A stretch of 64,000 nt of DNA, taken from positions 4,402,001 through 4,466,000 of the forward strand of contig NC_018748.1 in assembly GCF_000263195.1 (NCBI RefSeq), given 5' to 3'. The notes under the pieces were generated by a model, which did not search any database, was not told the origin of the DNA, and saw only the letters and a list, made by a program, of their open reading frames with translations. This stretch comes from Emticicia oligotrophica DSM 17448 (GTDB lineage Bacteria; Bacteroidota; Bacteroidia; Cytophagales; Spirosomataceae). Shown here piece by piece: positions 1 through 64,000 of this stretch; the stretch's first letter is position 1; every line of letters starts with the position of its first letter. Position numbers and translations under genes: made by a program.

Positions 1-1072
1 CATTGGTCTTTTTAGCAATATCAATATAATCTTCTTGAAATGCCAAATTCTTACGGTAGGTTTCTCCACAAAGAATAATGTGAACTTTTTTCTTCACTTT
101 CGAAAGCAGTTTCATATCTTTTACTTCACTGCTATTATCGGCAATCATGACTATTTCATCAACATCTGGAAAATTCTTTTGAGCATACAATAGTGCTTCA
201 ATATTGTTTTCAGGTTTATCCTTATTATTTTCAGTATTATTGATGGCTGCAAACATCGTATCCCATAATACTAACTCATCTTTACTTCTCACAGTAAACA
301 TTTTTCCCGGTAAACGACCACGAGTTTGACGGCCAAGGCTATCACAATCGGTGAAGAAAACTATACCTTTGATTGAAGTATTTTCGGCGTTTTCATTCAT
401 CCAATCAAAAACTTGGGTGGTGTATGGAAACATGCTTGATGTAATATCACAAACGATGACAATATTTTTCCATTTATCAATATTTCTATCGAGTGCATCA
501 TAGGAAGTTTGCTCATAAGTTTTACCTAATTCACGAACTCTTGAGATTTTATCACTCATCGAAACGGCACTCGCAGACATGAACCTAATTTCTCTTTCAG
601 CTAAGTCATTGGCATAATTATTCTGAAAAAGGAGCCTTTTGTTTGTTATTTTGCTGAGTTTTATCTCTGTTTCAGCTGTTTCATCGAATTCTTTTGTTTC
701 GTTGTAAAGTTCTGGAAAAACAGGACTTCCTTTCAGTTCGGCAATGCTTTCATCTTTAGTTTCTTCAATATTTGACTTAGTATTTTGACTCTTCTTCTCC
801 GTAGATTTACTTATGGTCTTTGTATCTTCACTAGGAATTATTTCCAGTGATATGGGTTTACTATTCATATAAAACTCAACAATAGGTGTTTCGCTTACAA
901 GAACATAAACCAAAGAGAAAATGAGTAGTCCAAAAGTAGGGTAGAGGAATCGTAACGTTTTTCTAATAAAGAGCTTACGGCTCATCTTTTTCCAATCATC
1001 TGGAGATTTCTCAGGAACATACTCTTCAAGTTTATCCTTAATAAATCGATGAAAATTTTGTTCGTCTTGCAT
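1..1072 (-). CDS. Membrane-anchored VWA-like protein, partial (C-terminus outside window)
   Basis: This gene runs off the left edge, so only its first 357 codons are present. I translated it from the ATG at 1072. The N-terminus is charged and presumably cytoplasmic. One membrane segment follows at about residues 42-61, then a polar linker and a globular region. The globular region holds VCDITSSMFPYTTQV (D209 begins the DITSS), then FFTDCD and IVMIADNSSE. These look like the metal-binding loop and following strands of a von Willebrand A fold, with DxTxS in place of the usual DxSxS. The gene starts 2 bases after the sigma factor stop codon, so the two are almost certainly co-transcribed. A role as sigma partner or anti-sigma is inference. 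The protein resembles unnamed Bacteroidota proteins whose loop reads like DVTGSM. Confidence 0.75.
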   Translation of the reverse strand, partial: MQDEQNFHRFIKDKLEEYVPEKSPDDWKKMSRKLFIRKTLRFLYPTFGLLIFSLVYVLVSETPIVEFYMNSKPISLEIIPSEDTKTISKSTEKKSQNTKSNIEETKDESIAELKGSPVFPELYNETKEFDETAETEIKLSKITNKRLLFQNNYANDLAEREIRFMSASAVSMSDKISRVRELGKTYEQTSYDALDRNIDKWKNIVIVCDITSSMFPYTTQVFDWMNENAENTSIKGIVFFTDCDSLGRQTRGRLPGKMFTVRSKDELVLWDTMFAAINNTENNKDKPENNIEALLYAQKNFPDVDEIVMIADNSSEVKDMKLLSKVKKKVHIILCGETYRKNLAFQEDYIDIAKKTN

Positions 1073-1074
1073 TG

Positions 1075-1593
1075 TCAAAGCATTTTTCTTAGTTTTTCAC
1101 GTAATAATCCATTTGCTAATGATAAATTAGCTCGCGAGGTGCTTTCGGCCATTTTGAGCATTTCACCAATTTCTTTGTGTGAATAGCCCTCGACCGCATA
1201 CAAATTAAAAACTAAGCGATAGTTAGTCGGTAAACTTTGTACCGCATTCATAATATCTTCCGACGTTAGTTTGGCATATATTGATGTATCTCCAAAATTT
1301 GTCTCTATAATATTTTCGGGTAATGATGTAGTCTGATTTTTTATGTTTCTTCTAAAATGGTCTATGGCAACATTAATCATTATGCGGCGAATCCAAGGTT
1401 TAAGGCGTTCGATACTTTCTACTTTGTCTAAACTTTTGAAAACCTTCAGAAAACCGTCGTTCATTATTTCTAGTGCATCATCTCGATTATCACAATAACT
1501 CATGCAAACAGACAAAGCAAAGCCATGAAAATGCTCATAGAATTTCTTCATAGCACTTTCTTTGCCATTTAGGCAGCCTTCTACGATTTCCAT
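1075..1593 (-). CDS. ECF-type RNA polymerase sigma factor
   Basis: This is a 172-residue sigma-70 family protein of the extracytoplasmic-function class, which directs RNA polymerase to a small regulon. Region 2 covers the AMKKFYEHF to KSLDKVE stretch and is followed by WIRRIMINVAIDHFRR. Region 4 is DIMNAVQSLPTNYRLVFNLY plus the helix-turn-helix GYSHKEIGEMLKMAESTSRA. I chose the ATG at 1593 (MEIVEGCLNG), because the longer reading from 1665 would begin inside the inverted repeat at 1657-1721 and adds no sigma-like sequence. The gene is followed 2 bases later by the VWA-like membrane protein and lies downstream of a TonB receptor on the same strand. Regulated genes cannot be deduced from the sequence. 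Confidence 0.9.
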   Translation of the reverse strand: MEIVEGCLNGKESAMKKFYEHFHGFALSVCMSYCDNRDDALEIMNDGFLKVFKSLDKVESIERLKPWIRRIMINVAIDHFRRNIKNQTTSLPENIIETNFGDTSIYAKLTSEDIMNAVQSLPTNYRLVFNLYAVEGYSHKEIGEMLKMAESTSRANLSLANGLLREKLRKML

Positions 1594-1656
1594 TAAACTA
1601 TTTGAGTTCAATAGCGTCTTTCGTGTTAATGGGTTGAAGTAAATTTCAGTTATGTA

Positions 1657-1721
1657 CGTTATCACGGAAAATTTACGTTTAGATGTGCTTTTAACTAAGA
1701 CGTAAATTTCAAGTGATAACG
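1657..1721. promoter_or_regulatory. Long imperfect inverted repeat upstream of the sigma gene
   Basis: Arms 1657-1678 and 1700-1721 are 22 bases each. They pair over 9 bp (CGTTATCAC), then 3 mismatches, then 10 bp (AATTTACGT core), with a 21-base spacer. The repeat lies between the receptor gene and the sigma gene and is not followed by a T-run, so it does not look like a simple terminator. It could be an operator or an RNA attenuator for the sigma operon. GTAAATTT also recurs at 1639-1646 and 1724-1731. Confidence 0.55.
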
Positions 1722-1758
1722 CTGTAAATTTGTTTTATTAGTTTGAATTTAGAAAATA

Positions 1759-3930
1759 TCAGAATTTATATCTAATATTTACACCACCAAAATAATATGC
1801 TTTACTAGGGCCAGGGTTCACATCGGTAGCAACACCTGTTGGGTAGCCACTACCGGGGTCTGAATCATTGATATTGTTTCCTAAAAACAAGAATGTATAA
1901 TTTACTTGATTCGTTAAGTTGTTACTGGCAATATATACGTCAAAGTCGAATTTAGGTTTGCTGTATTTGTATCCCACTTTGCTATTTAATAATGAAAAGC
2001 TTTTAACCAAATTTGTGTTAGCAAAGTCGGTGTAAACTTCTCCCATATAATTATAGGTATTATTCATGTATAAACCAGCTTTTGTCACAATATCCAACCC
2101 AATGGTATATTTGGTTTTAGGCACACCCACCACTTGTTTTCCTGAATAATCAACCAAACCACCACCAAATCTTGTGGTAAAATCTTGGTATTTAAAGTTA
2201 TAGCTAGAAAGATTCATAAAAGGTTCGATTTTCTTTATAAATCCATTTCCTTGACTAGGGACAACCAAATAGCCTAAACTTAATTCTAACCCTTTATTTA
2301 ATTGATTACCAGTATTGGCAAAATACGTGTAAGTTCCACCACTAGGCAATACACCTGATAATTGCGTGAGCTTGTTAGAAATTTCAATACTAAATAAAGA
2401 AACTTGATAATCTAACCTGCTTCCTGCTAGTAAACCTTGTATTCCTAAATCCCACATTCTTGCTTTTTCAGGCAAAAGCTCATCATTGGCTTTGTTGATT
2501 GTACCGATAAAAGCTGTTGTGGCGGTTGGGGCATTATAACCTTCACTATAACTTAAGTTGACAATTTGCTTGCCAATATTTTTTTGTAAAGCAATATGTG
2601 GATTATAAGATGTTGTAAAGTTTTTTGTAAACGATAAATCTTTGTTATAACCTGTAACCAAGCCGAGTGGAGCAAGTAGGTCAATTCTTTCGTAGGAAAT
2701 TTTATTGGCACTTAAACCTAAAATCAAGGCTAAATCATATTTGCTAAATGTTGTACGATTATGTGCAAAGAATGAGTTTTGATTGGTTTTATATTTGAAA
2801 TAAGAACCTTTCGAAATATCTTGTACTTTTAATGGGTTAGCATCATCCGTTCCTAAAAAACGATAATTTGAAATTAAAGAACGTGATTCTTGCAATTCAG
2901 TACCAAGATTCAAATCATTGGTGATGTCTTGGCCTAAGTTACTTTTAATGCTAAAGACTGACCTTAAACCAAAATTTGGATTCATACTGTTTTCGTCTGC
3001 TCCAGCAGCTACTCTTTTAAAATCCTGATTAGAATAAAATACGGAGGTATTATTACTAAACTTAGGCGTAAATGCATATTGATGGGTTAAAGCAAACCTT
3101 GTGGCAGTGATATTATTTCTAGCATTTTTCTTGGCATAAGCTTGATTGCCATTGTCGATACCTCCATAGTAATCAGCATAAGAAATTTGGCCTGTTACCC
3201 CTTCATGAGAATAATTATGGCTCATGTATGCTATAATGGTCTGTTTCTTTGAAAGTTTGAATTCACCCATAAAGGTTAATAGGTTTTTTAAGCTATTCCC
3301 CCTTGGACGATAGCCATTTGATTGTAAATGACCATAGTTTAGAAACATAGCCGAACTATCGTTTACTACATCAATTCTTGTATTTGATTGAAACAATCCA
3401 AATGAACCTACAGCAGTTTTTTCGGTCAAAGTAACGCCTTTATCTTCTAATGGTCTTAAATAAAAGCGTGCCACGCCACCAACACCACCGCCATACATGG
3501 TTGCGGCTGGCCCTTTCACAACTTCTATATTATTGACAGTTGCAAAATCAACATCATCTAAGATTGTTACACCGTCAGCCGTTGTTAATGGAATACCATT
3601 GTAATAAGCTTTTACACCCCAGTTATTAAATTTTTGGTCATTTCCGTAGCCACGAATCACAATTCTTTGTCCACCCAATTGTGTACGTTTATCAACTTGT
3701 ACACCTGCCATCGTACCAAGGCTTTGCTCAATAAATGCTGGGTTATTTCGATTGAGTTCTTCTTCATTTAGAGCTTCAACACTTTGTGCGTGTCGCTTAA
3801 ATTCACCTCTTTCTTTCGCTGTTTTGCGTTTTTCCTTCACAATAACTTCTTCGAGAGCTTTAGGTGTTTCTTGGGCAAATAAATTTAAAGATATGTTTAT
3901 AATAATAAGAATGATAGACAGTTTTCTCAT
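1759..3930 (-). CDS. TonB-dependent outer-membrane receptor
   Basis: A 723-residue outer-membrane transporter. A signal peptide ends at about LNLFAQ, followed by a TonB-box-like EEVIVKEKR segment. The plug domain spans roughly residues 45-160 (VDKRTQLGGQRIVIRGYG, NNIEVVKGPAATMYGGGVGG), and the rest is a 22-strand-type barrel ending in an aromatic residue (NIRYKF). No N-terminal carboxypeptidase-regulatory-like domain is present, so this is a classical siderophore or metal type rather than a SusC. The substrate is not evident. The short membrane protein at 4032-4571 precedes it on the same strand with a 101-base gap. The sigma gene lies 165 bases downstream. Confidence 0.92.
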   Translation of the reverse strand: MRKLSIILIIINISLNLFAQETPKALEEVIVKEKRKTAKERGEFKRHAQSVEALNEEELNRNNPAFIEQSLGTMAGVQVDKRTQLGGQRIVIRGYGNDQKFNNWGVKAYYNGIPLTTADGVTILDDVDFATVNNIEVVKGPAATMYGGGVGGVARFYLRPLEDKGVTLTEKTAVGSFGLFQSNTRIDVVNDSSAMFLNYGHLQSNGYRPRGNSLKNLLTFMGEFKLSKKQTIIAYMSHNYSHEGVTGQISYADYYGGIDNGNQAYAKKNARNNITATRFALTHQYAFTPKFSNNTSVFYSNQDFKRVAAGADENSMNPNFGLRSVFSIKSNLGQDITNDLNLGTELQESRSLISNYRFLGTDDANPLKVQDISKGSYFKYKTNQNSFFAHNRTTFSKYDLALILGLSANKISYERIDLLAPLGLVTGYNKDLSFTKNFTTSYNPHIALQKNIGKQIVNLSYSEGYNAPTATTAFIGTINKANDELLPEKARMWDLGIQGLLAGSRLDYQVSLFSIEISNKLTQLSGVLPSGGTYTYFANTGNQLNKGLELSLGYLVVPSQGNGFIKKIEPFMNLSSYNFKYQDFTTRFGGGLVDYSGKQVVGVPKTKYTIGLDIVTKAGLYMNNTYNYMGEVYTDFANTNLVKSFSLLNSKVGYKYSKPKFDFDVYIASNNLTNQVNYTFLFLGNNINDSDPGSGYPTGVATDVNPGPSKAYYFGGVNIRYKF

Positions 3931-3968
3931 GAAATTTAGTTTTTAGTTTATTCAATAGAATTTTGTAC

Positions 3969-3986
3969 TCTGGTAGTTTAACCAGA
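3969..3986. other. Small hairpin in the receptor leader
   Basis: TCTGGT and ACCAGA form a perfect 6-bp stem with a 6-base loop, about 40 bases upstream of the receptor ATG. It may be a regulator half-site pair or chance. Confidence 0.25.
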
Positions 3987-4031
3987 ATAGTTTTTGCCAA
4001 TACAAAATATGTATTGTAGAAAGAATGAACT

Positions 4032-4571
4032 TTATTGAATCGAAAATTTCGGGGGAGAGAATAGTTTTGCCGCAAATAAATAGCTGTAAGTGCAGTTGAG
4101 TGTGGGAAATTTTGAAAGTATTATTTCTACAAATATTATTCTATTAGGAAATTCAAAGTAGGATAGAATAGCAGGTAGCAAAAGAAAAGAAATTATCAGT
4201 TTTGAGGTTGAACGCAAAGGATTTCTTTCATGATTATCATCAATGAGTTTTTTGATTTGAGCAATGATTTGCTCTTCATTTTCATCAGAAATGCAATAAT
4301 AATATTTTGTTTTATTTATGGTTTTTATTTCAACAATATCATAAAGCTTTCCATTATACCAAAACTCTTTTTCGTCTTCTTCCCATTCAATTTTTGCAAG
4401 ATTCTGTAAATTACCTTCAATTAAGGTTATTTTTTCTAGTTGTTTATCTTGATTTATATAGCTTCTTATCTCTCTTTTGGCTAATTCTCTTTGCATACTC
4501 AATAGGGCACCCAAACCGCCTATCTTGAGTATTACAAATAAAAGAAGAATCCAAACGAAAAGTTTTTTCAT
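4032..4571 (-). CDS. Small membrane protein of unknown function
   Basis: This 179-residue protein has a hydrophobic N-terminal segment (residues 4-22) and a second hydrophobic stretch near residues 125-150. Between them is a soluble region with the conserved-looking pattern EFWYNGKLYDIVEIKTINKTKYYYC. I recall similar short proteins beside TonB receptors in other Bacteroidota, usually unnamed, with the same pattern of a tryptophan-containing extracellular loop, YNGKLYDI and then YYYC. No function is assigned. It lies directly upstream of the TonB receptor on the same strand, so a joint role in metal or siderophore handling is a neighbour-based inference. The C-terminal 25 residues look poorly conserved. 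Confidence 0.7.
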   Translation of the reverse strand: MKKLFVWILLLFVILKIGGLGALLSMQRELAKREIRSYINQDKQLEKITLIEGNLQNLAKIEWEEDEKEFWYNGKLYDIVEIKTINKTKYYYCISDENEEQIIAQIKKLIDDNHERNPLRSTSKLIISFLLLPAILSYFEFPNRIIFVEIILSKFPTLNCTYSYLFAAKLFSPPKFSIQ

Positions 4572-4616
4572 GAAGTGTTATGGTTGATGATAGTTTTTTT
4601 GAATTAGATGCGAAAA

Positions 4617-5003
4617 CTATTTAGCTTTCTTATCTTTCTTTTTTGGGAAAACATAATCAAACCCATTTTGAATTTTAAGATTATAGTCAAAAAACTCAAG
4701 TGCTCTTTGAAGATTATTTCTATTAACAGCTACAAAGTATGGTTTTCGGTCCTCACCTTTGCGTACTAATCGAGCATCAAGCTTGAATATAGTTCCTTCC
4801 GGATAATTTGAAACTAATTTTGAAGGACAACTAACTTTCAAATCACACGGGATATTCTGGCCATTGATAGTGCTCAACCGCATTCGTTTTTTGCTTGTAT
4901 CAAAGTAAGATTCGGCAAAAACATCTAAAAAGAAAATTTTATTCAATTCTGGAACTTCGTCCACTAACGACAATTGCATCAGTTTTAGTCTTTTGTTGGT
5001 CAT
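4617..5003 (-). CDS. Conserved hypothetical protein
   Basis: This is a 128-residue soluble protein that I do not recognise as a named family. It has no signal peptide or membrane segment. The C-terminus is lysine-rich (KKKDKKAK), and the middle (CDLKVSCPSKLVSNYPEGTIFKLDARLVRK) has the strand-rich look of a small beta-barrel. I place the start at the ATG at 5003 rather than 5036. A promoter (TAGATTTG at 5034-5041, TTG at 5063-5065) would start transcription at about 5027, which excludes the longer reading. The gene is divergent from prs, and their two -7 boxes are only about 55 bases apart. Confidence 0.75.
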   Translation of the reverse strand: MTNKRLKLMQLSLVDEVPELNKIFFLDVFAESYFDTSKKRMRLSTINGQNIPCDLKVSCPSKLVSNYPEGTIFKLDARLVRKGEDRKPYFVAVNRNNLQRALEFFDYNLKIQNGFDYVFPKKKDKKAK

Positions 5004-5033
5004 GGCTCTGAATAGTTTAATCCATGAATATCG

Positions 5034-5065
5034 CAAATCTATGTAAAATTTTAGAAAATATTCAA
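5034..5065 (-). promoter_or_regulatory. Bacteroidota-type promoter for the 4617-5003 gene
   Basis: On the minus strand, TTG (5065-5063), a 21-base spacer and TAGATTTG (5041-5034) fit the Bacteroidota consensus TTG / TAnnTTTG. The box lies 31 bases upstream of the chosen ATG. Confidence 0.65.
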
Positions 5066-5095
5066 GCTCACTTATGTTTTTTTGAGCAAAAACCG

Positions 5096-5103
5096 TACCT
5101 TTG
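5096..5103 (+). promoter_or_regulatory. -7 box of the prs promoter
   Basis: TACCTTTG matches the Bacteroidota -7 consensus TAnnTTTG exactly and lies 28 bases before the prs ATG. No good TTG is seen at the expected -33 distance. Confidence 0.55.
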
Positions 5104-5131
5104 CACTTTCTTTTCGAGACATAATCAAGAC

Positions 5132-6082
5132 ATGGCAGAAGTTAAGATTTTTTCGGGAACGTCATCTAAGTATTTGGCTAACCGAGTAGCAGATTATTAT
5201 GGCAAAGATTTGGGTGGGGTAAGCATCAACCGATTTGCCGATAGTGAAATTTCAGTGAGTTATGATGAGTCGGTTCGTGGTTGCGATGTATTCATAGTTC
5301 AGTCAACATTTCCACCAAGCGATAACATCATGGAGCTCTTAATGCTCATTGATGCCGCTCGCCGAGCTTCTGCTCACTACGTTTGTGCCGTGATTCCTTA
5401 TTTTGGTTACGCACGCCAAGACCGAAAAGATAAACCAAGAGTTGGCATTACAGCAAAATTAATTGCTAATATGCTTACCGCTGCAGGAGCAGACCGAGTG
5501 ATGACGATGGATTTGCACGCAGGCCAAATTCAAGGTTTTTTTGATATTCCTGTTGACCATCTTGAAGGTACTTCTGTATTTGTACCGTATTTGAAGAGTC
5601 AGAATTTAGAAAATATCAAATTTGCATCGCCTGACGTAGGAGGTGTAGCTCGATGCCGTAAGTTTGCTTCTTATTTTGATGCAGATATCGTAATCTGTGA
5701 TAAGCACCGCAAGAAAGCCAATGAAATTGCTTCAATGCAATTGATTGGTGATGTAGAAGGTGCCAATGTTGTTTTGGTTGATGACTTAATTGATACGGGT
5801 GGAACCATGTGTAAAGCTGCTCAATTAATTATGGACAGAGGAGCGAATTCGGTTCGTGCATTTTGTACGCACCCAGTTCTTTCAGGTAAAGCTAATGAAA
5901 ATATTTCAAATTCAGTTTTGACAGAATTAGTGGTAACTGACTCCATTCCATTGCGTTACCATAATGATAAAATTAAGGTTCTTTCGGTTGCCGAACTATT
6001 TGGCAAAGCAATTGGACGAATCCGTGATAATGGTTCTATTAGCACATTATTTATAAATTCTCAGCAAAATTTAGGATTTTAA
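5132..6082 (+). CDS. prs: Ribose-phosphate pyrophosphokinase
   Basis: Makes PRPP from ribose 5-phosphate and ATP, the entry compound for purine, pyrimidine, histidine, tryptophan and NAD synthesis, in the cytosol. The protein has 316 residues from the ATG at 5132, the usual length. It carries the ATP-side flexible loop (YARQDRKDKPR), the metal-binding MDLHAGQIQGFFDIPVDHL segment and the PRPP loop VVLVDDLIDTGGTM. The alternative start at 5024 lies upstream of the promoter and adds unrelated sequence. rplY follows after 99 bases, an arrangement seen in many Bacteroidota, and the two may be co-transcribed. Confidence 0.97.
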   Translation: MAEVKIFSGTSSKYLANRVADYYGKDLGGVSINRFADSEISVSYDESVRGCDVFIVQSTFPPSDNIMELLMLIDAARRASAHYVCAVIPYFGYARQDRKDKPRVGITAKLIANMLTAAGADRVMTMDLHAGQIQGFFDIPVDHLEGTSVFVPYLKSQNLENIKFASPDVGGVARCRKFASYFDADIVICDKHRKKANEIASMQLIGDVEGANVVLVDDLIDTGGTMCKAAQLIMDRGANSVRAFCTHPVLSGKANENISNSVLTELVVTDSIPLRYHNDKIKVLSVAELFGKAIGRIRDNGSISTLFINSQQNLGF

Positions 6083-6092
6083 TCAATCCAAT

Positions 6093-6130
6093 ACTGCTTA
6101 GTCTGCAAAGATAAACTTCCAATAAGCAGT
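6093..6130. other. Inverted repeat between prs and rplY
   Basis: ACTGCTTA (6093-6100) and TAAGCAGT (6123-6130) are a perfect 8-bp inverted repeat with a 22-base spacer, ending about 50 bases before the rplY start. No T-run follows, so it is not an obvious terminator. A leader structure controlling L25 or an mRNA-processing hairpin is possible. Confidence 0.35.
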
Positions 6131-6181
6131 TATTCACAATTAAAATAGGCCATTTGATTGGAAGCAAATGTAAAGAACAAA

Positions 6182-6742
6182 ATGAAAAAAGCAGAGATTG
6201 TAGGGTATAACAGAGCGAATCTCGGTCGCAGTGCGTCGCAAGAATTACGTAATGAAGGAATGGTACCATGTGTTATTTACGGTGGTGCAGAACAAGTTTC
6301 TTTCTATGCTCCAATTTACTTATTCCGTCCATTGTTATTTACTCCAGATGTATATGAAGTAACTATCAACATCGAAGGAAAAGTTTATACAGCAATTTTA
6401 CAAGATACGCAATTTCACCCAACTAATGACCAAATCACACACGCTGATTTCTTAGAAATCACTCCTGATAAGGTTATTAAGGTGGCTGTGCCTATCAAAT
6501 TACACGGTCCTTCAGAAGGACAAAAGAAAGGGGGTAAATTGGTTCAAAAAATGCGTAAATTACGTGTTCAAGGCCCAGCTCAACATATTCCTGATTACAT
6601 CAATATTGATATCAAAGATTTAGATTTAGGTAAATCTGTGAAAGTTGGTGCTATCACACCAATCGAAGGCGTTAAGATTCTTGAAGCTGCGAGCAATCCA
6701 GTAGCATTTATCTCTATCCCTCGTGCATTGCGTGGTCAGTAA
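6182..6742 (+). CDS. rplY: 50S ribosomal protein L25 (CTC form)
   Basis: Binds 5S rRNA in the large ribosomal subunit. From the ATG at 6182 (MKKAEIVGYNRANLGRS) the protein is 186 residues. It has the N-terminal L25 beta-barrel (EIVGYNR to HADFLEI) and the C-terminal CTC/TL5 domain (VIKVAVPIKLHGPSEGQKKGGKL onward), so it is the long two-domain form. The upstream in-frame ATG at 6158 would add eight residues without similarity to the family. A strong terminator follows 23 bases downstream. Confidence 0.95.
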   Translation: MKKAEIVGYNRANLGRSASQELRNEGMVPCVIYGGAEQVSFYAPIYLFRPLLFTPDVYEVTINIEGKVYTAILQDTQFHPTNDQITHADFLEITPDKVIKVAVPIKLHGPSEGQKKGGKLVQKMRKLRVQGPAQHIPDYINIDIKDLDLGKSVKVGAITPIEGVKILEAASNPVAFISIPRALRGQ

Positions 6743-6765
6743 TCAATGTTTTCTGCTAATAGATA

Positions 6766-6798
6766 TAGCGAGCTGTTTATCGGCTCGCTATTTTTTTT
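6766..6798 (+). terminator. Rho-independent terminator after rplY
   Basis: Perfect 8-bp stem TAGCGAGC / GCTCGCTA (6766-6773, 6783-6790) with a 9-base loop, followed by eight T residues. Confidence 0.9.
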
Positions 6799-6913
6799 GT
6801 CACACCAAATAATTACTTCAACACAAACTTAAGTCCATTTATCCCAATTAATTGTTTAAAGTAGTTTAAATTTTTAATTTAGTAGATAATTAAAAACCTA
6901 ATAAAACTACCCT

Positions 6914-7786
6914 ATGCAATTAGTTATCTCCAATCTAAACAAAACTTACAGCAACGGAGTAAACGCTCTAAAAAATGTAAATCTTACCATTAACCAAGGA
7001 ATGTTTGGTTTGCTTGGCCCAAATGGGGCAGGAAAATCTTCCTTGATGCGAACAATAGCTACACTACAAGAACCTGATAGTGGCTCGATTTTTCTAGGTG
7101 ATATTAATGTTCTCACACAAAAAGATGAAGTTAGAAAGACTTTAGGCTATTTACCACAAGAGTTTGGGGTTTATCCGAAAGTCGATGCCTTGACTTTACT
7201 GAATCATATTGCCGTGTTGAAGGGTATTACTAATGCTAAAGAAAGAAAAGAAGTGGTGGAGGCTCTTTTGCAAAAAACCAATCTTTGGGAAGCAAGAAAG
7301 AAAAACTTAGGTGGATATTCTGGAGGTATGAAGCAAAGATTTGGAATTGCTCAAGCTTTGCTTGCCAATCCGCAACTAATCATTGTTGATGAGCCTACCG
7401 CTGGTTTAGACCCAGCAGAAAGGAACAGATTTCTCAATTTATTATCTGAATTAGGCGAAAATACAGTTGTGATTCTTTCTACGCACATTGTTGAAGATGT
7501 GAAAGAGTTATGCTCAGATATGGCTATTTTCAATAAAGGTGAAGTATTATTTAAAGGTAGTCCTGATGAAGCCTTAGGAGATCTGACAGGCAAAATTTGG
7601 GAAAAACGTATAGCAAAAAATGAGTTAATAGATTTTAAAAATAACTTTTCTGTCATTTCAGAAAAATTAATTGGAGGAAATCCAATCATTCACGTATTAT
7701 CAGAAACTAACCCTGATGGAACTTTTACTCCAATCGAGGGTGATTTAGAAGATGTTTATTTTTCAAAAATTTTCGCTAACCATTAA
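6914..7786 (+). CDS. ABC transporter ATP-binding protein
   Basis: A 290-residue ABC ATPase on the cytoplasmic face of the membrane. Visible motifs are Walker A GPNGAGKS (35-42), the Q-loop at Q82, the signature YSGGM (135-139), Walker B LIIVDE (155-160) with the D-loop GLDP, and the switch histidine H191. It belongs to the multidrug/Cu-processing-like (CcmA) class that pairs with large ABC-2 permeases. The permease-peptidase fusion begins 14 bases downstream, so the two surely form one transporter. The exported substrate is not shown by the sequence. Confidence 0.95.
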   Translation: MQLVISNLNKTYSNGVNALKNVNLTINQGMFGLLGPNGAGKSSLMRTIATLQEPDSGSIFLGDINVLTQKDEVRKTLGYLPQEFGVYPKVDALTLLNHIAVLKGITNAKERKEVVEALLQKTNLWEARKKNLGGYSGGMKQRFGIAQALLANPQLIIVDEPTAGLDPAERNRFLNLLSELGENTVVILSTHIVEDVKELCSDMAIFNKGEVLFKGSPDEALGDLTGKIWEKRIAKNELIDFKNNFSVISEKLIGGNPIIHVLSETNPDGTFTPIEGDLEDVYFSKIFANH

Positions 7787-7800
7787 TCTGATAATCACTT

Positions 7801-10800
7801 ATGTTAAAAGAAGTTTTAAGGTTCGAGTTTTCATACAGAAAAAATCGACCAGCTACATATATTTATTTTGCAATTCTTTTTATCCTTTGTTTTGCAGCAG
7901 TAACTTCAAAATATGTAACTATTGGAGGCGTTGCGGGAGGCCAGATTAAAGAAAATTCTCCTTTTAATTTGGCTTTCATGACCATCATCATGACCTTTTT
8001 CTTCACTTTTATTTGCTCTGCAATTATGGGTGTGGCTGTTCTTCGTGATTTCGAGCACAAAACAGAGTCGTTGATGTTCAGCACGACAATGTCGAAATTT
8101 GATTATTTATTTGGACGATTCATAGGTTCATATATTGTTTTAGCTCTTATCTATTGTTCAATTTGGATGGCCTTTATGTTTGGCTTTTCAATCGGTAAGT
8201 TTTTACCATGGAATCCATCTTGGAAAGAAAAAACAATGCTTGCCTTTGACGCTTGGGCATATTTCCAACCATTTATAGTTTGGGGGCTTTCCAATTTATT
8301 CATCCAAGGAGCTATTTTCTTTGCGGCAGGTGCTTTGAGTCGGTCAACTATTGTTATTTATACGCAGGGAATTATTTTATTTGTGTTGTATCAGGTATCA
8401 GATACTTTATTGCAAGATATTGATAATAAGACATTATCGGCCATGCTTGACCCATTTGGGGTTCGTGCCTTTAGTATTTTTACAGAATATTGGACACCAG
8501 CTCAGAAAAACAGTCAAATTGTGCCTTTGGAAGGAATCTTAATTTGGAATCGGCTTGCTTGGATAGGATTTGCCATCATTGTTCTAATTATTACTTATTT
8601 TTCGTTTAGTTTCAATGTTGTTAGAAGTAGCTTATTCAAGAAAAAAAATAAGTCAGAAGAAAAATCGAAAATTTCCCCAGAATTAGTTACGATTCCATCG
8701 GTGCATCAATTTTTAGGATTTAGAACCAATATTATACAACTCTGGAAACAAGCCATTTTTTACTTCAAAATGGTGATTAGAGAAGTGCCATTTATTGCTA
8801 TTGTTTTTGTTGGTTTAGTTGATTTATGCGTTAGTTCATTTTATTTTCAAAAAATGTATGGCACAAGTTCTTATCCAATTACAGCAAATGTTTTGGGTTT
8901 ATTGAACGGCTTTGATATGTATTTTTTGATTATTTCGGTATTTTATTCAGGTGAATTGATTTGGAAAGAGCGGGTAACAAACATGCACCTCATTATTGAT
9001 GCAACACCAGTTTTGGATTGGGTAAATTTAATGGCTAAATTTATTGGAATGTTATTAGTTTATATCGGTTTACTATTGATTCTTATTTTATCAGGAATTT
9101 TGGTTCAAGCTGCCCACGGATATTATAATTTTGAAATATTACTTTACTTTAAAACGCTATTTACCAGTACTTTAGCCTTTTTAATTCTATATACTTTACT
9201 CTCATTTTTTGTACAAGTTATGGCCAACAATAAATTTATTGGATTTGCCATGATGTTTGTATTTTTCTTAACAACCTTCTTTTTAGGGGCTGCGGGCATT
9301 CAGCATCCATTGTTGATGTTTGGAAGTGGTAGTTTACGCGATTATTCAGACATGAATAAATACGGCCATTTTTTCCAAACCTTCTCTTGGCTTAAATTAT
9401 ATTGGTTAATGTTTGTAATTGCACTGTTTATTGTATCGGTGGTGCTCTCGGTTAGAGGTTCGGAGGCAATTCTAAAAACTCGATTGAAAGTTGGAAAACT
9501 TAGGCTTACAAGACCCGTTCTAACACTTGGAATTTTTGTATTACTAGCATTTATCGGAACAGGGTGTTATGTTTTCTATAATACTAATCAGATTAATAAA
9601 TATGAATCAAGAGAAGCGGCCGAAGAAAAACAAGTACAATATGAAAAAACGCTAAAAAAATTCGAAAAACTCGCTCAACCTAAAATAGTTGATGTAAATC
9701 TAAAAGTTGAAATTTATCCAAGTTCAAGAGATTTTATTGCGGAAGGTTATTTTTGGTTAAAGAACAAAACTGATAAAGTTATTTCAGATGTGCATATTCA
9801 AAATGACGTAAGACACAAAATGAAACTTGAAACGCTTAGTTTTGAAGGTGGTGCTAAAGCCAATAAACAATACGATAAATTCGGTTATGTAATTTATACC
9901 TTAAATAAACCCTTAGCACCGAAAGACTCTGTCAAAATGTCATTTAAAACTAAGTTTGAGACAAACGGCTTTGTGGCAGGGCAATCAAATACGGATGTTG
10001 TTTATAATGGGACTTTCTTCAATAATCTTTATTTCCCAACAATTGGTTATAATGATAATTATGAAATTGATGATGATGATACAAGAAGAAAACATAAATT
10101 GCCCGAAAAAGAACGTATGATGGAACAAAATGATTCGATTGGACTATCTCAAAGTTTATTTGGTGATGATGCCGATTACATTCGTTTTGAAATGGTTATT
10201 GGTACAGAAAAAGACCAAATTGCTATTGCTCCTGGCTATCTTCAAAAATCTTGGGAAGTAAGTAATCGCAAGTACTTCCATTATAAAATGGATGTACCTA
10301 TGTGTAATTTTTATTCTATTGTTTCAGCACGATATGAAGTAAAGAAAGATAAATGGAGGAATGTCAACCTTGAAATTTACTATAATAAAGGGCATGAATA
10401 TAACCTTGAAAAAATGATGACTTCAATGAAGGCTTCATTTGATTATTTCTCTAAAAACTTCACACCATATCAATATCGTCAGATGAGAATTATGGAGTTC
10501 CCTCGATATGCAGAATTTGCACAGTCATTTGCCAATACAGTTCCATTCTCAGAGGGAATTGGCTTTATTCAGAAGGTTTCAGACCCGGAGGAAGATTTAG
10601 ATATGCCTTTCTACGTAACAGCCCACGAATTGGGACATCAATGGTGGGGGCACCAAGCAGCGGAGGCAAATGTCAAAGGCAATGCAATGCTTTCAGAAAC
10701 ACAAGCTCAGTATTCTGCTTTAATGGTTATGAAACATGCTATAAAGCCAGAATTAATGCAGAAGTTTTTGAAATATGAGTTAAATAGCTATCTAAGAGGG

Positions 10801-11427
10801 CGTTCAAGCGAAAGAAAAAAAGAACAACCCCTAAATATGGTTGAAAGACAAGGGTACATTCATTATCGAAAAGGTTCTGTGGTGATGTATGCCCTTCAAG
10901 ATTATATTGGCGAAGAAAAGGTAAATTTAGCTTTAAGAAATTTCTTGGCAGAATGGCAATATCCGGGGCCAGATTCTAAGAATAAGCGTTATCCTACAAG
11001 TAATGATTTGCTAAAATATTTCAAAGAGCAAACACCTGATTCGTTGAAATATATTATTCACGATATGTTTGAGACGATTACACTTTTTGAAAATAAAACG
11101 GAAAGTGTAACCTACAAGGAATTGAAAAATAAAACATATGAGGTAACACTCAATACAAAAAGTGAAAAATTCAGAGCTGATAGTTCGGGCAATGAAAAAG
11201 CTATTCCGATAAATGACTGGATTGATATTGGCGTTTATGGAAAAGACGAAAAAGGTGAAGATAAATTATTATTCTTAGAGAAGAGAAAAATCACGAAAAA
11301 GGATAATATTTTTAAAATTATTGTGAATCAAATACCTTCTAAGGCAGGTATTGACCCAATCAATAAACTCATTGACCGGCACGCTGAAGATAACAATAAA
11401 AATGTTAGCAAATCGGAGAGTATTTAG
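7801..11427 (+). CDS. ABC-2 permease fused to an M1-family aminopeptidase
   Basis: A 1208-residue fusion. The N-terminal half, to about residue 600, holds two blocks of roughly six membrane helices each (ABC-2 type). The last helix, near 575-595, leads into a periplasmic part with a gluzincin domain. HELGH is at 942-946, followed after 19 residues by the third zinc ligand glutamate in AMLSETQAQYS. One residue more than the classical M1 spacing of 18 is what I recall for this fusion family. It follows its ATPase by 14 bases. The arrangement occurs in other Bacteroidota as an ABC permease/M1 aminopeptidase. Peptide processing tied to export or import is inferred, and the substrate is unknown. 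Confidence 0.93.
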   Translation: MLKEVLRFEFSYRKNRPATYIYFAILFILCFAAVTSKYVTIGGVAGGQIKENSPFNLAFMTIIMTFFFTFICSAIMGVAVLRDFEHKTESLMFSTTMSKFDYLFGRFIGSYIVLALIYCSIWMAFMFGFSIGKFLPWNPSWKEKTMLAFDAWAYFQPFIVWGLSNLFIQGAIFFAAGALSRSTIVIYTQGIILFVLYQVSDTLLQDIDNKTLSAMLDPFGVRAFSIFTEYWTPAQKNSQIVPLEGILIWNRLAWIGFAIIVLIITYFSFSFNVVRSSLFKKKNKSEEKSKISPELVTIPSVHQFLGFRTNIIQLWKQAIFYFKMVIREVPFIAIVFVGLVDLCVSSFYFQKMYGTSSYPITANVLGLLNGFDMYFLIISVFYSGELIWKERVTNMHLIIDATPVLDWVNLMAKFIGMLLVYIGLLLILILSGILVQAAHGYYNFEILLYFKTLFTSTLAFLILYTLLSFFVQVMANNKFIGFAMMFVFFLTTFFLGAAGIQHPLLMFGSGSLRDYSDMNKYGHFFQTFSWLKLYWLMFVIALFIVSVVLSVRGSEAILKTRLKVGKLRLTRPVLTLGIFVLLAFIGTGCYVFYNTNQINKYESREAAEEKQVQYEKTLKKFEKLAQPKIVDVNLKVEIYPSSRDFIAEGYFWLKNKTDKVISDVHIQNDVRHKMKLETLSFEGGAKANKQYDKFGYVIYTLNKPLAPKDSVKMSFKTKFETNGFVAGQSNTDVVYNGTFFNNLYFPTIGYNDNYEIDDDDTRRKHKLPEKERMMEQNDSIGLSQSLFGDDADYIRFEMVIGTEKDQIAIAPGYLQKSWEVSNRKYFHYKMDVPMCNFYSIVSARYEVKKDKWRNVNLEIYYNKGHEYNLEKMMTSMKASFDYFSKNFTPYQYRQMRIMEFPRYAEFAQSFANTVPFSEGIGFIQKVSDPEEDLDMPFYVTAHELGHQWWGHQAAEANVKGNAMLSETQAQYSALMVMKHAIKPELMQKFLKYELNSYLRGRSSERKKEQPLNMVERQGYIHYRKGSVVMYALQDYIGEEKVNLALRNFLAEWQYPGPDSKNKRYPTSNDLLKYFKEQTPDSLKYIIHDMFETITLFENKTESVTYKELKNKTYEVTLNTKSEKFRADSSGNEKAIPINDWIDIGVYGKDEKGEDKLLFLEKRKITKKDNIFKIIVNQIPSKAGIDPINKLIDRHAEDNNKNVSKSESI

Positions 11428-11439
11428 TTTTAATTTAGT

Positions 11440-11466
11440 AAAAAAGCGAGTAAAACTCGCTTTTTT
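11440..11466. terminator. Bidirectional terminator between convergent genes
   Basis: GCGAG (11446-11450) and CTCGC (11456-11460) form a stem extended by A-run/T-run pairing on both sides (AAAAAA / TTTTTT). It serves the permease fusion on plus and the DUF2452 gene on minus. Confidence 0.8.
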
Positions 11467-11470
11467 ACAT

Positions 11471-11941
11471 TTATGCCATTTCATCTAAATCAATGGTTCC
11501 TGCTCTATTATCGTCATTGAAAAATTCTACTTTCCAAGTATGATCAGCTAAAAGAAATACTTTCGCCAAAAATTGGTTATAAGGAAATTTTCTTCCCCAT
11601 TCATGTGGTGCTACCATTGAAAGCAAATCAGTTCCATCTTTTTTCTCATACAGATAATATACATGGCCAATGATTGGCTCAAATCCAATAATAGCATCAT
11701 AAATTCTTTCGGATATTTCAATTCGATTTTGAACTTCTTTGGCTTGCTGGGCTAGTAATTCAATTTGCTTGTAAATCTTATTAATTTGGTCGTGGGTTTG
11801 CTGACGCATGGCCAATTGTGCCTTACCTTTCACTTTTCCCATATCCTCTGGTCGGATAACAGCACTGGCAGCGTTATGAGCGTATTCTAATAATCCTGGA
11901 TTTTCAGCGACCTTTATTTTGTCTATTGGATTCTTTTCCAT
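11471..11941 (-). CDS. DUF2452 family protein
   Basis: A 156-residue cytoplasmic protein from the ATG at 11941 (MEKNPIDKIKVAENPG). The pattern AENPGLLEYAHNAASAVIRPEDMGKVKGKA, a helical middle rich in Gln and Glu, then YYLYEKKDGTDLLSMVAPHEWG and LADHTWKVEF matches the DUF2452 family as I remember it, at the family's usual length. Function is not known. It is a single gene, convergent with the ABC fusion and sharing its terminator, and divergent from the Rieske gene. Confidence 0.8.
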   Translation of the reverse strand: MEKNPIDKIKVAENPGLLEYAHNAASAVIRPEDMGKVKGKAQLAMRQQTHDQINKIYKQIELLAQQAKEVQNRIEISERIYDAIIGFEPIIGHVYYLYEKKDGTDLLSMVAPHEWGRKFPYNQFLAKVFLLADHTWKVEFFNDDNRAGTIDLDEMA

Positions 11942-12104
11942 GAATGATTTAAAATTTTGAAATATCAAATAAAATTTGATAAATAATCTATTATTTGCAA
12001 ATATAATGGATAAAATAACTGTAAAATAAAGAATAAATAAAAATATTATCTAAATACTCAACTCTTTTCCAAATTTTACGTATTTATTTTACAACAATAT
12101 AATA

Positions 12105-12135
12105 TTGTAATTGTTTAATTAATTGAATACTTTTG
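12105..12135 (+). promoter_or_regulatory. Bacteroidota-type promoter for the Rieske gene
   Basis: TTG (12105-12107), a 20-base spacer and TACTTTTG (12128-12135) are an exact consensus match. Transcription would start near 12141, which rules out the in-frame TTG at 12133 as a start codon and supports the ATG at 12178. Confidence 0.7.
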
Positions 12136-12177
12136 AATGATTTGCAATGTACTAATCTCCTAAAATTTAATAATATT

Positions 12178-12696
12178 ATGAACGAAACTTCGAACACAAA
12201 CATCGACACAATCAATTCTATAGAACAGAACAAAACTAATCAAACAATTGATAGAAAAGAGTTTATGAAACAAGTTGGCCTTAGCTTTGGGGCAATCATG
12301 CTCATGAATTGTCTTCAATCTTGCGGGGATGGTGGAGATATTCCAGACCCTAATCCAACAAATACAACAGGTAAAGTCGATTTTACAATAAATCTCAATG
12401 ACGCAGCCAATGCGGCTTTGAAAACTAAAGGTAATTACTTAGTAATCAAAGCACAAAATGTAATTATTGCTCGTGTAAATGATACAAACGGTACTTTTCT
12501 TGCAGTTGATTCAAGATGTACGCATGAACAGACTACAATAAACTATCGTTCGTCTTCAAATGATTTTTATTGTCCTAATCATGGCTCAACATTTTCTTCA
12601 ACTGGAGCTGTTACCAAAGGACCTGCTTCTTTAGCTCTTACTCGATTTAACACTTCTTTCGATGCAACTAATAATACTCTGAGAGTTTTTGCTTAA
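12178..12696 (+). CDS. Rieske [2Fe-2S] lipoprotein
   Basis: A 172-residue electron-carrier-type protein. The Rieske cluster ligands are C114 and H116 (CTH) with C132 and H135 (CPNH), so both binding loops are complete. The N-terminus has an unusually long polar lead of about 25 residues. It is followed by DRKEFMKQVGLSFGAIMLMNCLQSC, a Tat-like RKxF motif with a hydrophobic stretch and a lipobox ending at C49. It is therefore probably exported, possibly already folded through Tat, and lipid-anchored. The family is quinol or arsenite/thiosulfate-type Rieske of unknown partner. It stands alone, with its own promoter and terminator. Confidence 0.88.
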   Translation: MNETSNTNIDTINSIEQNKTNQTIDRKEFMKQVGLSFGAIMLMNCLQSCGDGGDIPDPNPTNTTGKVDFTINLNDAANAALKTKGNYLVIKAQNVIIARVNDTNGTFLAVDSRCTHEQTTINYRSSSNDFYCPNHGSTFSSTGAVTKGPASLALTRFNTSFDATNNTLRVFA

Positions 12697-12722
12697 CTTT
12701 GTGTAGCAAAATATTTATTCAA

Positions 12723-12756
12723 CCCTTCTCGTTTTACTAATGAGAAGGGATTTTTA
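12723..12756 (+). terminator. Terminator after the Rieske gene
   Basis: Perfect 8-bp stem CCCTTCTC / GAGAAGGG (12723-12730, 12742-12749), 11-base loop, then ATTTTT. It sits only 9 bases before menE, so it could also be read as a menE leader hairpin. Confidence 0.75.
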
Positions 12757-12764
12757 TTTTAATT

Positions 12765-13898
12765 ATGATTTTTTTAGAAAGAGATGGTACGCACATCAAT
12801 ACGCTACCAAATAATCCATATTACGAAAAAGTATTAAAATTCAAAAAGGCTTGGGAATCTGGTCAAGAAACTTTTGAAGTGCATACCTCGGGTTCGACTG
12901 GAACCCCCAAAAAAATTACTCTTCACCGTAAACAAATGATTGATTCGGTGAAAATGACTGCCAAAGCTTTTGATTTAGAAGAGGGAGATACGGCTTTTTG
13001 TTGTTTAAACATCGATTATATAGCAGGGATGATGATGCTCGTTCGAGCATTTGAAATCGGAATGGATTTGGTAGTTGTTGAGCCAAGTTCAAATCCGTTT
13101 GAGACGATTGAAAAGCATTTGTATATTTTAAAATCTAATCGTGGTAGAAATTTCTTTGCATTTGTTCCTTTACAAATTCAAACTCTACTCGAAAGCAAAC
13201 CAATTTTTACAGAAATTTTAAATTCTGCAAAAGCTATCATTATCGGCGGGGCAGCAGTCAATGAGCACATTCTTGAAAAAGTTCAAATGCTTTTCCCACC
13301 AGTATATGTAACCTATGGGATGACTGAGACCATTACTCATGTAGCCATTAAAAGAATAAATGGCTCTGAAAAAGATGATTTCTTCAATACTTTAGATGGC
13401 GTTGATATTCAACTCAACGATGAAAATTGCTTAATGATTAAGTCGAAAACGACTAATAATGAATGGATTACAACCAATGATGTTGCAGAAATAATCAATG
13501 GAAGTAGTTTTATCTTGCATGGTAGAATTGATAATGTCATCAATAGTGGGGGGGTAAAGATTCAATTAGAAAAAATTGATAAAGTGGCCGAACTTGTATT
13601 AAAAAGAATTCAAGAACCTGAAAAAGTCTTAAATAGGTATTTTGTATTTAGTTTACCTGATGAAAAATTAGGTGAAAGATTAATTTTTGTCTTGGAGAAA
13701 GAACCCAATAAGCAATTTCCAAGTAAAGATGATGCTCTTAAGGTAGATATTTTGCAGGCATTCAAAGAAATATTGCCTAAATTTGAAGCTCCAAAAGAAG
13801 TATTTTTTGTAGAAAAATTAATTGAAACTCCAACCGGAAAAATTGATAAAATTAAAACGATAAATGCCTACGTTCTCCCTCAAATATCAAACGGCTGA
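12765..13898 (+). CDS. menE: o-Succinylbenzoate-CoA ligase (MenE-type AMP-forming ligase)
   Basis: A short (377-residue) member of the AMP-forming acyl-CoA synthetase family. The P-loop TSGSTGTPKK is at 41-50. A5-like YGMTETITH follows, then the hinge LHGRIDNVINSGGVKI and the C-terminal lysine motif ETPTGKIDKIK. The short length and early P-loop are typical of Bacteroidota MenE, which activates o-succinylbenzoate in menaquinone synthesis. No other men gene is in the window, so the assignment rests on family form. The last 35 bases overlap the next gene in another frame. Confidence 0.85.
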   Translation: MIFLERDGTHINTLPNNPYYEKVLKFKKAWESGQETFEVHTSGSTGTPKKITLHRKQMIDSVKMTAKAFDLEEGDTAFCCLNIDYIAGMMMLVRAFEIGMDLVVVEPSSNPFETIEKHLYILKSNRGRNFFAFVPLQIQTLLESKPIFTEILNSAKAIIIGGAAVNEHILEKVQMLFPPVYVTYGMTETITHVAIKRINGSEKDDFFNTLDGVDIQLNDENCLMIKSKTTNNEWITTNDVAEIINGSSFILHGRIDNVINSGGVKIQLEKIDKVAELVLKRIQEPEKVLNRYFVFSLPDEKLGERLIFVLEKEPNKQFPSKDDALKVDILQAFKEILPKFEAPKEVFFVEKLIETPTGKIDKIKTINAYVLPQISNG

Positions 13899-14592
13899 GA
13901 ATATTCCAGCTCCTTTTGCTCATGCGATTGAAATTAATGGAAATATTGAGCAAAATAAAGACTTAGAATTAAGTTTTGAATTGACATATCTCGACCGTGA
14001 AGATTTATCAGAAGAAGATTTATTGGAGGATGGATTTACCTTAAATGATGATTTTTCTTGGCAAGGTAACCTCCCAAATGTATGGTCTGACGTTGTTTTA
14101 GGTAATTTAAAAACTGCTAATGAATTAAATATCAAATCTTTAGAGCCTCATCAAGATTTTTGGCAAGTTGAATTTGAGGGTAAAACTTTCTATCCAAAAA
14201 GTACCGATGCATTTAAGTATTTAATTGAAGAACTTCAACAAGCAGTCTTTGAGAAAGCAGGTAAAGAGGCATCCTTAAAAATTACTTATTTGAAGTATCA
14301 GGGTGCTGAAAATACAGAAGTAATCGTTTCAGCTTCTTTTGTTGAGCGGAAACTTCAAATATTTAAAAATGATTTAGTTCAAAATACCAAAGAAAACAAA
14401 ATCTTACCTTGGGATGAATTGAATTTTATTTTAAAGAATACGTTTTCAGGTGAATTTGAAGCAGATTTTGCTCATGGAAAAAAGCCAGTTCACAAGGGCT
14501 TATTTGTGAATGCAGGAGATGAGCTTTGGTATGAAGTAGGGAAATCTTTGTTAATTCAACCCAATAAGATTTTCAAAATAATGAAATTATAA
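13864..14592 (+). CDS. Conserved hypothetical protein overlapping menE
   Basis: This 242-residue soluble protein is not a family I recognise. It starts 35 bases before the menE stop in a different frame, which implies translational coupling. The sequence is acidic (DREDLSEEDLLEDG), strand-rich, and has no signal peptide or membrane segment. Notable stretches are WQVEFEGKTFYPKSTDAFKYL and GLFVNAGDELWYEVGKSLL. A role in menaquinone synthesis is only suggested by the overlap. It ends just before a strong bidirectional terminator. Confidence 0.75.
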   Translation: MPTFSLKYQTAENIPAPFAHAIEINGNIEQNKDLELSFELTYLDREDLSEEDLLEDGFTLNDDFSWQGNLPNVWSDVVLGNLKTANELNIKSLEPHQDFWQVEFEGKTFYPKSTDAFKYLIEELQQAVFEKAGKEASLKITYLKYQGAENTEVIVSASFVERKLQIFKNDLVQNTKENKILPWDELNFILKNTFSGEFEADFAHGKKPVHKGLFVNAGDELWYEVGKSLLIQPNKIFKIMKL

Positions 14593-14610
14593 TTGTTTAT
14601 TTATCAATCA

Positions 14611-14647
14611 AAAAAGGGGATTCGTATTAAATTACGAATCCCCTTTT
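14611..14647. terminator. Bidirectional terminator
   Basis: A perfect stem of at least 15 bp: AAAAAGGGGATTCGTA pairs with TACGAATCCCCTTTTT around a 6-base loop (14627-14632), with A and T runs on the two sides. It ends the 13864 gene on plus. On minus the stop codon of the HD-domain gene lies inside the 3' arm. Confidence 0.9.
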
Positions 14648-15228
14648 TTGTTTAAGAGCGATTTTAAAGACTTAAGTCGGGCATATTTAGTGCTATTTCT
14701 TAATTCATTGCTTGATTTGGTCCAATATTGGTGTTTTTCTAAAAAATCCACCTGCATTTTTACCCACTCCTCCTTACTTCTAAGCATTTCTCTTTGCTTC
14801 AATTCTTGGAATAATAATTCAGAAGTAGGTTCATAATCTTCTCTACCGAGATAGTCAAGGTCAGCATCGGCCAATATCTTCTCTAATATAGTTTTGGGAG
14901 ATTGTGGAATTTTTGTAGCCATAATCATTCCAATAATAATATCAATTTGTTCAGGCGTATATCCAAATTGAGGTAGAATTAATTGAGCGATTCTACAACT
15001 TTCATGTTCGTGCCCTCTGTATGAACATATAAAGCCTAAATCATGAAATAAGGCTGCCGTTTTTATTAGTTTTAACAAAATTTCGTCATTAATCCCCTCA
15101 TTAGTGGCAATGGACTGAGCAGCATTAACTACATCAATCGTGTGATTAATGCCATGATAAAACAAAGTCGGTGAAAGATTTTGTCTTAGTTTATCAAATA
15201 TATATGTTTCAACTGCCGAAATATCCAT
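14632..15228 (-). CDS. HD-domain phosphohydrolase
   Basis: A 198-residue metal-dependent hydrolase. Visible ligands are H25 or H29 in YHGINHT, the HD doublet H62-D63 (FHDLGF), HEHES (73-77) and D121-D123 (DADLDYLG). HD proteins of this size hydrolyse phosphomonoesters or nucleotides, and the substrate cannot be read from the sequence. The stop codon is inside a terminator stem. The gene lies 8 bases downstream of the aminotransferase on the same strand, so it is probably the last gene of an XRE-aminotransferase-HD operon. Confidence 0.87.
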   Translation of the reverse strand: MDISAVETYIFDKLRQNLSPTLFYHGINHTIDVVNAAQSIATNEGINDEILLKLIKTAALFHDLGFICSYRGHEHESCRIAQLILPQFGYTPEQIDIIIGMIMATKIPQSPKTILEKILADADLDYLGREDYEPTSELLFQELKQREMLRSKEEWVKMQVDFLEKHQYWTKSSNELRNSTKYARLKSLKSLLNKKGDS

Positions 15229-15236
15229 AATAAAAA

Positions 15237-16382
15237 TCAGAGTTTACATAATTTTTCGGCCGCTTTTTCAAGCATTTCATCATCTTTAGCAAAACAGAAT
15301 CTTAAAATTTTATTGTCAATTTTCTCCGAATAAAATACCGAAATAGGAATTGATGCTACACCAATTTCTTTAGTCCATTTAATAGCTAAATCATAATCAG
15401 GCTCATCGGTAATTTTCTTGTAAGAAACCATTTGAAAAAAGCTTCCTTCTGCGGGTATCCAGTCAAATCTTGAAGGTTTTAACCAATTATTGAATTTATC
15501 ACGTTTTTCTTGGTAAAACTGTGTGACTGATAAATAATTATCAGGCTCTTTTAAGAAATCGGCAAAGGCATATTGAAATGGAGTTGGGCATGAGAAAGTA
15601 ATCCATTGGTGGGCTTTACGAAACTCAGCCGTTAATTCTTTTGGTGCTAGACAATAACCTAACTTCCAACCAGTAGTATGAAAAGTCTTTCCAAATGAGC
15701 CACATACAAAAGTTCTTTCCTTCAATTCTGGATGCATGGATGGCGACCAATGTTTTCTTCCATCAAAAATTATATGTTCATAAACTTCATCAGAAATAAT
15801 AAATATACCTGTGTTTTTGGTGATTGCAGCAAGTGAATTTATATTATTTTGAGTAAAGCACTTTCCAGTTGGATTGTGTGGCGTTGTTAGAATAATGGCT
15901 TTGGTCTTGTCTGTTATTTTACTTTTGACTAAATTCCAATCAATTGCAAAGTTATTTTCAGGTGAAAGAGTAACATAAACTGCTTTTCCACCATTGAGTT
16001 CAATAGATGGTACATAACTATCGTATGCAGGCTCAAAAACAATTACTTCATCGCCTTTATGAATAATGGCTGTCATGATAGCATAAAGTACCTCTGTACA
16101 ACCAGAAGCGATGGTTATTTCATCATTCGGATGGTAATTGAGTTGATATAAATCAGCTGTTTTTTGTGCAATTGCTTCACGTAAAGGCATGATTCCAGCC
16201 ATTGGAGCATATTGATTCATCCCTTTTTTCATGTGATGGTTCACCAATTCAATCAATTTGGGAGAACAGTTGAAATTAGGAAATCCTTGTGAAAGGTTTA
16301 ATGCCCCAGTTTCAGCGGCTAATTGCGACATCACAGTGAAAATGGTTGTTCCAATGTTGGGTTGTTTTGAACTAATTTGCAT
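15237..16382 (-). CDS. PLP-dependent methionine-type aminotransferase
   Basis: A 381-residue class I/II aminotransferase of the YbdL/kynurenine-aminotransferase group. It begins LNLSQGFPNF, has the GxTE segment (SGCTEVLYA), TTPHNPTG (N170-P171), D198, and the Schiff-base lysine K232 in GSFGKTFHTTGWKLGY. YbdL-like enzymes prefer methionine, and in methionine salvage this class converts 2-oxo-4-methylthiobutyrate to methionine. No other salvage gene is nearby. Its ATG directly abuts the TAA of the upstream XRE gene, so the two are translated from one mRNA. Confidence 0.9.
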   Translation of the reverse strand: MQISSKQPNIGTTIFTVMSQLAAETGALNLSQGFPNFNCSPKLIELVNHHMKKGMNQYAPMAGIMPLREAIAQKTADLYQLNYHPNDEITIASGCTEVLYAIMTAIIHKGDEVIVFEPAYDSYVPSIELNGGKAVYVTLSPENNFAIDWNLVKSKITDKTKAIILTTPHNPTGKCFTQNNINSLAAITKNTGIFIISDEVYEHIIFDGRKHWSPSMHPELKERTFVCGSFGKTFHTTGWKLGYCLAPKELTAEFRKAHQWITFSCPTPFQYAFADFLKEPDNYLSVTQFYQEKRDKFNNWLKPSRFDWIPAEGSFFQMVSYKKITDEPDYDLAIKWTKEIGVASIPISVFYSEKIDNKILRFCFAKDDEMLEKAAEKLCKL

Positions 16383-17432
16383 TTATTTTTTGATTCTTTC
16401 TAATTCAAATTTCATTTCATCTACCAATGTTCCTAATTTACTGTAAGGAGTAATTGGTTCGGGCAAAATATTACTAACAAAAGCTTTAATTTCCCAAGTT
16501 TCAATGACATCAGTAAATGGAATCTCAGAGCTTGGAAAGCGATTATTATCGGTACTTAGTAGGAGAGTACCTTTGATTTTTACTTGATTATATACCCTCC
16601 GGTAAATGATACCTTGTGATTTCGTGACAAGAACATAATTTTTTCCATCTAGAATTTCATGCCAGTTTTTTACCAAAGAACCAATTAACAAAGCCCCTTC
16701 AAATGAAAAGTCTTCTCCTGCTTCAAAAGCACGGTATTCACCATGAGTTAGTGTTGGTATACTGAATGAAAAGAGTGTTTTTAAAAAATTTATATCACTG
16801 TATCTAACCAAATATTCATTGAATTGCAATCTTCGAACATATTGTATATTTCCTGTATTGGTTTGATTAAAAGGTGTCTGTTGTGCCGTAGTAGGTGGTG
16901 CTGAAATTGGAGCTTCTCTTTCAAAACTTGGCTTTAGAGTAACGCTTTGTGCTACATTTTCAGTAGTTTTTGTTTCAGTATGTCTTTCAAATGATTGCGT
17001 ATTTTCGCCCAAAAATTTTTTCATTAAATCTCCAATGGCTGGCACCGAATAATTATCAAAATCTTTCGGTGGAGGAGTGGAATGAAAAGGTTTTTCTTCA
17101 AAATTTGGTAAATTATTGATAGGAATATCAAATGGATCAATCTCTTTCAAAACACTTTCTTCGGGAACATTACCATAAAATGGTTTTGATTCGAAGCCAA
17201 AAGTAAGGTCAGGTGTTTCTCTTAATTTCCGAATATCTCTTTTAACAAAGTCATCTACAGTTATTCCAAATGTATTGGCAATGATTTTTAATAAATCTAC
17301 TGGTGGAATAGCCCTCGATTCTTCATAAGCTCCTACATTGGCTCTTTTGGTGCCAATTCGGCGAGCAAATTGTTCTTGTGTTAATCCATTGATTCGACGC
17401 AAGTACTTTAGGTTGTTACTGATGAGTGACAT
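16383..17432 (-). CDS. XRE-family regulator with C-terminal S24-like domain
   Basis: A 349-residue DNA-binding protein. An N-terminal helix-turn-helix (residues about 5-60: LKYLRRINGLTQEQFARRIGTKRANVGAYE) is followed by a proline/threonine-rich linker. The C-terminal domain (FSIPTLTHGEYRAFEAGEDFSFEGALLIGSLV) resembles the LexA/CI fold. No serine-lysine dyad is apparent where the self-cleaving peptidase would have it, so the domain is probably a dimerisation or sensing module. The gene is zero bases from the aminotransferase gene. A good inverted repeat at 17464-17489 lies 31 bases upstream of the ATG and is a candidate self-operator. Confidence 0.85.
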   Translation of the reverse strand: MSLISNNLKYLRRINGLTQEQFARRIGTKRANVGAYEESRAIPPVDLLKIIANTFGITVDDFVKRDIRKLRETPDLTFGFESKPFYGNVPEESVLKEIDPFDIPINNLPNFEEKPFHSTPPPKDFDNYSVPAIGDLMKKFLGENTQSFERHTETKTTENVAQSVTLKPSFEREAPISAPPTTAQQTPFNQTNTGNIQYVRRLQFNEYLVRYSDINFLKTLFSFSIPTLTHGEYRAFEAGEDFSFEGALLIGSLVKNWHEILDGKNYVLVTKSQGIIYRRVYNQVKIKGTLLLSTDNNRFPSSEIPFTDVIETWEIKAFVSNILPEPITPYSKLGTLVDEMKFELERIKK

Positions 17433-17463
17433 TTTTATTGATTTAGTTTAAGCACGAATAATT

Positions 17464-17489
17464 GTACAATTCTAATCATTGAATTGTGC
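17464..17489. promoter_or_regulatory. Operator-like inverted repeat upstream of the XRE gene
   Basis: GTACAATTC (17464-17472) and GAATTGTGC (17481-17489) pair at 8 of 9 positions around an 8-base spacer. Two sites one helical turn apart in the promoter region of a dimeric XRE regulator are typical of autoregulation. The match is seen in the sequence, the function is inference. Confidence 0.5.
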
Positions 17490-17637
17490 TTTCGAATATC
17501 TAAAATTTTTAGCAATTCACAAAAAAATATAAAAAATAATCACTTTTGACTTATTTTTTTATTGAATTTAGGCTTGATTTATCTAATTGGAACTTATTTT
17601 ATTGAAACTAGAGTTTAGACTTAGAAATAATATAAAT

Positions 17638-18747
17638 ATGAATTTTTTGAAAAAGATGATTACTTGGATAATTGGAATTGTATTGGTTTTAGGTATTGGT
17701 GTTTGGCTTTTTTTGAAACAAGCCATTTTTGGTGCCAATCCAACGGAAAGCCGACTTGAGAGAATTGAGAAGTCTATAAATTATAAAGACGGCTCATTTC
17801 AAAATTTATCTTATACCTCGGTTATGTCAGAAAGTGGCAGTTATTGGGAAATGATTAAGCAAAACTTAAATAAACCCAAAGATGCAACGCCAAGCAAAGA
17901 ATTACCTTCTGTTCGAACTGATTTGAAAAAATTAGAGGCAGATTTACCAACTATTGTTTGGTTTGGACATTCTTCCTATTTAATTAAATCAAAAAATACA
18001 AATATTTTAATTGACCCTGTATTTAGTGGTTCTGCTTCGCCAATTAGTGCTTTTGTTAAGGCTTTTAAAGGTGCAGATGTATATAAGGTTGCTGATATAC
18101 CCGAGATAGACATGCTGTTTTTATCACATGACCATTATGACCATTTAGATTATAAAACTATATTAGAAATCGCCCCAAAAGTAAAGAAGTTTTATGTTTC
18201 TTTAGGGGTTGGTGCACATTTAGAGCATTGGGGGATAAGTTCAGATAAAATAGTTGAATTTGATTGGTGGGAAAATGTGGTCGTTTCTAATGAAATTAAT
18301 ATCACGGCAACACCAGCACGACATTTTTCGGGTAGAGCTTTTACAAGGGGTAAATCTTTATGGTCTTCGTTTGTGTTAAAAATTGATGGTTATAAAATTT
18401 TCTTGGGTGGCGATTCTGGTTATGATACGCATTTCAAGAAAATTGGAGAGCAATTTGGGCCATTTGATATTGCATTGCTTGAAAATGGGCAATATAATTT
18501 GCTATGGCATAATATTCATACATTGCCAGAAGAAACCTATTTAGCGGCAAAGGATTTGAAAACAAAAGTGTTGATGCCTGTTCACTGGGCAAAATTTGAT
18601 TTAGCAATTCATTCTTGGAATGAACCAATCAAACGTCTTTTAGCGGCTGCCGCCAATGATGATTCATTGAAAATTACCACCCCAATGATTGGAGAACCAG
18701 TAGTTTTAGATAAAAACTATCCAAGTAGCAAATGGTGGGAGTTTTAA
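17638..18747 (+). CDS. Membrane-anchored metallo-beta-lactamase-fold hydrolase
   Basis: A 369-residue protein from the ATG at 17638. The N-terminal membrane anchor (residues 8-27) is followed by a lactamase fold of the NAPE-PLD/RomA-like branch. The HxHxDH motif is SHDHYDH (H164, H166, D168, H169), followed by the HFSGR, LGGDSGYD and LMPVHWAKFDL ligand segments. The family contains N-acyl-phosphatidylethanolamine phospholipases and less well known phosphodiesterases. The substrate here is not defined. It is divergent from the XRE gene and ends in a bidirectional terminator. Confidence 0.9.
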   Translation: MNFLKKMITWIIGIVLVLGIGVWLFLKQAIFGANPTESRLERIEKSINYKDGSFQNLSYTSVMSESGSYWEMIKQNLNKPKDATPSKELPSVRTDLKKLEADLPTIVWFGHSSYLIKSKNTNILIDPVFSGSASPISAFVKAFKGADVYKVADIPEIDMLFLSHDHYDHLDYKTILEIAPKVKKFYVSLGVGAHLEHWGISSDKIVEFDWWENVVVSNEINITATPARHFSGRAFTRGKSLWSSFVLKIDGYKIFLGGDSGYDTHFKKIGEQFGPFDIALLENGQYNLLWHNIHTLPEETYLAAKDLKTKVLMPVHWAKFDLAIHSWNEPIKRLLAAAANDDSLKITTPMIGEPVVLDKNYPSSKWWEF

Positions 18748-18752
18748 TAAAG

Positions 18753-18786
18753 AAAAAAGAGCCATGCAAATGGCTCTTTTTTTATT
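18753..18786. terminator. Bidirectional terminator
   Basis: AAAAAAGAGCCAT (18753-18765) pairs with ATGGCTCTTTTTT around a 4-base loop and continues into a T-run. It lies between the lactamase-fold gene and the convergent DinB gene. Confidence 0.9.
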
Positions 18787-19335
18787 TTAATATTCATCGT
18801 CGAAATAGCTACTTGCTTTATATTCATCATCAAAATCATCAAACTTACTTGATTTTGGAGCAGATTTTTTCAAGATGGCTATTTGTCCATTATGGTAAAG
18901 GTCATGATGAATGATTCCGTGAAGCAAGGTATAGAAATCGTATTCTGCACCAGGCACTATCTCGGTTAAAAAACTATCATCTTTTTCATCTAAACCACTA
19001 ATGAGTTCATCGTGACTGAGCGTGAGTTCCATTTGAAGGGTTTCCCATTCAAATTCATCGACTTCAATCATATTTCCCCAATTTTGCTTCTCAGTTTTAA
19101 TTTCAAATTCAGCATCCCCTTGAATTTTTTTCAATGCAAAAATTCTCCAAGTAGTGATGTGATAAACCAATTCTGCGATGGTATGAATGTTTTTTTGACG
19201 ATTACCAGCCGTTTTAGGTTTAATGTCTTTTAAATTTTCTAAAACTGAAGGCCCGTGCCAAGCACCACCATGAAAAGTGGCATTTAACAGCGTCTTAATG
19301 CGTTCAAGTTCTGTTGTTTGCAATTCTTCTGCCAT
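18787..19335 (-). CDS. DinB-family protein, copy 1
   Basis: A 182-residue four-helix DinB/YfiT-like protein. Members bind one divalent metal and many are thiol S-transferases. Candidate metal ligands are histidines in YHITTWR and in HHDLYHNGQI, with a shared AWHGPSVLENL motif near the N-terminus. The C-terminus carries an acidic aromatic tail with two FDDEY copies (FDDFDDEY and YFDDEY) that copy 2 lacks. It is 56 bases downstream of its paralogue on the same strand. Confidence 0.82.
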   Translation of the reverse strand: MAEELQTTELERIKTLLNATFHGGAWHGPSVLENLKDIKPKTAGNRQKNIHTIAELVYHITTWRIFALKKIQGDAEFEIKTEKQNWGNMIEVDEFEWETLQMELTLSHDELISGLDEKDDSFLTEIVPGAEYDFYTLLHGIIHHDLYHNGQIAILKKSAPKSSKFDDFDDEYKASSYFDDEY

Positions 19336-19359
19336 AATAAATCCTTTGCTTTCCTATAT

Positions 19360-19377
19360 GTTTGGATTTCTCCAAAC
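19360..19377. other. Hairpin between the DinB paralogues
   Basis: GTTTGGA and TCCAAAC form a perfect 7-bp stem with a 4-base loop. No T-run follows in the direction of transcription (minus), so it may separate or tune expression of the two paralogues rather than terminate. Confidence 0.35.
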
Positions 19378-19391
19378 TTGATTTTATTTTA

Positions 19392-19856
19392 TTAATCCCA
19401 CAAAACCCAAATCATTCCTAGATGGTAGGTATCATGTTGAATCAAACCTGTTAATAATTTATAAAAATCATAATCTTGTCCGGGGACAAGTCTATTCAAT
19501 AAACTATCATCAAACTCAATTAGTTTATTAATCAATTTTTCTTGGGCAGTTTTTAAATTATTAACTAGGTTAGACCAATTCTCTTTTGTAATTTCTTCAT
19601 CAGAGCCGTAGTTTTCAATATCATCGACCAAATCAAAGCGAATGTTATCGTTTAATTTTTCAAATACAAAAGTTCTCCAAGCAGCTAGGTGAAACACAAT
19701 TTGGCAGATGGTATGCTTCGAGAAACTTTTTCTTGCATCTACAACATCGAGCGGCATTGAGTTTAGAAATTCCATTACCGATGGTCCATGCCAAGCATCT
19801 CCTCTAAAAACTGTGTCTAAATTATCTATTATTTTTTCAAGTTGGTTGTTGTTCAT
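19392..19856 (-). CDS. DinB-family protein, copy 2
   Basis: A 154-residue paralogue of the neighbouring gene. It shares AWHGPSVMEFL, the FHLAAWRTFVFEKL segment and the C-terminal HDTYHLG metal site at matching positions. Overall similarity is moderate, so the duplication is not recent. It lacks the acidic tail of copy 1. The substrate is unknown. Confidence 0.8.
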   Translation of the reverse strand: MNNNQLEKIIDNLDTVFRGDAWHGPSVMEFLNSMPLDVVDARKSFSKHTICQIVFHLAAWRTFVFEKLNDNIRFDLVDDIENYGSDEEITKENWSNLVNNLKTAQEKLINKLIEFDDSLLNRLVPGQDYDFYKLLTGLIQHDTYHLGMIWVLWD

Positions 19857-19924
19857 AACATGAAGTATAATTTACACGCAAATTTCTAAAAAAGCCTCGA
19901 ATTGACATACTTTTATTTGAAAAA

Positions 19925-20500
19925 TTAAATTTTAAGTTTTGGATTCCTTTTAATTAGTTGACCAAAGGTATTTAAAGCCTCGTCAATTTTTTTCATTGGA
20001 ATATTTCCTTTATTGGCTGAAATAAACGGCACTAGTTTTTTGAAATAAAACTTAAGCCTTGTTTCATTTTTGGTTGGATAATCGTAAAGATCCATTTCAA
20101 TTCCATGTATAAAATTGTACGCAATGTGCACATTTTGGTCATACAAAGGATATACTTCGGGCTTAATTAAATGTAGAACAAATGTTCTTGAAACGGCGGC
20201 TACATCTTTAAATTTTTCATTAAATACATCCAAATCTAGGCTTTCTTCGAATTTCATATCGTTAATGTAATCCAAATGAGGATAGATTTTATCTTTAATG
20301 GCCGCACTTCTTATTTTGCCTAATCCTGCTTGGCTTTGCCATTCGAATAACTCCATAATATCGTTATGAGTGAATGGCTTATCAATTTTTATGTGCTTAT
20401 AATAATTACTTTCCCAGTTTGAATTAAAATCATAAAGCTGAGACCAGTGCTCCACAAATGTTGCAAAATCATTTGTAGGAGAAAACATTAAAAAATTCAT
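19925..20500 (-). CDS. Hypothetical protein
   Basis: A 191-residue soluble protein with no signal peptide. I do not recognise the family. The segment AAVSRTFVLHLIKPEVYPLYDQNVHIAYNFI resembles the helical core of proteins distantly related to HhH-GPD glycosylases (a helix ending in a conserved Asp, then a hydrophobic helix). The helix-hairpin-helix itself is not evident, so I do not assign that function. Its start is 121 bases from the divergent propeller gene. The neighbouring DinB genes are on the same strand but separated by 68 bases. Confidence 0.7.
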   Translation of the reverse strand: MNFLMFSPTNDFATFVEHWSQLYDFNSNWESNYYKHIKIDKPFTHNDIMELFEWQSQAGLGKIRSAAIKDKIYPHLDYINDMKFEESLDLDVFNEKFKDVAAVSRTFVLHLIKPEVYPLYDQNVHIAYNFIHGIEMDLYDYPTKNETRLKFYFKKLVPFISANKGNIPMKKIDEALNTFGQLIKRNPKLKI

Positions 20501-20621
20501 AGTTATTAATTTACTATTTTTTTTGTTGGTAGGTGATTTATATACAAATTTCGATATTTTTTTTGTTTTCCTACTATTAAGCAGGTATTTTTACTGCATA
20601 ACCTAAACTATTATCAAAAAC

Positions 20622-23600
20622 ATGAATAAACATTTATTTTTATTCTTAAGTATCTGCTTTTCTATAACGAGTTTTGCTCAAAAAAAGAAAACTAATACGG
20701 TACTTACTACTGCTCAAACCTCCACTTCACAATCAACTAATTTTGATAAAAAACTAATTAGTGGATTAAATTGGAGAAATATTGGTCCGTTTAGAGCGGG
20801 ACGTTCATTGGCGGTAGCCGGACACCCTGATCATCCACTAACGTACTACTTTGGTGCAGTTGGGGGAGGTGTTTGGAAAACAACGGATGGTGGAGCCAAT
20901 TGGGGACATATTGGCGATAGTACTTTTAAATCAAGTTCAGTTGGTGCAATTGCTGTAGCTCCTTCAGACCCCAATGTAATTTATGTAGGAATGGGAGAAG
21001 CTGATATGAGAAGTAACATCAGTTATGGAGATGGAGTTTATAAATCTACCGATGCTGGAAAAACTTGGAAACATGTTGGTTTGCCTAAAGCTGATGCCAT
21101 TGCTACGATTGAGGTTCACCCAAAAGACCATAATCTTGTTTACGTGGCTTCAGTAGGAAACCCTTTTGCACCAAATAAGGAAAGAGGTGTTTTTAGAAGT
21201 AAAGATGGTGGAAAAACTTGGGACCATATCCTAGCAAAAAATGATAGTACCGGTGCATATCACGTAAGAATTGACCCTAATAACCCAAGAATTCTCTACG
21301 CTACTATGTGGCAAGCTTATAGAAATGGCTACAGCATGAGTAGTGGTGGTAAAGGAAGTGGTCTTTACAAATCTTTTGATGGTGGTGATACATGGGTTTG
21401 TTTAAATGAAAAACCTGGAATGCCGAAAGGTTTACTCGGTAAAATTGGTATAACTGTTTCTCCTGCAAATTCGAATCGACTTTATGCGATGATTGAAAAT
21501 GCAAAAGGTGGTCTATATACTTCATTTGATGGCGGTGAACACTGGACATTGGTTAATGATAACAAAAACCTTTGGCAACGCCCTTGGTATTACATGAATT
21601 TATCGGCAGACCCACAAGATGAAAATTCTTTGATTATTTTGAATGTTGATTCGTTTAAATCTAATGATGGTGGAAAAACCATTAGAAGATTAAATGTTCA
21701 TCACGGAGATACTCACGATGTTTGGATTAACCCTAAAAATTCTTCGAATTTCATTATTGGCGATGATGGAGGTGCTGAAGTAACCTATAATGATGGGTAT
21801 ACTTTTTCAGATATTGATATTCCTACGGCACAGTTTTATCATGTTCACTTAGATAATGATTTTCCGTATAATGTTTATGGTTCTCAGCAAGATAATTCAA
21901 CGGTTAGAATTGCAAGTAGAACTGATGGAAATTCGATTGGCATTCGTGACTGGTACCCTGTTGCTGGTGGTGAATCTGGTTATATTGCAATTGACCCTAA
22001 AAACTCGAAAATTACTTACGGTGGCTCTTATGATGGCTTTATGACCAAGCAAAATGCAGAAAATAACCAAGAACAAAATATCATGGTTTACCCAGAAAAT
22101 AATATGGGTCATACTTCTGCAGAGAAAAAGTATCGTTTTCAATGGACTTACCCAATTATTTTCTCGCCTCATGATGATACTCGTCTGTATGCTACTTCAC
22201 AGTATGTTCATGTAACACATGATGGTGGACATTCTTGGGAAATTATTAGTCCAGATTTAACAAGAAACGACCCTAAAACTACTGGTGCAACCGGTGGCCC
22301 AATTACGTTAGACCAAACTGGTGCAGAAATTTATGCAACAATTTTTGCATTGGCTGAGTCAAGCATTGAAAGAGGCAATATTTGGGCTGGTTCTGATGAT
22401 GGATATATTCATGTAACTCGTGACAATGGGAAAAATTGGTCAAATATTACAATTCCTGCTTCACAATTAGGTGATTTTGCTTTAATTTCTACTATCCATA
22501 CTTCAGATTTTGCTAAAGGAAAAGCTTATGTTGCTGCTACTCGCTACATGTTTGGTGATAGAAAACCGTACTTATTTAAAACAAATGATTATGGTAAAAC
22601 TTGGACAAGCATCGTAAATGGAATTCCTGCTGATGAATATACACGTGTCTTACGTGAAGACCCAAATAAAGAGGGACTTCTATATGCTGGTACTGAAAGA
22701 GCAATTTATGTTTCTTTTGATGATGGTGCATCATGGAGCCCAATTTCAAATAATATTCCTGTAACTTCAATTCGTGATATTCAAGTTCATAAACGTGAGA
22801 AGGACTTAGTAGTTGCCACTCATGGTCGTTCGTTTTGGATTTTAGATGATGTAACGCCACTTCACGAAATTAAAGACAATGCCGTAGCGGATATGCATTT
22901 ATTTAAACCAAGACATTCATATAGAATGCAAGGCGGCGATGGTGGTGGAAGAAGGGGAGCACCAAAAGATGAGGGTCAGAATGCACCAAATGGCGTGATA
23001 GTTAACTATTATTTTAAATCTACGCCAAACGATGAAGTTAAATTACAGTTCCTTACTATGTCGAATGATACAATTGCCACATACTCAAGTAAGAAAGATG
23101 TAAAAGGAGAAGATGTAAAGATTTCTAAAGATTTTTATGAAGATTCTGAGCAGAAAAGACCTGGAATTTTAACTACTGATGCGGGTCTAAATAGATTTGT
23201 TTGGAATATGCGTTATCCAGATGCTACTGAAATCCAAGGTGAACGCTCGCCAATGTGGGCAGGTGGATTGACAGGACCGAAAGTAGTTCCGGGAAATTAT
23301 AAGGTTAGATTAATCGTTGGTAAAAATACTATTAAAGAGGAAATTGCTGAAATCAAAAAGGACCCAAGAAACCCTACTACTGATGCGGAATTGAAAGAAC
23401 AATTTGATTTGTTGATGAGAATTCATAAGAAATTAGATGAAAATCATAAGGCAATCAATCAAATGCGTGAAATTAAGAAGGCAGTTTCTGAGTACATGAA
23501 GAGTGTTAAAGACTCGGCTTTAATTAGTAAATTCCAAAAACTAACAAAGCCAATGCTTAAAAACTTGGAAGAATTAGAGCAGTCTTTGGTACAGAATAAG

Positions 23601-23861
23601 GCAAGAGCAGTGCAAGACTTACTAGCTTATCCGATTAGATTAAATGATAAGATTGCGGGTGTAGCGAGTGTTGTTTCTAGTTCAGACTCAAAACCAACCA
23701 AAGGTTCTTATGAAGTTCTTGATGAATTGAGTAAAAAAATGGAAAAAACTACCGATAAATTGAAAAAGGTTATTGATGAAGATGTACCTGCATTCAATAA
23801 AATGGTACTCGAAAATCAGATTCCAGCAATTAATGTTGGTAAGAAGAAAGAAATAAACTAG
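20622..23861 (+). CDS. Large secreted BNR/VPS10-type propeller protein
   Basis: A 1079-residue exported protein with a signal peptide ending at SITSFAQ. It has at least ten BNR/Asp-box repeats in two propellers (VWKTTDGGANW, VYKSTDAGKTW, VFRSKDGGKTW, LYKSFDGGDTW, LYTSFDGGEHW and later VTHDGGHSW, VTRDNGKNW, FKTNDYGKTW, VSFDDGASW). A C-terminal region of about 300 residues follows, strand-rich then helical. Annotation pipelines call such proteins glycosyl hydrolase, but no catalytic residues of a hydrolase are visible, and sortilin-like ligand binding is as likely. It stands alone, with a strong terminator. Confidence 0.85.
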   Translation: MNKHLFLFLSICFSITSFAQKKKTNTVLTTAQTSTSQSTNFDKKLISGLNWRNIGPFRAGRSLAVAGHPDHPLTYYFGAVGGGVWKTTDGGANWGHIGDSTFKSSSVGAIAVAPSDPNVIYVGMGEADMRSNISYGDGVYKSTDAGKTWKHVGLPKADAIATIEVHPKDHNLVYVASVGNPFAPNKERGVFRSKDGGKTWDHILAKNDSTGAYHVRIDPNNPRILYATMWQAYRNGYSMSSGGKGSGLYKSFDGGDTWVCLNEKPGMPKGLLGKIGITVSPANSNRLYAMIENAKGGLYTSFDGGEHWTLVNDNKNLWQRPWYYMNLSADPQDENSLIILNVDSFKSNDGGKTIRRLNVHHGDTHDVWINPKNSSNFIIGDDGGAEVTYNDGYTFSDIDIPTAQFYHVHLDNDFPYNVYGSQQDNSTVRIASRTDGNSIGIRDWYPVAGGESGYIAIDPKNSKITYGGSYDGFMTKQNAENNQEQNIMVYPENNMGHTSAEKKYRFQWTYPIIFSPHDDTRLYATSQYVHVTHDGGHSWEIISPDLTRNDPKTTGATGGPITLDQTGAEIYATIFALAESSIERGNIWAGSDDGYIHVTRDNGKNWSNITIPASQLGDFALISTIHTSDFAKGKAYVAATRYMFGDRKPYLFKTNDYGKTWTSIVNGIPADEYTRVLREDPNKEGLLYAGTERAIYVSFDDGASWSPISNNIPVTSIRDIQVHKREKDLVVATHGRSFWILDDVTPLHEIKDNAVADMHLFKPRHSYRMQGGDGGGRRGAPKDEGQNAPNGVIVNYYFKSTPNDEVKLQFLTMSNDTIATYSSKKDVKGEDVKISKDFYEDSEQKRPGILTTDAGLNRFVWNMRYPDATEIQGERSPMWAGGLTGPKVVPGNYKVRLIVGKNTIKEEIAEIKKDPRNPTTDAELKEQFDLLMRIHKKLDENHKAINQMREIKKAVSEYMKSVKDSALISKFQKLTKPMLKNLEELEQSLVQNKARAVQDLLAYPIRLNDKIAGVASVVSSSDSKPTKGSYEVLDELSKKMEKTTDKLKKVIDEDVPAFNKMVLENQIPAINVGKKKEIN

Positions 23862-23862
23862 T

Positions 23863-23894
23863 AAAAAAAGCCCCCAATTTTGGGGGCTTTTTTT
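23863..23894. terminator. Bidirectional terminator
   Basis: AAAAAAAGCCCCC pairs with GGGGGCTTTTTTT across an AATTTT-type loop, starting 2 bases after the propeller gene and overlapping the last bases of the convergent gene. Confidence 0.92.
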
Positions 23895-25401
23895 ATTGAC
23901 AACCTTCAATTTTTGCTTCAAAAATGGCTCCATTATTAATTGTAAAACCATTTTGAAGTATGATTGATTTGCCAGCCGAGTAAACAACTTTAGAATCTTG
24001 ATTTTGAATTTTGTTTGTTCCCGCAATCGTATCCTTACATGAAAATACCTTTTCTCCGTTTAGAAAATCTATATTTATACTCAAATTTTTGACACAATCA
24101 TTGTTTGAGAGTTTTACAAGCCAAACATCATCATCTCCATAATGTACAGGCACATCGCCCGAAAAATCAAGGGGGAAGGTATTTCCTACGAATACAAAAT
24201 CGTTTTCATAATTCATTACCATATCATTTGGTTCATCATGACCATTGCTTCCAAATTTCTTTTGCCATACAATTTCTCCATTTTCAGGATTCAATTTAAT
24301 GACCCAAATATCGGCAGTGCCAATGTTATTGGGAGCTTCTCCATCATTTGAATAGGATTCGCCAATTATTAAGTATTCGTTGGCCATACTTTCTAATATT
24401 TCTCTAGCGTATTCATTGTTACTACCACCGTGGCATTTTGTCCAAATTTTCTGACCATCCGCTGAAACTTTGATAGTAAAATAATCTCTCATTCCATCTA
24501 AACTATGGTTATCTGCCGCATCGAAATCTTTTGAATAGGTTTCTCCAGTTGCCAAAATATTCCCTTCATGGTCTTCAATTAGTGCATTAACAAAGTCATC
24601 ATCTAACCCACCAAAGGTTTGTTGCCAAATGATATTGAAATCTTCATCTACTTTAAGTAACCATATATCTTGTTCTCCTAAATGATTACTTATATCACCA
24701 TTTGAAGAGGTTGTATTTCCGGCCAAAATGTAGCCACCTGATTTGGATTTTTTGATTTTTTTGCAGGTTTCATTGGCAGTTCCACCAAATGTTTTATTCC
24801 AAATTATTTCTCCGCTCTGATTAATTTTTATTACCAAGAAATCAACATAGCCATGATTATTTTCTATAAACGGTAAATTTGATTCGGTTGAGCCAGCCAA
24901 GACAATCGCCCCATCAGGGGTATTTTCAGCAGTAAAACCTTCGTCAATTCCTTCCCCACCAAAACATTTTTTCCAGATTACATTGCCTTCGGGTGAAATT
25001 TTAATAACCCAAAAATCCATTTGCCCAATAAATCCTTCAACATCATAGTCATTGGATTGCGTTTCACCAATACATAAATAGTTTCCATCGCTTGTTTTAA
25101 TAATCTGCCTTAAATTTTCATTATTGCTACCACCTAAGTTTTTATTCCATTCAATATTGCCATTTTTATCTACCTTTATTACAAATATGTCATATTGGCC
25201 TTTGTGCGAAACGAAATCAAAATTACTCGATTGAGATTGTCCACCTAGTAAATATCCACCATCCTCGAGTGCTATGATGGAATTACACTTATCATAGAAA
25301 CTTCCACCGATTACTTTTTGCCATGAAATGTTTGGAGGCTGACTGATTAATTGATGAGAAATTAAGAAAAAACAGAAGGAAAGCTTAGTTATAAAATTCA
25401 T
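23893..25401 (-). CDS. Secreted beta-propeller repeat protein with C-terminal coathanger-stack domain
   Basis: A 502-residue exported protein (signal ends near HQLISQ). It contains about seven repeats of 55-65 residues, each with the frame GGYLLGGxTxSxxxD, a G-x-D-x-W/F-V/L-I-K segment and an xxIxWxKxFGG end. This is a propeller of the kind named for its repeated tryptophan blades. The last 45 residues (VVYSAGKSIILQNGFTINNGAIFEAKIEGC) match the C-terminus of the unrelated protein at 39391-40701. I read this as the domain called 3-coathanger stack in Bacteroidota secreted proteins. It may have a role in secretion or surface attachment. Confidence 0.8.
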   Translation of the reverse strand: MNFITKLSFCFFLISHQLISQPPNISWQKVIGGSFYDKCNSIIALEDGGYLLGGQSQSSNFDFVSHKGQYDIFVIKVDKNGNIEWNKNLGGSNNENLRQIIKTSDGNYLCIGETQSNDYDVEGFIGQMDFWVIKISPEGNVIWKKCFGGEGIDEGFTAENTPDGAIVLAGSTESNLPFIENNHGYVDFLVIKINQSGEIIWNKTFGGTANETCKKIKKSKSGGYILAGNTTSSNGDISNHLGEQDIWLLKVDEDFNIIWQQTFGGLDDDFVNALIEDHEGNILATGETYSKDFDAADNHSLDGMRDYFTIKVSADGQKIWTKCHGGSNNEYAREILESMANEYLIIGESYSNDGEAPNNIGTADIWVIKLNPENGEIVWQKKFGSNGHDEPNDMVMNYENDFVFVGNTFPLDFSGDVPVHYGDDDVWLVKLSNNDCVKNLSINIDFLNGEKVFSCKDTIAGTNKIQNQDSKVVYSAGKSIILQNGFTINNGAIFEAKIEGCQ

Positions 25402-25507
25402 ATTTATAGTGGTTGTAATGTTGTAAACTTAATAATGAAGAAGTCATAGAATGAATCATTTCATTATAATTCGGTAAAAAAAAAGCATAAAATTTATTAA
25501 TTCAATA

Positions 25508-25522
25508 TTTGTTTCAAACAAA
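25508..25522. other. AT-rich perfect palindrome in a divergent spacer
   Basis: TTTGTTT, a central C, and AAACAAA (7+1+7). It lies between the divergent genes at 25401 and 25637 and could be a regulator site. The base composition makes chance quite possible. Confidence 0.25.
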
Positions 25523-25577
25523 AATGTAATTTTTGATATTTGAGATTAATAAAGGTTTAATTCATTCAATTTTACTT

Positions 25578-25585
25578 TATTTTTG
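25578..25585 (+). promoter_or_regulatory. -7 box of the EVE gene promoter
   Basis: TATTTTTG matches TAnnTTTG exactly, 51 bases upstream of the EVE ATG. No TTG stands at the expected -33 distance. Confidence 0.45.
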
Positions 25586-25636
25586 TGAGTTAAGAACTCG
25601 AATTGTTAATACTTAATCAAATTTTAATTAATCAAA

Positions 25637-26047
25637 ATGAATTATTGGCTTGTAAAATCTGAACCTTTCAAATATTCTTGGGATGATTTCGTTAAACAAG
25701 GCGTAGGAACTTGGGATGGCGTTAGAAACTACCAAGCAAGAAATAACCTTGCATCAATGAAACTAGATGATTTGGTTCTTTTCTACCATTCAAATGAAGG
25801 TCTTGAAGTTGTAGGCATCGCAAAAATCGTTAAGGAGGCATACCCGGACCCAACTACCGATGATAATAGATGGGTTGTTGTTGATTTAGTGCCCGTTGAA
25901 AAACTACCTAATCCAGTTACTTTGAAGGCAATAAAAGCCGATGAGCGACTAAAAGACATTGCTCTCATCAGATTATCAAGACTTTCTGTCCAGCAATTAA
26001 AAAAAGATGAGTTTGACATTATTCTTTCAAAAGCTTATGGAAATTAA
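25637..26047 (+). CDS. EVE-domain protein
   Basis: A 136-residue single-domain protein of the PUA-like EVE fold, recognised by MNYWLVKSEPFKYSWDDFVKQGVGTWDGVRNYQARNNL, LVLFYHSNEG and the VVVDLVPVEKL strand. EVE domains bind modified nucleobases in DNA or RNA, and the human homologue is THYN1. There is no restriction or methylation gene next to it, so a housekeeping RNA or DNA base-reading role is more likely than defence. The last 11 bases overlap the next gene, so the two are likely co-translated although the products act in different compartments. Confidence 0.93.
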   Translation: MNYWLVKSEPFKYSWDDFVKQGVGTWDGVRNYQARNNLASMKLDDLVLFYHSNEGLEVVGIAKIVKEAYPDPTTDDNRWVVVDLVPVEKLPNPVTLKAIKADERLKDIALIRLSRLSVQQLKKDEFDIILSKAYGN

Positions 26048-27638
26048 ACAAGTTATAAAAAGTGTATCTTTACTTGGTGTATTGATTTTATTTTGCTTCA
26101 ACACATTTGCTCAAAGTGTAAATAGGATTGAAATTCCGACAAGAGGAGATGACCAATCTTTTCAAGTAATATCGTTGGGTGAGGAAGGGATTTTATTATT
26201 AACCAAAACGGGTAAATTAACATTCAACGTAACAAAATTAGATGCTAATTTTCAGCAGGCGTGGTCTGCAAACGGAGAATTAGAAGAGAATCAATCTATT
26301 GTTGATTTTTACAAAGATGGTCGCGATGTTTACTTCCTTTTCAGTAAATACAATTCAGACCTTTACCAAATATTTAAGATTTCAACCGGAATCGGTATTA
26401 TTCAAAAGTTCTTCTTTGAAAATATTCGTCGCTTTGAAATATCAGAATTTAAAGTTCACAATGATGTTGCCTACATGGCTGGTTTGGTAAAAGAAGAACC
26501 AGTGCTTCTAAGTATAAACTTTAATAGAATGCAACCAAGAATCCTAGCTGGAGGAATCAAGGGCACAGCAAATATTTCTTCCATTGATTTTGACGTAGAA
26601 AATGATTTACTGATTGTTTCTTATTCAGTAAAAAAAGGGCGTTCAAGTTATATGGCGGTGAAAAGAATCAATCCCAATGGAAAAATTGTTGAGCAACTTA
26701 CAGTAGAACCCGAAGAAGATTATGGTTTATTGACAGGAAAACTATTTTCATTGGAAGATGGCACCCAATTAATGATTGGAAACTACGGTTACAAAGGTTA
26801 TCAATCAAACGGAGGGCCGATGTCACAAGGACTATATATTAGCAAGGTTGATGGAGAAACCCCTGAGTATTTAAAACTTCACAGTTTCACTGATTTTAAA
26901 AATTTCTTCAATTTCTTACCGCAGAAACAGCAAGAAAAAATCGAAAGAAAGATTAAAAAGAAAAAGGATAGAGGAGATGAATTAAAGCTGAATTACAGAG
27001 TATTAGTACATGACATTATCAAGAAAGATAACCAGTATATTTTGGTAGCTGAAGTATTTTACCCTGAATTCAGAAATAATAATGTTTACGGTACTCCATA
27101 TTATGGGAATATGTGGGGAAATCCATTTGGATATGGTTACGGAGGCTATAATTCCCTTTACATGATGCGTTATTCTCGCTATTTAGGCTTGAACTCTTGG
27201 GCATGGAATCCTTGGATGTACTCAAATTATGGAAATAATAGTCAGCAGTTTGATGGTTTTAGATACACACACGCCATTGTGGCGGGGTTTGATTTGAATG
27301 GTAAATTAATGTGGGATAACAGCTTTAGTTTTGATAATGTGAAAACCATGGAATTGAAAGAAAAAGTGAAAATCAAGACTGAAGGAGATGAAATTACATT
27401 AGTTTATAGCAATAAGGGCAAACTTATAAGCAAAATAGTTAAAGGAAACGATGTTGTGGAAGGAGTAAAGTCGATAGATATTTCTTCTCAAAAAGAGGGA
27501 GATAAAATTCGTGATACCGCAACAGATGATATTGAATATTGGTATAAAGATTATTATTTAGCTTGGGGTTATCAGCGAATTGCTAATAAAACAGAAGGGA
27601 CTAGGCGAGTATTTTATCTCAACAAAATCTCCTTCTAA
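26037..27638 (+). CDS. Secreted protein of unknown function, paralogue 1
   Basis: A 533-residue exported protein from the ATG at 26037 (MEIKQVIKSVSLLGVLILFCFNTFAQ signal). It overlaps the EVE gene by 11 bases. The first 150 residues form a propeller-like series of short strands (FQVISLGEEGILLLTKTGKLTFNVTKLD). A basic helical patch (EKIERKIKKKKDRGDELK) and then a low-complexity tract of about 60 residues rich in Tyr, Asn, Gly and Trp (around residues 345-405: YGTPYYGNMWGNPFGYGYGG) interrupt the fold. The protein at 27720-29279 is its paralogue. Function is not known. Confidence 0.8.
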   Translation: MEIKQVIKSVSLLGVLILFCFNTFAQSVNRIEIPTRGDDQSFQVISLGEEGILLLTKTGKLTFNVTKLDANFQQAWSANGELEENQSIVDFYKDGRDVYFLFSKYNSDLYQIFKISTGIGIIQKFFFENIRRFEISEFKVHNDVAYMAGLVKEEPVLLSINFNRMQPRILAGGIKGTANISSIDFDVENDLLIVSYSVKKGRSSYMAVKRINPNGKIVEQLTVEPEEDYGLLTGKLFSLEDGTQLMIGNYGYKGYQSNGGPMSQGLYISKVDGETPEYLKLHSFTDFKNFFNFLPQKQQEKIERKIKKKKDRGDELKLNYRVLVHDIIKKDNQYILVAEVFYPEFRNNNVYGTPYYGNMWGNPFGYGYGGYNSLYMMRYSRYLGLNSWAWNPWMYSNYGNNSQQFDGFRYTHAIVAGFDLNGKLMWDNSFSFDNVKTMELKEKVKIKTEGDEITLVYSNKGKLISKIVKGNDVVEGVKSIDISSQKEGDKIRDTATDDIEYWYKDYYLAWGYQRIANKTEGTRRVFYLNKISF

Positions 27639-27651
27639 AAAAGCAAATTTG

Positions 27652-27692
27652 ATATGCCATATCTACGTTATACTAGATATGGCATATTTTTG
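27652..27692 (+). terminator. Terminator between the secreted paralogues
   Basis: ATATGCCATATCT (27652-27664) pairs with AGATATGGCATAT (27675-27687) around a 10-base loop, followed by TTTTTG. The tail also reads as a possible -7 box (TATTTTTG, 27685-27692) for the next gene. Confidence 0.75.
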
Positions 27693-27719
27693 TGTTAGCC
27701 AATCCAAAATATACTTTTG

Positions 27720-29279
27720 ATGAAAAAACATACTTTTATTATATTCTTTTTTTACTCGTTATACTGCTCAATTTCAAATGCACAAATTAAAGAAGCTGTT
27801 TTTGCTGGTACTGGAATAGTTAAAACAATAGAAATTGAAGTAAGCGGTAGTCCAAGCTGGCAAAAAATAATACCTTTGAAAAAAGATGGTTTATTGTTTT
27901 TTGTTAAAAAAGATGTTACAAAAGCTATCATTGCAAAGTTTGATATTGATTTGAACAAAATTTGGGAAAAAGAAATTTTATTGGATGTTGAAGATAAACC
28001 TACCTCATATTTTTTAGATAATGAAAAGATTTCATTTTTGTTTAGGGAAAGTAGAGGAATGTATTATCAATTATACACCTTTAGTTTAAACGATGGCACT
28101 TTTGAAAATAAAGGGTTTGAACTTCGGGAGTTTTTTCAAGACCAAGGTTTTGTAGATTATAAAGACCAAATTTTATTAGCAGGAAATAACCAAACAGGGG
28201 GAAGCTTTTTTAATTATTCATTCAATAATGATGAAGGAACGCTTATTTCTGCCGACCAAAATGGAAGAGTACAATTACAAGAGATAAATTTGAATAAGCA
28301 CAAACAGATTGTTTCACTATGGTCGGTTAAGGAATTAGGTTATTCAAACGAAAAGAAAAAAAAGGGCGAGTTTATTAAAAATGCCTACGTAGTTTATGCA
28401 ACCTATGATTTGAGTGGTAAATTGATTCATAAATCTCCTATACAATCGAATGCTGGAAATTTTCCGTTGACAGCTAAAATGATAGAAATAGATTCAGTAA
28501 CAAAAATTGTCTCAGGAGTTTATCAATCAAACAAAGGCTTAAAAGGAATTTATGTATCGAAACTTGAACACGAAAAAACAATTTTGACAAAATTTTATGA
28601 TTACAAGAAAATTATCGGACCTACGGGTTTTCCAGATGAACAAAAATTAAGCAAGTCTGCCGCTTATAATTTTTTAGCAGCACAAATGATTACATCCAAA
28701 AAACAAATCCAAATTGGTGGTTGCTTTTATCAATCATCACTGAAGTTGACAGCCAACAATTCGCCTGATTTTGTTGGATTTGATATTTATGGAAGTAATA
28801 ATTTTTCAAAAAAACCTTCTAAACAGTTAAATCTCGCCTATAATTTTCAAAATGGCTTTTTTGCAACATTTGATTTGGACGGGAATTTGTTAAAAAATCA
28901 TAATGTAGAATTAAAACAAATTTCTTCTAGCCTCGATGAGCCTTTGGCAACTAACCAGGCTAATTCTATTGCAATTTGTGAAAAAGGAAAACTCTCAATT
29001 TATAAACCTCTTCAATTTACAGACCCTCTCATTTTTAGTCTTTCCAAAGAAAATGGCGATTTGAACACAACGCAATACATTGCGAAGTATCGTAACGTAA
29101 GAAACTGGTACGATAACTTTTTTATTGCCGATGGTAGCCGTATTAAGTTTGAAGTGGCTAAAGAACTAAGCGTTTCTAAAGAAAAACCTTCGCGTAAAAA
29201 GAAAGGTCAATCACAGCAAATAGCAACAAACGTTAAAAAGATTATTTATTTATCGAAAGTTTTGAGTGCTGGTTATTAA
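27720..29279 (+). CDS. Secreted protein of unknown function, paralogue 2
   Basis: A 519-residue exported protein from the ATG at 27720 (signal ends at ISNAQ). An adjacent in-frame TTG at 27717 is not needed. It shares with the preceding gene the layout KIIPLKKDGLLFFVKK / IAKFDIDLNKIWEKE / SYFLDNEKISFLFR / YYQLYTFSLNDGTFE and a matching C-terminal W(F/Y)xxYF-type motif (RNVRNWYDNFFIADGSRIK). It lacks the Tyr/Gly-rich tract. The two genes are tandem duplicates that have diverged. No family name is known to me. Confidence 0.78.
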   Translation: MKKHTFIIFFFYSLYCSISNAQIKEAVFAGTGIVKTIEIEVSGSPSWQKIIPLKKDGLLFFVKKDVTKAIIAKFDIDLNKIWEKEILLDVEDKPTSYFLDNEKISFLFRESRGMYYQLYTFSLNDGTFENKGFELREFFQDQGFVDYKDQILLAGNNQTGGSFFNYSFNNDEGTLISADQNGRVQLQEINLNKHKQIVSLWSVKELGYSNEKKKKGEFIKNAYVVYATYDLSGKLIHKSPIQSNAGNFPLTAKMIEIDSVTKIVSGVYQSNKGLKGIYVSKLEHEKTILTKFYDYKKIIGPTGFPDEQKLSKSAAYNFLAAQMITSKKQIQIGGCFYQSSLKLTANNSPDFVGFDIYGSNNFSKKPSKQLNLAYNFQNGFFATFDLDGNLLKNHNVELKQISSSLDEPLATNQANSIAICEKGKLSIYKPLQFTDPLIFSLSKENGDLNTTQYIAKYRNVRNWYDNFFIADGSRIKFEVAKELSVSKEKPSRKKKGQSQQIATNVKKIIYLSKVLSAGY

Positions 29280-29303
29280 TTTTGCTGACTAAACATTAAT
29301 ATT

Positions 29304-30215
29304 TTGTATAAATTACTTACTCCTCATATTAATTCATACGAATTACTCGATTCGGGTAATTTTGAGAAACTCGAACGCTTCGGTGATTTTATTCTTGCAA
29401 GACCAGAGCCACAAGCCGTTTGGGATAAATCATTGTCGGAAGATATTTGGCAGAAAAAAGCCTCGGCAATTTTTAGAAAAACAAAAGGTCGTGACCAGTT
29501 AAGTCCAGAAGAGCGTGGTGAATGGCACAATCTTAAAAAGATGCCAGAGAAATGGTTTATGAATTATATTCAAAATGATATCAATCTGAAATTTAAACTT
29601 TCGTTGTCATCATTTAAGCACGTTGGGATTTTTCCAGAGCAAGCAGCTAATTGGCAGTTTATTGAAGAAAAACTTTCAATGATGAATGCTTCTGGAAATT
29701 TACAAGAAAAACCCAAAGTATTAAACCTTTTTGCTTATACTGGTGGAGCTTCTCTGATTTCTAAGGCTTGTGGAGCAGATGTTACTCATGTTGATGCGGT
29801 GAAACAAGTAATTTCATGGTCGAGGGAAAATATGGAAGCAAGTAATTTAACTGATATCCGATGGGTAGTTGAAGATGCTCTTAAGTTTGTTAAAAGAGAA
29901 GTTAAAAGGGGGAAAAAATACAACGGAATTATTCTTGACCCCCCAGCTTATGGCAGAGGCCCAGACGGTGAAAAATGGGTTTTAGAAGAGGGGATAAATG
30001 AATTACTAAAGAATTGTTTAGCATTACTTGATGAACAAAATCATTTCTTTATTTTAAATCTTTATTCTATGGGTTTTTCGGCAATAATTGCTGAAACTAT
30101 CATTAATCAAAACTTTCAAGAAGTAAAAAAATCTGAAATGGGAGAACTTGTACTTCAAGACTCATTCAATAAGAAGCTTCCTTTAGGGGTGTTTTATAGA
30201 TTCAGTTCTCACTGA
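29304..30215 (+). CDS. Class I SAM-dependent methyltransferase (RlmI/COG1092-like)
   Basis: A 303-residue methyltransferase. The SAM loop is VLNLFAYTGGASL, the acidic residue of motif II follows in VTHVDAVKQ, and the catalytic NPPY-type motif reads ILDPPAYGRGP. These are features of rRNA cytosine-C5 or guanine methyltransferases such as RlmI and RlmK. The N-terminus YKLLTPHINSYELLDSGNFEKLERFG is part of the family and lies in frame upstream of any ATG. The first available start is therefore the TTG at 29304, with a TGA 18 bases further upstream. Its rRNA target is not defined here. Confidence 0.87.
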   Translation: MYKLLTPHINSYELLDSGNFEKLERFGDFILARPEPQAVWDKSLSEDIWQKKASAIFRKTKGRDQLSPEERGEWHNLKKMPEKWFMNYIQNDINLKFKLSLSSFKHVGIFPEQAANWQFIEEKLSMMNASGNLQEKPKVLNLFAYTGGASLISKACGADVTHVDAVKQVISWSRENMEASNLTDIRWVVEDALKFVKREVKRGKKYNGIILDPPAYGRGPDGEKWVLEEGINELLKNCLALLDEQNHFFILNLYSMGFSAIIAETIINQNFQEVKKSEMGELVLQDSFNKKLPLGVFYRFSSH

Positions 30216-30362
30216 AATAAATATTTTTTCTGATTTATGGTCTAAGTATTGTCAAATATCCTCTGAAAAGAAAGTTATTCATTTTTATTGTGAGAAAAAA
30301 TTTAGATTTTTGCAAAAAAAACGCACGATTAACTCAGCACTAGATGCTTTTATTAATTGTGG

Positions 30363-31601
30363 ATGATTCGAATGTTAAATTATATAAGAAAATACCTTTT
30401 TTTACTCGTTTCAGTGCTCTTGTATGCGTGCGGGCAGGATAGTCGTGACCGTTCAAAAATTCCTCCAACTCCTTTTCAAACAGAGAGCATTCAAAATATT
30501 GCATCTTTAGAAGCCTTGACTGACGCAATTAGAAGTAACCCGAGTTTGGCCGAAAATTATTACAAGAGAGCAATTATTCTTCATAAAATGGGGGATAACC
30601 AAAAAGCACTTGAAGATATCAATCGAGCTGACAGATTAAAGCAAAATACAGGAAAGTATCTTTATATTAAAGCCTTGATTCTTCGAGATATGAAACAATA
30701 TCGAGAAGCTTATGCCTTTGCACAAAGTGCTGAAATATTAAATGTTGACACTCCAGAACTCTATACATTATTAGGTCATTTATCACAACAACGAAATGAC
30801 CTAAAAAATGCCGAACAGTATTTGGCAAAATCATTGCAAATTGCTCCATTTGATGGTGAAACTTATTTTTATCAAGGAACTTTAGCCGCACGTAAGGGAG
30901 ATACTGTTACTGCTATTCTAAAAATGACTAGAGCTCTTGATATGAAACCAACTTTTAAAGTCGGTTATTCAACTTTAACAGATGTTTTAAAAAATAGAAG
31001 GTTGTACGATTCTGCTTTAGCTGTTAATAAAAGTGCCTTGGCTCAATTTCCGAAAGATGCAGATTTTTATGTTGATAGAGGTTTAGTTTTTTACAAATTT
31101 GGAAGATTAGACTCTTCACTTGTTTATTATGACAAAGCCTTTGCTATTGATAGTAAAAGATTTGATGCATTGTTATATTCTGCAACCATATATTTTAAAT
31201 GGAAAAATTATACTAAAGCTTTAGAGTATTATGAAAAAGTTTTAGAAGCAAATCCTAATACACCAAATATAAATTACTCAATTGCATTGACCTACGAGCA
31301 GTTAGGTTCATTGAATAAGGCAGAAGAATATTTAAAAACAGCCGTTGAAAAAGACCCTAACAATATTCCAGCAATTATTGCTTTAAATAGAGTATCAGGA
31401 AGAATCAACTCTGATTTAGGTGTTTATGAAGCTCCTATTCCTTTACCAACCAAAAGAGCTCAAGGAACTAACGTTGCTAGTAAACCAGTTATAGAAGAAC
31501 CTAAAAAGCTTTTAGATACTTCCAGAATTAGGGTTAATATTATTGCTCCTAAGAAAAAGATAACCATTAAGACAGATACTTCACGTAAATTGAAGTTGTA
31601 A
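30363..31601 (+). CDS. TPR lipoprotein
   Basis: A 412-residue envelope protein with a lipobox ending in LLYAC. At least seven tetratricopeptide repeats follow (NYYKRAIILHKMGDNQKALEDINRAD, ELYTLLGHLSQQRNDLKNAEQYLAKSLQIAP, ADFYVDRGLVFYKFGRLDSSLVYYDKAF, INYSIALTYEQLGSLNKAEEYLKTAVEKDP). The tail is basic and Thr-rich. It is probably a scaffold for protein-protein contacts in the periplasm or outer membrane. ATG at 30363 or 30372 could be the start. thrS follows after 46 bases on the same strand. Confidence 0.88.
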   Translation: MIRMLNYIRKYLFLLVSVLLYACGQDSRDRSKIPPTPFQTESIQNIASLEALTDAIRSNPSLAENYYKRAIILHKMGDNQKALEDINRADRLKQNTGKYLYIKALILRDMKQYREAYAFAQSAEILNVDTPELYTLLGHLSQQRNDLKNAEQYLAKSLQIAPFDGETYFYQGTLAARKGDTVTAILKMTRALDMKPTFKVGYSTLTDVLKNRRLYDSALAVNKSALAQFPKDADFYVDRGLVFYKFGRLDSSLVYYDKAFAIDSKRFDALLYSATIYFKWKNYTKALEYYEKVLEANPNTPNINYSIALTYEQLGSLNKAEEYLKTAVEKDPNNIPAIIALNRVSGRINSDLGVYEAPIPLPTKRAQGTNVASKPVIEEPKKLLDTSRIRVNIIAPKKKITIKTDTSRKLKL

Positions 31602-31647
31602 TAAAAATTTAGAATTATTTATTAGGTAATAGTTGACAGATTATTTT

Positions 31648-33591
31648 ATGATAAAAATTACATTACCGGACGGAAGCGTAAGAGAATATCCAAAAGGTAC
31701 ATCGAGTTATGATGTTGCCCTCTCAATTAGTGAGGGTTTAGCAAGAAATGTATTGGCTGCCAAAGTAAATGGCACGGTTCAAGATGCCAATTTGCCAATC
31801 GAAACAGATTCAACCTTGCAACTTTTGACGTGGAATGATACGGACGGAAAATCAACATTTTGGCATTCGTCAGCTCACCTAATGGCCGAGGCCCTAGAAA
31901 CTTTATATCCTAAAGTTAAATTCTGGGTTGGACCACCACTTGAGAATGGTTTTTATTATGACGTTGATACAAATGGCGAGGCAATCTCTAATGATGATTT
32001 CAAGAAAATCGAAGATAAAATGCTTGAATTAGCTCGTCAGAAGAATGATTATATCAGAATTCCGATGGCAAAAGCAGAAGCCATTAAATACTTCGAAGAG
32101 AAAGGCGATGAATATAAACTTGATTTACTTTCAGGTTTAGAAGATGGTTCGATTACTTTCTACAAACAAGGAAATTTCACTGACCTTTGTCGTGGCCCAC
32201 ACATTCCAAATACAGGCTTTATCAAAGCTGCTAAAATTATGAATGTGGCAGGTGCTTATTTCAAAGGCGACCAAAATAATAAAATGCTCACGCGTATTTA
32301 TGGAGTCACATTTCCTAAACAAAAAGAGCTAGATGATTATTTACAAATGTTGGAAGAGGCTAAGCGTCGTGACCACCGTCGTTTAGGTCAAGAATTAGAA
32401 TTGTTTACTTTCTCTGAAAAAGTAGGTAAGGGTTTACCATTGTGGTTGCCTAAAGGTGCCATGCTTCGTGAACGTTTAGAGAATTTTCTCAGAAAAGCAC
32501 AAGTGAAAGCAGGGTATCAGCAAGTAGTAACTCCACATATTGGTAGTAAACAACTTTATCAAACTTCAGGACACTGGGAGAAATATGGTAAAGATTCTTT
32601 CCAACCGATTAATACGCCAGAAGAAGGAGAGGAGTTTTTATTGAAACCAATGAATTGCCCCCACCACTGTGAAATTTTCCGCTCACGCCCAAGAAGTTAC
32701 CGTGAATTACCATTACGTTTAGCTGAATTCGGTACTGTTTATCGTTACGAACAAAGTGGTGAATTACATGGTTTAACACGTGTAAGAGGCTTTACTCAAG
32801 ATGATGCTCACATTTTCTGTACGGATGACCAAGTAGAAAATGAATTCAAGAAAGTTATTGATTTGGTACTTTATGTATTTAAATCTTTAGGTTTTGAAGA
32901 TTTCTCTGCTCAAGTTTCCTTGCGTGACCCTGAAAATAAAACTAAATATTTTGGTTCAGATGAAGCATGGGATAAAGCTGAAAATGCCATTCGTAGAGCA
33001 GCCGCAGAAAAAGGCTTGAAAACAGTTGAAGAATTAGGAGAAGCTGCTTTTTATGGCCCTAAACTTGACTTTATGGTGAAAGATGCCTTGGGTCGTAAGT
33101 GGCAATTAGGTACTATTCAAGTAGATTATCAATTACCACAACGTTTTGAATTAGAATACGTAGGTGCCGATAATCAAAAGCATCGCCCAGTAATGATTCA
33201 CCGTGCACCATTTGGTTCTATGGAGCGTTTCATTGCTATTTTGATTGAAAATACAGCAGGTAATTTCCCGCTTTGGCTTTCACCTGACCAAATTGCAATT
33301 CTTCCAATTTCAGAAAAATACGAAGATTATGCCAATGAGGTTTTCTTGACTTTACAAGAACAAGACATCAGAGGTTATGTTGACCATCGTGATGAAAAAA
33401 TTGGTAGAAAGATTCGTGATGCTGAGGTAAATAAATTGCCTTTGATGCTTATTGTTGGTGAAAAAGAGGCTGAAGAGGGTAAAGTTTCGGTTAGAAGAAA
33501 AGGAGAGGGTGATTTAGGAGCGATGACAGTTGAAGAATTTATCAACTACGCCAAGACTGAAATTTATAAAAACATACCTCAGTTTAAATAA
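31648..33591 (+). CDS. thrS: Threonyl-tRNA synthetase
   Basis: A 647-residue class II synthetase from the ATG at 31648. It has the TGS domain at the N-terminus ([20 protein letters not shown]), the editing domain with [11 protein letters not shown], the zinc-site [10 protein letters not shown], motif 2 [28 protein letters not shown], motif 3 [19 protein letters not shown] and the C-terminal anticodon-binding domain. An upstream in-frame TTG at 31633 is not needed. infC follows after 95 bases and has its own promoter, so the usual thrS-infC neighbourhood is kept. Confidence 0.98.
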
Positions 33592-33618
33592 CTATTAATT
33601 GTCATATTCAAATTATTA

Positions 33619-33654
33619 TTTGTTTTGTACGAAAAAATTATTACTTTCGTACAA
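33619..33654 (+). promoter_or_regulatory. infC promoter with an overlapping perfect palindrome
   Basis: TTTG (33619-33622) with a 19-base spacer and TACTTTCG (33642-33649, one mismatch from TAnnTTTG) form the promoter, 38 bases before the infC ATG. A perfect 10-bp inverted repeat, TTGTACGAAA (33625-33634) and TTTCGTACAA (33645-33654), fills the spacer and covers the -7 box. The second arm ends about where transcription would start, so it would act on DNA rather than RNA. Confidence 0.6.
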
Positions 33655-33686
33655 TTCAAAATTTTTAGCAACCATAAAATCGTTAA

Positions 33687-34244
33687 ATGGCACAACAACC
33701 ATTCAATCGTAATTTCAAAAAACCAGTACAGAAGGAAGACGAGCACCGAATTAATCAACGAATCCGTGTACCTCAAGTTCGTTTAGTAGGTGATAACGTC
33801 GAGCAGGGCATTTTCGAAACTGCACAAGCCCTCGCAATGGCTCAAGAGCAGGGCTTAGATTTAGTAGAAATCGTACCAACTGCAAATCCTCCAGTTTGTA
33901 GAGTGATTGATTACTCTAAGTTTAAGTATGACCAGAAGAAGAAACAAAAGGAAATCAAAGCAAAAGCTGCCAAAACAGTAATTAAGGAAATTCGCTTTGG
34001 TCCACAAACAGATGACCATGACTTTGCCTTTAAGCTTAAACATGCTGTTGAATTTTTGAAGGAAGGTGCTAAAGTAAAGGCTTATGTGCATTTTGTTGGA
34101 AGACAAATTGTATTTAAAGACCAAGGTGCTGAACTATTAAAACGTTTTATTGCAGGTTTAGAAGAATACGGTAAGCCAGAGGGCGAACTCAAATTAGAAG
34201 GAAAAAGAATGATTGTCTTTCTTGCTCCAAAACCTAAGAAATAA
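33687..34244 (+). CDS. infC: Translation initiation factor IF-3
   Basis: A 185-residue IF-3, which prevents premature joining of ribosomal subunits and checks the start codon. The N-domain ([67 protein letters not shown]) and C-domain ([35 protein letters not shown]) are both complete. It starts with ATG rather than the rare ATT used by many enterobacteria. The genes for L35 and L20 (rpmI, rplT), which usually follow infC, are absent. Two terminators follow instead. Confidence 0.97.
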
Positions 34245-34262
34245 TTCCTAATGGACATAAAT

Positions 34263-34296
34263 AAAAAGGCTAAACTTAAGTGTTTAGCCTTTTTAT
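34263..34296 (+). terminator. Terminator after infC
   Basis: AAAAAGGCTAAAC (34263-34275) pairs with GTTTAGCCTTTTT (34282-34294) around a 6-base loop, followed by a T-rich tail. Confidence 0.88.
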
Positions 34297-34312
34297 TTTC
34301 TCGAAAAACAAC

Positions 34313-34338
34313 AAAAAAAGCCGAGTATTAACTCGGCT
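34313..34338 (-). terminator. Terminator of the PIG-L deacetylase gene
   Basis: On the minus strand, AGCCGAGT and ACTCGGCT form an 8-bp stem around a TAAT loop, followed by a run of T (A-run at 34313-34318 on plus). It lies directly beside the infC terminator, so the two convergent genes have separate terminators. Confidence 0.85.
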
Positions 34339-34360
34339 TAAAAATAATATTAATTGATAA

Positions 34361-36829
34361 TTATTTTCCAACAGAAATCATATTCGCAAATAATCTATAG
34401 GCTCCAGGGACACCAGCAGGTAATTCTCTGAAAAATGCTAATGCTGTAAATACAAAATTACCCTTGCCATATTTCGCATAAAGTACACTTCCTTCTTGTT
34501 CTGTTTCGTTGGCGTCTTTGATAGAAAAGATTGTTTCGTATTGGTCGCTCCATTTATCTGAAAAATATAAACCACGTTCTTGAATCCATCCATCAAAATC
34601 TTTTTCAGTGATTTTATTTGGCGTATTTAATAATGGATGAGTTGGCTTCAATACTTTCATTTCGGCTTTTTCATCAGTTACGCGTCCACGGCCAATAGCA
34701 AATGGATATGGACCAATTTCTTTTACTTTTGAAACTCCATAAAAAGCATTTGTTTGATATTGAGTTACCACATTGCCCCCATTCTTTACATAATCCATTA
34801 ATTTATCTTGGAAAAACTTCAAATGTTCTTCAGTATTATAGGCTCTAACACCAACAATAATTGCATCAAATTGACTTAAATCTTTGGCAAGTTCGGTAGG
34901 CGTGAGCATAGTAACTTGATAGCCAATTTGTTGAAGAGCTGCCGGAACTTCATCACCTGCACCAGCAATATATCCTATTTGGTTTCCTCTTTTTTGTAAA
35001 TCAATTCGAAGTGCTTTGGCTTCTGCAAATGGGAATAAGGTAAGCGTTGGAATGTGTTTGTACTCAACAGTAGCAATTCCTCGGTCATATACGCCATTAT
35101 TTGTTTTGGCAATTGCTTTTAAGGTAATTTCAGAAGCAGTATTTGATGGATATACTTTAAATGAAACTTTTTTCTCTTCATATTTATCTTTTAAATCAAA
35201 ATTGATTGAAGCTGGCTCGATTCTCCAATCTTTAGGTACTTCTAAAGTCAAACTGCCGCTAACTCCTTTTTTTCCAGCTTTTAAGGTAACTACAACGTCT
35301 TTAGGGCTATTATCACCAAATGCATAGACTTTTTCTGCAATTGTGGCTGTAACTTCTGGTCTGACTTCGAAATAGCGATAAATTTCTCCATCAGAAGGCT
35401 CTACGTATTTATAGGATAGGGGTGTCGTAAAAGTAAATGCTTTACCTTCAATAGAGAATGTATATTCACAGGTCAAATCGGCTGGCTTCATTGGAAGACC
35501 TCGTAAAACTTGGTCTGTAACTTTATAAAAACCATTTTCTTTTCTTTCTACTAACCAGTAAGGTTGAGTTATTGGTGTATTTGCAGGAATTTTTAATTCA
35601 TAAGCGATATTTAAAGCATCGTTATAAACTAATTTTTTATTAATTGTGGTGTCTTGATTTGTACCTTTAAATACAAGTTTTTCCAAAGTAATATTCGAAT
35701 TACTTCTACTTACTACATTGACATTAACTTTAATTTTATCATTTGGAGAAACAGAATAATCAGTTGGATTGGCTTCAAACCAAAGTCCAGCACATGCAAG
35801 TATTAATTCTTGAACTTCTTTCTTTTTGTAATTTGTCCATACATTTTCTTCAAGTGCTGAAATAGCATTGAATACTTCAATTAATTTAGGAATTGAAGTA
35901 GATGGATTCTGTGGTTTGAAATTATTATAAACTTCATTGATAAGCTTTTCAACTTTTTCGCCTCCTTTCATACGTTTCCATGAGAGGTCAATTCCTTCGA
36001 ATAAATCATTTTTTGCCTCTTCACCCGCTTTGTGCAGAGCATAATCTACACGTTGGTTTTTGGTTTTTGCCGAACCAAATCCTTGGCTTTTGTGCATACT
36101 ACGAGCTTCAGCTGCAATTTCAGAATAAGATTTTCCAAGTAGAGGATTGTAATCTCCTAGCTGTATTTTCACAAAACTTCCTTCTGGCTGATTATTTTGA
36201 AAATTTGGCGAAAATGAATTCCAAACTAATCTTTTCGCTTGCCAAGTTTTAACATATTTCAATTGTTCAGGAAATTTTGTTGGGTCAGCAGCAGCTTTAA
36301 ATGCTTCTTCAGAAAGAACTGCAGAAGCAGAATGGTGACCATGACCCGCACGTGAATCGGGTGGAAAACGATTAACAATTACATCCGGTTGGAAATTTCT
36401 AATTCTCCACACTAAGTCTGCCAAAACTTGCTCTTTTCCCCAAGTTGCTAAGGCTTCTTCGGTAGTTTTAGTAAAACCGAAATCATTGGCTCTTGTAAAA
36501 TATTGTTCACCCCCATCAACACTTCTAGCACCCAATAGCTCATGAGTTCTTAAAAGTCCAACGTATTCACCTTGTTCAGAACCAATGAGATTTTGTCCAC
36601 CATCACCTCGAGTCATAGCTATATATCCAGCACGGACCATTTTTTCTTTTGAAAGCCAAGTGATAAATAGTGTATTTTCATCATCTGGATGAGCTGCAAC
36701 GTATAGAACGTTTCCTACTACATTTAGACGTTTAATAGCTTGAAGAATTTCACCAGTATTCATTTGCTTGGTTTGAGCAAATGTTGATAGCGTAATGAGT
36801 GTTAGAAGAATAGCTGTTATTTTTTTCAT
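34361..36829 (-). CDS. Secreted PIG-L family deacetylase with large C-terminal region
   Basis: An 822-residue exported protein with signal peptide (TLSTFAQ). The first 250 residues are a LmbE/PIG-L zinc deacetylase: AHPDDE at 46-51, TRGDGGQNLIGSEQGE, RxxHELLGA and the zinc-binding GHGHHSAS. Members remove N-acetyl groups from sugars such as GlcNAc derivatives. The remaining 570 residues include strand-rich segments and a C-terminal region (DAIIVGVRAYNTEEHLKFFQDKLMDYVKNGGNVVTQYQT) resembling a ThuA/GATase-like Rossmann fold. The substrate is unknown. It is divergent from hppA. Confidence 0.86.
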   Translation of the reverse strand: MKKITAILLTLITLSTFAQTKQMNTGEILQAIKRLNVVGNVLYVAAHPDDENTLFITWLSKEKMVRAGYIAMTRGDGGQNLIGSEQGEYVGLLRTHELLGARSVDGGEQYFTRANDFGFTKTTEEALATWGKEQVLADLVWRIRNFQPDVIVNRFPPDSRAGHGHHSASAVLSEEAFKAAADPTKFPEQLKYVKTWQAKRLVWNSFSPNFQNNQPEGSFVKIQLGDYNPLLGKSYSEIAAEARSMHKSQGFGSAKTKNQRVDYALHKAGEEAKNDLFEGIDLSWKRMKGGEKVEKLINEVYNNFKPQNPSTSIPKLIEVFNAISALEENVWTNYKKKEVQELILACAGLWFEANPTDYSVSPNDKIKVNVNVVSRSNSNITLEKLVFKGTNQDTTINKKLVYNDALNIAYELKIPANTPITQPYWLVERKENGFYKVTDQVLRGLPMKPADLTCEYTFSIEGKAFTFTTPLSYKYVEPSDGEIYRYFEVRPEVTATIAEKVYAFGDNSPKDVVVTLKAGKKGVSGSLTLEVPKDWRIEPASINFDLKDKYEEKKVSFKVYPSNTASEITLKAIAKTNNGVYDRGIATVEYKHIPTLTLFPFAEAKALRIDLQKRGNQIGYIAGAGDEVPAALQQIGYQVTMLTPTELAKDLSQFDAIIVGVRAYNTEEHLKFFQDKLMDYVKNGGNVVTQYQTNAFYGVSKVKEIGPYPFAIGRGRVTDEKAEMKVLKPTHPLLNTPNKITEKDFDGWIQERGLYFSDKWSDQYETIFSIKDANETEQEGSVLYAKYGKGNFVFTALAFFRELPAGVPGAYRLFANMISVGK

Positions 36830-37060
36830 TGAAATTTTTTATAAAATTTGTATGCTTAAGGGTTGATTAATCTCATCCCGAAATTAGTAAAGATTCATTA
36901 AATCAGAAAAAATATTGTTGTTATAAGTTTAAGAATGTTCTTTTTTAATTTTCACTACCTATTTTAAACGATTTAAATGCAAGCAAAATGAAAAACTCCT
37001 GTTTTTTATCGAAAAAATACTAAAAATGCATTTTGTCTTTTTTTAACAAGTCAATTACCT

Positions 37061-37068
37061 TAAATTTG
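37061..37068 (+). promoter_or_regulatory. -7 box of the hppA promoter
   Basis: TAAATTTG is an exact match to TAnnTTTG, 42 bases before the ATG. A TTG at 37033-37035 is 25 bases upstream, slightly further than usual. Confidence 0.5.
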
Positions 37069-37110
37069 CGGTTATTAATACTACAGTAAAACTAAACTCA
37101 AATACAATTT

Positions 37111-39300
37111 ATGGATTCAATGATTGTCTACCTTGTCCCTTTGATGGGTATTATTGGCTTACTTTACACAGCTTGGCGATTCAATTGGGTGTCGAACCAA
37201 CCCGCTGGCGATGATAATATGAAAAAACTTTCAGGTTATATCGCTGATGGTGCCATTGCTTTCTTAAAAGCTGAGTGGAAAATTTTAGCATACTTTGCCA
37301 TTCCTACTGCCGTTATTTTAGGCTATTTAGGTATGCAAACTGAAGCTAACGGAATGGAAATACATTCTTCTCCGCTCATTGCCGTTGCATTCTTGATTGG
37401 GGCTGTATTTTCAGCAACTGCAGGTTACATCGGAATGAAAATCGCTACCAAAGCCAATGTTCGTACTGCACAAGCAGCTCGTACCTCTCTTGCAAAAGCA
37501 CTTGAAGTATCATTTACTGGTGGTTCTGTAATGGGAATGGGAGTTGCTGGCTTAGCAGTTTTGGGTCTTGGTGGATTATTCATCTTATTCTACAACTTAT
37601 TTGCTAAAGGTCAAGGTTTAACATCTGTAGAAATGAAAAAAGCAATTGAAGTATTAGCTGGTTTTTCATTGGGTGCTGAATCAATTGCTTTATTTGCACG
37701 TGTAGGTGGTGGAATTTACACAAAAGCAGCTGACGTGGGTGCTGACTTAGTAGGAAAGGTTGAAGCGGGTATTCCTGAAGATGATGTTCGTAACCCAGCA
37801 ACAATCGCTGATAACGTGGGTGATAACGTAGGTGACGTAGCAGGTATGGGAGCAGACTTATTTGGTTCTTATGTAGCAACAATTCTTGCAACGATGGTAT
37901 TAGGGCAAGAAATTAGTGTAAGTGATAATTATGGTGGTTTTTCACCAGTATTATTACCAATGTTGATTGCAGGGGTTGGTTTGTTAGCTTCATTAGTATC
38001 AACTTTCTTCGTAAGAATTAGTCGTGAAGATGCCTCAGTACAAAATGCTCTAAACATTGGTAACTGGCTATCAATTGTTATCACTTTCGTTGCTTCTTAT
38101 TTCTTAGTAAAGAATATTTTACCAGAAAATTTAAATTTACGTGGTTTTGAATTTACATCTACTGGTGTTTTCTTAGCTATTGTAGTAGGTTTGATTGTTG
38201 GTGCTTTAATGTCAATCATTACTGAGTACTATACAGCAATGGGCAAACGACCAGTTTTATCAATCGTTCAGAAATCAGGTACAGGTCATGCTACAAACAT
38301 CATCGGTGGTTTAGCAGTAGGTATGGAATCTACTGTATTACCAATTATAGTATTAGCTGCAGGAATTATTTTATCATACAAATTTGCTGGTTTGTATGGT
38401 GTATCTATTGCTGCCGCTGGTATGATGGCAACAACTGCGATGCAATTAGCTATTGATGCATTCGGTCCAATTGCTGATAATGCAGGTGGTATTGCTGAAA
38501 TGGCACAATTACCAAGTGAAGTGCGTGAGCGTACTGATAACTTAGATGCTGTAGGTAATACAACTGCTGCAACTGGAAAAGGCTTTGCTATTGCTTCTGC
38601 TGCCCTTACATCCTTGGCATTATTCGCTGCATTTGTTGGTATTGCAGGTATTTCAAAAATTGATATTTACAAAGCTGACGTCTTAGCGGGTCTATTTGTA
38701 GGTGGAATGATTCCATTCATTTTTAGTGCATTAGCAATTTCAGCGGTAGGTAAAGCTGCAATGGAAATGGTGAATGAAGTTCGTCGTCAGTTCCGTGAAA
38801 TTCCAGGAATTATGGAATATAAAACTGAACCTGAATACGAAAAGTGTGTAGCTATCTCGACAGAAGCTTCCATCAAGCAAATGATTGCTCCGGGTGCAAT
38901 TGCTATTATTTCACCAGTCTTAGTAGGATTTTTCTTTGGTCCAGAAGTATTAGGTGGTATGTTAGCAGGTGTAACGGTATCAGGGGTATTGATGGGCATG
39001 TTCCAATCAAATGCAGGTGGTGCATGGGATAATGCTAAAAAATCATTCGAAAAAGGAGTGGTTATTGATGGTGAAACTTATTACAAAAAATCAGAACCAC
39101 ATAAAGCATCGGTTACAGGTGATACAGTAGGTGACCCATTCAAAGATACTTCAGGCCCGTCAATGAACATTTTGATTAAGTTGATGTCAATTGTTTCTTT
39201 GGTTATTGCTCCTTACATTGCAGTGAAACCAGAAACAACAGCGTTGAAATCTACAAAAGAAGTTGTAAAATCATCGATTACAGTTACAGTAAATAAGTAA
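37111..39300 (+). CDS. hppA: Membrane-bound ion-translocating pyrophosphatase
   Basis: A 729-residue integral membrane enzyme with about 16 helices that couples PPi hydrolysis to H+ or Na+ export. The catalytic loop [12 protein letters not shown] and the [23 protein letters not shown] segment are intact. The potassium-dependence motif reads [10 protein letters not shown], with Ala where potassium-independent enzymes have Lys, so a K+-dependent enzyme is predicted. I cannot tell Na+ from H+ specificity by eye. It is a single gene with its own promoter and terminator. Confidence 0.96.
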
Positions 39301-39322
39301 TTGATTTGAAAGATTAATAAAT

Positions 39323-39360
39323 TAAAAAGCTCTTTTCTTCTAAAGAAAAGAGCTTTTTTT
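39323..39360. terminator. Bidirectional terminator after hppA
   Basis: AAAAAGCTCTTTTCTT pairs with AAGAAAAGAGCTTTTT around a short loop, with T-runs on both sides. It lies between hppA and the convergent secreted dehydrogenase-like gene. Confidence 0.9.
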
Positions 39361-39390
39361 ATGAAACTTGAATTTTCCAAAAAAATATTT

Positions 39391-40701
39391 TTAATTACAA
39401 GAATCAATTTGGGCAATGAAAACAGCTCCATTATCAACTTTAAATCCAGGATTCAAAGAAATCATTTTACTTGAAGAATAAAAGACTTCTCCACCATTTA
39501 ATATTTGAGCTGAGCTTTCAATCAGATTAAGTGAACTAAAGTAATTTCTACCTGTTAAATTTGAGGTTATTGTTAGATTTTGTTCGTTTCCACAAGAAGT
39601 TATTTTATAAATTTTATCGAAAGTAGCCACATAGAGTTCGCCTGCATAATCTTCTCCAAAAGTTGTTGGATACTCCATAAGAACGCCTTTAAAATCATTG
39701 ATTATAACATTATTGGTGTTTTTTAATAACCAAAATTTACCAGAATTATAATCAGCATAGCAATAAAAACCATTGAGAAAAGGATATTTACTTCCTCTAT
39801 AGACATAACCCCCTGTAACTGAAGCTGGTAAATTACCATTAAAATTATATCCTTCATAAGTAATTATAGGAGAAACCAAGCTAACTGAATTAGGAGGACA
39901 ATTTTGTGTTAGGTGCAACATATTTCCTTCATAGCAACTCCAACCAAAATTTTTATTCTCAAAATTACCAAATGGGAGGTAATCTATTTCTTCATAACTA
40001 TCTTGGCCTACATCGCCAATCCACAAATCACCAGTTAGCTTATCAAAACTAAATTTCCAAGGATTTCGCAATCCAGCCGCAATGATTTCATCAGGAATGT
40101 TATCATTGGGAGTTTGATAAGGGTTTTCTATAGGTATTAAATTTTCAGAATCTACATTGAATCGAAGCAGCTTTCCCTTTAAAGAAGACATATTTTGTGC
40201 GTTATTATTCTCATCACCCAAAGAGAATCTTTCACCCGGTGCTCCATCACCAATAGTAGTGTATAAATAACCATCTTTTCCAAATTCTAAATCGCCCCCT
40301 TGATGACCAATATTATTGACAATACTAAACAATACGTTTTCTGAAGATTTATCTACTTGATTTTTATCATCACTCGATTTTAAAAATCTTGAAATTCTAC
40401 AAGTATTATCTAATGTTCTGTATTTAACAAATAATTGACCGTTAGCTTGATAATTTGGATGAAATGCAACTGCCATTATCCAATCAGCATTACCTGTTAA
40501 ATCTAAAAATGGATCTGCAAGTATAGAATTATTTTCAATTACTTTAATTTGGGTACCATCTACAACAAATAGTCTTTCGTCATAAGCATGGGCAATATCA
40601 ACAATTGAGTTAAATCCACTGATATAAAAATTGGTTTGTAAACTAGGAGATTGGGCAAATATATTAAATGGAAAGAACCAAATAAGTAAAAAATATTTCA
40701 T
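39391..40701 (-). CDS. Secreted PQQ-type sugar dehydrogenase-like propeller with C-terminal coathanger-stack domain
   Basis: A 436-residue exported protein from the ATG at 40701 (an in-frame TTG precedes it). It has the soluble glucose dehydrogenase/HHIP-like six-blade propeller: AVAFHPNYQANGQLFVKY, HQGGDLEFGKDGYLYTTIGDG, IAAGLRNPWKFSFD, LWIGDVGQDSYEEI. Some but not all members oxidise sugars with PQQ. Its last 40 residues (EVFYSSSKMISLNPGFKVDNGAVFIAQIDSC) match the tail of the 23893-25401 protein, pointing to a shared export or anchoring route. No PQQ genes are present, so the cofactor would be scavenged if used. Confidence 0.83.
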   Translation of the reverse strand: MKYFLLIWFFPFNIFAQSPSLQTNFYISGFNSIVDIAHAYDERLFVVDGTQIKVIENNSILADPFLDLTGNADWIMAVAFHPNYQANGQLFVKYRTLDNTCRISRFLKSSDDKNQVDKSSENVLFSIVNNIGHQGGDLEFGKDGYLYTTIGDGAPGERFSLGDENNNAQNMSSLKGKLLRFNVDSENLIPIENPYQTPNDNIPDEIIAAGLRNPWKFSFDKLTGDLWIGDVGQDSYEEIDYLPFGNFENKNFGWSCYEGNMLHLTQNCPPNSVSLVSPIITYEGYNFNGNLPASVTGGYVYRGSKYPFLNGFYCYADYNSGKFWLLKNTNNVIINDFKGVLMEYPTTFGEDYAGELYVATFDKIYKITSCGNEQNLTITSNLTGRNYFSSLNLIESSAQILNGGEVFYSSSKMISLNPGFKVDNGAVFIAQIDSCN

Positions 40702-40724
40702 CAATAAAGACCTAAGTTTCGTTA

Positions 40725-40752
40725 CAAAAATACAAAATCATTGATTTTTCAA
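40725..40752 (-). promoter_or_regulatory. Bacteroidota-type promoter of the dehydrogenase-like gene
   Basis: On minus, TTG (40752-40750), a 17-base spacer and TATTTTTG (40732-40725) match the consensus. The box is 24 bases before the ATG at 40701. Confidence 0.65.
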
Positions 40753-40765
40753 TGGTTTTGAGCAG

Positions 40766-40797
40766 AAAAAAAGAGCGACTATGTAGCCGCTCTTTTA
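40766..40797 (-). terminator. Terminator of leuS
   Basis: On minus, AAAAGAGCGGCTA and TAGTCGCTCTTTT pair with one mismatch, followed by a T-run, starting 15 bases after the leuS stop codon. Confidence 0.88.
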
Positions 40798-40811
40798 TGG
40801 TATATTTTTGA

Positions 40812-43622
40812 TTAAATCACTACGTTAACTATTCGTTTTGGTACAACGATAATTTTTTTCGGAGAAGCTCCATCTAGCCATTTAATTACTAATTCATTGG
40901 CTAAAACTTGTTTTTCAATTTCTTCTTTACTCATATCAGCGGGGAAATTGAGTGTTGCACGAACTTTTCCATTTATTTGAATTGGATACTCAAATGAGTC
41001 TTCAACTAAATATTTCTCTTCGTGAGATGGAAAAGATTGTGCTGTAATGCTATCTGTATTCCCCAAAACATTCCACAGTTCTTCTGTTACGTGGGGAGCA
41101 TAAGGAGAAAGAATAATTAATAATTGCTCAAGAATTGCTTTTTTATGGCATTTTAAGTCAGATAACTCATTTACACAAATCATAAATGAACTTACTGAAG
41201 TATTGAATGAAAATGCCTCAATGTCTTCGTTTACTTTCTTTATGGTTTTGTGTAATGATTTTAACTCATCCTTTGTTGGTTCTGCATCCACAACCAAATA
41301 TTTGCCATTTTGGTCGAAGAACAAACGCCACAATTTACGTACAAAACGATAAGTTCCTTCAATCCCTCTTGTATCCCATGGTTTACTTTCAGTTAAAGGT
41401 CCTAAGAACATTTCGTAAAGGCGGAAAGTATCAGCACCGTATCTCTCAACAATTGTATCTGGATTAACTACATTGAACTTAGATTTCGACATTTTTTCAA
41501 CTTCCGAGCCACAAACATACTTGCCTTTTGATGGACCATCATCTTCAAAAATAAATTGAGGGTTGTCTCCAATATCGTTTCTTGTTGCTTTGAATTTATC
41601 AATATCTAAAACATCATTTTCCACGATATTAACATCTACATGAAGTTTTGTCGTATCATATTTGTCTTTCAATCCGTATGAAACAAAAGTAACTTTCTCA
41701 GAATCTTTTACTCGATAAACAAAACTCGAACGACCCATAATCATTCCTTGATTAATAAGCTTCATCGCATACTCTTCTTGTGGAACATAGCCTCTATCTT
41801 TCAAAAATTTATTCCAGAAGCGACTGTATAACAAGTGTCCAGTGGCGTGTTCAGTTCCACCCAAATAGAGGTCAACATTTTGCCAGTAATCAATTGCTTC
41901 TTTTGATGCAAACTCTTGGTCATTGTTAGCATCCATGTATCTAAACCAGTACCAACTACTGCCAGCCCAGCCAGGCATTGTACTTAATTCATATGGGTTT
42001 CCATTGTAATTCCAACCTTCGGCACGGCCAAGTGGTGGTTCTCCATCTTCGGTTGGTAAGTATTTATCAATTTCTGGTAAAACCAATGGTAAATCATTCT
42101 TATCAATCAAATAAGGTAATGGATTCCCATTTTCATCATTTTTAAAGAAAACAGGAACTGGCTCACCCCAATATCTTTGACGAGCAAAAACGGCATCGCG
42201 TAAACGATAGTTTACTTTACCTTTACCCATTCCTTTTTCTTCTAACCAAGTGATTAATTTAGACGTAGCTTCTTTGTATTCAAGTCCATTAATCATTCCT
42301 GAATTTATGTACTTGCCTTCCTTCGTTGCATCTGCTTGATTTTCAATATCTGCTTGGCTATCAAGGATTTGTATAATTGGAAGATTGAAATGTGTAGCAA
42401 AATTCCAGTCACGTTGGTCTCCAGAAGGCACACCCATTACTGCTCCAGTACCATATCCAGCCAAAACATAATCAGCTATCCAAATTGGTACTTTCTCTCC
42501 ATTGAATGGGTTGATACAATAACTGCCTGTAAAAGCCCCAGAAACTGTTCTTACATCTGACATACGGTCGAGTTCAGAACGTTTTTGTGTTTCTGCGATA
42601 TAATTGTCAATGCTTTCCTTTTGTTGAGGAGTTGTTAAGGATGCAACAAGCTCATGCTCAGGAGCTAAAACCAAAAACGAGACTCCATAGATGGTATCAA
42701 CACGCGTAGTGAATACTTCAATTTGTGTTTCTGGTTTATTTTCTACTCCAAACTTAACCATAGCACCAACTGAGCGGCCGATCCAATTACGTTGCTGTTC
42801 TTTTAATGAATCTGACCAATCAACTAAGTCTAAACCTGTAATTAAACGATCTGCATAAGCAGTGATTCTCATCATCCACTGCTGCATTTTTTTCTGAATT
42901 ACAGGGTACCCTCCACGCTCCGAAACGCCATCTTTCACTTCATCATTTGAAAGAACCATCCCTAAAGCTGGACAGAAATTAACAACTGCCTCAGAAAGAT
43001 AGGTCAAACGGTAATCTAATGAGATTTTATATTTTTCTGTTTCATTGAAATTATTCCATTCTTCTGCCGTAAAGTTTGGTGTTTCATCATTACATGCTGC
43101 TTTTGCACCTTTTGAACCGCTTTTTCCAAAGATTTCATAAAGTGTTTCAATTGGTTCAGCTTTATCTGATTCTTTGTTATACCAAGAATTGAATAATTCC
43201 ATGAAAATCCACTGTGTCCATTTGTAATATTTGGCGTCAGAGGTTCTTACTTCTCTACTCCAGTCATAACAAAACCCAATCTTCTTTAACTGGCTTATGT
43301 AAGTGGTAATATTATTTTCGGTGGTAATCGCAGGGTGTTGACCAGTTTGAATGGCATATTGCTCAGCAGGCAAACCAAATGAGTCAAAACCCATAGGATG
43401 AAGTACATTAAAGCCCTTCAAACGCTTATATCTTGAATAAATATCGGTAGCAATGTAGCCGAGTGGATGACCTACGTGTAAACCAGCTCCCGATGGATAT
43501 GGGAACATATCCAAAACATAGTATTTAGGTTTTGTATGGTCAATTTCTACTTTGTAAGTTTGGTTTTCTTCCCAAACTTGCTGCCATTTTTTCTCAATTT
43601 CTCGATGGTTGAACTCCGACAT
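40812..43622 (-). CDS. leuS: Leucyl-tRNA synthetase
   Basis: A 936-residue class I synthetase. The HIGH site reads HVGH at 49-52 in PYPSGAGLHVGHPLGY. The editing domain includes TTRVDTIYGVSFLVLAPEH and GTGAVMGVPSGDQRDWNFA. The KMSKS loop is EKMSKSKFNVVNP. The length above 900 reflects insertions usual in this phylum, including the extra segment before KMSKS and the KSGSKGAKAACNDE insert in the connecting peptide. It is a single gene with its own promoter and terminator, divergent from the DUF62 gene. Confidence 0.98.
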   Translation of the reverse strand: MSEFNHREIEKKWQQVWEENQTYKVEIDHTKPKYYVLDMFPYPSGAGLHVGHPLGYIATDIYSRYKRLKGFNVLHPMGFDSFGLPAEQYAIQTGQHPAITTENNITTYISQLKKIGFCYDWSREVRTSDAKYYKWTQWIFMELFNSWYNKESDKAEPIETLYEIFGKSGSKGAKAACNDETPNFTAEEWNNFNETEKYKISLDYRLTYLSEAVVNFCPALGMVLSNDEVKDGVSERGGYPVIQKKMQQWMMRITAYADRLITGLDLVDWSDSLKEQQRNWIGRSVGAMVKFGVENKPETQIEVFTTRVDTIYGVSFLVLAPEHELVASLTTPQQKESIDNYIAETQKRSELDRMSDVRTVSGAFTGSYCINPFNGEKVPIWIADYVLAGYGTGAVMGVPSGDQRDWNFATHFNLPIIQILDSQADIENQADATKEGKYINSGMINGLEYKEATSKLITWLEEKGMGKGKVNYRLRDAVFARQRYWGEPVPVFFKNDENGNPLPYLIDKNDLPLVLPEIDKYLPTEDGEPPLGRAEGWNYNGNPYELSTMPGWAGSSWYWFRYMDANNDQEFASKEAIDYWQNVDLYLGGTEHATGHLLYSRFWNKFLKDRGYVPQEEYAMKLINQGMIMGRSSFVYRVKDSEKVTFVSYGLKDKYDTTKLHVDVNIVENDVLDIDKFKATRNDIGDNPQFIFEDDGPSKGKYVCGSEVEKMSKSKFNVVNPDTIVERYGADTFRLYEMFLGPLTESKPWDTRGIEGTYRFVRKLWRLFFDQNGKYLVVDAEPTKDELKSLHKTIKKVNEDIEAFSFNTSVSSFMICVNELSDLKCHKKAILEQLLIILSPYAPHVTEELWNVLGNTDSITAQSFPSHEEKYLVEDSFEYPIQINGKVRATLNFPADMSKEEIEKQVLANELVIKWLDGASPKKIIVVPKRIVNVVI

Positions 43623-43670
43623 TTTCTATTTCAGAATGAGTGAATACTTTAGTTTTTAATAAAATTCCCG

Positions 43671-43678
43671 CAAAATTA
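43671..43678 (-). promoter_or_regulatory. -7 box of leuS
   Basis: On the minus strand TAATTTTG (43678-43671) matches TAnnTTTG exactly, 49 bases upstream of the leuS ATG. No clear TTG is found at -33. Confidence 0.5.
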
Positions 43679-43736
43679 CAAATTAATGCTGTAACGTTGT
43701 TATTTTGTGTCTATAAAATCAAGCTATTGACAACCT

Positions 43737-44654
43737 ATGACTCGAAAATTTCTAACAACGCTTTTGATTATTTTTTTAATTGCCTCATTATCAGTTTTTT
43801 ATTCGGTGATTAATAAAACTCCCTCTCCTTTAGTTTTGATGACTGATTTTGGGGTAAAAGATGGAGCAGTTGCAGCAATGAAGGGTGTAGCACTCAAATT
43901 AGCACCAAACTTAACTATACATGACCTTACCCATGAAATTCCAGCGTATAATGTTTGGGAAGGTGCATATCGTCTGCAACAAACCGCTCAATATTGGCCA
44001 TTGGGAACTGTGTTCGTGTGCGTGGTGGACCCAGGAGTGGGAACTGAACGAAAATCAATTATTTTGAAAACCAAGGCAAATCATTATTATGTAGGGCCAG
44101 ACAATGGTTTGTTTACTTTAGTTGCAGAAAGTGAAGGAATTGAAGAAATTAGAGAAATTTCGGCCGCCAATCGTTTACCTAATTCTCAAAATTCTTACAC
44201 TTTTTTTGGTAGAGATGTTTTTGCATTTGCTGGGGCAAAATTGGCGTCCAAAGGAATTTCGTTTGATGAGGTTGGCGTTCAAATACCCAATGACAAACTG
44301 ATAATGTTGGAATACCCTAAACCAAAATTTGAAAATGGTATAATTTCAGCGGGAATTCCAATTTTGGATATACAATATGGAAATGTTTGGACAAACATTG
44401 ATGTAAAAAACATCGAAAAATTGAATCTAAAAGTTGGTGATAGGATTTTGGTAAAGATTTTTAATGAAAATAATCTCGTGTATGAAGGTGATATGCCTTA
44501 TGCACATACATTTGGAGATGTCAAAGAAGGAGAGGTGCTGAGTTATATGAATAGTTTAATGAATCTTTCTTTTGGAATAAATATGGGCGATTTTTCTAAG
44601 AAATTTGGCGTAGGAAGCGGGAATAATTGGAAAGTTGAGATAAGAAAAAAATAA
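43737..44654 (+). CDS. Exported SAM-hydroxide adenosyltransferase (DUF62) family protein
   Basis: A 305-residue member of the family that includes SAM hydroxide adenosyltransferase, chlorinase and fluorinase. MTDFGVKDGAVAAMKG, HDLTHEIPAYNVWEGAY, VDPGVGTERKSI and GPDNGLF are all present. Two things are odd. It begins with an uncleaved-looking membrane anchor (residues 4-24), although SAM is cytosolic. And the triad seen in the archaeal hydrolase (Asp, Arg, His) reads D98, R105 and F157, because the usual FHGRD motif is FFGRD. Activity therefore may differ or be lost. It is divergent from leuS. Confidence 0.88.
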   Translation: MTRKFLTTLLIIFLIASLSVFYSVINKTPSPLVLMTDFGVKDGAVAAMKGVALKLAPNLTIHDLTHEIPAYNVWEGAYRLQQTAQYWPLGTVFVCVVDPGVGTERKSIILKTKANHYYVGPDNGLFTLVAESEGIEEIREISAANRLPNSQNSYTFFGRDVFAFAGAKLASKGISFDEVGVQIPNDKLIMLEYPKPKFENGIISAGIPILDIQYGNVWTNIDVKNIEKLNLKVGDRILVKIFNENNLVYEGDMPYAHTFGDVKEGEVLSYMNSLMNLSFGINMGDFSKKFGVGSGNNWKVEIRKK

Positions 44655-44664
44655 AGCAAAAAAG

Positions 44665-44697
44665 GAAGTCTTCGTTCTAAACGAAGACTTCTTTAAA
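44665..44697. terminator. Bidirectional terminator
   Basis: AAGTCTTCGTT (44666-44676) pairs with AACGAAGACTT (44680-44690) around a 3-base loop, with A- and T-rich flanks. It lies between the DUF62 gene and the convergent symporter gene. Confidence 0.88.
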
Positions 44698-44725
44698 ATT
44701 TAAAATTAGGGTTGAATATATTTTA

Positions 44726-46201
44726 TTACTTACTTTTGAAAAGTACTGTGCTCAAAAATCCAACTATAAAAATTGACATTGTACCAAAAACAATCGTTAG
44801 ATAATGATGCAAACTACTAGCATATTGTTTGTTTGAATCTTCTGTAAATACCAATGGAGAAATGCTCATGTATAGTATGATAATTATTCCTACTATTACC
44901 CCCCAAATGGCACCTTTTCTCTCAATTTTTTCTACAAATGCTCCCAAAAGGAAAAGACCAAGCATACCTCCACTAAATACTGAGGCTAATTTCCACCATG
45001 CATCCAAGGCACTTTTTACATTAATCATAGCAATTCCAATCGTTATTCCGATGATACCCAATATCAATGAAACGATGTAAAGTATTTTAATTGAAGACTT
45101 TTCAGTAAAAATTTTGTTAGAAGAAAATCTTTGAAAGTAATCGTATAAAATTACGGTTGCAGAACTATTGATACTCGTTGAAATAGTGCTCATCCCTGCT
45201 GCAAAAATAGAAGCAATGAGTATTCCAGTAAAACCCGAAGGAAGTTTATTGGCAATAAAAAATGGAAAAACCTTATCGCTTGCTGAACCAATTTCTGAAG
45301 GTAATTCTGTGGGAAATACTTCATAATATGCAAAAAGGGATGTACCAATTAAAAAGAAAATCAATGAAACTGGCAAATACATCATTCCACCCCAGAATGC
45401 CGATTTCTTAGCCTCTTTCTCCGAACTTGAAGCAATGTATCGTTGAACATAATTTTGGTCGATTCCAAAATTTTGTAAATTGATGAAAATTCCATAAATA
45501 AATACCACCCAAAAAGTTGATTCAGTTAGGCTTATATCAAAACTTCCTAAGCTAAACTTTTGATGTTCGATGGCTATTTTAAAGGTTTGGGCTGGACCTT
45601 CAGGCATAGCAAACCATAAGAAAAGTAAACACAAAACAGCACCCCCAATGAGTACGATACCTTGAATTGCATCTGTCCACATGACAGCTTCAATTCCACC
45701 CAATAATGAGTAAATGGTTACAGTCAGTCCAGTAATGATGATAATTGTTATGATATCCCAACCAAACATAGCATTTACGGGTAAGGCAAGTAAGTATAAA
45801 ATAGTACCAATACGCATGATTTGGGTAAGTAAATAGCACATCGAAACATATACTCGGGCCCATAATCCAAATTTAGTTTCTAAATATGCATAAGCAGAAG
45901 GACTATTTATTTTTCGATAAATCGGTACAAAATATTTGACAGCAATTACGGAGGCAATTGGCAGTGATAAGCTGAATACAAAAGCATTCCAATTTGAAGA
46001 AAAAGCCGTTGCAGGTAGTGCCAAAAAGCTAATGCTACTGACAAATGTTGCAAAAATCGACATTGTCACTACCCAACTTGGAAATTTACTATCACCGATA
46101 GTGAATTCTGAAACAGTTTTGTCTTTTTTGTAGAATGAACTACCGTATACGGTAATTCCACCCATATAAACAAAGAATACAATTAAATCAAGGAGTTTCA
46201 A
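44726..46201 (-). CDS. Sodium:solute symporter (SSS family)
   Basis: A 491-residue inner-membrane transporter with about 13 helices. The family signature region GGIEAVMWTDAIQGIVLIGG and the Na+-site region SIFAAGMSTISTSINSSATVI are visible. The reading frame begins with TTG (46201), since there is no ATG before the first membrane helix LLDLIVFFVYMGGITVYG and the preceding codons lack any start. It is the last gene of the five-gene unit, 32 bases after the aldolase gene. It is therefore the likely uptake step for the product released by the secreted proteins upstream. Confidence 0.9.
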   Translation of the reverse strand: MKLLDLIVFFVYMGGITVYGSSFYKKDKTVSEFTIGDSKFPSWVVTMSIFATFVSSISFLALPATAFSSNWNAFVFSLSLPIASVIAVKYFVPIYRKINSPSAYAYLETKFGLWARVYVSMCYLLTQIMRIGTILYLLALPVNAMFGWDIITIIIITGLTVTIYSLLGGIEAVMWTDAIQGIVLIGGAVLCLLFLWFAMPEGPAQTFKIAIEHQKFSLGSFDISLTESTFWVVFIYGIFINLQNFGIDQNYVQRYIASSSEKEAKKSAFWGGMMYLPVSLIFFLIGTSLFAYYEVFPTELPSEIGSASDKVFPFFIANKLPSGFTGILIASIFAAGMSTISTSINSSATVILYDYFQRFSSNKIFTEKSSIKILYIVSLILGIIGITIGIAMINVKSALDAWWKLASVFSGGMLGLFLLGAFVEKIERKGAIWGVIVGIIIILYMSISPLVFTEDSNKQYASSLHHYLTIVFGTMSIFIVGFLSTVLFKSK

Positions 46202-46233
46202 TTTTTTATAGGTTTAGGGTTGATAAATAAAAT

Positions 46234-47166
46234 TTATAGGATAGGTTTAATTTCATACATTTCACACAAAACTTTAAAAGAATCCATCAGTGCATTAAAT
46301 CTTATAAAATCTGCATTTGACGGTGTTTCAGTAGGAATTCTTGAATTTGTCTCAATTTTTAAGCCTCTTTTCTGTAAAAATAATTTAGCTGAATATGGAT
46401 AAAAAGTATGAGTGACTCTATCCATCATGGTAAGTAAAGCGTGAAGTTTATTTAACTTTTCTGTTCTACCATTTGCAAAATATTCTTGCAACAAATATGT
46501 ATAGGGTTCTGGATAAAAGTTGGCAGAAATTGGCGAAATACCTCTTCCACCAAAATCTAAAGAATCGAGAGCTGTTGGGGTATCAGCATTGTAAAATCCA
46601 AAATTTGAATTTTTTACGGCATATAGTTTTTTTTCAATCGAAACAGAATTACAACTGGTGTCTTTGTGGTAGATAAATCTGCCTGTAGAAGCCATCCATG
46701 CCAACATTGAGGTACTTAATAATCTTTTATAGGGAACTGGACATTCATAAACCCCCAAAGGCATATCGCCAGTTACATTCATAATTTCTTCAAGTCGAGT
46801 TTTTAATACATCCTCACTTTCATCTGGCATGACGAGCATACTCGTTATAATTATAACTGCTTGAATACCTGTATCGTAAATTTCTTTGATAAATTCTGCA
46901 TTTGATTTTCCTCCAAACTGAAAAGTTCCTGTGGCAACAACGGGTACTTTTCCTCCACTAAATTTTACTACGTTTTGAGTTAATTGTAGCCTTTCTGCAT
47001 TAGTTAGTTGATACATTTCACTTGAAAGACAATTAGCAAATAATCCATTTGAACCTGCTTCTACATAAAAGTTGGTAAGCGATTCTAAACCATTATAATC
47101 AATTTCATTGCTTTTGGTTAGAGGAGTAATCATGACAGGCCAAAGGCCTTTGGGTAATTGGTTCAT
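46234..47166 (-). CDS. DapA/NanA-family aldolase
   Basis: A 310-residue class I (Schiff-base) TIM-barrel aldolase. The family's tyrosine is Y140 (VYECPVPYKRLL) and the Schiff-base lysine is K168 (YHKDTSC). The substrate-carboxylate loop reads CLSSEMYQLT instead of the GTTGE/GSTGE of dihydrodipicolinate synthase and N-acetylneuraminate lyase, so it is neither canonical enzyme. The cluster contains no lysine genes, so cleavage of a 2-keto-3-deoxy sugar acid or sialic-acid-like compound is inferred. It is fourth in the unit, 28 bases after the YidR-like gene. Confidence 0.82.
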   Translation of the reverse strand: MNQLPKGLWPVMITPLTKSNEIDYNGLESLTNFYVEAGSNGLFANCLSSEMYQLTNAERLQLTQNVVKFSGGKVPVVATGTFQFGGKSNAEFIKEIYDTGIQAVIIITSMLVMPDESEDVLKTRLEEIMNVTGDMPLGVYECPVPYKRLLSTSMLAWMASTGRFIYHKDTSCNSVSIEKKLYAVKNSNFGFYNADTPTALDSLDFGGRGISPISANFYPEPYTYLLQEYFANGRTEKLNKLHALLTMMDRVTHTFYPYSAKLFLQKRGLKIETNSRIPTETPSNADFIRFNALMDSFKVLCEMYEIKPIL

Positions 47167-47194
47167 AAGAGGTTTAATAGGGGTTATGTTGAAT

Positions 47195-48550
47195 TTATTT
47201 TTCTAAATTAATTAGAAATACTTGTTTAGTGTTTTTGATTAACCTATTGAAAGCCAATGATTTAGCATCGTGTGATACAACCAAATTGGTGGGAGAGGGA
47301 ACGCTTGGTTTAGAAATCACTCTATAGCTGTCTTCGAAATTGCTAGGTCCCAGTTTTACTTGATTGATACTTCCTGCTTGAATATAGAAAATACTTTTTT
47401 CGATTGGATGCCATCTCAAACTTCCTTCTACATCAGTATTATGAAATGTGATTTGCTCCATTTTACCACCATTGGGAGATATGCAAAATATTTGTTTAAC
47501 ACCTTGATTATCTTTCGCAACAAAAGCCAAATATTCACCATCCGATGAGGCTCTAACAATACCAATACATCCTTTATATTTTTGTTTAGAAGTGAAGGTT
47601 AGTCGCCTTTGACTTGCTCCTTTGGGTGGCTGAGGAAGTTCTAATTCATTCCCTTCAAGTTTACCATAAATTCCTGCTTCTTCAATGTTTTCGGGTATAT
47701 CAACCACAAAAACTTCATCAATATTTTCACCGTTTTCCTTTACCGTTCCTATAAATCCACGAGCCATTTGTTGTTGGCCATTTGGTTTTTTGTAGCCATT
47801 TTTACCAATCCAGCTATCACCAGCAGCGTGACTAATTTCATCCGAACCATCTTTGGGGTTTGGAACTACTTTTACAACAAGGGCACTGAACCATTCACCC
47901 GAAAAATTTTCATTGCTTGGATTATTAATTTGTATTTTTTGCCCCTTTTTAGAAATACCAATAGTTCTTAAATTATACCTATTTCCAGTTTTATCTTCAA
48001 GATTCTTCATGATGGCATCATTGTAGGTAAATCCAATCCAATTGCCATCTCCACTGAATTCATGTCGGTGTGTTCCTCCTCTTAATGCTCCTTTTGTGTA
48101 GGGATATTCAATATTTCGTGCATCCACCCAAATCCCTTTGTTGTCGTTATCTTCATCAATCATATATCCTGTACGACGCCATTGTTGATATGGGTTCTCT
48201 TTAGTAACACCCTTTAAACCATGGATAAATACAATTTGGTTAGCTACTGGCGAATAACTTGCGGCACCCACACCTGGTCCCCAAAAATGATTATTGGGAA
48301 CTTGATAGACTACTTTCTTTTCACCAGTAAGCACATTTACTTTTTCAATCCTATTTGACTCCGCAATTCCACCATCATCGGTTCGAGTATCATAAACAAG
48401 CCATTGATTATCAGGTGAAAAATTATCATTGTTGTCTAAATCGTGGTGATACGTTAAGTCGTTGGTTAACTGAATTTCCTCAAAATATTGTGGCATTTGC
48501 TTATAACTACAAGTGAAAAATAAAATGATTATGGCTGAAATAATTTTCAT
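47195..48550 (-). CDS. Secreted TolB-type propeller protein (YidR/DUF3748-like)
   Basis: A 451-residue exported protein. Its N-terminal hydrophobic segment contains a cysteine (ISAIIILFFTCSY), possibly a lipobox. The propeller has NFSPDNQWLVYDTRTDDGGIAESNRIEKVNV, ASYSPVANQIVFIHGLKGV, GTHRHEFSGDGNWIGFTYNDAIM and RASSDGEYLAFVAKD. The THRHEFSGDG region resembles E. coli YidR as I recall it. That protein has no established function. It lies 6 bases from the toroid gene and 28 bases before the aldolase gene. A role in recognising or isomerising the liberated sugar in the periplasm is possible. Confidence 0.72.
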   Translation of the reverse strand: MKIISAIIILFFTCSYKQMPQYFEEIQLTNDLTYHHDLDNNDNFSPDNQWLVYDTRTDDGGIAESNRIEKVNVLTGEKKVVYQVPNNHFWGPGVGAASYSPVANQIVFIHGLKGVTKENPYQQWRRTGYMIDEDNDNKGIWVDARNIEYPYTKGALRGGTHRHEFSGDGNWIGFTYNDAIMKNLEDKTGNRYNLRTIGISKKGQKIQINNPSNENFSGEWFSALVVKVVPNPKDGSDEISHAAGDSWIGKNGYKKPNGQQQMARGFIGTVKENGENIDEVFVVDIPENIEEAGIYGKLEGNELELPQPPKGASQRRLTFTSKQKYKGCIGIVRASSDGEYLAFVAKDNQGVKQIFCISPNGGKMEQITFHNTDVEGSLRWHPIEKSIFYIQAGSINQVKLGPSNFEDSYRVISKPSVPSPTNLVVSHDAKSLAFNRLIKNTKQVFLINLEK

Positions 48551-48556
48551 CGAAAC

Positions 48557-50764
48557 TTATTTTTGTGGTGGACTAATGACTCCTAAATATCTTCCAAGCC
48601 AATAGGGTAGAAGCCAAATATCTCCTGCACTATGTTCTGAAGTACCATTTCCACGCATTCTATCTAAATTAAACATATTGGCATTATGCCTTTGAATTGG
48701 GCGTTCGTCTGGTGGTAGAACTTCTTTGATAGTTTGAGTTCTAAAGTTTTCTGGTAATTTTTCAATGTCTTTTCTATGACTATTAGAAATATTCCAGTCA
48801 ATTAAATCAAGTGGATGTTCACGAAGATACCAAGCCGCTTCATTCAAATCAAAACTTGAAGTACCCGTAAGTGCCGTAAAAATGTTCCAAAGTCCTTCTT
48901 TTTCAGGTCTTTCTGTCTGCCAATGGTCAATAATCGCTTTTTTATAATGTGCTTTTAGTGTATCATTGAACGCATATCGGTAAAGCCCCCAATAACCCAA
49001 AAAATACATTTCATCATCCGAATGATTCCACGCATCAGACATTTTCTTGCTATGTTCATCAGCATCTTCAGGAGCATAGCCAATTTCTTTCATGGGTCTC
49101 ATCAGATTTTCAAAATAGCCATGTTTCTTCATTAATTCAAAGGCTTTTTCCTTGTAAATGGTTTTTTTAGTAAAATGATAAGCTGTTTGTAGCATTGCGA
49201 CGATATTAGAAGAATTAAGTTTTCTATCACCAACATTTTTAGGGAATGAATTTACATAACTCGGATTCCACTTACCCCATGTGGTTGGTTTACCGTCATA
49301 ATCAATTAAGTAGAAATCATTTTTAATGATATGGCTCATTAAGGTATCAATGAGCTTAATGGAGCGTTTTCGAAGGGAATTATCGTTGATTAACTCTGCT
49401 ATGGCTCCATAAACAAAAATATGTCCAATGGCCTCGTCGCTACTTGTGGTAGATTTCCAGTCCCATTCTTTATCTTGGGCGTGTTGCCACCTTTCGGGGT
49501 CGGCTAATTGTTTGATGTAGCCACTTCTTTCAAAAGACCTTGAAGGAAATCCTGGAATGCCATTGATTGTAAACAATCGTTCCATTGCATCTAATGATTC
49601 TCTACAATTTTGTAATGCATCTTCCGATTTTGTAACTACATACCTAAAAACTTCAGCCCCCAAATACATAGAAGTCCAAAGTCCATCATTATCAGAATCT
49701 GCTAAGAAACCCGTTGATAAATCTCCCTTTGCCATTCCTTCAATCGAAGCATTGAAGCCATTTCTGATGTGTCGAGTTCTGACTTGTTTTTCATAGAAAT
49801 CAGCCTTCTCTGCTAAAGTCATTTTTTGGAAAAATATTTCAGCTAAACCAGATTTTGTAAGAATTAAAGCCGAATTGTTTTTCCCTTCCGAAATTTGAAT
49901 AATATCATTATTTGGAAGCCATCTTTCACCATTGTAGTAGTCAATTTTTTCATTTTGACTGATAGAAAAACAACCATTATTTGTGCCAATCCATAGTTTT
50001 TCTCCGATTGATTTAATTGTAGTAATATTAGTGGAAGGTAATTTGGTGACTTTTGAACCTAAAACTCTTTTGTGTAAATAATCAAATCGGTAAAATCCAT
50101 CATTTGTACCAATAATAATCAATTTTTTGCTTGGAATTAATTCAAAAGCAGTTAAATCTTCACCTTCAAAAACTTTTGTAGAATGATTTTTTTCAATTGA
50201 AAATGTATGTATGGAATGTTTGGTAAGTACCCAAAACAAATGATCACTAAATTTTATATCTGTGATTTCTTCATCTATTGAAGAGCTCCAAATAGTTTTA
50301 TTTTGATTGATTAATTCCAATTTTTTACCATCCGAAACCAGAAATTGAAAATCTGAGCCAGCAGAAAAGAGCTTTGTGTTTTTAAGTTGAAATTTACTCA
50401 TTAAACTTCCTGCCCACGCATTGCTAAAAATTGAGTTTTCCTCAAGAAAAACAAATTGATTTTGAAATAATCCGATGTCTAACAGATGTTTATGTTGAAT
50501 TGTACGATAGCTTTTATCTGCTTTTAATTTACCAGCTTTTAAAAATGCACCATCGACAGGAATCAACAAACCATTAGTAGATAGTACTTTAATATTCCCA
50601 TTCCTATCAGTGAAGACTTTTTTTAATTGAATCTTATCATTATCAGAATAATACTTGATACTGTAATCCTGCAAAAATGGTTTATCAAGATAAACAGGTT
50701 GTTTAGATTGTGAAAAAACAGTTAAACCAAGAAGATTGATTAGTATAAATAAAGTATATTTCAT
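48557..50764 (-). CDS. Secreted reg_prop propeller fused to an alpha/alpha-toroid domain
   Basis: A 735-residue exported protein with signal peptide (LLGLTVFSQS). The first 330 residues form short propeller blades of the two-component-regulator type (LKKVFTDRNGNIKVLSTNG, KLWIGTNNGCFSIS). The remaining 400 are helical, with hairpins typical of an alpha/alpha barrel glycosidase fold (GLWTSMYLGAEVFRYV, ATTSSDEAIGHIFVYGAIAEL, SSNIVAMLQTAYHF). Candidate acids are in FLADSDNDGLW and TTSSDEAIGH. No kinase domain follows. It overlaps the sialidase-like gene by 4 bases (ATGA). The toroid part is the probable catalytic part, but it belongs to no glycosidase family I can name. Confidence 0.75.
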   Translation of the reverse strand: MKYTLFILINLLGLTVFSQSKQPVYLDKPFLQDYSIKYYSDNDKIQLKKVFTDRNGNIKVLSTNGLLIPVDGAFLKAGKLKADKSYRTIQHKHLLDIGLFQNQFVFLEENSIFSNAWAGSLMSKFQLKNTKLFSAGSDFQFLVSDGKKLELINQNKTIWSSSIDEEITDIKFSDHLFWVLTKHSIHTFSIEKNHSTKVFEGEDLTAFELIPSKKLIIIGTNDGFYRFDYLHKRVLGSKVTKLPSTNITTIKSIGEKLWIGTNNGCFSISQNEKIDYYNGERWLPNNDIIQISEGKNNSALILTKSGLAEIFFQKMTLAEKADFYEKQVRTRHIRNGFNASIEGMAKGDLSTGFLADSDNDGLWTSMYLGAEVFRYVVTKSEDALQNCRESLDAMERLFTINGIPGFPSRSFERSGYIKQLADPERWQHAQDKEWDWKSTTSSDEAIGHIFVYGAIAELINDNSLRKRSIKLIDTLMSHIIKNDFYLIDYDGKPTTWGKWNPSYVNSFPKNVGDRKLNSSNIVAMLQTAYHFTKKTIYKEKAFELMKKHGYFENLMRPMKEIGYAPEDADEHSKKMSDAWNHSDDEMYFLGYWGLYRYAFNDTLKAHYKKAIIDHWQTERPEKEGLWNIFTALTGTSSFDLNEAAWYLREHPLDLIDWNISNSHRKDIEKLPENFRTQTIKEVLPPDERPIQRHNANMFNLDRMRGNGTSEHSAGDIWLLPYWLGRYLGVISPPQK

Positions 50765-51948
50765 GGTTCTAGTGGAATTAGTTTTGGGTCAACTATTACA
50801 TATTTAATTGATTTTTTGTCTTTTTCAAGATGATAGGAATAAGTTAAGTGTATAAGTCCATCTTCCGTTTGAATGAGACTTGGATAGGAAAAGCTCCCTT
50901 TATTTGGTTCTACATTTTCGAGTTTGGTCTTCCATTTCCAAGTTTTTCCTTCATCATCCGATAAAAAAAGGCTCAATCTGTATCTTCCATCATCAATATC
51001 ATTACCCAAAAATGCCCATCTTCCATCTTTTAGAACCAAAAGTTCAACACTAGCAGTGTTAGGAATTTTGGTCTTTGAGCTTGCTTTCCAAGTTTCACCT
51101 AAATCCGTTGATTCGCTTTCATGCACTCGAGACGGGTCATCGCCACTATCCCTCATCAAGGCATAAAGATTACCGTTCTTTTTTTGAATAACGGCGGGCT
51201 GGATAGGTCCTCTACCAACTAATGGTAAACTTGGATGCCAACTTGTGCCATCATCATCTGATATGGCCATTAATGACATATTAAATCCATCTGAATATAA
51301 GGGCAGAACAATTCTATTGTTTGGTAATAAAAGTGGTTTAATTCTCGTCATCCAGCCAATACTTCTTTTGGTGGGGTCATTACTTGCAATGTTAATTGAT
51401 TCATCATATTTTGGTGCGTAACCAGCCCATCCAGCAGTTGGAGGAGGTAATTCTTTAAGTCTTTTGTTTACCTCTTTAGCAAATTCATCATCGGGTTTTA
51501 AAAGAATATTATCTTGCCAAGACCAAACTGGTGGACCACTTTTTTGATAATCGGTAGAAGTTCTGAATCTTAAAATTGATTGTTCCCATTTATTAGCTTG
51601 TACCGCAATCCAAACTAAAAAGAGTTTCTTTTCATGGTTGAGAAATAAAACTGGGTTGCAATCGGGAATATTGGGGGTATCGGCCATTAAAAAAGGCTCA
51701 GACCATGTTTTTTTGCCTTTTTCGAGTCTTGCACCCATAATTTTTACATCGTCAGAAGTACGTTCACCACTTCCGTAGAACCAAACACATAGATAATCCC
51801 CATTAGGTAAATTTACCAAACTACTAGCGTGTGTATGTTTTTCTTGAATGGGAAAGATTAAACTTGCATGTAATATTGGAGAATTTTGTGCATAGATTTT
51901 GTCCAAAAACACATTAAAAATAAGCAAAAATAATATTTTTCTTTTCAT
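50761..51948 (-). CDS. Secreted BNR sialidase-like protein
   Basis: A 395-residue exported protein from the ATG at 51948 (signal ends near DKIYAQ). It has the six-blade BNR fold with three clear Asp-boxes (SDDDGTSW, STDLGETW, SDDEGKTW), and an RTSDDVKIMGARLEKG start. Members of this family are named exo-alpha-sialidase, but the arginine triad cannot be verified by eye, and several members act on other acidic sugars. It is first in the five-gene unit, with a 4-base overlap to the next gene, and divergent from the PqaA-like gene. The longer reading from 52017 adds no signal-like start. Confidence 0.82.
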   Translation of the reverse strand: MKRKILFLLIFNVFLDKIYAQNSPILHASLIFPIQEKHTHASSLVNLPNGDYLCVWFYGSGERTSDDVKIMGARLEKGKKTWSEPFLMADTPNIPDCNPVLFLNHEKKLFLVWIAVQANKWEQSILRFRTSTDYQKSGPPVWSWQDNILLKPDDEFAKEVNKRLKELPPPTAGWAGYAPKYDESINIASNDPTKRSIGWMTRIKPLLLPNNRIVLPLYSDGFNMSLMAISDDDGTSWHPSLPLVGRGPIQPAVIQKKNGNLYALMRDSGDDPSRVHESESTDLGETWKASSKTKIPNTASVELLVLKDGRWAFLGNDIDDGRYRLSLFLSDDEGKTWKWKTKLENVEPNKGSFSYPSLIQTEDGLIHLTYSYHLEKDKKSIKYVIVDPKLIPLEP

Positions 51949-52059
51949 GGAGGGAGTGAAGGTTGAATGCTTTTCAAATTTATTAGATTTTATTAAGTAT
52001 TTATTAAAAAAAATCAAGAATATTACAAAACATTATTCAACCTTCAATTTTAACTCAAC

Positions 52060-53409
52060 ATGAAAATTATTAGATTAAGTGTTATTGTATTGTTGGCTTT
52101 TTATGGTTTAAATTCATATGCTCAGAAAACCAAATTAACGCCCCAAAATGCTCTTGAAAATTATATAAAAAACGGAGACAAAAGTTTTGCTTGGGAATTG
52201 AAAGACTCAACAATTTTTGGGAATGTAGTTGCCTATCAGCTATTGCTTACCTCCCAAAAATGGCGTGAATATACTTGGCGACATCAATTAACCATTTTTG
52301 TGCCCAAAAACCGACAATTCAATGATGCACTGCTGTTTATCACTGGTGGTTCAAATAAAGATGAGCAACCTAATTGGACTAAATCAGATGGACTTTGGCC
52401 CTCGTTGGCTGGTGTTGCAGAGAAAAATAAAGCAACAGTTGCGTTGATTAGGCAAGTTCCTAATCAACCGCTTTATGGCAATTTAACTGAAGACGCTTTG
52501 ATTTCTTATACACTCCATCAATTTAAGCAAGATAAAGACTATTCTTGGCCGCTTTTGTTTCCCATGGTTAAATCAGCGGTAAGGGCAATGGATGCTGTGC
52601 AAGAGTTTACAATGCAAAGACAAAAATATGCTGTGAACAGTTTTGTAATTTCTGGAGCATCTAAACGTGGTTGGACTACTTGGCTTTCTTCTGCAATTGA
52701 TGATAAACGTGTTAAAGCAATAGCTCCAATGGTGATTGATATGCTCAATATGCCTGCAACGCTTAATTATCAGTATACAACTTATGGTGAATATAGCATT
52801 GAAATTGAAGATTATGTAAAATTAGGCATTCCCCAAGGAACTGATACTGAAGATGGTAAAATGATTACTGCGATGATAGACCCATTTTCGTATAGAAATA
52901 AAATGTCAGTTCCGAAGATGATTTTTGTTGGAACAAATGATGAATATTGGACGATTGATGCCATCAAACATTACATCAATGAGATTCCTGGACAAAATAT
53001 GATTCATTATGTGCCAAATGTTGGTCATAATTTAGGTGGAGGAAAACAAGCTTTTGAAACTTTGAGTGCATTTTTTGGTTTAACTGTGTTAAATCTACCT
53101 TATCCAGTAAACACTTGGAAAGTTGATTATAATAAAGTTAATACTGAACTTACGATTGATGCTAAAACTGAAAACCTAGTTGAAGCGACTCTTTGGCAAA
53201 CCACTTCTTCTGACCGCGATTTTCGAAATAATTTGTGGTTGAATAAAAATATTAAGTTGAAAGATTTACCGCAAATTAAAGTTTCTCTTCCGTACCCTAA
53301 AAAGGGTTATCAATCATTTTATATTGAAATGAAGTACAAAGACCCTAATGGTGGCACTTATAGTGTTTGTACAAGAACTTATGTGACCGATACCGAGAAA
53401 GTATTGTAA
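52060..53409 (+). CDS. PhoPQ-activated (PqaA)-type secreted alpha/beta hydrolase
   Basis: A 449-residue exported hydrolase with signal peptide (LLAFYGLNSYAQ). The nucleophile elbow is SGASKRGWTTW, followed by the family's VIDMLNMPATLNYQYTTYGEYSIEIEDYVKLGIPQ, the MIFVGTNDEYW acid region and the VGHNLGGG histidine. This matches the PhoPQ-activated pathogenicity-related family, whose natural substrate is unknown. It starts 111 bases from the divergent five-gene unit and probably shares its control region, suggesting an esterase role on the same substrate. Confidence 0.85.
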   Translation: MKIIRLSVIVLLAFYGLNSYAQKTKLTPQNALENYIKNGDKSFAWELKDSTIFGNVVAYQLLLTSQKWREYTWRHQLTIFVPKNRQFNDALLFITGGSNKDEQPNWTKSDGLWPSLAGVAEKNKATVALIRQVPNQPLYGNLTEDALISYTLHQFKQDKDYSWPLLFPMVKSAVRAMDAVQEFTMQRQKYAVNSFVISGASKRGWTTWLSSAIDDKRVKAIAPMVIDMLNMPATLNYQYTTYGEYSIEIEDYVKLGIPQGTDTEDGKMITAMIDPFSYRNKMSVPKMIFVGTNDEYWTIDAIKHYINEIPGQNMIHYVPNVGHNLGGGKQAFETLSAFFGLTVLNLPYPVNTWKVDYNKVNTELTIDAKTENLVEATLWQTTSSDRDFRNNLWLNKNIKLKDLPQIKVSLPYPKKGYQSFYIEMKYKDPNGGTYSVCTRTYVTDTEKVL

Positions 53410-53448
53410 AAAGTAAGCCCTGAGAGAATTTCTTTCAGGGCTTACTTT
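53410..53448. terminator. Bidirectional terminator
   Basis: AAAGTAAGCCCTGA (53410-53423) pairs perfectly with TCAGGGCTTACTTT (53435-53448) around an 11-base loop. It ends the PqaA-like gene on plus. On minus the hydratase stop codon lies at its edge. Confidence 0.9.
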
Positions 53449-54271
53449 ACTTATTCTTCCAAACTGGTTTTCTTTTCTCTTTAAATGCTAAAATTCCTTC
53501 TCGTGCATCTTCCGATTGCCTAATTTCTTGAAGTACGCTAAGCAAATATTGATGTTGCTCTACCTCTGAAAGGTTGTTTAATTGATTGATTGCTTCAAAA
53601 CCCTTTCTGATTGCAAATGGTGAATTTTCTAAAATGCTTTCTACTAATTGGTTAGCCTCGTTTTCAATATTTTCTTTTGAACATATGTGCGTAACAATTC
53701 CTAGGTTAAATGCTTCTTGGGCAGTATAGTTTTTCCCTAAAATTGCCATTTCCATTGCTTTTCTTTGAGGCATTATTTTTAATAAAGTTGCCATCACTTG
53801 CATTGGAAAAATCCCTCTTTTTACCTCAGGTAATCCAAACTGAGCATCTTCCACCGAAACAACAAAACTGCATCCTCCAATAAGTAAAAATCCGCCTGCA
53901 AATACACTTCCTTCAACTTGGGCGATACATGGTTTTTCAAGATACTTAAATGCATCTCCAATAGTAACTTCTTTGATTGGTTTTGGAAGCTTTAGATTTT
54001 CAATATCTAAAGAAGGATTCTGAAAAACATTCAAATCCATTCCAGCACAAAAAGCTGGTCCTTCTGCTTTCAATAATACACACCATACTTCAGAATGATA
54101 ATGAGCATAAGCTAAAGCATAGGCTAATTCTGTAAGCATAATGGGAGTGAAAGCATTTCTTTTCTCGGGTCTATTAAGTGTAATTGTGAAAAGATTACCT
54201 GATTTATTAACTTTTATAAGTTTAAATTCAACTTCCGAGAATTTTGATAAGTCTGATTCTTGAAAAAACAT
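53447..54271 (-). CDS. Enoyl-CoA hydratase/isomerase family protein
   Basis: A 274-residue crotonase-fold protein. The oxyanion segments are GPAFCAGMDL and EGSVFAGGFLLIGGCSFVVS, and FGLPEVKRGIFP carries the acid region. With HMG-CoA lyase directly upstream (1-base overlap, TAATG), it is a candidate methylglutaconyl-CoA hydratase of leucine breakdown. The CoA-binding residues appear intact. The N-terminus has about ten extra residues before the first strand, so the true start could be slightly later. Confidence 0.85.
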   Translation of the reverse strand: MFFQESDLSKFSEVEFKLIKVNKSGNLFTITLNRPEKRNAFTPIMLTELAYALAYAHYHSEVWCVLLKAEGPAFCAGMDLNVFQNPSLDIENLKLPKPIKEVTIGDAFKYLEKPCIAQVEGSVFAGGFLLIGGCSFVVSVEDAQFGLPEVKRGIFPMQVMATLLKIMPQRKAMEMAILGKNYTAQEAFNLGIVTHICSKENIENEANQLVESILENSPFAIRKGFEAINQLNNLSEVEQHQYLLSVLQEIRQSEDAREGILAFKEKRKPVWKNK

Positions 54272-55167
54272 TAGTCTATAAGCTCTTGAAAAGCTGTTTT
54301 TAATTGTATGATTTTCTCTTCAACTCCGTTAATCGTACCTTCTTTTTCTTGCTTGAAAAGCAACAAATTTTCTGTATCCATATTTCCGACTAATTCATCT
54401 GCGGCCATTGGACACCCTCCATATCCTAATATAGCACCATCAAATCTTCTGCAACCACCTTGATAAGCCGCATTAATTTTTTCGTACCAAGTTTGAGGAG
54501 TAGTATGTAAATGGGCACCAAATTCTAAATTTGGGTAACTTGGAATTAAATGATTGAACAAATAATTGATTGTTTCGGGAGTACCAACGCCTACGGTATC
54601 AGACAAAGAAAATATTTTTATGTCTAATTTTTGTAGTTCATCTACCCATTGAATAGCAATTTCAGCATTCCATTCATCACCATAAGGATTGCCAAAGCCC
54701 ATTGAAATATAGATAACTAATTCTTTATTAGCTTTTTCTGTAATTTCTTGAATTCCTTTTACCCTTTCCAATGATTCAACAATACTTGCATTTGTATTTC
54801 TTAATTGAAAAGTTTCTGATATTGAAAATGGATAACCCAAATATGTAATTTCTTCAAATGCTGCTGCTTCCGTAGCTCCACGTTCATTAGCAATGATTGC
54901 TAATAACTTTGAGCTTGAATGATTTAATTTCAATTTTCCTAATACTTGCTTTGTATCGGCCATTTGTGGAATGGCTTTGGGCGAGACAAAACTTCCAAAA
55001 TCTATGGTACTAAAAAGCTGACTTTCTAGTAAAAGATTGAGGTATTTAGCTTTTTTTTCAGTTGAAATTATATCATGAAGCCCTTGAATGGCATCACGTG
55101 GACATTCAATTAATTGAATATTTTTATTGTCCCACAGCGTTTTTATTGAATCATTAACTCTGTTCAA
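54271..55167 (-). CDS. Hydroxymethylglutaryl-CoA lyase
   Basis: A 298-residue TIM-barrel lyase splitting HMG-CoA into acetoacetate and acetyl-CoA. Metal and catalytic segments are ECPRDAIQG, GAHLHTTP and the catalytic cysteine loop GYGGCPMA. ECPRDAIQG replaces the textbook VGPRDGLQ. The frame has no ATG before the conserved N-terminus, and the start is the TTG at 55167. The next gene overlaps by one base. The palindrome-rich spacer 55168-55460 lies upstream, separating it from the acyl-CoA dehydrogenase. Confidence 0.9.
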   Translation of the reverse strand: MNRVNDSIKTLWDNKNIQLIECPRDAIQGLHDIISTEKKAKYLNLLLESQLFSTIDFGSFVSPKAIPQMADTKQVLGKLKLNHSSSKLLAIIANERGATEAAAFEEITYLGYPFSISETFQLRNTNASIVESLERVKGIQEITEKANKELVIYISMGFGNPYGDEWNAEIAIQWVDELQKLDIKIFSLSDTVGVGTPETINYLFNHLIPSYPNLEFGAHLHTTPQTWYEKINAAYQGGCRRFDGAILGYGGCPMAADELVGNMDTENLLLFKQEKEGTINGVEEKIIQLKTAFQELID

Positions 55168-55209
55168 TTTATTGAAAATTTTAATTCTTTTTAATTATAA
55201 ATTTTGAAG

Positions 55210-55455
55210 TATATCTCAGATAAACCTTGGCACGGTTCAACTTAAAGACTTAAATATTAAAGCAACTATTTAGAATTGAACCAAATCAGCGAATAAATTC
55301 GACTACTAGGAGAACAAATGAATTGTTAATTTTTTGCTGACTTAAAGTCAGCAAAAGTAATTATCTTTCATTTATTCCATTAGATACTCATTTTTATGAG
55401 TGAATTTATCAATATGATTCTAAATATTTATAAAGTTTGAAGCCGTGCCACGGAT
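55210..55455. repeat. Palindrome-rich insert with imperfect terminal inverted repeats
   Basis: The ends show inverted copies of TGGCACGG-TTCAA-CTT: left at about 55228-55243, right (reverse complement) at about 55434-55450. TATATC/GATATA lies outside and TAAATATT inside at both ends. Within are a 25-base palindrome (55332-55356), an ACTCAT/ATGAGT hairpin (55386-55401) and GGTTCAA/TTGAACC (55234-55240, 55276-55282). No ORF is present. It looks like a non-autonomous mobile element or a structured regulatory block, and the whole stretch is 245 bases. Confidence 0.45.
55332..55356. promoter_or_regulatory. Perfect 25-base palindrome
   Basis: TTTTGCTGACTT, a central A, and AAGTCAGCAAAA. The T-run precedes and the A-run follows the stem on both strands, the opposite of a terminator. 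A protein-binding dyad site between two genes of the acyl-CoA operon, or the core of the surrounding element, is more likely. Confidence 0.55.
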
Positions 55456-55460
55456 ATATT

Positions 55461-56609
55461 TTACTTACAAATTTCTCTACTGATAACTAATTTTTGAATT
55501 TCGCTTGTTCCTTCTCCAATAGTACAAAGTTTGGCATCACGATAAAACTTTTCTGCAGGAAAATCTTTGGTGTAGCCGTATCCTCCATGAATTTGGATAC
55601 TTTCTGTAGAAACTTCAACAGCCGTTTCTGAAGCAAAAAGTTTTGCCATAGCCCCTTCTTTAGTCATTTTTTTGCCTAAGTTCTTTAAAGTACCTGCATT
55701 TCGTGTCAATAATTCAGAAGCCTCTATTTTAGTAACCATTTCTGCTAATTTAAAGCTAATTCCTTGAAAATTGATAATGGTTTTACCAAACTGTGCTCTC
55801 TCTTGAGCATATTTCAAAGCTGCTTTGTAGGCTCCTTTGGCAATTCCCAACGAAAGTGCTGCAATAGAGATTCTACCACCATCAAGTATTTTTAATGATT
55901 GAACAAATCCTTCACCGACTTCGCCTAAAACATTATCTTTATGAATTCGGCAATTATCAAAAAATAAGCAAGCTGTTTCGCTGGCTCTCATCCCTAATTT
56001 ATTTTCTTTTTTTCCAGCAGAAAAGCCGGGTGTTCCTTTTTCAATGACGAAAGCAGTAATTCCGTGTGAATCATTTTTCTCCCCAGTTCGTGCAATTACA
56101 ACGGCAAGTTCTGAACTAATAGCATGGGTAATAAAGTTTTTTGAACCATTCAGCACAAAATAATCCCCATCTTGAACAGCCGTGGTGCTCATTCCTCCTG
56201 CATCAGAGCCTGTCCCTGTTTCAGTAAGTCCCCAAGCACCAATCCATTCACCAGATGCTAATTTTGGCAAATATTTCTGTCTTTGTTCTTCATTACCAAA
56301 AGTTAGAATATGATTTGTGCAAAGAGAATTGTGAGCAGCCACTGAAAGACCAATCGCACCACAAACTTGTGATATTTCATCAATTATCGTAATATATTCT
56401 TGGTATCCGAGTCCCGAACCGCCATACATTTCTGGCACTAATACGCCCATGAAGCCATATTCGCCCATTTTATGAAATAATTCAACTGGGAAAATTTGCT
56501 TTTCGTCCCACTCCATTAAATTTGGTCTGATGTAATTTTCAGCGAAGTCTTTTGCACTTTGACGAATCATTTCTAATTGTTCGTCGATTTCTAGCTCTAA
56601 GTGTGTCAT
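55461..56609 (-). CDS. Acyl-CoA dehydrogenase
   Basis: A 382-residue FAD enzyme from the ATG at 56609. It has the FAD-binding LTETGTGSDAGGM segment and the C-terminal catalytic motif FYRDAKLCTIGEGTSEIQ. The glutamate in GEGTSE is the general base of the short/medium-chain class. True isovaleryl-CoA dehydrogenases have Ala or Gly there, so this is not a classical one despite the leucine-type neighbours. A short-branched-chain or short-chain substrate is more likely. It shares the strand of the HMG-CoA lyase pair, and the spacer 55168-55460 is unusually structured. Confidence 0.9.
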   Translation of the reverse strand: MTHLELEIDEQLEMIRQSAKDFAENYIRPNLMEWDEKQIFPVELFHKMGEYGFMGVLVPEMYGGSGLGYQEYITIIDEISQVCGAIGLSVAAHNSLCTNHILTFGNEEQRQKYLPKLASGEWIGAWGLTETGTGSDAGGMSTTAVQDGDYFVLNGSKNFITHAISSELAVVIARTGEKNDSHGITAFVIEKGTPGFSAGKKENKLGMRASETACLFFDNCRIHKDNVLGEVGEGFVQSLKILDGGRISIAALSLGIAKGAYKAALKYAQERAQFGKTIINFQGISFKLAEMVTKIEASELLTRNAGTLKNLGKKMTKEGAMAKLFASETAVEVSTESIQIHGGYGYTKDFPAEKFYRDAKLCTIGEGTSEIQKLVISREICK

Positions 56610-56748
56610 AGTAAATTTTAGTTTGTTGATAAATAATTGCAAAGCTAATGATTGTTTTAACAATTATTTAACATATTTGCAGAAAAATTGTTTCTAACTT
56701 AGAAAATATATAACTATTTTGCTTCATCAACGAAATATAACAAGAATT

Positions 56749-58353
56749 ATGCAAACAATGGAAGATTTATTGAAGGAATTGACTGAGAAATATGAGCAAG
56801 TGAAATTAGGAGGTGGCTTGAAGAAAATACAAGCTCATAAGGCAAAAGGAAAACTTACTGCTCGTGAAAGGATTGACTATTTGGTTGATAAAAATACAAA
56901 GTACATTGAATTTGGGGTTTTTGCAGGAGAGGGAATGTATGAAGAGGAGGGAGGTTGCCCTAATGGAGGTTGCGTTTGCGTAATTGGCTACGTTTCTGGC
57001 AGACTTTGCGTGATTGTTTCAAATGATGCTACTGTGAAAGCAGGTGCTTGGTTTCCGATTTCAGCAAAGAAAAATTTGAGAGCTCAAGAAATTGCTATGG
57101 AAAACCATTTACCAATTATTTATTTGGTTGATTCGGCAGGAGTTTATTTACCCATGCAAGCTGAGGTTTTTCCAGATAAAGAACATTTTGGTCGAATTTT
57201 TAGAAATAATGCTCACATGTCATCAATGGGAATACCACAAGTAGCCGCAATTATGGGTAGTTGTGTAGCAGGTGGTGCATATTTGCCAATCATGTCTGAT
57301 TACGCTTTAATCGTTGAAGGAAGTGGTTCTGTTTTTTTAGCAGGTTCTTATTTAGTGAAGTCTTCAATTGGTGAAGATGTTGATAATGAGACACTTGGCG
57401 GAGCAACTACTCATTGCGAAATTTCGGGAGTAACTGATAATAAGTTTCCAAACGATGAAGCATGCTTAGATGAAATCAGAAAGATTTTTGATAAAATGGG
57501 TCACTTTGAAAAAGCTGGTTTTGATAGAAAAGCCACTGTTTTACCACAAAAAGACCCCAAAGAAATTTACTCCAAACTACCAATTGACCGAACAAAACCT
57601 TACGATATGCTTGAAATTATTGAGCGTATTGTTGATAATTCTGAATTTGACCAATATAAACAAGGGTATGGACAAACTATTCTCTGCGGAACAGCTCGAA
57701 TTGATGGTTGGGCAGTTGGAATTGTAGCAAACCAAAGAAAAATTGTGAAATCAAAAAAGGGAGAAATGCAAATGGGCGGTGTTATTTATTCTGATTCGGC
57801 AGATAAAGCGGCTCGTTTCATTATGAATTGTAACCAACAAAAAATTCCTTTAGTTTTTTTGCAAGATGTAACAGGATTTATGGTAGGAAGTAGGTCAGAG
57901 CATGGTGGTATTATTAAAGATGGAGCAAAAATGGTTAATGCAATGGCCAACTCGGTAGTTCCAAAATTTACGTTTATTGTTGGTAATTCGTATGGGGCTG
58001 GTAATTACGCAATGTGCGGAAAAGCTTATGACCCTCGCTTAATTTACTCATGGGTTACTGGTCAAATGGCTGTTATGAGTGGTGCATCAGCTGCGAAAAC
58101 TTTAGTGCAAATTCAAACAGCAACACTTAAATCGAAGGGTATAGCCATTGGTGAAGATGAAGAAAAGGAACTTTTGGATAAAATTACCGACCGATATAAT
58201 TCACAATTGAGTCCTTACTATGCTGCCTCTAATCTTTGGGTTGATGGTGTAATTGACCCACTTGAAACAAGAAAGATAATTTCTATGGGAATTGAAGCTG
58301 CCAACCATGCACCAATTACCAAAAGATACAACGTTGGGGTAATTCAAACCTAG
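56749..58353 (+). CDS. Acyl-CoA carboxylase carboxyltransferase subunit (methylcrotonyl-CoA type)
   Basis: A 534-residue biotin-dependent carboxyltransferase with the two crotonase-like halves. AGGAYLPIMSDYALIVEGSGSVFLAGSYLVKSSIGEDVDNETLGGATTH and LQDVTGFMVGSRSEHGGIIKDGAKM are typical of the methylcrotonyl-CoA beta subunit rather than propionyl-CoA carboxylase. Neighbouring HMG-CoA lyase and hydratase genes support leucine degradation. The biotin carboxylase subunit is not in the window. It starts 139 bases from the divergent acyl-CoA dehydrogenase, so the two directions probably share control. ATG 56758 is an alternative start. Confidence 0.9.
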   Translation: MQTMEDLLKELTEKYEQVKLGGGLKKIQAHKAKGKLTARERIDYLVDKNTKYIEFGVFAGEGMYEEEGGCPNGGCVCVIGYVSGRLCVIVSNDATVKAGAWFPISAKKNLRAQEIAMENHLPIIYLVDSAGVYLPMQAEVFPDKEHFGRIFRNNAHMSSMGIPQVAAIMGSCVAGGAYLPIMSDYALIVEGSGSVFLAGSYLVKSSIGEDVDNETLGGATTHCEISGVTDNKFPNDEACLDEIRKIFDKMGHFEKAGFDRKATVLPQKDPKEIYSKLPIDRTKPYDMLEIIERIVDNSEFDQYKQGYGQTILCGTARIDGWAVGIVANQRKIVKSKKGEMQMGGVIYSDSADKAARFIMNCNQQKIPLVFLQDVTGFMVGSRSEHGGIIKDGAKMVNAMANSVVPKFTFIVGNSYGAGNYAMCGKAYDPRLIYSWVTGQMAVMSGASAAKTLVQIQTATLKSKGIAIGEDEEKELLDKITDRYNSQLSPYYAASNLWVDGVIDPLETRKIISMGIEAANHAPITKRYNVGVIQT

Positions 58354-58364
58354 TATAAAAAATA

Positions 58365-58503
58365 GAGTCATCCCGAATCTAGAAAAACTCGTTCATGGCC
58401 GTCTAAGTTGATGCTATCAGTTTAACTGAGGTGGGGGAACCTAGACGGCAGTGAAAGTTTGGCTAAAGTGATATTTAGCCAAATTTGGGATGACTCATTT
58501 TTT
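58365..58503. ncRNA. Foldable three-helix element between convergent genes (candidate structured RNA, large terminator or small palindromic element)
   Basis: Outer helix 58365-58378 pairs with 58483-58496 (14 bp, one G-U). Inside it, 58398-58409 pairs with 58438-58449 (11 of 12) enclosing TCAGTT/AACTGA (58417-58422, 58424-58429). Then TTTGGCTAAA (58458-58467) pairs perfectly with TTTAGCCAAA (58474-58483) around a 6-base loop. A T-run follows on plus (58498-58503), with a corresponding T-rich end on minus. The whole 163-base spacer between two convergent genes is this structure. It contains no ORF. Confidence 0.5.
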
Positions 58504-58516
58504 GATAAATAACATA

Positions 58517-60841
58517 TTAGTATTCTACACTGGCCGAAGATTTTGAACCTACTTCAATTTCTTTTCCATATATCAGAACTTTTATTTTATCGCCAGTTAT
58601 ATTCTCAATTTTGATGTTATTTCCTTTGATAACTATATTTAAAGCATTTCCTCTAAATCCAACTCTGAAAGAGAAACCTTCCCATTGTTCGGGTAAAAAT
58701 GGCTCAAATGAAAGTTTATCATTTTTCACACGAAGTCCACCAAAACCCTTCACAACTGACATCCAAGTTCCAGCCATAGACGTAATATGAAGACCATCTT
58801 CAGTATCGTTGTTATAATCATCAATGTCAAGTCGGGCTGTTCTTACATACATTTCATAAGCCTTATCCTTTCTACCTAATTTGGCTGCAAGTATCACGTG
58901 AACACAAGGAGAAAGCGATGATTCATGAACAGTCATTGGCTCATAAAAATCGAAATTTCTACGTAAGTCATCAATGCTAAAGTCTTCTTCAAAGAAAAAC
59001 ATTCCCTGTAAAACATCTGCCTGTTTGATAAAACAAGAACGTAAAATTCTGTCCCATGACCATTTTTGGTTAATTGGACGGTGTTTGGTAATGGCTTCTA
59101 CGGTAAGTAATTCTTTATCAAGGAAACCATCTTGTTGTAAGAAAACTTGACGGTTCTCATCATAAGGAAAATACATATTATCAATGATATGCTGCCACTT
59201 TGACGCTTCGGTATCAAAATTTAGCTTAGTTTTTTCAATAATTTCATTGAATTTTTCAAGATTCTGATTTTTTAATGTCTTGAAACCTTCCAATGTATAT
59301 TTCAAACACCAAACCGCTAAATAATTGGTGTACCAGTTATTATTTACGTTATTTTCATATTCATTCGGACCCGTCACGCCAAGCATTACATATTTGTTTT
59401 TGTCGCTTGACCAGTTTACTCGTTGAGCCCAGAATCTTGAAATTCCAGTTAATACTTCTAGTCCATATTCCTCTAAATATTTCGAATCACCAGTGTAACG
59501 AATATAATCATAAATTGCGTAGGCAATGGCACCATTTCTATGAATCTCTTCAAAGGTAATCTCCCACTCATTATGACATTCTTCTCCATTCATGGTAACC
59601 ATTGGGTAAAGAGCTGCTCCATCAGAAAAACCAAGTTTCTCTGCATTTTCAATGGCTTTTTGGAGGTGATTATGTCGATAAACTAAAAGGTTTCGGGCAA
59701 CTTTTTGTTCAGAAGTAGAAAGATAAAACGGTAAACAGTAGGCTTCTGTGTCCCAATAGGTAACACCACCGTATTTTTCACCAGTAAATCCTTTTGGTCC
59801 GATATTCAATCTTGCATCTTCACCCGTATAAGTTTGTTGTAAATGGAAAATATTGAAACGAATGGCTTGTTGTGCTGCCACATCTCCCTCAATTTGAATA
59901 TCATTACCTTCCCATTTTTTAGCCCATGCCGCTGTTTGCTCAGCTAACATTTGTTCAAATCCCTTTTGACTAATTTTGGCAATATAAGATTTTGTATCTT
60001 CAGTTAAATCTTCAATCGTATGATTTTCAGATGAAAGATTTACAGCATACTTTACGATTGTATAAGTCTGATTTTCTTCAAGATTAATCTTAAATTCATT
60101 CGCAACATATTTCTCTGATTTGATTGGAAAAGTAGCAAAATCAACTTTTTCTAAGCCTTTAAAAACTTCAAAAGTCATGCCTGTGCAAACTTGGAAAGTA
60201 GGAACAGTATCCCAAGCCGATTTCTTAGTCTCTAAGGTTAAAAATGCCTCTCCATGTGCAGTTTCTTTGGCAATTTCATTCCAAAATTTTTCACCATGGT
60301 TAGAATCTTTGTTTGAAACATCACCATCTAGCGAAATAGTAATTTTTGCAGTGGCATAAAAGTTTACTGGTGTAATGCTATATTTAATTACTCCACTTTC
60401 ATCATCGACCAAACTTAAAAACCTTTGTGAATGTATTTTAAGTGTTTTTCCACCAGTTAATTCAATTGTACAAATTCTTTCAAGAACACCTGTTTTCATG
60501 TTGAGTGTTCTTGTAAAATCAAGCACTTTTGATGTATTCAAATCGACTACTTCTCCATCAATTTCGATGTCAATGCCCGTCCAATTACAAGCATTTATTA
60601 CTTTGGCAAAGTAGTTTGGGTAACCGTTTTTCCACCAACCAACTCTCGTTTTGTCTGGAAACCAAACTCCTGCTACATAATTCCCTTGAAGGGTTTTTCC
60701 TGAAAACTTTTCTTCAAAGTTCCCTCTTCCACCCATACGGCCATTTCCTAAACTCATCAAACTTTCAGTAATTTCATTGAATTCAGGATGGAAACCATTC
60801 TCTACGATGCACCATTCATCGTGTGTTATATAATTTTTCAT
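58517..60841 (-). CDS. GH65 maltose (or related disaccharide) phosphorylase
   Basis: A 774-residue inverting phosphorylase of glycoside hydrolase family 65. It cleaves maltose (or a similar alpha-disaccharide) with phosphate to beta-glucose 1-phosphate and glucose, in the cytosol. Length and order are usual: an N-terminal beta-sandwich to about 270, a linker, then the (alpha/alpha)6 barrel with GVTYWDTEAYCLP and GVTGPNEYENNVNNNWYTN. The latter holds the catalytic acid (E494 of GPNEY). The phosphate site HESSLSPC is also visible. The partner beta-phosphoglucomutase is directly upstream. Kojibiose or trehalose specificity cannot be excluded by eye. Confidence 0.92.
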   Translation of the reverse strand: MKNYITHDEWCIVENGFHPEFNEITESLMSLGNGRMGGRGNFEEKFSGKTLQGNYVAGVWFPDKTRVGWWKNGYPNYFAKVINACNWTGIDIEIDGEVVDLNTSKVLDFTRTLNMKTGVLERICTIELTGGKTLKIHSQRFLSLVDDESGVIKYSITPVNFYATAKITISLDGDVSNKDSNHGEKFWNEIAKETAHGEAFLTLETKKSAWDTVPTFQVCTGMTFEVFKGLEKVDFATFPIKSEKYVANEFKINLEENQTYTIVKYAVNLSSENHTIEDLTEDTKSYIAKISQKGFEQMLAEQTAAWAKKWEGNDIQIEGDVAAQQAIRFNIFHLQQTYTGEDARLNIGPKGFTGEKYGGVTYWDTEAYCLPFYLSTSEQKVARNLLVYRHNHLQKAIENAEKLGFSDGAALYPMVTMNGEECHNEWEITFEEIHRNGAIAYAIYDYIRYTGDSKYLEEYGLEVLTGISRFWAQRVNWSSDKNKYVMLGVTGPNEYENNVNNNWYTNYLAVWCLKYTLEGFKTLKNQNLEKFNEIIEKTKLNFDTEASKWQHIIDNMYFPYDENRQVFLQQDGFLDKELLTVEAITKHRPINQKWSWDRILRSCFIKQADVLQGMFFFEEDFSIDDLRRNFDFYEPMTVHESSLSPCVHVILAAKLGRKDKAYEMYVRTARLDIDDYNNDTEDGLHITSMAGTWMSVVKGFGGLRVKNDKLSFEPFLPEQWEGFSFRVGFRGNALNIVIKGNNIKIENITGDKIKVLIYGKEIEVGSKSSASVEY

Positions 60842-60937
60842 TTTTAAAAGGGGCTCACGGCCTGTATTTTAATTTTAGTTAAAGTATTTTATAAGGTTGG
60901 TAGGATTATTACACTTTTAAATAATTTTCATTAAATA

Positions 60938-61588
60938 TCATAAAATCTTTGAAAGTAAATCTGATAAATTGATATTTTCGAATGATTTTAATACTAAATC
61001 GGCTTGCGTTAGTACATTTTCATGTCCAATACCAATCACTTTCATACCTGCTCTTTTTCCTGCTTCAACTCCTGCTACTGCATCTTCAAAAACTAAACAT
61101 TCATTTGCTTGAAGCCCTAATTCTTCAGCTCCTTTCAAGAATACTTCAGGGTCTGGTTTGCCGTTTGATATTTTTGTGCCATCTATAATTGCATCGAAGT
61201 CATTGATTAAACCCACTCCTTCGAGAATCATTTTGGCATTTTTACTTACTGAACCTAGAGCAATTTTGATATCAGTTTTTTTGATTTGTTCAAAAAAGTC
61301 TTTTACTCCTGGTAAAATATCATCAGAAGTCATTTGACTAACCAAGGTCAGATAATGTTCATTTTTCTTGGCAGCTAATATTAATTTTTCCTCTTCAGAA
61401 AGCATTACATTCCCATGTTGGAGTATGAGGTTGAGGGAGTCCATTCTACTAACTCCTTTTAAACTTTCATTGAATTCTTCGGAAATATCAAATCCTAAAT
61501 CATTGGCCATTTTTCGCCAAGCTTGGTAATGGAAAATGGCTGTTTCTACAATTACGCCATCTAAGTCAAATAAGAATCCTTTAATCAT
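60938..61588 (-). CDS. pgmB: Beta-phosphoglucomutase
   Basis: A 216-residue HAD-superfamily mutase converting beta-glucose 1-phosphate to glucose 6-phosphate, exactly the product of the adjacent GH65 phosphorylase. The nucleophile motif FDLDGV has D8 and D10. The cap-domain segment FHYQAWRKMANDLGF, LGSVSKNAK and the FEDAVAGVEAGKRAGM loop are intact. It lies between the amylase and the phosphorylase with gaps of 69 and 96 bases. Confidence 0.93.
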   Translation of the reverse strand: MIKGFLFDLDGVIVETAIFHYQAWRKMANDLGFDISEEFNESLKGVSRMDSLNLILQHGNVMLSEEEKLILAAKKNEHYLTLVSQMTSDDILPGVKDFFEQIKKTDIKIALGSVSKNAKMILEGVGLINDFDAIIDGTKISNGKPDPEVFLKGAEELGLQANECLVFEDAVAGVEAGKRAGMKVIGIGHENVLTQADLVLKSFENINLSDLLSKIL

Positions 61589-61600
61589 TATTATTGTTCA

Positions 61601-61617
61601 ACAATTTTAAAAATTGT
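61601..61617. other. Perfect AT-rich palindrome between GH13 and pgmB
   Basis: ACAATTTT, central A, AAAATTGT. It may be a hairpin in the operon mRNA or a regulator site. The composition allows chance. Confidence 0.25.
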
Positions 61618-61657
61618 CTATTGTTTAAGTCATTACTGCGTAACTGTTAAAATTAAG

Positions 61658-63535
61658 TTACTTTAATTCCAAAATCAAAGCTGTCATTGCTGGTACTTTG
61701 ATTGCAGATATGCCATTTAAAATTTCTCCTGTCATGATATTTTTGGCCGATTGAGCACCTTTCATAACCTCGGCAAAGTTTTCAGTTGAAACACTTGCTT
61801 CACTTGCTTTGGTATTACTAATTACCATGACTGTTTGCTTGTCGGTGTAGCGAAAATACACGTAAATACCTCCGTCAAATGGCGTAAACTGCATAAATTT
61901 ACCCTTTGTTAGTGCTTCTGAAGTTTTGCGATAGTTCAACAATTTTTTATTAAACTCAAACGCTTCATTCTCTTGAGAATTACGTCCAGCAACAGTAAAT
62001 TTATTTTCAATATCACCATTAAATCCACCTGAAAAATCTTTTCGTACCTCTGCATCCGTTGGATTTTTAAAATTTTTCATCAAAAATTCTGTTCCATAAT
62101 ACATTTGAGGCACCCCTCTAACGGTATAAAGCCATGTCAAACCTAACTTATATTTGTTAAAATCTTCTCCAATTACTGAGAAAAATCGGTCAGTATCATG
62201 ATTTTCTACGAATGGTACAAGTTTTTCTGGATTTTGATATACCATGTCTTGGGCAAGGGTTGTGTATAGGCGATTTACACCTTCATTCCAACCAAAATTT
62301 TCTTTCAAAGCAGTATTAATCGCACCTTGAACTTGGAAATCACAACTAGAAGGAAGATTACATTTGAATGGAATATTCAAGTTATTTTTTGTAAAGTAGG
62401 CTTGGCTGATAACAGTATTAACTGCAGACTCTCCAAATAATAGCATGTTTGGATGTTCATCAAGAATAGCCTTATTGCAAGCATTCATGAAATCCATATC
62501 ATTGTAGATGTAAGTATCAATTCTCCAAGCATCAATATTGAAATACTCGATGGTCCAGAGTGCATGTTGAATGAGGTAGGTTGCAAGAAGAGGGTCTTTT
62601 TGATTCAAATCGGGCAAGAATGATGTAAACCAGCCTTCTTCTGTTACTTTTTTATCATATTTAGAGCCGTTTACATCAATTAATGGTTGGTCTTTGTATG
62701 AAGTGTTTGTGTATTTATCCCAATTATGTAACCAACTTTTTCTTGGTAAATCCTTTACAAACCAAGCATCTTCACCTACATGGTTGTAAACAGCATCTTG
62801 AATTATTTTTATGCCTTTTTTATGAGCTTCATTGATAAGTTTTTGATAAGCTGCATTTCCTCCAAATCTGCGGTCAATTTGGTAGTGGTCAGTGAAATGA
62901 TAACCATGATATGAGCTTCTCATGGTTCCACCTTCATTAGTTTGGTGAGTATTATTTTCTACAACTGGTGTTAGCCAAAGAGCGGTAACTCCTAATTCGT
63001 TGAAATAATCAAGGTGGTTAATTATTCCTTGTAAATCACCTCCATGTCTCAACCATGGGCTTTTTCTATCGGCGTCTTTGTCAAACATATCATCAAACTT
63101 ATCATTTGATTCATCACCATTGGAAAAGCGGTCGGGCATCAATAAATACACCACATCTGCTTGCGAAACTGTTTGAGGCTTAGCTGTTCGGTTTTTTAGC
63201 TCGTAATTCATAATCGTACTTCCCGAACCATTCGAGAAAGTAAATTGAAGGTTTCCTGCTTTGGCGGCTTTGGAAATTTCCAAATCAATAAAAATATAAT
63301 TTGGATTTTCGGTGAGCTGAATTTTTTTTAGATTAACTCCAGTGTAGGGTTTGAGAGAAACTTTCGAACTACCCGTATTTTTGCCATAAACTAATATTTG
63401 CAGATTTGGGTTCTTCATGCCAACCCACCAATTTGTTGGGTTAATTCGTTGGATATCAGGTTTTTGAGAAAAAGCATAAGATAATATGCCTAATTGTACA
63501 AAAACAAGAAGGAGTAAACTTTTTGTCGCTTTCAT
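61658..63535 (-). CDS. Exported GH13 maltodextrin-degrading enzyme (SusA/neopullulanase-like)
   Basis: A 625-residue enzyme from the ATG at 63535 with signal peptide (LGILSYAFS). An N-terminal beta domain (INPTNWWVGMKNPNLQILVYG) of the cyclomaltodextrinase type precedes the catalytic barrel. The GH13 regions are complete: DAVYNHVG (region I), DAWRIDTYIY (nucleophile), FGESAVNT (acid) and FVENHDTDRF (region IV). The secreted or periplasmic enzyme would trim maltodextrin to maltose for the phosphorylase route downstream in the same operon. The longer reading from 63574 has no signal and is not used. Confidence 0.93.
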   Translation of the reverse strand: MKATKSLLLLVFVQLGILSYAFSQKPDIQRINPTNWWVGMKNPNLQILVYGKNTGSSKVSLKPYTGVNLKKIQLTENPNYIFIDLEISKAAKAGNLQFTFSNGSGSTIMNYELKNRTAKPQTVSQADVVYLLMPDRFSNGDESNDKFDDMFDKDADRKSPWLRHGGDLQGIINHLDYFNELGVTALWLTPVVENNTHQTNEGGTMRSSYHGYHFTDHYQIDRRFGGNAAYQKLINEAHKKGIKIIQDAVYNHVGEDAWFVKDLPRKSWLHNWDKYTNTSYKDQPLIDVNGSKYDKKVTEEGWFTSFLPDLNQKDPLLATYLIQHALWTIEYFNIDAWRIDTYIYNDMDFMNACNKAILDEHPNMLLFGESAVNTVISQAYFTKNNLNIPFKCNLPSSCDFQVQGAINTALKENFGWNEGVNRLYTTLAQDMVYQNPEKLVPFVENHDTDRFFSVIGEDFNKYKLGLTWLYTVRGVPQMYYGTEFLMKNFKNPTDAEVRKDFSGGFNGDIENKFTVAGRNSQENEAFEFNKKLLNYRKTSEALTKGKFMQFTPFDGGIYVYFRYTDKQTVMVISNTKASEASVSTENFAEVMKGAQSAKNIMTGEILNGISAIKVPAMTALILELK

Positions 63536-63623
63536 AAGTGTTAAAGTATTCGTTTCAATGGCAAAATAACACAAACAAACTATTTTTTCATAAAAAAATC
63601 CTGTTTAGATTTGAAACTAACTT

Positions 63624-63631
63624 TAACCTTG
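63624..63631 (+). promoter_or_regulatory. Probable -7 box of the second amylase gene
   Basis: TAACCTTG is one base from TAnnTTTG, 8 bases before the ATG at 63639. This would give a near-leaderless mRNA, so confidence is low. Confidence 0.3.
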
Positions 63632-63638
63632 CATAGAA

Positions 63639-64000
63639 ATGAATAAACTAATTGCGATTGCGTTTTTGGTGTTAAGCCATTTTGCATTAGCTCAAAAAAC
63701 AAAAAAAATGACCAAAGAAAATTCTAACTTACCTAAATCAGACAAATTAGTAGTATATCAAATTTACACTCGCCTTTTTGGAAACCTTAAAACAACCAAC
63801 AAGTTTTATGGGAGTATCGAAGAGAATGGGTGTGGAAAGTTTAATGATATTAATGATAAAGCATTAAGCGAACTAAAAAAGTTTGGGGTATCTCATGTTT
63901 GGTTTACTGGGGTTATTGAACATGCAACCATGACCGACTACTCAAATTACGGTATCCCTCAAGATAATCCATTAGTGGTTAAAGGAATCGCTGGTTCGCC
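63639..64000 (+). CDS. Exported GH13 alpha-amylase-like enzyme, partial (3' end outside window)
   Basis: Only the first 120 codons are present. I translated from the ATG at 63639: signal peptide MNKLIAIAFLVLSHFALAQ, then KLVVYQIYTRLFGN and KALSELKKFGVSHVWFTGVIEHATMTDYSNYG. These are the first barrel strands of the alpha-amylase family (YQIYTRLFG corresponds to the usual YQIxPRxF). It is divergent from the GH13-pgmB-GH65 unit and very likely belongs to the same maltodextrin locus. Confidence 0.85.
   Translation, partial: MNKLIAIAFLVLSHFALAQKTKKMTKENSNLPKSDKLVVYQIYTRLFGNLKTTNKFYGSIEENGCGKFNDINDKALSELKKFGVSHVWFTGVIEHATMTDYSNYGIPQDNPLVVKGIAGS

What the first reader, a model, noticed from the sequence alone, without database searches (positions are those of the whole stretch)
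44726..53409. Unassigned secreted-sugar catabolic system: sialidase-like, toroid, YidR-like, aldolase, symporter, plus PqaA-like hydrolase
Five minus-strand genes with gaps of 6-32 bases and one 4-base overlap, and a divergent secreted hydrolase, form a self-contained path. Exported BNR and propeller/toroid proteins release a sugar, an SSS symporter imports it, and a DapA/NanA-type aldolase splits it. The aldolase has an atypical carboxylate loop (CLSSE), and none of the sialate genes NanE, NanK or NagB are present. The substrate is therefore probably not free Neu5Ac in the usual route. There is no SusC/SusD pair, unlike typical polysaccharide loci. It is the best candidate here for an undescribed pathway.
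Basis: inference. Interest (0 to 1): 0.75.

Follow-up and report, generated by a model that had tools for sequence, protein, structure and literature searches.

The report
Sugar-acid scavenging gene cluster
A bacterial gene cluster that probably cuts an acidic sugar off some outside polymer, imports it and splits it into pyruvate plus a smaller sugar; parts of the kit recur together in relatives, with some parts exchanged, but its sugar is unknown and probably not ordinary sialic acid.

Summary
In detail: five tightly spaced minus-strand genes plus a divergent hydrolase; the genus is Emticicia by inference. The set is not random: in 11 of 11 genus genomes a DHDPS-family lyase lies beside, or about 4 kb from, the YidR-like gene, in two versions (7 window-type, 4 divergent with its own symporter). 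Elsewhere in Bacteroidota the symporter has such a lyase within 6 kb in 18 of 22 loci, a BNR gene in 14, neither in 1. Its nearest solved relative is the sialate carrier SiaT; the carboxylate-binding Arg is kept in 31 of 31 rows (0 of 7 paralogs of the host), SiaT's glycerol-tail Gln in none. The lyase fails the DapA and NanA cut-offs (a separate DapA exists), and no NanE passes. So: a module for a carboxylated sugar, probably not Neu5Ac, perhaps a 3-deoxy-2-ulosonate such as Kdo or Dha; no substrate is shown. Against one self-contained path: 4 of 66 well-flanked TOR loci have this lyase near, and 6 of 7 window-type genomes lack the window's symporter. TOR is an unclassified propeller plus helical-domain protein. 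A new variant of the sialate-scavenging kind.

The parts
44726..46201 (-). SSS Na+/solute symporter, SiaT-like; S55, S58 and R130 stand at SiaT's Ser60, Thr63 and Arg135, L78 at its Gln82
46234..47166 (-). DHDPS/NAL-superfamily lyase (ALD); Schiff-base Lys168 and Tyr140 kept, carboxylate loop CLSSE instead of GTTGE
47195..48550 (-). DUF3748 (YidR-like) protein; lipobox-like N-terminus in relatives (read by eye)
48557..50764 (-). TOR: protein with signal-peptide-like start, N-terminal beta-propeller plus C-terminal helical (toroid-like) domain, no Pfam or NCBIfam family
50761..52017 (-). BNR_2 protein with sialidase fold and signal-peptide-like start (likely true start 51948)
52060..53409 (+). 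PhoPQ-activated-pathogenicity-related (PF10142) hydrolase with signal-peptide-like start, divergent
53410..53448 (+). terminator-like hairpin after PQA (not above chance number in the region)
44665..44691 (-). terminator-like hairpin after SSS (not above chance number in the region)

Best explanation
The cluster is a scavenging module for a carboxylated sugar, probably not Neu5Ac. Exported proteins (the sialidase-fold BNR, the propeller/toroid TOR, the lipoprotein-like YIDR and the PqaA-like hydrolase) open an outside glycan and free the sugar acid; the Na+ symporter takes it up by gripping its carboxylate; the class I lyase splits it to pyruvate plus an aldose. My preferred substrate class is a 3-deoxy-2-ulosonic acid (Kdo- or Dha-like). 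Shown by computation: gene order, families, folds, recurrent linkage, residue conservation. Inferred: export, catalysis, reaction order, substrate. No activity is shown.
For: Linkage: in the genus, 11 of 11 genomes have exactly one lyase of this family at E<=1e-40; in 7 it adjoins YIDR, in the other 4 a divergent lyase (43-47% identity) plus its own symporter lies about 4 kb from BNR-TOR-YIDR. Of 22 symporter loci found by symporter searches (14 of the 62 other family genomes with a hit; all 8 others), 18 have a DHDPS-family lyase within 6 kb, 14 a BNR gene, 1 (L151) neither. BNR, DHDPS-lyase and SSS stand side by side in L154, L156, L157, L158, L161, L186, L187. Symporter: best solved hit SiaT 5nv9, E 3.2e-76. 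SiaT's carboxylate residues Ser60, Thr63, Arg135 (PMC5931594, passages) align to S, S/T, R in 31 of 31 rows (29 distinct loci), while Gln82 (glycerol tail) is L, I or F in all. The Arg is the telling one: 0 of 7 other SSS proteins of the same genome have it. Lyase: Lys and Tyr invariant, own loop. BNR: sialidase fold, with Tyr and two Args aligned to GH33 and invariant in 28 of 28. Downstream hint: in L183-L185 the lyase-symporter-BNR row is followed by a pentulose kinase (690.8 bits, cut-off 408.7) and FucI (1034 bits, cut-off 850), scored in L183, with homologs in L184 and L185; FucI also takes D-arabinose (recalled), the aldose that Kdo cleavage would give.
Against: Six of the 7 window-type genus genomes have no symporter match at E<=1e-90, so the window's carrier is not obligatory there; that cut also missed the divergent carrier of G650, so a divergent one cannot be excluded. 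TOR's wider family rarely has this lyase near (4 of 66). Loss of Gln82 and Gly at SiaT's Phe243 are shared by the host's 7 other SSS proteins, and Ser60 and Ser/Thr63 stand in 5 and 4 of these 7, so these positions only say 'not SiaT-like in the tail pocket', not which acid. FucI and pentulose kinase are linked in one genus only, and in one of those genomes fuconate-type genes follow about 5 kb on (L225), so L-fucose explains them as well. In 4 genomes the pair sits beside GH20, HGSNAT-family and MFS genes, which hint at an amino sugar. BNR lacks the aligned GH33 Glu. The host has no linked FucI or kinase. Kdo or Dha has no direct evidence.
Confidence: 0.48

Rival explanations
1. Hexuronate route: BNR/TOR/YIDR release a uronate or unsaturated uronate, the symporter carries it, and the lyase acts as a 2-keto-3-deoxygluconate-type aldolase.
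For: TOR loci in other genomes carry UxuA (18 of 66) and a PfkB-HAD fusion (22 of 66) within 8 kb; the divergent lyase-symporter pair sits in loci with GH28, GH95 and GH2 (L101). The symporter's Arg would fit any sugar acid.
Against: In the 80 loci, none with the lyase cluster has the UxuA cluster. KdgD scores 32.1 against 373.95 and the archaeal KDG-aldolase model is not matched at E<=0.001. The nearest solved carrier is a sialate one, though no uronate carrier appears in that list.
Confidence: 0.2
2. Two neighbouring but functionally separate modules: a glycan-attack set (BNR-TOR-YIDR-PQA) and an unrelated lyase(-symporter) unit.
For: 4 of 66 TOR loci have the lyase within 8 kb; TOR is in the fetched stretch of only 6 of 30 symporter loci, 5 of them genus members; the window's symporter is missing in 6 of 7 window-type genomes.
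Against: Linkage kept in 11 of 11 genus genomes although the lyase was exchanged; TOR, DHDPS-lyase, BNR and SSS again together in L107, and PQA, TOR and then SSS-ALD about 14-15 kb on in G162; BNR-family genes lie within 6 kb of the symporter in 14 of 22 loci.
Confidence: 0.2
3. Ordinary N-acetylneuraminate use with a divergent NanA, the epimerase elsewhere.
For: SiaT-like symporter with the carboxylate Arg, sialidase-fold protein, one AGE-family gene in the genome, GH20 and ROK genes beside the pair in relatives.
Against: NanA model 28.6 bits against 281; loop CLSSE instead of the NAL carboxylate block (NGSSGE in PMC4016182, passages); SiaT's Gln82 absent in 31 of 31 (also absent in 7 of 7 paralogs); no NanE over cut-off; the AGE gene is unlinked.
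Confidence: 0.1
4. The lyase is the genome's dihydrodipicolinate synthase.
For: Pfam DHDPS family; DapA proteins are its nearest solved relatives.
Against: 79.9 bits against a cut-off of 206.15, while L003 of the same genome scores 293.8.
Confidence: 0.02

Closest known systems
Bacterial sialate scavenging: GH33 sialidase, SiaT (SSS), NanA lyase
   Same: Same three roles: sialidase-fold protein with a signal-peptide-like start, SiaT-related Na+ symporter with the carboxylate Arg, class I pyruvate lyase of the DHDPS/NAL superfamily.
   Different: Lyase far below the NanA cut-off with a CLSSE loop; SiaT's Gln82 absent; BNR lacks the aligned Glu; no NanE over cut-off in the genome; extra TOR, YIDR and PQA genes.
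Kdo and Dha release from plant rhamnogalacturonan II by gut Bacteroides (enzymology recalled; one search listed RG-II papers, none read)
   Same: Would need a ketoside hydrolase and a lyase for a 3-deoxy-ulosonate; the divergent lyase-symporter pair lies in loci with GH28, GH95 and GH2 (L101).
   Different: GH143 and other RG-II-specific families were not tested; no such pectinase genes are among the scanned genes beside the window's cluster.
SusCD polysaccharide utilization loci
   Same: TOR relatives have SusC-like genes within 8 kb in 27 of 66 and SusD-like in 20 of 66 loci (labelled by eye).
   Different: No SusCD inside the window's cluster; a TonB receptor lies at 1759-3930, about 41 kb off.

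Membership tests
GH33 exo-sialidase (BNR protein) | Six-bladed sialidase beta-propeller fold | tested here: met
   AF2 pLDDT 87.1; Foldseek best 5hx0 (unknown function), then many sialidases
GH33 exo-sialidase (BNR protein) | Catalytic Tyr and the second and third Arg of the carboxylate triad | tested here: met
   Y355, R266, R322 of A3 align to Tyr/Arg positions of 4x47 and are invariant in 28 of 28; which residues are catalytic in GH33 is recalled
GH33 exo-sialidase (BNR protein) | Glu partner of the Tyr | tested here: not met
   aligned position is Pro (Gln next to it)
GH33 exo-sialidase (BNR protein) | First Arg (FRIP motif) and acid/base Asp | tested here: inconclusive
   N-terminal part not aligned to 4x47 by the profile; by eye HxHxSS stands in place of FRIP and a DDV motif is conserved
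N-acetylneuraminate lyase (ALD) | Curated model score over cut-off | tested here: not met
   PRK04147 28.6 bits, cut-off 281
N-acetylneuraminate lyase (ALD) | Schiff-base Lys and catalytic Tyr | tested here: met
   K168 and Y140 invariant in 14 of 14; motifs in PMC4016182 passages
N-acetylneuraminate lyase (ALD) | Carboxylate-binding block (NGSSGE in LaNAL) | tested here: not met
   CLSSE, invariant in 14 of 14; block
DapA dihydrodipicolinate synthase (ALD) | Curated model score over cut-off | tested here: not met
   79.9 against 206.15; L003 of the same genome 293.8
SiaT-type sialate symporter (SSS) | Carboxylate site Ser60/Thr63/Arg135 | tested here: met
   S, S/T, R in 31 of 31 rows; Arg absent in 7 of 7 paralogs, Ser60 kept in 5 of 7, Ser/Thr63 in 4 of 7
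SiaT-type sialate symporter (SSS) | Gln82 (glycerol tail) and Phe243 | tested here: not met
   L/I/F and G in 31 of 31; also neither in 7 of 7 paralogs
SusCD polysaccharide utilization locus | Adjacent SusC and SusD genes | tested here: not met
   none among the genes of 43737-55167 scanned; ORFs
Any enzyme family (TOR) | Catalytic activity | not testable with these tools
   no solved sequence relative of the C-terminal domain: best E 0.9

The most novel reading that the evidence does not exclude
An undescribed catabolic route for Kdo (or Dha) in Bacteroidota: a sialidase-fold ketoside hydrolase with an altered active site, a SiaT-like symporter for a shorter ulosonate, and three interchangeable pyruvate lyases, in some genomes feeding D-arabinose to a FucI-type isomerase and a pentulose kinase; with TOR as a new carbohydrate-active enzyme family (propeller plus toroid).
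Probability: 0.2. Interest if true: 0.75.

Novelty: new variant of a known kind. Interest (0 to 1): 0.5.

Why it matters
If the substrate is a 3-deoxy-ulosonate such as Kdo or Dha, this would explain how environmental Bacteroidota consume parts of lipopolysaccharide, algal or plant-wall glycans whose fate is poorly known, and would give functions to DUF3748/YidR, PF10142 and the unclassified TOR family. Exchange of three lyase types beside one conserved carrier makes the pathway directly testable with a few small proteins.

Tried and rejected
DapA reading: rejected. NanA/Neu5Ac reading: disfavoured. Genome-wide test for the Kdo sequel in the host: one FucI-family gene over the Pfam cut-off and no kinase over the TIGR01315 cut-off, none near the cluster (coordinates), so no support from the host itself. 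Literature, listings only: RG-II with Kdo/Dha/GH33, YidR/DUF3748, Kdo hydrolase/GH33, Kdo aldolase and catabolism, DHDPS-BNR-symporter-FucI, GH143 (a narrow query with no result), ulosonic-sialidase-aldolase-symporter, Emticicia/Runella: I saw no description of this module in the rows listed; only open-licence papers are held. Passages were read in PMC5931594, PMC8857213 (AraD-like aldolase, no DHDPS), PMC4016182 and PMC5583593. Foldseek on the whole TOR model returned rows dominated by propeller proteins, so the helical domain stayed unclassified; its profile found nothing significant and did not match a GH127 protein. The phylum search with the GTTGE-type lyase hit 11 of 395 genomes: 7 carry the lyase-symporter pair, 4 are one other genus; stretches of 3 of these 4 showed no module. 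For the 22-locus count I left out the window and the 7 loci reached through the lyase; all 30 together give 26 with lyase, 15 with BNR, 1 with neither.
Full report
Host and anatomy. The window lies in a 5.22 Mb assembly. Its genus set of 11 genomes includes G648, whose contig C2 (771,865 bases) has the length and genes of Emticicia aquatilis NZ_BMKK01000002, so the genus is Emticicia by inference. Pfam gives SSF, DHDPS, DUF3748, BNR_2 and PhoPQ_related; TOR matches no Pfam or NCBIfam model at E<=0.001. BNR, TOR and PQA begin with signal-peptide-like stretches and YIDR relatives with a lipobox-like one (read by eye). Promoter-like sites (31 against 36.7 expected) and terminator-like sites (5 against 5.3) are not above chance, so the two flanking hairpins are suggestive only.

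Conservation in the genus. All 11 genomes hold exactly one lyase of this family at E<=1e-40: 7 of the window type (own, and six at 73-77% identity) and 4 divergent (43-47%). In a class sample only 6 of 295 genomes have one. Neighbourhoods of all 11 were read. Window type: YIDR adjoins the lyase in 7 of 7, TOR is present in 6 of 7 (absent in L164), BNR in 6 of 7 and PQA in 5 of 7 (the contig of L238 ends before both; PQA is absent in L164). The symporter follows the lyase only in the window; the other six genomes have no match at E<=1e-90, a cut that also misses the divergent symporter of G650. Divergent type: lyase plus its own symporter plus an AraC gene, with the lyase about 4 kb from YIDR-TOR-BNR, in 4 of 4 (L166, L167, L168, L240). 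The locus thus keeps a lyase although its type was exchanged; this is the best single argument for a shared pathway.

TOR across genomes. A phylum sample gave 9 of 395 genomes (own included) at E<=1e-5, two of them with short matches inside the propeller. In the GTDB set 550 stretches encode relatives; the best 80 loci were kept. In these 80, tblastn at E<=1e-8 finds BNR in 49, YIDR in 29, PQA in 13, ALD in 6, SSS in 3. Of 66 loci with at least 4 kb on both sides, protein clusters within 8 kb are: BNR 41, a TOR paralog 37, YdjC-like 27, SusC-like 27, YIDR 26, PfkB-HAD 22, SusD-like 20, UxuA 18, ALD 4, PQA 3 (families, SusC and SusD labelled by eye). The paralog (Reg_prop, about 750 aa) is homologous to TOR over nearly its whole length (hhalign 100%, E 7.9e-78). 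Tandem TOR copies occur in 17 of 80 loci. So TOR-BNR is a widespread core in Spirosomaceae and beyond; this lyase is a local addition, with echoes in G171 (L107: SusC-like, SusD-like, TOR, a phosphoesterase, DHDPS-lyase, BNR, SSS, BNR) and G162 (PQA and TOR with an HGSNAT-family gene, then SSS-ALD about 14-15 kb on).

TOR structure. AlphaFold2 model with pLDDT 89.5: beta-strands of a propeller up to about residue 315, then a helical domain consistent with a toroid. Foldseek rows are dominated by propeller proteins; the C-terminal profile (36 sequences, 74% mean column identity, many invariant Trp, Asp, Glu and His) has no significant solved relative.

Symporter. Two searches brought loci because of the symporter: family (63 of 222 genomes at E<=1e-90, own included; neighbourhoods read for 14 of the 62 others) and phylum (9 of 395 at E<=1e-115, own included; all 8 others read). 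In these 22 loci a DHDPS-family lyase is within 6 kb in 18, a BNR gene in 14, neither in 1 (L151). Three lyase groups share the carrier: the window's CLSSE group (L149, L150, L152, L153, and L182 at 48%), its divergent CLSSE cousin (L161, L162 and others) and a third group (L154, L156-L158, L183-L188, L107; GTTGE loop seen in L154, L156-L158 and L183). In SiaT the carboxylate is held by Ser60, Thr63 and Arg135, and Gln82 and Thr58 bind the glycerol tail; Ser60Ala, Thr63Ala, Gln82Asp and Arg135Glu abolish transport (PMC5931594, passages). In the 31-row alignment (29 distinct loci) Ser, Ser/Thr and Arg are kept throughout, Gln82 is L, I or F and Phe243 is G throughout. Control: of the host's 7 other SSS proteins none has the Arg, but none has Gln82 or Phe243 either, 5 keep Ser60 and 4 keep Ser/Thr at 63. 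So the Arg is the specific feature: it predicts a carboxylated substrate. The missing Gln says that the tail pocket is not SiaT's, which argues against, but does not exclude, Neu5Ac.

Lyase. The Schiff-base Lys168, Tyr140, the ANCLSSEM loop and the Y-E-C-P-x-P-Y-K-R stretch are invariant in 14 of 14 sequences covering both CLSSE groups. Curated cut-offs are not met for DapA and NanA. The host has two other family members: DapA (L003) and one beside a hydroxyproline-epimerase-like gene (L002, read by eye).

BNR. The model (pLDDT 87.1) matches 5hx0, a Dyadobacter protein of unknown function, and then GH33 sialidases. Against the anhydrosialidase 4x47 the Tyr and two Args align, the Glu does not. 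The smaller BNR proteins of L154-L161 share the signature H-A-S, I-Q-P, S-Y-P.

What the neighbours hint at. (a) L183-L185: lyase-SSS-BNR followed by a pentulose kinase and FucI, which would suit D-arabinose from Kdo; but in G119, about 5 kb further, an enolase-family gene, an amidohydrolase, an SDR-like gene and an MFS gene stand together and look like L-fucose use. (b) The divergent pair stands in a pectinase-type locus: GH2, GH95, GH28 in L101; in G138 a GH78-type rhamnosidase lies about 25 kb from the lyase (L231), and in G166 a BNR_2 gene about 19 kb away (L233). (c) The window-type pair sits beside HGSNAT-family, GH20 and MFS genes in 4 genomes (L149, L150, L152, L153; ROK in 3 of them), and TOR-BNR near a GH20-ROK-MFS block in L242. 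(a) and (b) can be read as plant rhamnogalacturonan II, which holds Kdo and Dha (recalled); (c) can be read as an amino-sugar glycan. They do not agree on one substrate, hence the modest confidence.

Verdict. It is a sugar-acid scavenging module that I did not find described in the listings searched, built like sialate scavenging but failing sialate-specific tests made here. The substrate, the enzyme role of TOR and whether all six genes serve one path remain open.

Noticed in passing
L149, L150, L152, L153 (lyase-symporter side) and L242 (TOR-BNR side): A GH20 and MFS block (with ROK in L150, L152, L153 and L242; an HGSNAT-family gene in all five, 33% identity in L242) neighbours either half of the system in different genomes.
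   Followed up: partly
L199 (G000:C5:281000-300000): FucI-like isomerase, transketolase-like genes, sugar ABC transporter and FGGY-like kinase in one run in the host; looks like a pentose-type pathway (by eye).
   Followed up: no
window 43737-44654: SAM hydroxide adenosyltransferase-family protein (fluorinase model matched far below its cut-off) beside leuS; this pair flanks the cluster also in L015, L016, L165, L238 and L239.
   Followed up: no
TOR loci such as L035:6522-8780: A Reg_prop protein, near full-length paralog of TOR, is encoded within 8 kb of TOR in 37 of 66 loci; tandem TOR copies in 17 of 80.
   Followed up: partly
window 34361-36829: 822-aa protein with an N-terminal PIG-L (GlcNAc de-N-acetylase) domain and a long remainder without a Pfam match at E<=1e-5.
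   Followed up: no
L186, L187: A PqaA-like gene (28-29% identity) lies about 1-2 kb from the BNR-lyase-SSS row in another family of the order, so PF10142-like genes recur with the module.
   Followed up: partly
L164: One genus member has BNR-YIDR-ALD without TOR between them, so TOR may be dispensable there.
   Followed up: no
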